Position numbers and translations under genes: made by a program
DNA from: a virus
Length of the DNA: 28,575 nt
Strand: one strand, 5' to 3'
Virus record (IMG/VR): IMGVR_UViG_3300035190_001032
Coordinates: 1-28,575 of that record
In this document: in pieces, positions 1-28,575 of the stretch
How positions within the stretch are numbered: position 1 is the first letter of the stretch
Layout: every line of letters begins with the position of its first letter
The notes under the pieces: model-generated
What the model saw: the letters and a program-made list of their open reading frames with translations, nothing else
Told to the model about the DNA's origin: nothing
Database searches by the model: none

Positions 1-1445
1 TCTCACAGCCGCAGAATACCCTGATCCTTGTAACCAGTACCACGCTTCGGGAAGCGCGGAAACGGATCTGGGGTTCCATCATCTCGCTCCTTACGGTGGT
101 CGAGGACGCACCAATCAAGATTCGGGATTCAATCGGAAACATCGCCTACATCAACGAGAAGGGAGACCTTATCGAGAAAGCTGGCCTCTCGCTTATCGCG
201 GCGGAAAAGAGCAAGACACGGGAAGCGGTCGGCAAGTTTATCGGTATCAAGCAGAAGCGGGTCATCGTCATCGCGGACGAGCTTTCGGAACTGTCGGAGG
301 CGATCCTCAACGCTGGCCTGACTAACTTGTCCAAGAACCCTGATTTCCAGATGATCGGGATGAGCAACCCCAACAGCCGATTCGACGCGTTCGGCGTCTG
401 GTCACAGCCGAAAAGCGGGTGGGACTCGATCGACGCACAGATCGACGACGAGTGGGAGACGAAGTGGGGCGGGAAGTACATCCGTCTTGACGGCGAACGG
501 AGCCCCAACATTCTGGCTGGAGAGACCATCTATCCTTGGCTGCCAACTGAGGCTAAACTGGCAGAGGACAGGGCTTTGCTTGGACCGGAATCTCGCGGCT
601 ACATGCGGATGGTTCGAGCGGTGTTCTTCGACTCCGAAGAGACGGAAGGGATCTACTCCGAGGCGGAGCTGGCCAGAAGCGGTTCCCTTGGAAAGGTGCA
701 GTGGGTCGGGAAGCCGATCGCGGTTGCGGGGCTCGATCCGGCCTTTACCAATGGCGGCGACAGAACGATTCTCTATACCGGAAAGGTTGGCTACGACACG
801 AAGGGCCAATACGTCTGCGAATTGGGAGAGGCGATCCACCTAAACGACGACGCCACAAACAAAGCCATTCCGCGTACATACCAGATTGTCAAACAGATTA
901 AGGACCACTGCGAGAAACGCGGCATCTTGCCAGAGAATCTGGCGGTTGACTCGACTGGCGCTGGAGCGCCTTTCTGTGACGTGCTTGCCGGAGAGTGGTC
1001 TTCCGGATTCCTCCGTGTAGGATTCGGCGGGAAGGCTTCCGATAAAAGGGTAAGCGCAAACAGCAGTCTGGTCGGGGAGGAACTCTACGTGAACCGTGTA
1101 TCCGAACTCTGGTTCGTCGGGAAGGAACTGGTCCGTACCAAACAGCTGTTTGGGATCAGCGGAGATCTGGCCCAAGAGATCTGTGCCCGTAACTACGAGC
1201 TGGTCAAAGGCGGCACGCTCCGTGTGAAGATCGAATCGAAAGCAGATTTCAAGTCTCGCTTCGGTCGTTCGCCCGACTTAGCGGACGCGGCGTTCCTCTG
1301 TCTCGACATGGCCCGCCAGAGGCACGGAGTGGTGGCTGTAGAGCCGTTGCCGGAAAGCTCGGCTAACGGGTTCCAGAAAAGGGGTACGACGTTCCAGTCT
1401 TTGCGGAACGCTCTCTCGTCGGAGATGTCGATGGCTCTGGATTAA
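1..1445 (+). CDS. terL: Terminase large subunit, 5'-truncated
   Basis: This is the C-terminal ~480 residues of the phage DNA-packaging motor; the reading frame is open from base 3, so the true start and the Walker A loop lie upstream of the window. A Walker B-like strand (VIVIADEL, bases ~261-284) has the acidic pair D-E, followed by a coupling-motif-like segment (MIGMSNPNS). The C-terminal half looks like an RNase H-fold nuclease: GLDPAF followed by GGDR (~733-765), then AVDSTGAG (~945-968) and a late acidic cluster (SPDLADAAF, ~1270-1296). In the family the ATPase drives genome translocation into the procapsid through the portal, and the nuclease cuts concatemeric DNA. The GTG at base 96 is internal and is not a start. 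The gene is followed by ~290 bases of control DNA. Confidence 0.9.
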   Translation, partial: SQPQNTLILVTSTTLREARKRIWGSIISLLTVVEDAPIKIRDSIGNIAYINEKGDLIEKAGLSLIAAEKSKTREAVGKFIGIKQKRVIVIADELSELSEAILNAGLTNLSKNPDFQMIGMSNPNSRFDAFGVWSQPKSGWDSIDAQIDDEWETKWGGKYIRLDGERSPNILAGETIYPWLPTEAKLAEDRALLGPESRGYMRMVRAVFFDSEETEGIYSEAELARSGSLGKVQWVGKPIAVAGLDPAFTNGGDRTILYTGKVGYDTKGQYVCELGEAIHLNDDATNKAIPRTYQIVKQIKDHCEKRGILPENLAVDSTGAGAPFCDVLAGEWSSGFLRVGFGGKASDKRVSANSSLVGEELYVNRVSELWFVGKELVRTKQLFGISGDLAQEICARNYELVKGGTLRVKIESKADFKSRFGRSPDLADAAFLCLDMARQRHGVVAVEPLPESSANGFQKRGTTFQSLRNALSSEMSMALD

Positions 1446-1517
1446 GGGTTCAGGGTTCCCGATCGGGATCTTATGTGCTGCTCATGTGCAGTTACGGCTA
1501 AAATGTGCCGGATCGGT

Positions 1518-1531
1518 AATGTATTTACATT
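1518..1531. promoter_or_regulatory. Operator-like palindrome AATGT-N4-ACATT, site 1
   Basis: AATGT ATTT ACATT is a 5-bp-arm inverted repeat with a 4-base centre, in the left outer arm of the large inverted repeat. Related sites occur at 1672-1685, 1715-1724 and 2027-2042, which suggests a shared dimeric regulator. The regulator is unknown. Confidence 0.45.
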
Positions 1532-1684
1532 GTAGTTTGATTGCCTGTTTGGACCCCCTACTTGAAAACTTTCTATAGAATAGAATAAACCGTTTGCTCT
1601 ATAGCTCAAACTGTTTAATAGAGTTTAGAAAAAGTTTTTATATAGGGTTCTTGTAAGGGCAATCAAACTACAATGTAAATACAT
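1519..1684. repeat. 27-bp perfect inverted repeat enclosing a nested palindrome
   Basis: Bases 1519-1545 are the exact reverse complement of 1658-1684 (27 of 27). The 112 bases between the arms contain further imperfect arms: AAAACTTTCTA at 1565-1575 against TAGAAAAAGTTTT at 1626-1638, and AAACCGTTTG at 1586-1595 against CAAACTGTTT at 1607-1616, centred on CTATAG. Each outer arm carries an AATGT-N4-ACAT site. Possible roles are a cruciform or hairpin signal, a regulator array or a replication origin; the sequence alone does not decide. Confidence 0.8.
1552..1645. repeat. Nested palindrome, copy 1
   Basis: This stretch closely resembles bases 25408-25499. Both share an ACCCC tract, then ACTTTCTATA, AAAC-Y-GTTTG, CTATAGCTCAAAC, GTTTA, TAGAAAA and a closing GTTTTTATAT. 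In this copy the inner stem AAACCGTTTG/CAAACTGTTT carries one mismatch. It lies inside the 27-bp inverted repeat, upstream of the rightward genes at 1733 onward. Confidence 0.75.
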
Positions 1685-1685
1685 C
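1672..1685. promoter_or_regulatory. Operator-like palindrome AATGT-N4-ACAT, site 2
   Basis: AATGT AAAT ACATC is the mirror copy of site 1 in the right outer arm, with the last base of the motif changed. It ends 10 bases upstream of the -35 box of the promoter for the gene at 1733. Confidence 0.4.
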
Positions 1686-1695
1686 AATAAAAATA

Positions 1696-1724
1696 TTGAC
1701 ATCCAAAGCCAAAGAATGTACATT
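1696..1724 (+). promoter_or_regulatory. Sigma70-type promoter, leaderless, for the gene at 1733
   Basis: TTGACA at 1696-1701, a 17-base spacer and TACATT at 1719-1724. Only eight bases separate the -10 box from the ATG at 1733, so transcription should begin at or next to the start codon. The -10 box overlaps a perfect 10-base palindrome AATGTACATT (1715-1724), a plausible repressor site. Confidence 0.65.
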
Positions 1725-1732
1725 GTAATCAC

Positions 1733-2026
1733 ATGGCTGCTCCACGATTTAAGAGACTATCTTCCGGTCAGATCCAATATATGGGAGAGAAGTACGCTGG
1801 CTTTAATAAGCCGAAGAAGGCACCAGCTGGCTCTCCAAAGAAGTTTGTAGTTTTGGGTAAGGAAGGTGACAAAGTCAAAAAGGTCTCTTTTGGCGCGAGA
1901 GGCTACGAGGATTATACCCAACACAAAGATCCCAAACGGAGGGCCAACTTTCGGTCTAGACACAGCTGCCAAACAGCGAACGACAAGACGACAGCCCGCC
2001 ACTGGGCATGCAAACATTTGTGGTGA
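1733..2026 (+). CDS. Small basic conserved phage protein
   Basis: This 97-residue protein is rich in K and R. A strand-like KKVSFG (residues 49-54) is followed by a C-terminal block, DPKRRANFRSRHSC then KTTARHWACKHLW, with C79, C93 and a conserved-looking R-H-W-x-C-K pattern. From memory, similar small proteins with an S-F-G turn and a terminal 'ARYW-C-K-W' motif recur in diverse phages; their function is not established, and the paired C/H residues might bind metal or nucleic acid. The ATG lies eight bases after a -10 box and no Shine-Dalgarno sequence is possible, so the message is probably leaderless. It is the first gene of the rightward cluster that leads to the giant protein. A virion or DNA-packaging accessory role is inference only. 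Confidence 0.75.
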   Translation: MAAPRFKRLSSGQIQYMGEKYAGFNKPKKAPAGSPKKFVVLGKEGDKVKKVSFGARGYEDYTQHKDPKRRANFRSRHSCQTANDKTTARHWACKHLW

Positions 2027-2042
2027 TAATGTATTGACATTA
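2027..2042. promoter_or_regulatory. Operator-like palindrome TAATGT-N4-ACATTA
   Basis: TAATGT ATTG ACATTA has 6-bp arms and begins at the base after the stop codon of the gene at 1733. It covers the -35 box (2034-2039) of the next promoter, so a bound protein would block or modulate RNA polymerase. It is the most symmetric member of the AATGT-N4-ACATT set. Confidence 0.5.
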
Positions 2043-2062
2043 GTTTTTTGTTAAATTAAAAT
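2034..2062 (+). promoter_or_regulatory. Sigma70-type promoter, leaderless, for the gene at 2070
   Basis: TTGACA at 2034-2039, a 17-base spacer and TAAAAT at 2057-2062. The ATG at 2070 is seven bases beyond the -10 box, so the start codon should coincide with the transcription start. The flanks are A+T rich and there is no Shine-Dalgarno sequence. Confidence 0.7.
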
Positions 2063-2069
2063 CAATTTT

Positions 2070-3593
2070 ATGGCTGCGCCTGACATTACTTCCGGAAACG
2101 ATGCCTTAACGGCTATCAATAAAAGATTAGAAGAGTTAGGCTTCGACCCGAAGTATGTTGGGTTTAAAGGTAGCCTTAACAAATCAGTCAAACAGCTTTC
2201 AGAATCGCAAAAGAAAATCAAAGGGAAGTCCCGAATCGATACAGAAAGGCTCCAAAAAGAAAAAGGACGTGCGTGGGCCTCCTCGCTAACTCCCGAACAG
2301 CGACAGACTATTTCCGCTTACAGAGAGTACGACACTGCGAGAGAGGATCTCGCCCGTAGAGCCGCTGAATCTTTGAACACGCCGAAAGGATCGGCAATTA
2401 GTCGTGAAGAAGCCGCTAGAAAGGCTGTCGATGAACTCGCAAGAACTGAGCGGGAAGGGCAAGATATTGGTGTACCAACTGCACCAACAACTGAGCCCGC
2501 ACCTCAGGATAGTTACGATCCAGAAAAAATGAAACAGTGGCTAGATAAAACCATAGCCGAGCGGAGAGCACTCCGCAATGTTGCAGGTCCTAGCGAAACC
2601 CCAAAGTCCCAAACTACTGAGTCGCCTTCTTCCACAGACCCTGCTAGGGTAGGTGCTAGTTTCAAAAGGCAGCTTCTTGCCGACGAAGTAAAACGTTTTG
2701 CTGGGGGCGGATCAAAAGAAACAGCTGAGTCTCTAATCGAACAAGGCGGTGAGGTCGGAGTTTCTCGCGAGCAACTTTCTAATTTGTACAAACAGTACAG
2801 AGCAGAATCAGAAAAAGGTCCAACAAAGCTGGACGGGGGATCCATGTTTGAACAAGAAGAGGAACAAGCACGCGCACGTTCTAAAGCCTCTGGAGCTTTC
2901 GGCGGAGATGATTGGCGTGGCCGTTCTTCGGCTAATTCTGTATCAACTCCCGACTTGGATCAGTATGCAAGTGACGCGTTCGGCGCTCGCCCAATGGGCA
3001 GTGAGCGGAGAGTGATCACTTCGCCAGAAGGGCAGATGCGTCTGATAGCGCGGAAAGCAGACAGAGCTGGTATCAACATCAATTCATTGATTTCCGCTAA
3101 TAAAGGTGACGTCGCGGCATCGTTTGACGCACTTGAGGCAGCTGGTTTTTCGCCAAAGGGAATCCGGTCGGAGGAGGAAGTGAGAGCCCGCCCAGAACTA
3201 GCCGCTCAACAACGGGAAGCAAGAGCGGAAATACTTCGGAGACAGGCAGCACAAGCACGCGTTGAAAGAGAAGCCGCAGAGCGTGCTGCGAAGGAAGAAG
3301 CGGACCGTAAAGAAGCAGATCGTATCGCGAAAGAGGAAGCAGCCCGTAAAGAAGCAGAGCGTCTTGCGAAAGAGGAAGAGGACCGCAAAGAAAAAGAGCG
3401 ACTCGCAAAAGAAGAAGAAGCCCGCAAAGAAGCAGAGCGTTCCTCGCAACAGGGGACATCAAATCCAAATTCAACTCAACTGACAGATTCTTCCTCAGAA
3501 ACATCAAACCCCAATTCAAGACCACTAAGGGATTCCTCACCAAAAACAGCGAATCCTAATTCAAGACCCACAAACCCGAATAGGCGGGGCTAA
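2070..3593 (+). CDS. Charged coiled-coil protein with NPNS repeats
   Basis: This 507-residue protein is unrecognised. It is very rich in E, K, R, A and S. Residues ~370-460 form a long charged helix of repeated E-A-E-R/L-A-K-E-E-E units, resembling a TolA-like coiled coil, and the DNA there is correspondingly repetitive. The C-terminal ~45 residues carry four N-P-N copies, three of them as N-P-N-S joined by D-S-S spacers. There is no signal peptide or membrane segment. It has its own leaderless promoter and lies 17 bases upstream of the next gene, in the run that ends with the giant protein. By position it may be a virion or internal head protein or an assembly factor; that is inference. Confidence 0.7.
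   Translation: MAAPDITSGNDALTAINKRLEELGFDPKYVGFKGSLNKSVKQLSESQKKIKGKSRIDTERLQKEKGRAWASSLTPEQRQTISAYREYDTAREDLARRAAESLNTPKGSAISREEAARKAVDELARTEREGQDIGVPTAPTTEPAPQDSYDPEKMKQWLDKTIAERRALRNVAGPSETPKSQTTESPSSTDPARVGASFKRQLLADEVKRFAGGGSKETAESLIEQGGEVGVSREQLSNLYKQYRAESEKGPTKLDGGSMFEQEEEQARARSKASGAFGGDDWRGRSSANSVSTPDLDQYASDAFGARPMGSERRVITSPEGQMRLIARKADRAGININSLISANKGDVAASFDALEAAGFSPKGIRSEEEVRARPELAAQQREARAEILRRQAAQARVEREAAERAAKEEADRKEADRIAKEEAARKEAERLAKEEEDRKEKERLAKEEEARKEAERSSQQGTSNPNSTQLTDSSSETSNPNSRPLRDSSPKTANPNSRPTNPNRRG
3290..3445 (+). repeat. Imperfect tandem repeat coding for E/K/R-rich coiled coil
   Basis: Imperfect ~33-39-base units (GCGAAAGAGGAAG, CGCAAAGAAGCAGAGCG and variants) encode the repeated K-E-E-x-R-K-E-A-E-R-L-A pattern in the gene at 2070. 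Such DNA can change copy number by recombination or slippage. Confidence 0.5.
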
Positions 3594-3610
3594 AGGCAAT
3601 ATAGGATATT

Positions 3611-4615
3611 ATGGACGAATTCGATTACTCCAATGACATCGCTCCCTTGAAGGGAAACTATTTCCGTGACAAGTATTCCGGAAGTACGATGTCTCAAGAT
3701 GAGCGTCGCGGCCTTGAGCTTATGGAACTCAAAGGGCTTGAGGACCGACTCGTTCAAGATCTTAATTTCCGAAAAATATCTAATGATCTTCGTAGTTCTG
3801 AAATACAATTCGAGGAGCAGAAACTACAGCTTGAAAAAATGAAGAACGATGCGAAGATCGAACGGGAATCCTTAACCACTATTCCGGAAGCTACTAAGCA
3901 TCTTGATGGGATCCTTAACAATCCAAACACAAGCGACAGCGAGAAGGCTTATCTTGTCGCCGATTATAAATTCCAAAATGCTCCTCTAATTGGCGTTAGC
4001 AAATCGTTTAATAATCTCCTCGCTTCCGCAGAGGGTAAGCTCGAATCCCGCAAACAAGAGACGGAACAAGTCAAACCTTTGGTTAACGCTCTCGTTCAAT
4101 CGGGGCAACCAGAAGCCCTTAAAAAGGTTCTCGGAGGCAAGAACTTCGCGATGGCCGACGAATATGTAGCAACTGCTGAAGCTATCGCTGCTTCCAAGAA
4201 GTCCGAATCCGTAAGTGAGACCGCACTGAAAGAACAAGAATATGCTCGCGGAATGGAGAAAGAAATGCGTGCGTCTCAAACCGCTCTGCTCACAGATTAC
4301 ATGGGGACAATCCGCAAACTAACCCCACCCAAGCCTAAAACAGATGAGCTAGAGATCGGAACTCTCGGTGGAAATAAAAATACTTCAGCGATTCCAAAAG
4401 TAGAAACGCTAAAATACACGAAAGAAGACCGAGCAGAACTCGAAGAAATCGTCCGCTCCCTCAACGAAAATGTTGACGAGCAGAGACTTCTCTCTGCTCC
4501 GGATATCGATCTTTATAAGGCTGCGCTTGAGAGCACAACCGGAACCTTGAAAAATCTTGCTGGATTTAAATCTCAATTTAGGAGAGACAAATTTCGTAAT
4601 ACTCCTACCGAATAA
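3611..4615 (+). CDS. Helical protein, possible virion component
   Basis: This 334-residue protein is unrecognised. It is soluble and charged with predicted long helices. A probable coiled coil occupies residues ~30-95, with a second helical, A/E/K-rich stretch over ~125-235. No catalytic motif, signal peptide or membrane segment is visible. A weak AGGA (3603-3606) lies four bases before the ATG, making it one of few genes here with anything like a Shine-Dalgarno sequence. It sits between the coiled-coil gene and the giant gene with gaps of 17 and ~28 bases, so the three are probably co-transcribed. In many podoviruses small internal virion proteins precede the giant ejected protein, which makes that role plausible but unproven. 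Confidence 0.65.
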   Translation: MDEFDYSNDIAPLKGNYFRDKYSGSTMSQDERRGLELMELKGLEDRLVQDLNFRKISNDLRSSEIQFEEQKLQLEKMKNDAKIERESLTTIPEATKHLDGILNNPNTSDSEKAYLVADYKFQNAPLIGVSKSFNNLLASAEGKLESRKQETEQVKPLVNALVQSGQPEALKKVLGGKNFAMADEYVATAEAIAASKKSESVSETALKEQEYARGMEKEMRASQTALLTDYMGTIRKLTPPKPKTDELEIGTLGGNKNTSAIPKVETLKYTKEDRAELEEIVRSLNENVDEQRLLSAPDIDLYKAALESTTGTLKNLAGFKSQFRRDKFRNTPTE

Positions 4616-4643
4616 CAACAATAACAAATAACTAGTGTCTGCT

Positions 4644-7600
4644 ATGTCAGAGCTTAATAAACTACTACAAGAAGATCCGGACTTTCTTTCCATTGACGAT
4701 TGGAAAAAAGAAAATGATACCGGAGAGGAACTTAAAAACCGCAAGAATTACGCTGAGTATGTTCGCGGCGAATACGCATCTGCTGGATTGTATGATGATC
4801 GAATAGCTAATGAGATCACACAGTCAACTCTTGAAAGCGCAATCTTAGATGGCGCGGTTGAACCAGACGACGATGTTGCCAAGGAGATACTACTTACTCC
4901 TGATGAACCCGATCTGGACTCCAAGCTCCAGATGGTGGTAAGTAATTTGGATACAGAAGAACCCGCTTGGAAAGCGGCGTCTACATATCTCGCTTTCAAA
5001 AAAGCCAATCCCGAAGGGGTAGAAGTACCGGAAGAGATCCGACTTAAAGGAGAGGATTACTTTGCCGACGCTTCGATGATGGCTGATTCTGGCTACCGTA
5101 AAGCGGCGAAGAATGCCGTGCGTAGTGGAGAACTCCCCCTTGCTAAAGTAAAGAATGAAGAAGGCGAATACGAGATCCTTGTTTCCCCGAACCTTGGCTC
5201 CATGAATATGGCTGAGGCTATCCGCGCCAGCAAAAGGGGCGGGGTCTCATTTTCCGACACGACAGCTGTTCAGTCGAAGCTCTCCACTCCGGTCGGTTTT
5301 TCTGAGCCGATGTACAAGATCGAACGGTATTCACAAGCCGCTTCTGCAATTGAAGAATACTCCAAGAAGGACAAGCTCACAGCAACAATCATTCAAAATT
5401 ATTCTGATGAATTGGCCGCCGCTGACAAAGACGGGCGGGCCTCCAAATCATTTGAAGATAGAGCTTCTCTGCTCCGCTATGAATTAAATAAAAGCGGACT
5501 CCTTCCAGAAGATGAAGCCGTCACAGACGAAGAGGTTTCAAAAGCGATGACACAGATCGCTTACAACAACGCTAATGCTAGTGGTAAATTCAAACTCTAC
5601 GATAATCCGGAGGAAGCATACAAGAACGTACGTAACGTTGGTTTCGGTGGAGCGTTTGTTCACCCCGCTGCATTAGTAAATGATGACCTTTACAAGCAAT
5701 CAGTTACTGACAACCCTAACCTTTCTGAAGACCAGAAGAAAGTTATTGAAGCCCGTCGCGAGCCGATGCTCCAGCAAACCTTCGACCAACACAATGACAT
5801 CCTATCAAAGTCTTCAATGTCAGATGAGTGGCTTAATGCCCTCCAATCTGGCCGCGTAAATAAAAAGAAAGACACCGAAATTCTTAAAGAGTTTGTTTCA
5901 AATCCAGACAACTTTAGTGAGGTCGGAGACCGCATATCTGGAGTCGTCGGATCGATCGTTGACGGCTTCGGCGAAATGGCCGCCGCTATCCCGATGATGA
6001 TGGGCGCTGATTGGGCTCGCGACTACATGGTCGGCAACATCAAGGAACGCAGTAACCGCAAAGAGGTTGCTCGTTTGTTTGGTGCAGAGTATGGCGTTGG
6101 TCAAGAGATCATGGAGTCGATCGCCCCGATGTTGGCCGACATGGGAGCCACCACACTTCTCGCCGGACTCACCGCTCCGGCAGCCGGAACTGGCGGGGCG
6201 TTATATCTCTCATCAAAGCAAGGCGCTCGTCTCACAGCAAAGGGAATGCTCAAGTCGATGACCTCTAACGCTCTTCGCCAGCTCCCAACGGAGACTATCG
6301 AGGAAGCGGCAGAAAGACTTGTCACACAAAACCTCATTAAGGCTTCTACTGCTGAAGCGGGAATTAGCGGAGCCCAAGCTGCGATCAAAGGATTTAATAG
6401 CCAACTTGTAAAAAAGGTTGGGTTGGCTCCAGCTATTGCTCTCCCTGCTTTCAATCGTTCCGCCGGATCGACATATGCCTCTGTCTACACAACTCTGGAA
6501 AATAACAAAGACCTCACTCCAGAAGAAAAACATGACCGCGCCCTTGGAGCGGCAATGACAAGTGGCTCTATCACCGCTGCTATTACGGCGGGCTTCTCTG
6601 GCTTCGGTCGCGGCGGTATTGAGAACGCCCTCCTCGGCGGAGCGTCGCGCAAACAAGTTAAAAATATCATGTCGCGTCTCGCTAACGTCGATGATATTCC
6701 GGATGATGTATTTAATAAAGTCATCGCGAAACAGGTTTCTGATACGATGAAAAAACAAGCGTCGTTCGGACTCGGCAAAGAGATCGTTAAGAACTCCCTT
6801 GATGAAGGCGCTGAAGAAGGTCTCGACCAATTCATTAACTCTTTTGTTACAGATGCTGCTACCGATGAGAACACTCCCTTCCTTGAAAGACTCGAACAAG
6901 CCGGACGCGCTGCTTTGATCGGCGGCGTCATCGGCGGCGGCGTGCCCGCTGTCAAAGCCGTTAAGAATTCGATCATACGTCGCAGTGACGTTAGCGCACA
7001 GATGGCTGTTGAGGTTGACTTCGCTAAAGGAGTTAGCCAAAAACTTACAGAAGCCGGAAGCCCCCTCACGGCGCAAACCGTTTATGGAATCCTCACCGCT
7101 CCGAGACGCACACGCGCCCCGATTGCCCAAGCGATTCTCGAAGCATCTCGCCAGCCCGCTATCGGAACTGTTGCTGAGACAACAGCAGAAACTCCAGAAG
7201 TCAAAGATGCTGCCGAACCAGATATCGCTACGACTCAAGAACGGATTGTCGAAGCACTCAACAACTCAACATCTCCAGACACCGTAGCCAAAGCCATCGT
7301 TGATTCGCGTGGACAGTCGCAGTTCGGTTTTGTGGAAGAGCTTCCTTTGAACGAAGTTGTAAAGCGCGGACGCACTGTTCGCAAGCCGACCGGATCAACT
7401 GATCCCGTAACCCAACAGATGGAGTTTGATTTTAACTCGCAACGGGAGAACAAACCACAGGATCAACTTGATCTCGGACTCGACGTCCCCGCTGCCGACG
7501 CACCGAAAGTAAAAGTCAGACGCACATCGACTGTTAATAAGAGCGTCGAGAAAGCCGGACTAGCCGAACAACTCGGACTTGATTTCGATCGAGCCGTTAC

Positions 7601-10600
7601 CGAAGAGCAGAACAATCACATCGATGCGAACTATTCGGACGAAGATCTTACCGATCAAGAACGCTCAGATATCGAAGCGGAACTTCAAGGAGAGCTTGGA
7701 CAGTTACCAGATAACGAACGCATCCGAGCAACAATCGAACTTTTCGGAGCCCTCGAATCAGGACAACCAAAAGCACCAAAAGGCAAAAGCGTCGCTAAAG
7801 ACGTGCCTGCTCAAGTAACCGCTGCTCCGGCAAAGCCAGCTGCTAAACTTCCAAAAGCTGCAAAGGTCCCAACGATTTCAAACATGCCAGTTGCCGATGA
7901 GCCAATGTTTGCTTCGGACGAATTCATTGACGACGAACTGATCGGCCAAGAGGTTGGCGCGATGACGAAGATCGCTACCTTCGGTTATCCAGTTCGCCTT
8001 GAGCGCAAAGCCCTGCACGGAATGCCACAACGCGGCAAGTATCCTAAAGGATACCTCGCCGGAAAATCCGACATGGTCGCTCGCAAAGTTAATGAGCTTT
8101 ATCCAGTCAGCATGCCGACGGATGTTATCGCCGTTGATGAGATTACTGGAAAAGATAAAGTTTCTTACTACGACCCACAAGCCAAGAAGGTCGTCCGCAA
8201 AGCGCCGAAGGCTTTCGTCGATGAGAACGGAGTCGGTATCTTCAACAACGATCCCGTTTCCATGAAGCTGTTGCTCGACCGCCGCATTCCGGTTGTCGTT
8301 CCCGAATCCTTTACCGGAACCCTTAACCCGTCTTTCCGGACGCGAGCTTCCGGAGGCATGCAGTTCCTCAACGATATCGTTATGACAAATCCCGAATCCG
8401 GAACCGGATTCGTGTCTGTCCTTACCAAGCAAGACAAAGTCATTTCGGGAGAGCCCAACTACAAGTACTACGAAAACCTGTCCACGTTCACAGCTCTGTT
8501 CAACGAAGGCGTCGCAGAACGCACTGTGCCCGATCCGAAAGGCAAGGCAGCTGACGTTACTGTCGCCAGCATTATCCAAGACGCTGACCAGCTTTATATC
8601 ACCGCATCTACCGATAGGCCAACCAGCGCGTACGGAGATCCCGATAAGGCGCGTGCCACCCTTCGGTCTATCCTGAAGCCGAGACAGGGAACCCTTGAGC
8701 GGGAGTTCCTTGAAGCCGCTATTCCAGCGTTTAACATGGCTGTTCGCAAGGAGGCTTACCTACACGAACTCCGCCTCGGAATGGACAAGTTCGCTGAACG
8801 CAAGTCCGGTGAGGCAACACCGACCCTCAAGGCCAACAAGATTGGAGAAGCCATAACGGACTTTGTTTCGCGTACCAAAGTGGACAAAGTTACGGCGGCC
8901 CGCAACGTTGCACAAGTATTCGGTTCCGATATCAATCCGGACAAGCAACCAGAGCTAGTCATCCAGAAGTTCATCGAGGACACAGTTCTTACAAGACGCC
9001 CGAACATGCCCACCTATCGCGAGATCGGTGCAAAGGTCGGCAACGCGTTTGCCGAACAACAACGGAGCCGCGACATCTTTACCCGCAAGGCATTGTTCCA
9101 GACTACCGATCCGACCGATCTCGCACAGATCCGCGAAGAGCAAACGGAAATCTTTAACGCCGAAGCCGAAGCAGCAGACAATACATTCATCGCTCCGACC
9201 GAACCCTTCGATGCACCAGATTCTGGCTTGATCTCGAAGGCTCTTGAGGAAGCGGCTTTTGATGCGGCGGACGCTTTGGACACAGATCCGGAGATGCGTG
9301 CCGTGATCGACAAGATGCTTCGTCAAACGGTGTTCAAAGGCAACAGCGCGATCGACGTCACGAAACTCAGCTCGACCGATGCGTTTGGCATGCTCGCCTC
9401 TTGGATGTCTTCCGGAAACTACAACACCAATCCGGTCGCTCTTAAATTCCAACGCGATCTCCGCGACGGCGTTTATGAGAACGGCGAGAGACTTCGCCGC
9501 CCACTCAAGCTGATGTACCTCAGCTCCAAGACTATCGAAGGCGATCCAACGAAGGACGACGCCTATGTCGATTCGATCCGCGAGAACTTGGCGAACTCCT
9601 TTGGCCGTCCGGTCTCCAAGCAGGAGGCTTCCGCCTTCATCAAGTCGATCGGCGGAGCGGTACAGAAACTTTGGTCGCGCTCCTATGTCCGTGGAGAACA
9701 AATCATTTTCGCCCGACAGCAGAACGACGCCGATGTGGCACGCCTTGGACTGAAGACCAACGATCCGGAATCGGTGATCAACGCGTTCAAAGTGATCGCC
9801 TCTACCGAAGCCGATCCGAACAAGCGTCTGCTCGCCAAGCTCCTACTGGAGAATCAAGGATACATCCGCCAAGTCGAGTTCTCTCTGGACGAATCTCCGC
9901 TTGAATACTCTGGCGGCTACATCGTCGGATCCAACGGACAGCCGATGATCTCCGTCAACTTGGACGGCCACAACGGTCGCGGGCTTGCCGATGTTCTCCT
10001 CCATGAGTACACCCACGCCTTTGTCAGTATCTCCGCCACAAGCCCGAACGAGAACCTCAACGCCGCGCAGCGCGGTTCGCTCCAACGACTCAACGGAATC
10101 CTCGAACTTGCCCGCCGCTCTGCCGCAGACAGCAACATCACCGATCCGATTTTGCTCGACGGGCTTGAGAACATTAACGAGTTCGTCGCACACTTCTTTA
10201 CCAGTACAGATTTCCAAGGATATCTGAAGTCGTTGCTCCCGCCGACCAAACAGCGTGGCTTCTTTGCCCGCACGATCGATGCCGTTCTTGACATGTTCGG
10301 TCTCAACAGATCGAAACAGTCGAACTACCAGAAGGCGTTCGCCGATATGGTTGACCTCACAAGGGCCGCCGTTCTCCGCGCTCCGCTGACTCCGAAGGGA
10401 CTGATCAACCGTCTCGCGAATCCTGCATCCCGAACCCTGCAACAGGTTTCCGAAGCCGCTCAAGCGATACGCCAGACTCTGGCCACATCGGTAGAACAGC
10501 CGACTCAGTACGAAGTCTACGACCGCCAGACTGGCGAAGTCGTGTGGACTGGTACACGACGCGACATCGCGAGACAGGTACAGGACAACCGCGACAATGC

Positions 10601-13600
10601 ATACGGCGGATATCGTTTCGCCGTACGCCAGACAGCCGCTACAGCAACGCCGACTCCGACTCCCGAAACGTTGGCAACAGCCATCGATCAGGAGACAGAG
10701 GATCTGGTTTCAGGAATCGGGGCACAGGATGTGGCTCCAGCTACTACCGAAACTCCGGCAGAGTTGACCGCCAAGATCAAGGACATGATCCGTATGGTTC
10801 GCCGTATGGTTCCTGCTGAATTTGCTCTGGAGATCAACACCGATATGCCATACGCCGCCGCTTTCCAAGGCGGTAAGATCTTGCTTAACCCATACGCAAT
10901 GTCTGGAACTGTTGCCGGACTCGATCCGACATCGGCCAGAGGAATCGTCGAAGCAATCATGACAGAGGAAGCCGCTCACGCCGCCTCCTACAACGCGCTC
11001 ACACAGCAAGAGCTTGATAACTACATCGCTACTCTGAAGGACTCGGACTTCGACGCGATCATCGACAGCTACTACCAGTCTGACGAGAAGAAGGCAGAAG
11101 CCAAAGCTCGTATCCGTTCCGAGGATCCAGCCGAAGCCGCACGCGAACGCGAAGGCATGGCCGAAGAGAAGCTCCGGATGCACTCGCAAAAGGTGACACG
11201 CGGATTCACGACCGAAGACGACTACACATTCTGGCGTGCCAAGCCCTCACTGTTCCAGATCCTTGGACGATACATGAAGGGATTCATTAACCGATACATG
11301 GCTGGCAAGTCTCTCGCTACCATGAACGGCGCACAGCGTGTCGCCCTTCAACGGATGGTCACAGAGGTACGCGCCATCAATGCTGGCTACCGCCTCACTC
11401 CGAACACTCTTGAGTTCGACGCACAGAATCCGCACGCTTCGCTGTCGCAGATTGCGACACAGCTCGGCGCAGAGTTGACCGAAGCACAAGAGCTGATGCC
11501 GATGTCTGCTGTTCGTGTTCTCCACAACGATAGCGCAGAACTTCCGAAGTCAACATCAAAGATCACCAATGCTAAAGTAGCAATCGCTTTGGCGGACGCC
11601 GCTCAAAAATATTGGGGCCGCATGATTACCAGCACTGATATTACTGAAGAAGAAAAAGCAGAAATCATCCGTAACGGTACTCAAGAATTTATCGCCGCAC
11701 TAAACGCTAGTGGCAAGAACGCTGCTGATTGGTATTCTACGGCCATTGATATCGCAATGGAAGTTGCGGCATTGATCCATCCAGAACTGTCAAATATCGA
11801 AGCGGCTAATAAAGTACCCGCTTTCGCTGCGGCAGACAATCCAGTTCAAGCCGCTCAGTTTGCAATGCGTATGGCGTTGGCTATCACATCGCAGAACATC
11901 AATGTTAAGCAGAATACAAAGTATGCTGAAGAGCAGTTTAACATTCTCAAGCAAACCGGAAAATTCGATAGCTCAAAAATCTACGGGACAAAGGCGTTGG
12001 CTATTCAAAGTAATCTTGAGCTGGCTAACATCTTGGTAGACTCATATGGTTACGGAGACGCAGAAGCATTTGTTCGTAAAGAGTTTACTGTTAAAGAACT
12101 TGAAGAGGAAGCTAGTGAGATTCGTGGTAAAAAAGTTACCATATCCGGCAGACAACAAGACTCTGTAAATGGAGCGGCAATCTTCGGGCCGAAAATTGGT
12201 CAAGGGTTCTTGCAGAATCTGATGTCGAATTTCGATCCCGTCACCATTGACCTTTGGATGCGGAGGACGTGGGGTCGTTGGACAGGAAATGTAGTTGGAG
12301 ACGGCGTTACCGATGAGCGCCTTGCCAACCTATTGATCGGCGCAAGAGATGCAAAGATTAAACTCCCCCCATTTGCGAGACAAATAAAGACTGTCACTCG
12401 CTATAATGTGTTGTCAACTGGCAAACAAGGAGCCCCGTATCAATCTGTATCAAGCTCGGTAATTAGCAGACTAGAAACCGATTTGGATTACAGAAATCAA
12501 TTTAACCAGTTGGCTAAAGATCTGTTTGCTGAGTGGCAGAAACAATACAAATTGTTGAAAGACGGATCGATTAAGAGTACACAGAACGGGGAGTCTGTAA
12601 GCATTACTTACGGAAAAGTTACCAAAGAATTGATGGCCGACTACCGTTCCGGAAAGATCAAACTCGAAGATATCATCGAAGATATTAAAAAGTTTGAAGA
12701 CAATCTCGATAAGCAATTTGAATTGGAAAAAGCCAAAGCAAAAAAATCTGGCGAAAAATTCAAAACAAAGATTGCCGACTGGCGATACGACGGCTACATT
12801 AACGCCGACCGGACTGAGTCCTTCTCGAACAAAGACATCTCCGAACTCAAGCCCGCATGGGCAAGAGCCGCTGATGTTATCAAGGCAGAACTCAATCCTA
12901 TCGATATTCCATCTGACCAAGACCGACGCGTCATTACTGAAATTGTTAATGGCATACGCGCCGAGCTTGAATCGCTTGGATATGTTACAACTAACGCGGA
13001 TATCCAAGCTGTGCTTTGGTATCCAGAAAAAGATCTCTGGTCTAAATTAGCAGGGAAAGAAGAGAGCAACTTAAAACAATCTTATGATGACGAATTCATT
13101 AACATCGCAACAGAGAGGGGTCTCGGCGGAGAAGCAAGACAACTTGCCGAATCCATCCGAGCCGATCGAGCCGCACGAAATAGCCAGCGGGATGACGGCA
13201 GACCAAATGAAGAGGTTTTTGCTGAAACTCATGCCGCCTTCAAAGAAGCGAGAGCGAGCCAAATAGGAACTCAATTCGGCGCGGCCTCACAACTGCCAGC
13301 CGGATTCGATGCAGACGCCATCGACTACAGCAACTTCCTTGAGTCGCTAGAGATGCCGCTGATGGAGGTCGGTACATACCAATCGCCGTCGAAGCTGATC
13401 GACAAGTTGCTCAAGGGCGAACTCGATCCCCGAATCCTGCGCCTTAAAAACCAACGCGACTTCTTCAACAAGGCTACCTTTGATCTCGTCAAACGATACA
13501 AGACCAAGCTCGACGCGATCATCAAGCGCGACTTCGGCGGTATCGAGAGTGCGCCGATCGATCTTATTCAAGCCGCTACCGGATCGACTAAAGGTATCGT

Positions 13601-16367
13601 TGTGCCGGAGGATGTCATTACGCAGATCGAAGACGACTTCAACTACGATCTCGAAGTCATCGACATGGACGACTCGCTGACCGCCGACGACAAGATGGTG
13701 GCACGCGACATCGCGATGGCCAACCGAAACAAAACTCTTGCCGATGCAGAGAAGGCCGCCGCCGATTCGATCCGCGCAAGCAGGGATCAAGCACTCGCTG
13801 ATCTCGCTGTGACCTCGCCGGAACTGGTTCAGCATATCGTCCAGCTCCGCACACTTACCGACGAGCTGTCGAAGAAGGTGACAGAACTCTATGGCTTCCC
13901 GCCGGAACTCAAAGCGAAGTTCGACAACCAGCTCGGCATCTATCTGACCCGCTCTTACAAGATGTTTGACGAAGTCGGATATGGTGCGAAGGTTCTCAAC
14001 GATCCGGACTACGACACGATCCGCGAAGCGGCGATCAACTTCTTCGAGAAGCAGTTCGTCGATAGCGAAGTGAGCCGCCGTATCTCTGGCCCGAACTCTG
14101 TGCCAAGGGCACAGGCAGAGGCCGAAGCCAAGCGGGAACTCGGACTCAAGACAATGGGTGGCCGCTCCTATGGACAGCTCATGATGGAAGAGTTCGTCAA
14201 AAGCTACGACAAGTCCGGCGGTGCGATCTCTTCGGCCAGCTTGAGCCAGTCGCTCAAGCCGTTGCTCGACAACATCCAGATGAAGCGTGACATTCCGGAG
14301 CCGATCCGCAATCTCCTCGGAGAGCAAGGCGCGGAAGGCGGAGCCGACAACTTGCTCCGCTCATTGGTCACGGTAGCCACGATGGCGTCGAACCAATCGT
14401 TCCTCAACCATGTTCGGGATGTCGGTCGCGCAAGCGGCTGGCTCCTCTCGGCCTCGGAGTTGAGCGACGCACGCAAAAAGGATTACGATACCTACAAGAA
14501 TTACAAACCAGTTAGAGAGTCAACGACATCTTCTTACGATCCTATCGGAGAACTCTACGGCCCGCCGGAAATGGTGGAGGGATTCCGTAAGGTGTTCTCT
14601 CCGGACGGCGTCCGGTTCAACCAGACCGCCGCACAAGATGCAGTTGCCAAGACTATCGGCGTCGCCGCCAAGATGTCCGGCGGAGCGATGGCCGCCAAGA
14701 CCCTCGGCTCGATCGGATTCTATGTCCGCAACATCGTATCGAACGCCCTGTTCTTTGCTCCGGCACAAGGATTTGTGAACCTCAAGTCGATGTCGCAGAG
14801 CGCGTACAAAGAAATTTGGGGCAACGCACTCCGCGATCCAGACGCGATCGATGCCTACCGGACAAAGCTGATCTCCCTCGGCGTGATCGGGGATGACATT
14901 AACACCAACATCATGGCCTCCATGCTTCGCGGTGGTACTTCGGACGACATCGAAACACAGCTCGACAAACTTTTGGATACCGCAAGCAAGGGACTCAAGC
15001 CCTTGAAGTGGCTGTCCGATAGGGCGCAAGTCCTGTCCGGTTCGGTCGATGCGTTCTACAAGATCGCCTACTACGAGAACGAACTCCGCGTTCTGAAGGA
15101 AGCCAGAGCGGTCGATACCGGATCGATGGCTTCGATGTCCGACCAGCAACTGGAGCGGATGGCGGCAGAGAAGGTACTGGCCACAGCGCAGTCTTCATCG
15201 CAAGCACCGCCGATTGTCCGCGAGTTCACGCAATCCGGTCTCGGACTGCTGTTCGCTCCGTTCGTCCGGTTCAAGGTTGAGGTTCCCCGTATCATTCTCA
15301 ACACATACAAGACTGCATGGGCGGAGATGAATTCGAGCAATCCGGTACTGAAGAGCCGAGGCATCAAGCGTTTCTCCGGCATGAGTCTAATGCTCGGAGG
15401 TATCTCGATGGTCGCTCCGGCAATTATCAGCATGGTTCGCGGCATCGGAGACGACGAGGATGAAGCGTTGAGGTCTTCCGTTCCGGACTACTTGAGGAAC
15501 CACACCTTCTTCTACCGCCGCAAGGATAACGGACAGCTTCAATCGTGGGATCTTACATTCCTCAATCCGTTCTCGATCGCGGCTGATCCGGCGATGCGTT
15601 CGCTCGAACTGATCTTCAAGGGACGGCCAGCAGATGCCGCCGCGAAGTTCATCGAGACCGCTATCTTTGACCAGTATCTCGACGATCAGATCTTGTCGTC
15701 CGCCGTTCAGAGTCTGCGCGACAACGAGAACCCAACGACGGGCAAGCCGATCTACGAACCCAAGCTGGACAATGTCGGGATCTCATTACTCAAGTCGATC
15801 TCCTTTGTCCTCAAGGAAGCGTACCAACCTTCGGTCGTGAAGCGTGCGATCGAGTCCTACCAAGCGGTCGGGGCAGACTACACAGAGTTCGATGACAGCC
15901 CGATCGGAATCCTCATGCGTGAGTTCTATCCGGTTAAGCCGCACAACATCGAACTTGACAAGCAACTTCGCCGCTATCTTTCGGAGACCAGAGATGTCTA
16001 CAATCGGGTCAACGAAAGAAAGAATGTGATGTTCAGCAAGAAGCCTATGAGTTCCGATGAGGTGAAGGATATCATGCAATCGGAGATCGAGGACAAGGCG
16101 AAGGTCAACGAGGATGTCTACAAGAAACTGCGCGGCTTTGAAGGTCTCGGCCTCACACCACAGCAACTCTACCAGATCACAACTGGTGCTGGCTACGGCA
16201 AGGATCGTACCAGACTGCTGTTCAATAAGGTCATGGATCGTCCGGTTCTTACTCCGGAGTTCATCAAGAAGATGTCCGATCCAAAGAACGAGCAGGGGCT
16301 GGAGCGTTTGAAGTCGGCCATCGAAGTACTACAAGGCACGCCAAGGTACATCTTGCTTGAGCCGTAA
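4644..16367 (+). CDS. Giant polyvalent virion-associated protein with zincin and LPD38-like regions
   Basis: This ~3,907-residue multidomain protein (3,910 if the in-frame GTG at 4635 is used) is probably carried in the virion and ejected with DNA. Numbering from 4635: residues ~490-530 and ~755-775 are hydrophobic or Gly-rich and follow E-rich helices, a possible membrane-active part; ~900-1,130 is a charged, low-complexity linker; ~1,750-1,860 is a zincin with H1790-E-x-x-H1794 and a likely third ligand E1849; ~1,960-1,990 is a small motif ending D-N-A-Y-G-G-Y-R; ~2,060-2,150 is a second, degenerate zincin; ~2,300-2,880 is a compositionally distinct module; ~3,300-3,700 resembles the LPD38 family. 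No Shine-Dalgarno sequence is seen; the leader is A/C-rich. ATG 4644 is preferred over GTG 4635. No virion RNA polymerase motif was found. Confidence 0.8.
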   Translation: MSELNKLLQEDPDFLSIDDWKKENDTGEELKNRKNYAEYVRGEYASAGLYDDRIANEITQSTLESAILDGAVEPDDDVAKEILLTPDEPDLDSKLQMVVSNLDTEEPAWKAASTYLAFKKANPEGVEVPEEIRLKGEDYFADASMMADSGYRKAAKNAVRSGELPLAKVKNEEGEYEILVSPNLGSMNMAEAIRASKRGGVSFSDTTAVQSKLSTPVGFSEPMYKIERYSQAASAIEEYSKKDKLTATIIQNYSDELAAADKDGRASKSFEDRASLLRYELNKSGLLPEDEAVTDEEVSKAMTQIAYNNANASGKFKLYDNPEEAYKNVRNVGFGGAFVHPAALVNDDLYKQSVTDNPNLSEDQKKVIEARREPMLQQTFDQHNDILSKSSMSDEWLNALQSGRVNKKKDTEILKEFVSNPDNFSEVGDRISGVVGSIVDGFGEMAAAIPMMMGADWARDYMVGNIKERSNRKEVARLFGAEYGVGQEIMESIAPMLADMGATTLLAGLTAPAAGTGGALYLSSKQGARLTAKGMLKSMTSNALRQLPTETIEEAAERLVTQNLIKASTAEAGISGAQAAIKGFNSQLVKKVGLAPAIALPAFNRSAGSTYASVYTTLENNKDLTPEEKHDRALGAAMTSGSITAAITAGFSGFGRGGIENALLGGASRKQVKNIMSRLANVDDIPDDVFNKVIAKQVSDTMKKQASFGLGKEIVKNSLDEGAEEGLDQFINSFVTDAATDENTPFLERLEQAGRAALIGGVIGGGVPAVKAVKNSIIRRSDVSAQMAVEVDFAKGVSQKLTEAGSPLTAQTVYGILTAPRRTRAPIAQAILEASRQPAIGTVAETTAETPEVKDAAEPDIATTQERIVEALNNSTSPDTVAKAIVDSRGQSQFGFVEELPLNEVVKRGRTVRKPTGSTDPVTQQMEFDFNSQRENKPQDQLDLGLDVPAADAPKVKVRRTSTVNKSVEKAGLAEQLGLDFDRAVTEEQNNHIDANYSDEDLTDQERSDIEAELQGELGQLPDNERIRATIELFGALESGQPKAPKGKSVAKDVPAQVTAAPAKPAAKLPKAAKVPTISNMPVADEPMFASDEFIDDELIGQEVGAMTKIATFGYPVRLERKALHGMPQRGKYPKGYLAGKSDMVARKVNELYPVSMPTDVIAVDEITGKDKVSYYDPQAKKVVRKAPKAFVDENGVGIFNNDPVSMKLLLDRRIPVVVPESFTGTLNPSFRTRASGGMQFLNDIVMTNPESGTGFVSVLTKQDKVISGEPNYKYYENLSTFTALFNEGVAERTVPDPKGKAADVTVASIIQDADQLYITASTDRPTSAYGDPDKARATLRSILKPRQGTLEREFLEAAIPAFNMAVRKEAYLHELRLGMDKFAERKSGEATPTLKANKIGEAITDFVSRTKVDKVTAARNVAQVFGSDINPDKQPELVIQKFIEDTVLTRRPNMPTYREIGAKVGNAFAEQQRSRDIFTRKALFQTTDPTDLAQIREEQTEIFNAEAEAADNTFIAPTEPFDAPDSGLISKALEEAAFDAADALDTDPEMRAVIDKMLRQTVFKGNSAIDVTKLSSTDAFGMLASWMSSGNYNTNPVALKFQRDLRDGVYENGERLRRPLKLMYLSSKTIEGDPTKDDAYVDSIRENLANSFGRPVSKQEASAFIKSIGGAVQKLWSRSYVRGEQIIFARQQNDADVARLGLKTNDPESVINAFKVIASTEADPNKRLLAKLLLENQGYIRQVEFSLDESPLEYSGGYIVGSNGQPMISVNLDGHNGRGLADVLLHEYTHAFVSISATSPNENLNAAQRGSLQRLNGILELARRSAADSNITDPILLDGLENINEFVAHFFTSTDFQGYLKSLLPPTKQRGFFARTIDAVLDMFGLNRSKQSNYQKAFADMVDLTRAAVLRAPLTPKGLINRLANPASRTLQQVSEAAQAIRQTLATSVEQPTQYEVYDRQTGEVVWTGTRRDIARQVQDNRDNAYGGYRFAVRQTAATATPTPTPETLATAIDQETEDLVSGIGAQDVAPATTETPAELTAKIKDMIRMVRRMVPAEFALEINTDMPYAAAFQGGKILLNPYAMSGTVAGLDPTSARGIVEAIMTEEAAHAASYNALTQQELDNYIATLKDSDFDAIIDSYYQSDEKKAEAKARIRSEDPAEAAREREGMAEEKLRMHSQKVTRGFTTEDDYTFWRAKPSLFQILGRYMKGFINRYMAGKSLATMNGAQRVALQRMVTEVRAINAGYRLTPNTLEFDAQNPHASLSQIATQLGAELTEAQELMPMSAVRVLHNDSAELPKSTSKITNAKVAIALADAAQKYWGRMITSTDITEEEKAEIIRNGTQEFIAALNASGKNAADWYSTAIDIAMEVAALIHPELSNIEAANKVPAFAAADNPVQAAQFAMRMALAITSQNINVKQNTKYAEEQFNILKQTGKFDSSKIYGTKALAIQSNLELANILVDSYGYGDAEAFVRKEFTVKELEEEASEIRGKKVTISGRQQDSVNGAAIFGPKIGQGFLQNLMSNFDPVTIDLWMRRTWGRWTGNVVGDGVTDERLANLLIGARDAKIKLPPFARQIKTVTRYNVLSTGKQGAPYQSVSSSVISRLETDLDYRNQFNQLAKDLFAEWQKQYKLLKDGSIKSTQNGESVSITYGKVTKELMADYRSGKIKLEDIIEDIKKFEDNLDKQFELEKAKAKKSGEKFKTKIADWRYDGYINADRTESFSNKDISELKPAWARAADVIKAELNPIDIPSDQDRRVITEIVNGIRAELESLGYVTTNADIQAVLWYPEKDLWSKLAGKEESNLKQSYDDEFINIATERGLGGEARQLAESIRADRAARNSQRDDGRPNEEVFAETHAAFKEARASQIGTQFGAASQLPAGFDADAIDYSNFLESLEMPLMEVGTYQSPSKLIDKLLKGELDPRILRLKNQRDFFNKATFDLVKRYKTKLDAIIKRDFGGIESAPIDLIQAATGSTKGIVVPEDVITQIEDDFNYDLEVIDMDDSLTADDKMVARDIAMANRNKTLADAEKAAADSIRASRDQALADLAVTSPELVQHIVQLRTLTDELSKKVTELYGFPPELKAKFDNQLGIYLTRSYKMFDEVGYGAKVLNDPDYDTIREAAINFFEKQFVDSEVSRRISGPNSVPRAQAEAEAKRELGLKTMGGRSYGQLMMEEFVKSYDKSGGAISSASLSQSLKPLLDNIQMKRDIPEPIRNLLGEQGAEGGADNLLRSLVTVATMASNQSFLNHVRDVGRASGWLLSASELSDARKKDYDTYKNYKPVRESTTSSYDPIGELYGPPEMVEGFRKVFSPDGVRFNQTAAQDAVAKTIGVAAKMSGGAMAAKTLGSIGFYVRNIVSNALFFAPAQGFVNLKSMSQSAYKEIWGNALRDPDAIDAYRTKLISLGVIGDDINTNIMASMLRGGTSDDIETQLDKLLDTASKGLKPLKWLSDRAQVLSGSVDAFYKIAYYENELRVLKEARAVDTGSMASMSDQQLERMAAEKVLATAQSSSQAPPIVREFTQSGLGLLFAPFVRFKVEVPRIILNTYKTAWAEMNSSNPVLKSRGIKRFSGMSLMLGGISMVAPAIISMVRGIGDDEDEALRSSVPDYLRNHTFFYRRKDNGQLQSWDLTFLNPFSIAADPAMRSLELIFKGRPADAAAKFIETAIFDQYLDDQILSSAVQSLRDNENPTTGKPIYEPKLDNVGISLLKSISFVLKEAYQPSVVKRAIESYQAVGADYTEFDDSPIGILMREFYPVKPHNIELDKQLRRYLSETRDVYNRVNERKNVMFSKKPMSSDEVKDIMQSEIEDKAKVNEDVYKKLRGFEGLGLTPQQLYQITTGAGYGKDRTRLLFNKVMDRPVLTPEFIKKMSDPKNEQGLERLKSAIEVLQGTPRYILLEP
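9900..10215 (+). other. Zinc metallopeptidase-like domain 1 in the giant protein
   Basis: Residues ~1,756-1,860. The helix LLHEYTHAF provides an HExxH site (H1790, E1791, H1794; bases 10002-10016), preceded by a strand-like PMISVNLDGH. About 55 residues later INEFVAHFF offers E1849 as the third ligand, the usual arrangement in phage polyvalent gluzincins. It may self-process the giant protein or cut host or head proteins after ejection; the substrate is unknown. Confidence 0.7.
10800..11090 (+). other. Degenerate zincin-like domain 2 in the giant protein
   Basis: Residues ~2,056-2,150. A strand GGKILLNP precedes a helix MTEEAAHAAS in the same spacing expected for a strand and HExxH helix, but the first zinc histidine is replaced by glutamate (E2111-E2112-A-A-H2115; bases 10965-10979). 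It may be an inactive or altered-metal copy. Confidence 0.5.
11545..13280 (+). other. Compositionally distinct module inside the giant gene
   Basis: Residues ~2,300-2,880 are encoded by DNA visibly richer in A+T, with AAA/GAA/AAT-type codons, than the GTC/GCC/CTC-rich DNA on both sides. The protein segment has NFDPVTIDLWMRRTWGRW (~2,532-2,549) and NADIQAVLWYPEKDLW (~2,787-2,802), motifs I associate loosely with DUF7178-like or related phage polyvalent domains. It reads as a domain inserted by recombination. Confidence 0.5.
14590..15930 (+). other. LPD38-like C-terminal region of the giant protein
   Basis: Residues ~3,320-3,765. The segment around FYVRNIVSNALFF (~3,362-3,374) followed by helices, FAPFVRFKVEVPR and a hydrophobic stretch GMSLMLGGISMVAPAIISMV fits my recollection of the large polyvalent protein-associated domain 38. 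It is known from giant phage proteins and lacks an assigned biochemical activity. Confidence 0.5.
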
Positions 16368-16373
16368 AACAAA

Positions 16374-16407
16374 AAAGGGGGCAACGCCAATCGGCGAAGC
16401 CCCCTTT
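16374..16407. terminator. Bidirectional intrinsic terminator between convergent genes
   Basis: AAAGGGGGC and GCCCCCTTT form a 9-bp stem, with a further inner pairing of CGCC and GGCG around AATC. T-rich tracts lie on both exits (TTTGTTT rightward, TTTTTTG leftward as read on the other strand). It starts seven bases after the stop of the giant gene and lies 19 bases before the end of the leftward operon, so it should stop transcription from both sides. Confidence 0.85.
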
Positions 16408-16425
16408 GTTTGATTATGTTTTATG

Positions 16426-16773
16426 TTATTCCGCCGATGCGTACGCCGCAGCGTACACCCACGGCGGTATCTGTCTGCACAGGGCATCGACCTTCCGTTG
16501 CCGTTCGATCTCTGCCTCCGCCTTATTCCGGAGAGTAACGAACCAAGTTGCCTTGCTCTCCTTCTTTAGTTTTGTACAGGCTTGGTGGATCGTCGATGCG
16601 TCACGGCCAACTAACGCCGCGATCTGTGCATAGGTCATGCCCCTTTCACGGAGCATGACCATCAGCACCGAACGAAACGCGGTCGGAACTTTCCTCATGC
16701 TGGTCAGAAGTTCGGACACCGGAATCTTTGCGAGCCTCGCCATGACGAGGATCAATTCGTTATCTGTTTCCAT
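16426..16773 (-). CDS. DnaA domain IV-like helix-turn-helix protein
   Basis: This 115-residue protein resembles the isolated C-terminal DNA-binding domain of the replication initiator DnaA. Residues ~44-70 read M-T-Y-A-Q-I-A-A-L-V-G-R-D-A-S-T-I-H-Q-A-C-T-K-L, matching the DnaA signature in which G-R-D-H-T-T-V-x-H-A contacts the DnaA box; here H-T is replaced by A-S. There is no ATPase domain. It could bind DnaA-box-like sites to modulate host or phage replication, or act as a transcription factor. It is the last gene of the leftward operon, eight bases after its upstream neighbour's stop, and has no Shine-Dalgarno sequence. Confidence 0.6.
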   Translation of the reverse strand: METDNELILVMARLAKIPVSELLTSMRKVPTAFRSVLMVMLRERGMTYAQIAALVGRDASTIHQACTKLKKESKATWFVTLRNKAEAEIERQRKVDALCRQIPPWVYAAAYASAE

Positions 16774-16781
16774 CGCGGCGA

Positions 16782-17057
16782 TTACTTGGAGAAGTTATCT
16801 GTCACCAATGCGATGGCCGCCTCGATCAGATGCATCGATGCCTCGATGTCCACATAGTCATCTTCCAGTTCCGGATCGATGATCGAGCAGACGATCGCTC
16901 TGGCGAACGCGTCCCGTGTACCTTTCAAGTGGAGCTTACTGGAGCGGATACTGAACGCCGTAGTGAACACGATCACGGCCCAATGGTTCTCTTCCTTGCG
17001 GGCCTTTACCTCTACTGGCTGGCCGTCGATTTCAATTAGTGTTTGAGTTGGTTTCAT
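16782..17057 (-). CDS. Hypothetical small acidic-tailed protein
   Basis: This 91-residue protein is unrecognised. Strand-like N-terminal segments (TLIEIDGQPVEVKARK, HWAVIVFTTAF) are followed by helices ending LIEAAIALVTDNF, which suggests a small alpha/beta fold. It has no membrane segment or signal peptide. The start codon is formed by the last AAT of a seven-fold AAT repeat plus G (17056-17076 on the other strand), so the leader just before the ATG is an unstructured A/T tract without a Shine-Dalgarno sequence. It is transcribed with its neighbours: 39 bases follow the upstream gene's stop and eight precede the next start. Confidence 0.6.
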   Translation of the reverse strand: MKPTQTLIEIDGQPVEVKARKEENHWAVIVFTTAFSIRSSKLHLKGTRDAFARAIVCSIIDPELEDDYVDIEASMHLIEAAIALVTDNFSK

Positions 17058-17076
17058 TATTATTATTATTATTATT
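17056..17076. repeat. (ATT)7 trinucleotide microsatellite at a start codon
   Basis: Seven exact ATT units (AAT on the coding strand) abut and supply the first two bases of the ATG of the leftward gene ending at 16782. Copy-number change would alter the leader in 3-base steps without shifting the frame. Confidence 0.85.
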
Positions 17077-17096
17077 TGTTGGATGTTAGTTGTTTG

Positions 17097-17300
17097 TTAG
17101 AGCGACAAGGCAATGGCACAGGCCGCCGTGATGAATACCAGTGTCGCCAGTATCGCAATCGACAAAGCCTTCGCCGGACTGGAATAGTCTTCCGGTATCG
17201 GCTGGTGGAATCCCTTTTGCGGTGGCTCGAACGGCATGGTGGTTGGCTTGGGGTCTGGGTTTGAGATATTGTGTAGTACTATTTTCTGTTTTGCAAGCAT
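17097..17300 (-). CDS. Small single-pass membrane protein
   Basis: This 67-residue protein is unrecognised. A Pro-rich soluble N-terminus (~40 residues, with PDPKP and PFEPPQ) is followed by one hydrophobic helix, residues ~44-66 (ALSIAILATLVFITAACAIA), ending at the C-terminus: a tail-anchored arrangement. An internal ATG at 17237, after an equally C/A-rich stretch, is an alternative start and would keep the helix. The ATG at 17300 is chosen because it follows the upstream gene's stop by only 12 bases, like its neighbours. Host-membrane remodelling, superinfection exclusion or lysis accessory roles are all possible; no lysis motif is recognisable. Confidence 0.6.
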   Translation of the reverse strand: MLAKQKIVLHNISNPDPKPTTMPFEPPQKGFHQPIPEDYSSPAKALSIAILATLVFITAACAIALSL

Positions 17301-17312
17301 TGTATTTGGTGG

Positions 17313-17861
17313 TTAGTAGTTCAGTATGGCGTGGATGGCGAGCAGTATCATGGCTCTCTTCTTGGCCGGAACCATGTTGAGATCCAGCTTGATTCGGGAC
17401 GCGAACGGCGAGCCTAATTGCAGGTGTAGCTTCTTGAATAGCGGATCCTCCGGCAACGGCTCGTTGTCCGGATAGCCGAGCTGTGTGCGGATCGCGTCTT
17501 CAAACTCCCTCTGTCCTCTTTCCTTCTCTTGCTGTTGGGTCTGTATGTTTCTGACCATCTTATCTATCAACGATTCGTATCCCGTTCTTTCCGGAATCGG
17601 CTCTGCATTTACTCGATCGATCTTGTCTTCAAGCGCGGCGAGGAATCGGTCTGAATACTGGTCGAGCCACAGCACCTTCAATCCGAGTTCCGGTGGTCTA
17701 GCGATGATGATGGAGTCGCCCCTCACCGCCCATCGGATCGGATAGTTTCTGACCTTCAAGCCTCTGTCTTCCAATGCCCGCATCAGCACTCGTATGTCGG
17801 GCAATGTGGTTAGCTTGATCGATTGTTCCTTGTTGAGGATTTCTTCAATGTTGTATTTCAT
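17313..17861 (-). CDS. Hypothetical soluble protein
   Basis: This 182-residue protein is unrecognised. An N-terminal mixed alpha/beta part (~residues 1-75, with LMRALEDRGLKVRNYPIRWAV and a strand SIIIARP) is followed by a charged helix (~80-125, rich in E, Q, K and R) and a C-terminal hydrophobic helix (AMILLAIHAILNY). It contains no catalytic motif. The gene lies 12 bases after the stop of the upstream tiny membrane gene and 12 bases before the next start. The leader CCAAAACAGATT is A/C-rich and lacks a Shine-Dalgarno sequence. Confidence 0.65.
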   Translation of the reverse strand: MKYNIEEILNKEQSIKLTTLPDIRVLMRALEDRGLKVRNYPIRWAVRGDSIIIARPPELGLKVLWLDQYSDRFLAALEDKIDRVNAEPIPERTGYESLIDKMVRNIQTQQQEKERGQREFEDAIRTQLGYPDNEPLPEDPLFKKLHLQLGSPFASRIKLDLNMVPAKKRAMILLAIHAILNY

Positions 17862-17873
17862 AATCTGTTTTGG

Positions 17874-17993
17874 TTAGTGATTCGGGAAGTCGTCTCCGTC
17901 GTTCGATGTCACGATGTACACAGCCAGCGCGACAACGCCGAACGATACCAGTACCGGAATCGATTCGATCAATGTTTCAAGGTGTGGGTTCAT
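17874..17993 (-). CDS. Tiny membrane protein (39 residues)
   Basis: The sequence starts MNPHLETL, runs through one hydrophobic helix (~residues 12-30, IPVLVSFGVVALAVYIVTS) and ends in an acidic tail DGDDFPNH. Its ATG overlaps the upstream stop as ATGA (17990-17993), a typical translational-coupling arrangement that supports it as a real gene despite its size. Function unknown. Confidence 0.6.
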   Translation of the reverse strand: MNPHLETLIESIPVLVSFGVVALAVYIVTSNDGDDFPNH

Positions 17994-18163
17994 GGCTTCG
18001 CGGTGATGGCTCTGATGGTTCGGGATACAGCGTGCAGGAATCCGGATACAGGTTGGATCCTCCGTTGCCAGCGTTGCTCGCGTGCTTGTCGTTCGCGCAG
18101 TCCGTTGATGATGGCGAGTGTCAGATGGACATCGCGTCCGATTGTTATGTGATTGGTACTCAT
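17990..18163 (-). CDS. Small basic protein
   Basis: This 57-residue protein is unrecognised. It begins MSTNHITIGRDVHL and continues as an Arg-rich, amphipathic helical protein (LRERQAREQRWQRRIQ) of high pI, consistent with nucleic-acid or protein binding, though no fold is recognisable. It is chosen over a longer in-frame extension because an ATG at 18163 follows a C/A-rich leader (ACCAAACACTAAACAAT) 17 bases after the upstream stop, the pattern of the surrounding genes. Its stop overlaps the next start (ATGA). Confidence 0.5.
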   Translation of the reverse strand: MSTNHITIGRDVHLTLAIINGLRERQAREQRWQRRIQPVSGFLHAVSRTIRAITAKP

Positions 18164-18180
18164 ATTGTTTAGTGTTTGGT

Positions 18181-18441
18181 TTAGGGTACGATGTGGGTAG
18201 GTTCGTTGAAGCTGACGACAAGTGTCAGCGGTTCCGGTTGTGGCTCCGAGTCGAGCGTGTATTGGGCCAGTTGCTTGCATTCGTCGAGCGAGTCGAGCAG
18301 TCGTTCGCCGACCGGACGATCGTTGAAGAACAACCGCCAGCCGTGCTTCGGCTTGCCACTCTTTGTTGCTATCGCCACGCGCTCGAACTCAAGCCGTCCG
18401 CATTGGGATACATATCCAATCTCTGTGCGTTTAAGTTTCAT
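18181..18441 (-). CDS. Hypothetical small beta-rich protein
   Basis: This 86-residue protein is unrecognised. The start MKLKRTEIGYVSQ at 18441 is preferred over an upstream in-frame alternative at 18474, because it follows an A-rich leader (CAGAAAGACTAAC). The middle part has strand-like segments (FERVAIATKSGKPKHGWRLFFNDRPV) and a helix (LLDSLDECKQLAQYTL), ending in LTLVVSFNEP. It is soluble, with no known motif. It is part of the leftward operon, 17 bases before the next start. Confidence 0.6.
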   Translation of the reverse strand: MKLKRTEIGYVSQCGRLEFERVAIATKSGKPKHGWRLFFNDRPVGERLLDSLDECKQLAQYTLDSEPQPEPLTLVVSFNEPTHIVP

Positions 18442-18530
18442 GTTAGTCTTTCTGTTTAGTAGTTCATGCTCCAACCATGCGGTAAGCTACGCAGTATCCA
18501 TCGTGCAGGATACAGGCTTCTTGTCATATG

Positions 18531-18674
18531 TTAATCACGATAATCATCGTAGGCATCTTTGAGAGCGGAGTTAATCTCTTCCGCCTCTACGCATTCGGGA
18601 TCCACTAGCATAATTGCATCTTTCGCGAGTGAATAAATCTTGGCTACGATTTCGTCTTTGTTTTTTTCTGGCAT
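18531..18674 (-). CDS. Tiny acidic protein (47 residues)
   Basis: The sequence MPEKNKDEIVAKIY is followed by helices rich in acidic residues, and the protein ends KDAYDDYRD. A clean reading frame with ATG and TAA, A-rich leader (CCATTAAAAAT) and codon use like its neighbours support it as a real gene below usual length cut-offs. It is likely a small helical protein; acidic early phage proteins sometimes inhibit host enzymes or mimic DNA, but nothing specific shows that here. It lies 61 bases after the VWA gene's stop. Confidence 0.55.
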   Translation of the reverse strand: MPEKNKDEIVAKIYSLAKDAIMLVDPECVEAEEINSALKDAYDDYRD

Positions 18675-18735
18675 ATTTTTAATGGTTATCTAGTTTAGCT
18701 TCCGCGTGATCAGATGCGCGGCCCCTGTTTGTTTG

Positions 18736-20151
18736 TCAGCGGTGAGTGAATGAGACCACCTCACCGAAAGTGTATGGCTTGGCGATCGCCGTGCCGTAGT
18801 CGAGCCAGAGGACTGGAGCTTGCGGCTGGCGTACATCGGGCCAGTCGTACGCCTCGCCATCGGTGAGGTACACGATCGCGTCAACCTCCGGAGCGTGAGC
18901 CTCGATCCAGTCGAACGCTGGCTGGAACGCGGTGCCGCCGCCGCCCTTGAGCTTTGGCGGGATCACATCTCCGGCATAGTACTCGTCGGCCTGTTGTACC
19001 CGCCAGTCGCATGAGATCAGATGGACTGACTCAACGGATCCGGAATCGAGCGCGTGTTGCACTTCGCCAAGCATCTCGATGAGCAGGGACTGCGGCACGC
19101 TGATGCTGGTGTCGATCACTACGGCCACGCTGTTGAGAGCGCGTTGCTTGCGGCCAGCCGCTACCACTCCGGTCGAGTTGTAGACTGGCGCGTTAAACGG
19201 CGCGTCCCATCCGTTGCGGCGTGAGCTGGTGAGGAACTGGCGGAGGTACTCTGCCCAATCTGTTCCGGTATCTTTGCGGCGGAGCTTGTCGAGCGTGCGA
19301 TTCCCGCCTCCGCCGATTCCGGCGCGTGCGTTGACCGCATCCTCCAGCATCTGGCGTTCGTTGTCCGCTTCGATCTCGCGTTGGATATCGTCGATCGACT
19401 CTCCGGCATCAGCTTCCGGCTCGGCCAGATCGTCGGATCCTCCGCCGACAAAGTCGTCGCCAAGGATATCGCGGTCGGACTGCTTGCCGCCGTTGCCGCC
19501 GTTGCCGCTGTCGTCGGACTGCTGGTCGCTGGACTGCTGGTCGCCGCTGTCATCGGACTGCTGGTCGCTGTCGCCGCTGTCATCGGACTGCTGGTCGCTG
19601 TCGCTGTCGCCGCTGTCGTCGGACTGCTGGTCGCTGTCATCGGACTGCTGGTCGGGCTGTGGCTGTGGCTTGTCGTCCTGCTTGGCGGGCTTGGCCAGTT
19701 GCTGGTAGACCTGCTCCGCGCTGAAGTCGCGGCTGATCGATTCGTCGAAGAGGATGCCTTCGATGAAGGGGAATGGGACAAAGCCGTGCTTGCCGTGAAC
19801 CTCTGTGTTACGCGCCTTGATCAAGGCATTGATCACATAGTCCGCCGCGATGTTCGCGGTCTTGGCATCGGCCAACAGGCGTAAGCGAAGCGAGTGATTC
19901 AAGAGCGCGTGCAGAGCCTCATGCACCAGAAGGAAAGCGGTGAGGCCAACCGGATCGCTTGTGCGGTCGAGCTTGGCGAGGCCAGCAAGATTGAGCAAGA
20001 GGCGGCGGCCATCGGTCGCGCCGTAGCTGGTGGCATCGGTCGCCTCCCATCGGAGCGCGAGCAGTTTGCCGTAGGCCAGCGGCCAATGTTGTGAGACGCG
20101 CCTCATGGCGGCGGCGAGGGTCGGTGTGTAGTCAGCGTTCATGTTCTTCAT
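18736..20151 (-). CDS. DUF2201-type putative metallopeptidase with VWA domain
   Basis: This 471-residue protein pairs with the AAA ATPase gene upstream. Residues ~10-150 form the N-terminal putative metallopeptidase with H77-E-x-x-H81-x4-H86 (HEALHALLNH). Residues ~165-225 are an acidic D-Q-Q-S-D-D-S-G repeat linker, like that of CobT-type proteins. The C-terminus is a von Willebrand A-like domain with a MIDAS set: D347-T-S349-I-S351, T407 in GGGGTAFQPAFDW, and D431 in YLTDGEA. Known MoxR/VWA pairs remodel or load metals into partner proteins; N4-like phages carry such a pair (gp24/gp25) of unclear role. The start at 20151 lies 12 bases after a -10 box (TTGACA, 17, TACCTT); ATG 20142 is an alternative. 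Confidence 0.85.
   Translation of the reverse strand: MKNMNADYTPTLAAAMRRVSQHWPLAYGKLLALRWEATDATSYGATDGRRLLLNLAGLAKLDRTSDPVGLTAFLLVHEALHALLNHSLRLRLLADAKTANIAADYVINALIKARNTEVHGKHGFVPFPFIEGILFDESISRDFSAEQVYQQLAKPAKQDDKPQPQPDQQSDDSDQQSDDSGDSDSDQQSDDSGDSDQQSDDSGDQQSSDQQSDDSGNGGNGGKQSDRDILGDDFVGGGSDDLAEPEADAGESIDDIQREIEADNERQMLEDAVNARAGIGGGGNRTLDKLRRKDTGTDWAEYLRQFLTSSRRNGWDAPFNAPVYNSTGVVAAGRKQRALNSVAVVIDTSISVPQSLLIEMLGEVQHALDSGSVESVHLISCDWRVQQADEYYAGDVIPPKLKGGGGTAFQPAFDWIEAHAPEVDAIVYLTDGEAYDWPDVRQPQAPVLWLDYGTAIAKPYTFGEVVSFTHR
19494..19660. repeat. Tandem repeat encoding the acidic Ser/Asp/Gln linker
   Basis: Imperfect tandem units of about 24-33 bases (CTGTCATCGGACTGCTGGTCG and close variants on the + strand) encode repeated D-Q-Q-S-D-D-S-G in the VWA protein. 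The near identity of adjacent units at DNA level suggests recent expansion or contraction. Confidence 0.7.
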
Positions 20152-20163
20152 TGTTGTGGGTTC

Positions 20164-20192
20164 AAGGTACAGGGTTCGGGATGGGGTGTCAA
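20164..20192 (-). promoter_or_regulatory. Sigma70-type promoter for the VWA gene
   Basis: On the minus strand, TTGACA (20187-20192), a 17-base spacer and TACCTT (20164-20169). The ATG at 20151 is 12 bases beyond the -10 box, leaving a leader of roughly five bases. The -35 box overlaps one arm of the inverted repeat at 20181-20224. Confidence 0.6.
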
Positions 20193-20224
20193 ACTATTTT
20201 CTTTTATTAAGTTCGACACCCCAT
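20181..20224. repeat. 10-bp inverted repeat over the VWA promoter
   Basis: ATGGGGTGTC (20181-20190) and GACACCCCAT (20215-20224) are exact reverse complements around a 24-base A+T-rich loop. The element lies just after the stop of the upstream gene and over the -35 box of the VWA promoter. It could be an operator, or a weak terminator for the upstream transcript. Confidence 0.55.
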
Positions 20225-20230
20225 TGGATA

Positions 20231-21109
20231 TCAGATGCCCAAGTCAGCAAGGGTCTGCTCCGCCTTGCGGTGAGCCTCCGCGATGCGATCGGCGGCGGCA
20301 TCACGCTGGCCCTTGGACAGGCTGGCGGCATCCGATACTTCCTCGACCGACTGGCGGAGGGACTCGACCAGCTTGTCGAGTTCCGGCAAGGCAAGCCAGT
20401 TCTTCGCGGCGATATCGTCGGCGGCGGCGCGGATGTTATCGAACCGCTCTTGGCGGATCCGCTTGCCGTTGCGGACTTGATCGACCGACTCCGCCAGATT
20501 GGCGATGAGGTCGCGCACCGGATAGCCGTGAGCGGCCAGCAAGTCAGAGCGAACCGCTTGCTCCGACGATGCGCGTACCCTCGCGGCGGTCTCCGATGTT
20601 ACCGATTCGAGCGGCGTGCCGGAGATCGGCGCGGGCTGGCCAAGCCATGTGAGTGAGATCGTGAACTTGTCGGCGAACTCATCGGCGGTTGGCCACTCGA
20701 CTTCCCATGCGAGCTGGCCAAGATCATTGCGGGCCGCCGCCACTAGTGCGGGCCACTCCGCTACAATGTCGGTGCGGATGGTCGCCAGCTTGGCGGTCGC
20801 GTCATCGAAGATCTGTTGCACGCTGTCAATGTCCTTGGCTTGGACATAGGACGCGCCTTCGATCGCCGTGCATGGCAGGGCGTACTTGCGGATGGCGTTC
20901 TGCGTGCTGGATACCAGCGCGGCGGCGCGGCCAACGGCGGAGCCTTTGCGCTCGACGATGGTGGCACGCACGCGGGCCGACTTGTTCGACGCGCCGTTGT
21001 CCTTGGCCAGCTTGGCGGTCGCGCCCTTGTGAAGCGTCGATGTGGATGGTGCCGTGCTGGAAAGTTTCACAAGCACGAGCGAATTGATGGTGGTGAGGTT
21101 GGTTTGCAT
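20231..21109 (-). CDS. Middle gene of the AAA/VWA cassette, possibly DUF3150-like
   Basis: This 292-residue, mostly helical soluble protein is rich in A, S, E and R. Features are an N-terminal segment LVLVKLSSTAPS, a Lys/Ala stretch (residues ~26-45), and long helices from ~75-110 and ~195-290 with a terminal EAHRKAEQTLADLGI. It has no catalytic motif. It lies between the AAA ATPase and VWA genes. In plasmid and phage MoxR/CobT-like loci I recall a DUF3150 protein in this position; length and helical content fit, but the match is not verified. The start at ATG 21109 is chosen because it follows a promoter and a ~40-base A-rich leader; the longer frame upstream runs through the promoter repeat. 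Confidence 0.6.
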   Translation of the reverse strand: MQTNLTTINSLVLVKLSSTAPSTSTLHKGATAKLAKDNGASNKSARVRATIVERKGSAVGRAAALVSSTQNAIRKYALPCTAIEGASYVQAKDIDSVQQIFDDATAKLATIRTDIVAEWPALVAAARNDLGQLAWEVEWPTADEFADKFTISLTWLGQPAPISGTPLESVTSETAARVRASSEQAVRSDLLAAHGYPVRDLIANLAESVDQVRNGKRIRQERFDNIRAAADDIAAKNWLALPELDKLVESLRQSVEEVSDAASLSKGQRDAAADRIAEAHRKAEQTLADLGI

Positions 21110-21143
21110 ATCAGTTTTTCTATTTTGTTTTTGGTTAAGGGTT

Positions 21144-21186
21144 GCCGCCACTTTACAGGCGGACGGCACGCCGTCAATGTTATTTT
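21144..21186 (-). repeat. 43-bp promoter repeat, copy A
   Basis: This copy matches 22340-22382 at 41 of 43 bases. It contains -35 TTGACG (21172-21177), a 16-base spacer with the inverted repeat GACGGC-N2-GCCGTC (overlapping the -35 box), and -10 TAAAGT (21150-21155). It drives the gene starting at 21109. The symmetric spacer suggests a repressor-binding site inside the promoter. Confidence 0.7.
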
Positions 21187-21204
21187 CTTTGGTGCCCTGT
21201 TGGT

Positions 21205-21221
21205 TAGTGCGGGCCGCACTA
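21205..21221. promoter_or_regulatory. CTAGTGC-family palindrome, site P1
   Basis: TAGTGCGG-G-CCGCACTA has perfect 8-bp arms and a one-base centre. It lies between the AAA gene's stop and promoter copy A, with its centre 36 bases upstream of the -35 box, exactly as at site P2. The constant spacing favours a regulator-binding site; there is no T-run to make it an intrinsic terminator. Confidence 0.65.
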
Positions 21222-21226
21222 GTGGG

Positions 21227-22297
21227 TCAGATGCCTTGGAGTTCGCGCCGCCTTGGGTGCTGATCGAGCGGCAAGCCACAGCGGAGCGCGGTCGCGAAGC
21301 CGTAGGCGCGGATCTCGCCACGGCAAGCGGCCAGCAGATTGACCAGCCAGTCGAGCGAGCCGCTCGCCACGGCGGCCTCCGGATCGGCGGCGGTCTCCCG
21401 CTTGGCCACGCGCAGGGCGGCGTGGGTCAGAGCCTGTTGGCTGGCCGGATCGATCGGCACATCGCCGCCGTTGCGGACGGCGTTGAGTTGCGGGAGCAGG
21501 TCGCCGACCAGCTTGATGAAGGCGAAGGCGGCACGGCCAGCCGACTCACCGACGAAGCCCTCCAATGCCAGCGCGACAAGGCCAGCGGGTAAGCTATCGT
21601 CAGCGGTCGCACGGCACGCCGCTTCCCACGCCCTTGGACAGGCGTGCGGTGATCCGTCCCAAGGCATCGGTACATCCGGATTAAAGTGATCGACGCCGTG
21701 CTGGTCACCGCCTTGGAACTTCAAGAAGGTGTAGACGGGCGACGATGCCAGCCCTTCGCCAGCGGCCCAGTCGAGCCACTCGTCGAGTGTCGGTTCGACC
21801 AACACCGATAGACAGCGTTCGACAAACGGCGCGGACGGCACGGCGGAGCGTGACCCATCGGCGCGGCGATTTCCGGTCACGATGATGCGAACATTTTCGC
21901 CAAGGGCGTGGGTGCCGATCATCGGCTGGCCGTGGGGGTTGAACAAGCTACGGCACAGCGACTGAACCGCGCTGTCCCATTCCGGATACTCGTCGAGAAC
22001 GAGCAGGACTTTGCGGTCACCGACCCGCTTGGCCGTGGGCCAAGATTCCGGAGCGGAGAACCAGCCGTCACGGCTCACGGGATCGGGGATCAGATAGCCA
22101 GCCGCTTCCTGCGGGCCAGCTCCGGACAGATTGACGATCCAAGTTTCATCGAAGCCAAGGGCCGGAGCGATGATCGTCTTGGGAATCGTGGTCTTCCCGA
22201 TGCCGCCTTTGCCGTAGATGGCAAGGAAGCGGTTCGATGCGAATGCGATGCGGGCCAAGTCGGCCAGCGCGGATGTGTTTGCTTTTGGTAGTTTCAT
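21227..22297 (-). CDS. MoxR-like AAA ATPase
   Basis: This 356-residue ATPase has a Walker A loop GKGGIGKT (residues 29-36), Walker B VLLVLDE (97-103) with catalytic E103, and a sensor-1 strand RIIVTGN with N143, followed by an R-rich segment likely to hold arginine-finger or sensor functions. The C-terminal half (~200-356) is helical and includes LALEGFVGESAGRAAFAF. MoxR-type ATPases act as hexamers with VWA partners to remodel or activate target proteins. Here the VWA/peptidase partner is two genes downstream, and N4-like phages have a comparable pair. It has its own promoter (copy B) and ~40-base C/A-rich leader. The substrate is unknown. Confidence 0.85.
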   Translation of the reverse strand: MKLPKANTSALADLARIAFASNRFLAIYGKGGIGKTTIPKTIIAPALGFDETWIVNLSGAGPQEAAGYLIPDPVSRDGWFSAPESWPTAKRVGDRKVLLVLDEYPEWDSAVQSLCRSLFNPHGQPMIGTHALGENVRIIVTGNRRADGSRSAVPSAPFVERCLSVLVEPTLDEWLDWAAGEGLASSPVYTFLKFQGGDQHGVDHFNPDVPMPWDGSPHACPRAWEAACRATADDSLPAGLVALALEGFVGESAGRAAFAFIKLVGDLLPQLNAVRNGGDVPIDPASQQALTHAALRVAKRETAADPEAAVASGSLDWLVNLLAACRGEIRAYGFATALRCGLPLDQHPRRRELQGI

Positions 22298-22339
22298 GAT
22301 TTCAGTTTTGGGGTTGGAGATGATTAAGTCAAACGATGA

Positions 22340-22382
22340 GCCGCCACTTTACAGGCGGACGGCGTGCCGTCAATGTTATTTT
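22340..22382 (-). repeat. 43-bp promoter repeat, copy B
   Basis: It carries -35 TTGACG (22368-22373), a 16-base spacer with GACGGC-N2-GCCGTC, and -10 TAAAGT (22346-22351), and drives the AAA ATPase gene. The only two differences from copy A are adjacent bases at the centre of the symmetric spacer, where the two copies are reverse complements of each other. Confidence 0.7.
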
Positions 22383-22400
22383 CCAGAATTCTTTTTCCGT

Positions 22401-22417
22401 TAGTGCGGACCGCACTA
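22401..22417. promoter_or_regulatory. CTAGTGC-family palindrome, site P2
   Basis: TAGTGCGG-A-CCGCACTA has perfect 8-bp arms and a one-base centre. It contains the TAG stop codon (22415-22417) of the upstream leftward gene, and its centre lies 36 bases from the -35 box of promoter copy B. Confidence 0.65.
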
Positions 22418-22861
22418 GCAGGAACGAATGGCCAGCGACTCATGCGCTCCGGCAAGGGAGCCGGATCCGGCGCGGCGGTACGCCGCCCGACCGCTCCGGA
22501 TGAAGGTCGCGAGATCGGCGTGGCGGACATTGGTGAACGCGCCCGACTCAAATTCGATCTCGACATGATCGCCGTGATCTTCCACGCCGGAAATGATCTC
22601 CGGCGATTCGTAAGACGGCGAGCCGTGCCACACCAATTTGCCTTTGCAATAGGCAACAAAGTCGATGATGTCATCGACCGCTGTGGCTCTGATGAAGGCG
22701 GCATCGCTGGCCCCTTTGCGGGCGGCTTTGATCTCTGCCAATAGGTTGAGCGCGTGCGTCAAATCCTCATCCGATGCCATCGGGTGGGTGAGCGAGAGCA
22801 GGGCTTGATGCAGGGCTGGCGCGAAGTCGGCCAGCGTTGGCGTGTTGGTGTTGGTTTTCAT
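22415..22861 (-). CDS. Hypothetical soluble protein
   Basis: This 148-residue protein is unrecognised. Its N-terminal half is helical (LADFAPALHQALLSL, LTHALNLLAEIKAAR). The second half is beta-rich (KGKLVWHGS, EIISGVEDHGDHVEIEFESGAFTNV), followed by a basic C-terminus (IRSGRAAYRRAG). The ATG at 22861 overlaps the TGA of the upstream tiny membrane gene (ATGA), which fixes the start better than longer in-frame alternatives. It ends inside palindrome P2, and no function is inferred. Confidence 0.6.
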   Translation of the reverse strand: MKTNTNTPTLADFAPALHQALLSLTHPMASDEDLTHALNLLAEIKAARKGASDAAFIRATAVDDIIDFVAYCKGKLVWHGSPSYESPEIISGVEDHGDHVEIEFESGAFTNVRHADLATFIRSGRAAYRRAGSGSLAGAHESLAIRSC

Positions 22862-23010
22862 TGGATGATTGCGTTGGTGATGGAGTAAGCGGCGAGCCAT
22901 AGGATGGCGGCGGTTGCGATGGTAGCGGTGAGTATCCACAAGTCAGACCATCGGAGGATGGAGTGAGAGCGGCGGCGGCGGTTGCGGTTTGTCGGCGGTT
23001 TCGGATTCAT
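22858..23010 (-). CDS. Tiny single-pass membrane protein (50 residues)
   Basis: It opens with a very basic soluble N-terminus (MNPKPPTNRNRRRRSHS), then one hydrophobic helix (~residues 24-46, DLWILTATIATAAILWLAAYSI). The positive N-terminus predicts an N-in orientation. The start at 23010 is the ATG 10 bases after the upstream stop, with an A-rich leader; its stop overlaps the next start (ATGA). Function unknown; a phage membrane effector is possible. Confidence 0.6.
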   Translation of the reverse strand: MNPKPPTNRNRRRRSHSILRWSDLWILTATIATAAILWLAAYSITNAIIQ

Positions 23011-23020
23011 GGTTCGGTTT

Positions 23021-23218
23021 CTATGGTTGGCGGTTGCGGTCAACTGGCTGGCCGTTTGCGTCGAGCCACAACGCACACTCGTCCGGCGCGTTTGGCTTGA
23101 GGTTCCAAGCGTAGCAGTAAAGCTCGCCAATGCGGGTTTGGATCAGCGTGTTGGACGGCGTGCGGTTTGGCGACGCTTCGATCCACGCTTGCAGGTGGGA
23201 TGCTGTGAGTTGGTTCAT
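23021..23218 (-). CDS. Hypothetical small protein
   Basis: This 65-residue protein is unrecognised. It begins MNQLTASHLQAWIEA and has a helical N-terminus, a middle strand-like ELYCYAWNLKP and an acidic/polar tail ending PVDRNRQP. The ATG at 23218 is preferred over an in-frame TTG at 23257. It follows a 35-base leader of C/A-rich sequence after the upstream stop. It has no membrane segment and no motif. Confidence 0.5.
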   Translation of the reverse strand: MNQLTASHLQAWIEASPNRTPSNTLIQTRIGELYCYAWNLKPNAPDECALWLDANGQPVDRNRQP

Positions 23219-23253
23219 GGTGCGTATGGGGTTCGGGATTGAGGGTTCATGGT

Positions 23254-23523
23254 TCAAGATTCAAAGGACGGCGTGAGGCGCGATTCAAGCACAAAGTGGC
23301 GGCGGTCGAGCTGGCGTTGCAAGATCTTGCCAAGGGCATTCACGGCGCGGTTATGGTGCGCGTTCGTCGGGGCTTGCAACTCGACAAGCACGCTGGTCGA
23401 TGTGATCCCGACGATGCGGATCGGATAGGCGCGGCGGCGGATCCAACGGCTGACTGATAGGGATGCGCTTGGAATGTCGAGCAGTTCGGTGCGCGTTTCA
23501 AATTTGAAGGTGGTGATTTTCAT
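23254..23523 (-). CDS. Hypothetical small basic protein
   Basis: This 89-residue protein is unrecognised. It starts MKITTFKFETRTELLDI and looks beta-rich (YPIRIVGITSTSVLVELQAP), followed by a basic helix (NRAVNALGKILQRQLDRRHFVLESRL). A compact RNA- or DNA-binding fold is conceivable from charge and pattern, but no family is recognised. The start ATG lies 30 bases downstream of palindrome P3, with a leader of C and A (CCCCACACATCGAAACC). Confidence 0.55.
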   Translation of the reverse strand: MKITTFKFETRTELLDIPSASLSVSRWIRRRAYPIRIVGITSTSVLVELQAPTNAHHNRAVNALGKILQRQLDRRHFVLESRLTPSFES

Positions 23524-23553
23524 GGTTTCGATGTGTGGGGTTGTGTAGGTTTA

Positions 23554-23580
23554 CCCACTAGTGCGGCGTGCACTAGTGGG
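23554..23580. promoter_or_regulatory. CTAGTGC-family palindrome, site P3
   Basis: CCCACTAGTGC and GCACTAGTGGG are perfect 11-bp arms around a five-base centre, the longest member of the family. It lies 11 bases after the stop of the first leftward gene. Unlike P1, P2 and P4 it has no recognisable promoter ~35 bases downstream, so here it may act as a hairpin between genes. Confidence 0.65.
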
Positions 23581-23591
23581 CGGTGAGTGGA

Positions 23592-24110
23592 TCAGCCGTG
23601 CATGAAGTCCATGAGTCCGGCGATCTCAAGGGCTTGTTCGACCAGCTCCGGATCGAGTGAGGCCAGCAGGGCGGCGAGCGTTTCGGCGGTGTGCTTTGTG
23701 CCGTCTTCGACAAGGCACTCGACTGCGTCGTCACCTTCGCCGTCCTCATCGCCGTCCTCATCGCCAGCGGCTTTCTCCGGCTTGGGCTGAAGGCAGGACT
23801 TCATGAGATCGTCGGCGTGGCGGAGCGCACCAGCGTCGGAACGCTTGCCGCGCAACCGGACTCCGGCGGAGGTGAGCGCACGGCTGATCGTGGACGGCGT
23901 GACGGCGTCGCCGACGGCTTCGCGGATCACAGCGTTAATGGTCTTGTCATCGACTCCGGCGGCCTTCATGGCGGCGGACTGCTCGCGAATCACGATGGTG
24001 TAGCGTGCCTTTGCGGCGACGATCGATCCGGCAAATTCGGCGGCGGCGGCGGTGATGATTTCCTTGGCGGTTTCGATTGCTTGTTCTGCGGTTTGCTTGA
24101 TTGCTTTCAT
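23592..24110 (-). CDS. Putative helix-turn-helix protein, first leftward gene
   Basis: This 172-residue protein has a helical A/E-rich N-terminus (~residues 1-50), a putative helix-turn-helix or winged helix at ~55-92 (DKTINAVIREAVGDAV, then TPSTISRALTSAGVRLRGKR), an acidic linker with repeated D-E-D-G (~115-130), and a helical C-terminus. T-P-S-T-I-S-R-A-L looks like a recognition helix. As the first gene of the leftward block, behind its own promoter and palindrome P4, it is a candidate for the regulator that binds the CTAGTGC palindromes; that is inference. The leader is ~50 bases with CCAACCAACCAACAAT and no Shine-Dalgarno sequence. Confidence 0.6.
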   Translation of the reverse strand: MKAIKQTAEQAIETAKEIITAAAAEFAGSIVAAKARYTIVIREQSAAMKAAGVDDKTINAVIREAVGDAVTPSTISRALTSAGVRLRGKRSDAGALRHADDLMKSCLQPKPEKAAGDEDGDEDGEGDDAVECLVEDGTKHTAETLAALLASLDPELVEQALEIAGLMDFMHG

Positions 24111-24168
24111 GACTTCAGTAGTTTCTATTGTTGGTTGGTTGGATTGTTGAATCGGCGTTCATTGCCGA

Positions 24169-24197
24169 CACTTACCATTGCAGGGCACCTTATCCAA
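24169..24197 (-). promoter_or_regulatory. Probable promoter for the first leftward gene
   Basis: TTGGAT (24192-24197), a 17-base spacer and TAAGTG (24169-24174) on the minus strand. The core resembles the 43-bp promoter repeats (a shared GTGCC in the spacer and TAA-AGTG-CGGC-like downstream bases), and it also follows a CTAGTGC palindrome. The match to sigma70 consensus is weak. Confidence 0.4.
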
Positions 24198-24220
24198 TTG
24201 AGCAAACAAGCTGATAAGAG

Positions 24221-24241
24221 ACTAGTGCGCGACGCACTAGT
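24221..24241. promoter_or_regulatory. CTAGTGC-family palindrome, site P4
   Basis: ACTAGTGCG-CGA-CGCACTAGT has 9-bp perfect arms around a three-base centre. The centre is 34 bases upstream of the -35 box of the leftward promoter, close to the 36 bases seen at P1 and P2. Confidence 0.6.
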
Positions 24242-24560
24242 GGTTCATGGAACCGGATGCGTGGTTCATGGTACAGGATACAGGGCACAAGCGGGAATGC
24301 ACCAACGGCGAACCAGCCACGGCGCGGCGAACCATGTGCCCCGATCCATGAATCCGGAAGCCGGATCCGGTCGCCCCTTATCCAATGCGTCACCGATCCA
24401 GAAGCCGGAGCCGCTGGAAAAGCCATAAGTCGTTGAGTTTCAATGGGTAGCCGACTCATGATTACACACATTGTCACAAGTACAGAGCCGACACGCCACG
24501 GGTAGGTCGCCTGTTTTTCGTGTGGTTCGCACATATGTATATACCAGTGTGAGAAAAAAT

Positions 24561-24588
24561 TTGACAACGGTCGGCTTTTGGGTACCGT
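24561..24588 (+). promoter_or_regulatory. Promoter for the gene at 24595, leaderless
   Basis: TTGACA (24561-24566), a 16-base spacer and TACCGT (24583-24588). The ATG at 24595 is six bases beyond the -10 box, leaving no room for a ribosome-binding site. The -35 box is perfect and the -10 box is weak. Confidence 0.5.
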
Positions 24589-24594
24589 TGGGCC

Positions 24595-24864
24595 ATGCCG
24601 AACGCAAAAAAGCAAGAGTACTACAGGAAAAACAAGGAGGCGCGTGTACAATATCAGCGGGCCTACTACGAGAAGAACAAACACATCATCGTACGAAAGC
24701 GTGAAGTGCGTGACTTCCTCGAACCGGAAGAGCGGGAGGCGATGCGCGAGTACAACAAGCGGTACTACGCGGCGAACAAAGAGCGGATCAAGGAACAGAG
24801 AAAACAGAAACGGGAATCAACGATACACTCCCGAAGTGTAGCAAACAGCAACAGCGTATCCTAA
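24595..24864 (+). CDS. Small basic protein with YY-x-x-NK repeats
   Basis: This 89-residue, strongly basic helical protein has repeats: EYYRKNKEARVQYQ, AYYEKNKHIIVRK and RYYAANKERIKEQ. Similar Y-Y-x-x-N-K/R arrays occur in many phage proteins, sometimes next to HNH or DNA-binding domains, and are thought to bind nucleic acid; that is recollection, not a search result. It is the first rightward gene of the divergent region and probably leaderless. Its TAA overlaps the ATG of the next gene (TAATG at 24862-24866), so the two are translationally coupled. Confidence 0.65.
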   Translation: MPNAKKQEYYRKNKEARVQYQRAYYEKNKHIIVRKREVRDFLEPEEREAMREYNKRYYAANKERIKEQRKQKRESTIHSRSVANSNSVS

Positions 24865-25016
24865 TGAGCTTCGAGCAAATAGTTGTCGGTCTCGCGATGG
24901 TCCTCTACGCAGCGGTAGGCGTTTCGTATGCGATTAAGGGCGAGATGGCGTGGGCTTTGGTCTGGCTGTCCTACGCGACGGCGAATGTCGGACTGATTTG
25001 GGCGGCGAAGGGCTAA
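24864..25016 (+). CDS. Small two-helix membrane protein (50 residues)
   Basis: The protein begins MSFEQIVVGLAMVLYA, with helices at residues ~5-22 and ~28-47 (MAWALVWLSYATANVGLIWAA) joined by a short loop SYAIKGE. The TAATG overlap with the upstream stop supports translation. Similar two-helix mini-proteins are common in aquatic phages, without known function as far as I recall. A holin-like or membrane-modifying role is possible, but no lysis genes are adjacent. Confidence 0.65.
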   Translation: MSFEQIVVGLAMVLYAAVGVSYAIKGEMAWALVWLSYATANVGLIWAAKG

Positions 25017-25091
25017 CCCGAACCCTGTTTCCGGAATCCGGATACCAGATTTAGGCATCGAAAACGACGAGTCAAGATTCAGGAATCGGAC

Positions 25092-25217
25092 ATGAAAAAG
25101 TGCTCTGTTATCTGGTTTGTTTCTTTTTTAGTTATTTTGCTTATCCAACATATCGAATTGTTTCATAAGAGGCCATTTTTGGGCCCTTTTTTGACCATTG
25201 GAGCACAAACGGTTTAA
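25092..25217 (+). CDS. Doubtful tiny membrane peptide (41 residues)
   Basis: An ATG-to-TAA frame encodes MKKCSVIWFVSFLVILLIQH and a further 21 residues. The N-terminal part is one hydrophobic helix behind two lysines, like a short signal anchor. There is no ribosome-binding site or clear promoter, and the frame runs through a low-complexity repeat (GGCCATTTTT, GGGCCCTTTTTT), so it may be fortuitous. Confidence 0.25.
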   Translation: MKKCSVIWFVSFLVILLIQHIELFHKRPFLGPFLTIGAQTV

Positions 25218-25257
25218 GTTGGCCATAAGTGAAACTTTGCTCTATCACTTTATTTTA

Positions 25258-25274
25258 GGCCCTTTTTTGGCCTA
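25258..25274. repeat. Short T6 repeat, related to 25181-25196
   Basis: AGGCCCTTTTTTGGCCT has AGGCC/GGCCT arms around a T-rich centre. It resembles GGGCCCTTTTTTGACC at 25181-25196 and GGCCATTTTT just before that. The repeats could be weak terminators or protein sites. Confidence 0.4.
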
Positions 25275-25407
25275 TTAACGCAACTAATTTGCATTTATAA
25301 GCGATAATCGATGGCGAAATAACGACGCTGAAATCGCCGCAAAGCTAGACGGCATGCGGGATTCCGGCTATAGGATACAGGATCGGTATACGTTTGTGTC
25401 TATGGCC

Positions 25408-25499
25408 AGACCCCACTTCAAAAACTTTCTATAAATGATGATAAACTGTTTGTGCTATAGCTCAAACAGTTTATAGTAGTTATAGAAAAGTTTTTATAT
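25408..25499. repeat. Nested palindrome, copy 2
   Basis: Inner arms ATAAACTGTTTG (25441-25452) and CAAACAGTTTAT (25463-25474) are exact reverse complements around TGCTATAGCT, whose core GCTATAGC is itself a palindrome. Outer arms AAAAACTTTCTATAA and TTATAGAAAAGTTTTT pair with a one-base bulge. It closely resembles 1552-1645 but lacks the 27-bp outer arms of that copy. Confidence 0.8.
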
Positions 25500-25516
25500 G
25501 TAAAGGAGAAAATAAA

Positions 25517-25588
25517 TTGACGCCTATGGAAACGATACCATTTCGACTACACGAAATTATTTTCTCTCAGACAAAGAAAAAAACTTGA
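25517..25588 (+). CDS. Possible 23-residue leader peptide
   Basis: A perfect AAAGGAG (25502-25508) sits eight bases before TTG 25517, which opens a 23-codon frame (MTPMETIPFRLHE..., ending KKKT) stopping at 25588; an internal ATG is at 25526. The stop overlaps TTGACG. The ribosome-binding site is the only reason to list it; the peptide resembles nothing known. Confidence 0.25.
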   Translation: MTPMETIPFRLHEIIFSQTKKKT

Positions 25589-25618
25589 CGGCAAGCCCGC
25601 CGATACTATCTTCGCCAC

Positions 25619-26074
25619 ATGCCGATACCGACAACCGCCACGAAGTACACCGTTGATTCCGATAGCCGACTGTCCAGAGACGGGAAACGGCTCCGTGTAC
25701 GCCGGACCGATAACGGCGTCTTCGGGCAGCTCGTCTGCGACGACGGGATCCGCCGACGCGTTAACCTCGCCAACCTCAACAATCCCGAACGTGTGATAAC
25801 TCCGGAACATGTCTTCGGTAAAGAGAAGGCGAAGATCCATCCCGACTATCCAGATTACGCCGTCACCAATTACGGAGACGTCTACTGCCTACGCAACTCC
25901 AAGTCCGGAATACGCGCCAACACGATCTACATCGTTCCGGACTTCCTTCACGGCCCGACCAATAGGCGATACATCTCGATACGCCGACCGAACGGAACAC
26001 GGTACCAGATCCGTCTTTACCGATTCGTAAAGCAAGTGTGGGGCGACGACGCACAATTTAACGAAGACGAATAA
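25619..26074 (+). CDS. NUMOD4-like domain protein lacking a nuclease domain
   Basis: This 151-residue protein has, at residues ~74-92, IHPDYPDYAVTNYGDVYCL, matching the NUMOD4 pattern (Y-x-V-x-N-x-G-x-V-x-S) common in HNH homing endonucleases. It is followed by YISIRRPNGTRYQIRLYRFVKQVW, which fits the rest of such a module where a conserved aromatic/valine segment precedes the nuclease. No HNH residues follow; the protein ends 11 residues later. It may be a DNA-binding remnant or a repurposed regulator. A TACTAT box ends nine bases before the ATG, as upstream of the portal gene, suggesting a leaderless message; its -35 partner is unclear. Confidence 0.55.
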   Translation: MPIPTTATKYTVDSDSRLSRDGKRLRVRRTDNGVFGQLVCDDGIRRRVNLANLNNPERVITPEHVFGKEKAKIHPDYPDYAVTNYGDVYCLRNSKSGIRANTIYIVPDFLHGPTNRRYISIRRPNGTRYQIRLYRFVKQVWGDDAQFNEDE

Positions 26075-26078
26075 GTCC

Positions 26079-26106
26079 TTGACAACTTTTCTATAAACCT
26101 TACTAT
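26079..26106 (+). promoter_or_regulatory. Promoter for the portal gene, leaderless
   Basis: TTGACA (26079-26084), a 16-base spacer and TACTAT (26101-26106). The ATG at 26115 is eight bases past the -10 box, so the transcript should start at or next to the start codon. The promoter begins five bases after the previous gene's stop. Confidence 0.65.
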
Positions 26107-26114
26107 CCACGCGA

Positions 26115-28403
26115 ATGTCAGCTACGCATCTCGATATCGACGGACTTGCTCTTGAAGCCTTAGACGAAAAAGGCAAACCAGTCGAGACCAGACTCAAAGA
26201 CGTGCAGTCGGCCCTGTCGATCTTCAGCTCGCTCCGTCGTGGCGACGAGAAGTCTTCCGTTGTCCGCGCACGTATCGATTCAATGTTCGACGGCGCTGCT
26301 CCATACGACGCGGCAAAGCTCGCCTCTAGCGGACAGCAACTCAAGACCAACTTGAACTTCGGAGACGCACAACGTCTCTTGGACATCTCCCTTTCTGCCT
26401 ACGTCGATCTCTACAGCTCTCTCGAAAAGCTCGTCGAAGTAAAAGGTACTGTTGGCGAGAAAAGCCAGATCGGATACAAGGAAGACATCGTCGCAGAAGA
26501 GGTGACACACATGCTCCGCAACTGGCCGGAATTCCACAGCAGCTACCTAAGACTCTGTACTACATTCATCAAGCACGGAGTCGGCGTTGCCTACTTCGAC
26601 AATCCAGACGAGTGGCGTTTCCGTGTTGGCAGCTTTGCTGACATTCTCATTCCGAGACAGACCCCGTCTAGCGAGAACGCAGTTGATGTGGCTGTGATTC
26701 GCCGCGAATATCTTTTGCACGAACTCTTCGCGTTCGTTCGTAACGAAGAGGTAGCTACTAAAGTCGGATGGAATCCAGACGAAGTAAAACGCATCATTAC
26801 TAAAAACGTTAAGACTACCGGACGCCGCTACTCAGAAGGCGGCTCGCTCTACACCGATTGGGAAGCGATCCAGCAAGAGCTGAAGAATAATGATTTATAT
26901 ACCGGACTACAGAACCCAACTGTGTCTGTTTTACACTTCCTTATCCGTGAGATGGACGGTTCGGTCTCGCACTTTATCTGTGCTGAAGACAGCCCAAAAG
27001 ATTTCTTTTACAAGAAACTTTCCCGCTACTCATCGCCTGAACAGGCGTATGTCATGTTTACATACGGCGTCGGCTCCAACGGAACCTACCACTCCATACG
27101 TGGTTTGGGCCAACGCATCTTCAACCACATCCAGACTAGCAACCGCCTCCGTTGCCAGATGATCGACGGCGCGATGTTGAGTTCAGCTGTCATGCTACAG
27201 CCGGAATCGCAACGCGCTCTGGATGAGTTGCAGTTCACCTATTACGGTGCGTATGCCATTGTATCGCCGAACGTAAAGATCGTCGAGAAGGCAATTCCAA
27301 ATCTTTCACAGGCAGTGATGCCAGCGTTGCAGGACCTCACCAGTCAGCTGCAACTAAACACCGATACCGTTTCGACATACGGACCGAACCAGTCTTCGCC
27401 ATACAAGAACCAGATGCAGGTCGTGGCAGACATGGACGTCGCCACCAGACTTTCTGGCGCTTCGCTCAATCTCTTCTACGCCGCTTGGACACGCCTGATG
27501 CGTGAAGTTGTTCGCCGCATCGTTGACAACAAGCGTCCCGACGCAGCCATCAAAGAGTTCTACAAACGTTGCGCCGATCGCGGCGTCGAATCCGACTTCA
27601 TCAAGAAGCTCGACCTCAGCAAAACCAAAGCCGTTCGATCAATCGGAAACGGTTCATACGCCAACCGCCTTGTCGCTCTCCGTGAGATGCAAGCGATGGC
27701 CGGATCGTTCGATGAGGTCGGACGCCGCAACCTCACACGCGACATCGTCAGCACACGTGTTGGCCACGATCTCGCAGATCGCTATATCTCAGCTAGTGTC
27801 CAAGAGCGCCCGACGGTTGACGTTAAGATCGCGTTCTTGGAGAACCAACAGCTTCAGGCCGGACAGCCTGTGCCCGTTGTTCCGAATGAGATGCACGGAA
27901 TGCACTTGCAGACGCACCTTCCGGTCCTGAACCAGATCATCGAGCAGATCAATGTTGGCCAAGCAGATCCTCAACAGGTCTTGCCGATGCTTCAGGCTTT
28001 CTACCAGCACATCGGAGAAACGCTTCAGTTTGCCTCTGGCGACCCGACACTACAATCTCTGGTCAGTCAGGCCAAACAGGTCATGCAATTCGCTGAGGAG
28101 GCCATCAACAACACAAACAAGGCCCTCCAGAAAATGCAACGTGATCAGGCAGAAGCAGAGCAGCAGATGGCCGCAGAGAGCCAGCAGATGGCAGCAGAAG
28201 GCCAGCCGATGCCGCAGCAAGGAATGCCGTCCCAAGCAGACCTCAAGATGCAAGAACATCAAATGAAAATGGACATGGCACGCCAAAAAGCAGAGCTTGA
28301 CTTTCAGATCCGCCAACGCAAAGCTGATCAGGACGTAGCGATCCGCGACTCCAAAGCGGCACTTGAATTTAGAAAAATGAATCCTCTGCAAGAAGAGCAG
28401 TAA
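26115..28403 (+). CDS. Portal protein
   Basis: This 762-residue protein is the probable head-tail connector: portals form a dodecameric ring at one capsid vertex, through which terminase pumps DNA and DNA later exits. Support comes from length (close to N4-type portals, ~763 residues), an all-soluble mixed N-terminal and central part, a central stretch GLGQRIFNHIQTSNRLRCQMIDGAM, the following YYGAYAIVSPNVKIVE, and a long helical C-terminus rich in Q, A, M and K (residues ~680-755), typical of podovirus portals. It has no enzymatic motif. It starts from a leaderless promoter and is followed four bases later by another gene. The family call rests on pattern recognition, not a search. Confidence 0.7.
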   Translation: MSATHLDIDGLALEALDEKGKPVETRLKDVQSALSIFSSLRRGDEKSSVVRARIDSMFDGAAPYDAAKLASSGQQLKTNLNFGDAQRLLDISLSAYVDLYSSLEKLVEVKGTVGEKSQIGYKEDIVAEEVTHMLRNWPEFHSSYLRLCTTFIKHGVGVAYFDNPDEWRFRVGSFADILIPRQTPSSENAVDVAVIRREYLLHELFAFVRNEEVATKVGWNPDEVKRIITKNVKTTGRRYSEGGSLYTDWEAIQQELKNNDLYTGLQNPTVSVLHFLIREMDGSVSHFICAEDSPKDFFYKKLSRYSSPEQAYVMFTYGVGSNGTYHSIRGLGQRIFNHIQTSNRLRCQMIDGAMLSSAVMLQPESQRALDELQFTYYGAYAIVSPNVKIVEKAIPNLSQAVMPALQDLTSQLQLNTDTVSTYGPNQSSPYKNQMQVVADMDVATRLSGASLNLFYAAWTRLMREVVRRIVDNKRPDAAIKEFYKRCADRGVESDFIKKLDLSKTKAVRSIGNGSYANRLVALREMQAMAGSFDEVGRRNLTRDIVSTRVGHDLADRYISASVQERPTVDVKIAFLENQQLQAGQPVPVVPNEMHGMHLQTHLPVLNQIIEQINVGQADPQQVLPMLQAFYQHIGETLQFASGDPTLQSLVSQAKQVMQFAEEAINNTNKALQKMQRDQAEAEQQMAAESQQMAAEGQPMPQQGMPSQADLKMQEHQMKMDMARQKAELDFQIRQRKADQDVAIRDSKAALEFRKMNPLQEEQ

Positions 28404-28406
28404 GAT

Positions 28407-28575
28407 ATGGCAACAAAGAAAACACCTCTGCCGATCCCATTGGATCGGTGGTTCAACGACATTAAAGCTGTGGAAGAGTTGAGAGAGATTCTCGACTCCG
28501 AAGCATTCCAAACGGCGGTCGCGATCTTGAAAGAGATCTCTGGCCCGTCACACGCTACCCTATCAAACGCGGACG
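28407..28575 (+). CDS. Gene after portal, 3'-truncated by the window end
   Basis: The first 56 residues are visible: MATKKTPLPIPLDRWFNDIK, then a helix VEELREILDSEAFQTAVAILKEI and GPSHATLSNAD. It begins three bases after the portal stop without a Shine-Dalgarno sequence. The open frame continues beyond the window. Small proteins commonly follow portal genes in podoviruses; this one is unrecognised. Confidence 0.6.
   Translation, partial: MATKKTPLPIPLDRWFNDIKAVEELREILDSEAFQTAVAILKEISGPSHATLSNAD

Follow-up and report, generated by a model that had tools for sequence, protein, structure and literature searches.

Two short noncoding palindromic elements in an uncultured phage family, one lying 3' of the terminase large subunit gene (terL; site T) and the other 5' of the portal gene (site P), evolve in concert through recombination or template switching, with flips of orientation along the way. 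This concerted evolution, which the original prediction for this DNA had missed, is the central feature of the elements, and it offers a clear natural case, in phages, of two short noncoding sites changing together, with hairpin interiors that turn over faster than the genes that surround them. Searches of open-access papers turned up no precedent for two fixed loci that stay alike throughout an old phage family while close relatives have exchanged their interiors.

The DNA analysed here, called the window throughout, is a stretch of 28,575 nucleotides from IMG/VR and covers part of a phage genome; the relatives of this phage in that resource have genomes of about 60 kb, and no named phage in the collection searched carries a relative of the window TerL or portal at the threshold used. 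The window start cuts terL, the product of which has 595 aa in a full-length relative. Portal homologues occur at 53 loci in IMG/VR, although the protein itself matched no PHROG or Pfam family and owes its name to position and size, and the 89-aa gene upstream of P belongs to no clear family in profile searches (Table 1). In the relatives examined, the first half of the gene order runs from terL through T and a rightward block, with the gene for a giant protein last, to a leftward block, and the second half from a small rightward gene through P, p151 and the portal with the remaining rightward structural block to a leftward replication block and back to terL; it is because of this layout that T and P can be said to head the two rightward virion-gene blocks. 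In G001, the relative used as reference (59,671 bp, with contig ends that overlap by 123 bp), a leftward block near terL encodes a family A DNA polymerase, a helicase, an exonuclease and a RuvC-like resolvase.

Several other features of these genomes are worth recording. The giant protein of the window (4635-16367) has 3910 aa and its G001 counterpart 4261 aa; scanned in two parts it matched nothing in Pfam, PHROG or PDB, and it is possibly an ejected or polyvalent protein. The leftward block of the window also contains a pair of genes for a VWA-type protein (18736-20151) and an ATPase (21227-22297), found in 16/18 and 15/18 of the element-bearing genomes versus 2/7 and 3/7 of the element-free ones, making this cluster the best candidate in a comparison of gene presence with the element, yet not an exclusive one. 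Another within-genome repeated set of palindromes, TAGTGCG...CGCACTA, occupies successive gaps of the leftward block (window 21205-21229, 22401-22425, 23559-23583 and 24223-24247), and similar palindromes are present in L004 and L007. In addition, the TerL relatives L236-L239 come from binned genomes named Opitutae, Blastopirellula and Altibacter, names that disagree on the host, and one of them, L237, bears the element.

Table 1. Coordinates, strand and basis of the features discussed; positions refer to the window except in the last row, where they refer to relatives.
Feature	Position	Strand	Basis or remark
Terminase large subunit, C-terminal part	96..1445	+	phrog_2, E=1.5e-7; window start cuts gene
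Left outer 27-bp arm, site T only	1519..1545	+	Repeat search, 100% complementary; nearly invariant in close relatives
C-run beside core, site T	1554..1558	+	Sequence
Outer stem, left side, site T, AAAACTTTCT	1565..1574	+	Folding; columns invariant in close set
Inner lineage-variable palindrome, site T, one mismatch	1586..1617	.	Fold; relatives replace interior at both sites together
Outer stem, right side with T5 run, site T, AGAAAAAGTTTTT	1627..1639	+	Folding
Right outer 27-bp arm, site T only	1658..1684	+	Repeat search
Sigma-70-like promoter TTGACA-17-TACATT	1696..1724	+	8 nt before ATG of DUF5754 gene, leaderless layout
DUF5754 protein, first gene past site T	1733..2026	+	PF19058, E=3e-15
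Small conserved gene, 89 aa, upstream of site P	24595..24864	+	Present in 19/27 genomes
ACCCC flank, site P	25410..25414	+	Sequence
Outer stem, left side, site P, AAAAACTTTCTATA	25420..25433	+	Folds; pair counts
Inner palindrome, site P, perfect 12-bp stem	25441..25474	.	Repeat search; folds; compensatory differences from L004
Outer stem, right side with T5 run, site P	25481..25495	+	Folds
Sigma-70-like promoter TTGACG-16-TATCTT	25585..25612	+	6 nt before ATG of p151
p151, fast-changing small protein, two similar modules	25619..26074	+	Candidate cognate DNA-binding protein only
Sigma-70-like promoter TTGACA-16-TACTAT	26079..26106	+	8 nt before ATG of portal
Putative portal protein, landmark gene	26115..28403	+	Named from position and size
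Conserved hairpin GCTAAGGGGTTCC..GTAAAA..GGAACCCCTTAGC	L004 9042-9074, L006 8108-8141, L007 15586-15619, L014 17240-17269		Shortly before gene start downstream of portal

The unit common to T (copy 1) and P (copy 2) is a core of ~75-90 bp bounded by A4-5/T5 arms, with C-runs and G-runs flanking it in many relatives. The original prediction described perfect 27-bp arms around a palindrome whose core is repeated farther on, and most of that description stands: a repeat search found the arms to be 100% complementary and recovered the second core at ~25410-25499, the stretch 1565-1643 recurring at 25421-25499 with 78% identity when aligned directly and about 70% when inverted (E=1.5e-16 by blastn of copy against copy in their own genome), but the 27-bp outer arms are confined to the terL copy. 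The inner stems likewise proved to be as predicted, perfect over 12 bp in copy 2 (25441-25452 / 25463-25474) and with a single C.T mismatch in copy 1 (1586-1596 / 1607-1617), and rightward genes do lie downstream of both copies. The prediction also proposed folding the copies as DNA and as RNA, and both fold far beyond chance, with RNA energies of -68.3 kcal/mol (z -10.3) for copy 1 and -31.2 kcal/mol (z -4.5) for copy 2, DNA z values of -9.7 and -6.2, and not one equally good fold among 200 dinucleotide shuffles of either copy in either form.

Among 27 near-complete genomes, the window fragment included, the element is present at both T and P in 18, at P only in two (G009 and G022) and at neither site in seven; these states need at least four changes on the TerL tree, several deep forks of which are open, and the number of losses is uncertain. 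The search of relatives that the prediction had called for therefore located the element at equivalent positions beside virion genes. The conserved part is the outer stem, AAAAACTTT...AAAGTTTTT, which varies between AAAAACTTT and AAAAAGTCTT on the left and between AAAGTTTTT and AAGACTTTTT on the right, often with C-runs or G-runs outside, and which is recognisable in most element-bearing genomes and much weaker in the deep G017/G020/G024 group. The inner palindrome, with a stem of about 9-19 bp and a loop of 0-9 nt, has unrelated sequences between genomes, and its pairing in 49 distinct elements amounts to 663 Watson-Crick pairs versus 30 mismatches, a paired fraction inflated by design as stems were picked as best-pairing. 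Covariation, likewise looked for as the prediction had suggested, was found in that compensatory changes keep the stems paired in relatives: four inner pairs are altered on both sides in the closest set, for which a shuffle control (66/500) was not strong and sliding the partner by 1-3 columns left 0-1 such changes. Given 10 G.T and 9 A.C mismatches in an unbiased count of few events, the pairing shows no preferred strand; an earlier count of 29 G.T versus 14 A.C was thrown out because the stem finder favoured G.T. Exceptional copies also occur, such as the loss of half of the inner palindrome in L062, a third copy in G003 and tandem copies in L044, L013 and G020, and at the contig end of G003 (62760-62920) a tandem array with the unit GTGTCATAAATATGACAACGGAAAGA adjoins the third copy.

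It is in the comparison of T with P that the concerted evolution becomes apparent, since the inner palindrome is almost wholly different between phages, yet alike at T and P of one genome. The local T-P score within a genome has a median of 140.5, versus 36 for T-T and 37 for P-P between genomes, and the best match to P was the genome's own T in 16/17 genomes, and to T its own P in 14/17, the exceptions involving close relatives. The elements of G004 and G005, phages with TerL 90% identical, reach scores of 61-62 when one genome is compared with the other, but 178 and 146 inside each genome, and G005 and G025, in which TerL and portal are ~97% identical, have different interiors at both sites. 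T and P of G025 are 100% identical over 75 bp in inverted orientation, with a match that ends at the A/T arms, and the inverted identity reaches 97% in G005, 92% in G018 and 88% in G004; exchange borders are sharp at the arms in both G025 and G005. Inverted copies are found in G004, G005, G018, G007 and G026 as well as G025, and direct copies in the window, G001, G002, G003, G017, G019, G020, G024, G032, G033 and G036. Furthermore, the matching block reaches beyond the arms in G003 and G018, and the P copy of G001 is a mosaic of P-type outer parts with a T-type left spacer and interior (the same core being found in L042), which reads as a probable conversion tract. Words from the interiors are found at the elements and hardly at all elsewhere in noncoding DNA.

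Taken together, the identity in G025, the inverted copies, the swapped interiors and the G001 mosaic make it probable that T and P match because sequence is physically copied from one locus to the other, and not only because a common factor selects for it. Inverted repeats are known to become alike in their arms, and to have their spacers flipped, through template switching (PMC8604942), and the conserved inverted arms of the phage element could serve as short homologies for such switching or for single-strand annealing. As the A5CTTT/AAAGT5 arms are inverted repeats common to T and P, an interior would be copied from one to the other in either orientation, with a new interior arriving occasionally from another phage. 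Arm-based switching fits the orientation flips and the borders in G025 and G005; because the G018 and G003 blocks pass the arms, however, longer exchanges would occur too and arm-bounded exchange is not the sole route. The elements offer a legible history of switching or annealing events during phage replication.

The sequence comparisons establish the fixed positions, the conserved A5CTTT/AAAGT5 outer stem, the lineage-specific interior kept paired by compensatory change, the T-P matching and the inverted and mosaic copies. The best explanation, which I hold tentatively and with somewhat less than even confidence, is that T and P are orientation-independent palindromic boundary elements, terminator-like on both strands, heading the two rightward virion-gene blocks. 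Such a role is suggested by their location, directly downstream of a rightward gene and upstream of a promoter, by the A/T runs, by the occurrence of both orientations and by the lack of a G.T excess. Runs of A4+/T4+ stand on both sides of the hairpin, as around intrinsic terminators, in 52/68 elements versus 8% with shuffled flanks, and the hairpin energy is about -22 kcal/mol on either strand. Each element would halt transcription arriving from terL or the small gene, and from the opposite strand, by means of the hairpin and the T's on either strand, and would leave the downstream leaderless promoters undisturbed, while the inner palindrome would be freely replaceable, since pairing rather than sequence is used. 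Sigma-70-like promoters in the window (1696-1724, 2034-2062, 25585-25612 and 26079-26106) end 6-8 nt before start codons, suggesting that several virion genes of the family may have leaderless messages. Leaderless promoters of this kind with at least 9/12 matches precede a gene just past T in many genomes and the portal in 12, and those with at least 10/12 matches were found at 36/1217 gene starts versus 2/1217 controls, a comparison that allowed each gene a larger number of candidate start codons than each control.

The confidence placed in the boundary function is kept at this level because no canonical terminator was recognised and because seven genomes manage without the element. A canonical intrinsic terminator has a GC-containing stem and short loop followed directly by a T-run, and a terminator scan recognised none at the core of T or of P in the window; the stem beside the T-run consists largely of A and T, and a median of 16 nt separates the end of the inner stem from that run. 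In some of the genomes that lack the element at both sites, the promoter abuts the terL stop. It is also a point against the boundary reading that simple termination would not need T to match P. Elsewhere in relatives (L004 7515-7544 and L006 6527-6556) there is a hairpin of a different kind from T and P, GC-rich and resembling a canonical bidirectional terminator; it has A5/T5 runs, and its loop contains TTGACA. If the boundary reading is correct, the elements would provide a mapped pair of control points heading the virion-gene blocks of a widespread uncultured phage family.

Other explanations deserve consideration, beginning with the idea that T and P are paired protein-binding palindromes, whose interior is read at both sites by a phage DNA-binding protein, possibly p151, that switches the virion blocks, the specificities changing together. 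I regard this as unlikely, although p151 is only 43-83% identical between genomes with portals 95-99% identical, its divergence, once that of the portal is corrected for, still parallels the divergence of the palindrome (N-terminal part: partial Spearman 0.30, permutation p about 0.002), and the interior word is repeated in the outer arms of some elements (G004, L114, L017, L130 and L119). p151 is a possible lead as the partner of the palindrome, with weak resemblance to the NUMOD4 (2/15 members, best E 0.037) and HNH-endonuclease (E 0.006) families and no HNH match of its own; the view of p151 as a proven DNA-binding protein was rejected, given the weak Pfam and PHROG matches and the absence of a PDB fold match at E<=0.001. 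However, p151 is physically linked to P, and shared recombination may yield the correlation; other genes around P vary as well, p151 is present in four genomes without the element, and the exact spacer copying in G025 points to recombination. A paired DNA switch, in which self-templated cassette exchange keeps the copies identical and a co-evolving DNA-binding protein (p151 or another) reads the palindrome, is improbable; if true, it would constitute a private code for the two virion-gene blocks in each lineage, discriminating self from relatives. A dispersed repressor-type operator was rejected, as noncoding matches to interior words outside the T/P regions turned out to be known element copies. 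Similarly, a selfish or mobile palindromic cassette without phage function, copying itself among permissive intergenic sites via its A5CTTT/AAAGT5 ends, could explain the sharp ends in G025 and G005, the two orientations, the third and tandem copies and the empty sites in seven genomes, but it has little probability, as almost every copy in this deep tree occupies one of the two usual sites, which is vertical inheritance and not spread. The sites are fixed in most genomes, target-site duplication was not seen consistently in flanks read by eye, and both exact-pattern scans matched contigs of the phage's own family only, that of L197 being a member by its portal.

The palindromes are also cruciform-capable and usually number two per genome, and a RuvC-like resolvase gene lies near terL (phrog_1770, E=1e-14) in 26/27 genomes and is missing only from the 28.6-kb window fragment, all of which would suit a replication or recombination site that offers a hairpin for priming, origin function or Holliday-junction/cruciform cutting. 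Such a role is nevertheless very doubtful, since the seven element-free genomes retain the same replication genes and contig ends do not cluster at the elements. An origin at the elements was rejected for want of a consistent GC-skew turning point, as was a physical genome end or packaging hairpin, contig junctions lying at varied places and three contigs having overlapping ends, as circular maps would. An element that works as RNA in the + strand transcript, be it a riboregulator, an antitermination site or a site for RNase III, could also account for the strong RNA folds and the compensatory changes, but G.U-compatible and A.C mismatches are balanced, if few, copies occur in both orientations and an Rfam search with the element gave no match, making this very unlikely indeed. 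Finally, the original prediction was right that a structured, paired element with compensatory changes lies at equivalent positions beside virion genes, but its suggestion of an N4-type single-stranded hairpin promoter for a virion RNA polymerase is not supported. The palindromes do adjoin virion genes, and the giant protein is encoded in the same region; the stem and loop sizes, however, are unlike those of N4 promoters, and sigma-70-like promoters lie just downstream instead. The giant protein has no polymerase match in PDB, Pfam or PHROGs, although sequence searches are a weak test of it, and a search of 26 relatives with PF00940 (T7-like RNAP family) was uninformative, as neither it nor its control found anything; I consider the N4-type promoter barely credible.

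Returning to the boundary elements, bidirectional Rho-independent terminators share with T and P an A-tract, hairpin and T-tract usable from both strands and a location between genes and before promoters. In the phage elements, however, the base of the stem is AT-rich with a bulge and a bubble, the inner palindrome is long and variable, the two copies are kept alike in one genome, and termination would be the presumed outcome. The lambda nut and HK022 put sites are phage-specific hairpin signals copied at the heads of two operons, and T and P resemble them in heading two operons with the same phage-specific hairpin; nut and put act as RNA from one strand, whereas the T/P copies occur inverted and show no strand bias. 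Mycobacteriophage stoperators are likewise intergenic, repeated and specific to a phage, differing from one immunity group to another, but stoperators are short, asymmetric and numerous and the present elements are two to three large palindromes. The early hairpin promoters of phage N4, for which a 3-nt loop and 7-bp stem have been shown (PMC4496689), are likewise DNA inverted repeats with variable stem bases and conserved pairing; in contrast to their short stem, 3-nt loop and conserved RNAP target, T and P have long stems and variable loops, and a polymerase was not found. As in inverted-repeat template switching (PMC8604942), the arms are homogenised and the segment between inverted repeats is inverted, although that process was described at one locus in yeast coding DNA and the phage sites are two loci tens of kilobases apart. 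The element resembles bidirectional terminators in its anatomy and known inverted-repeat homogenisation in its behaviour.
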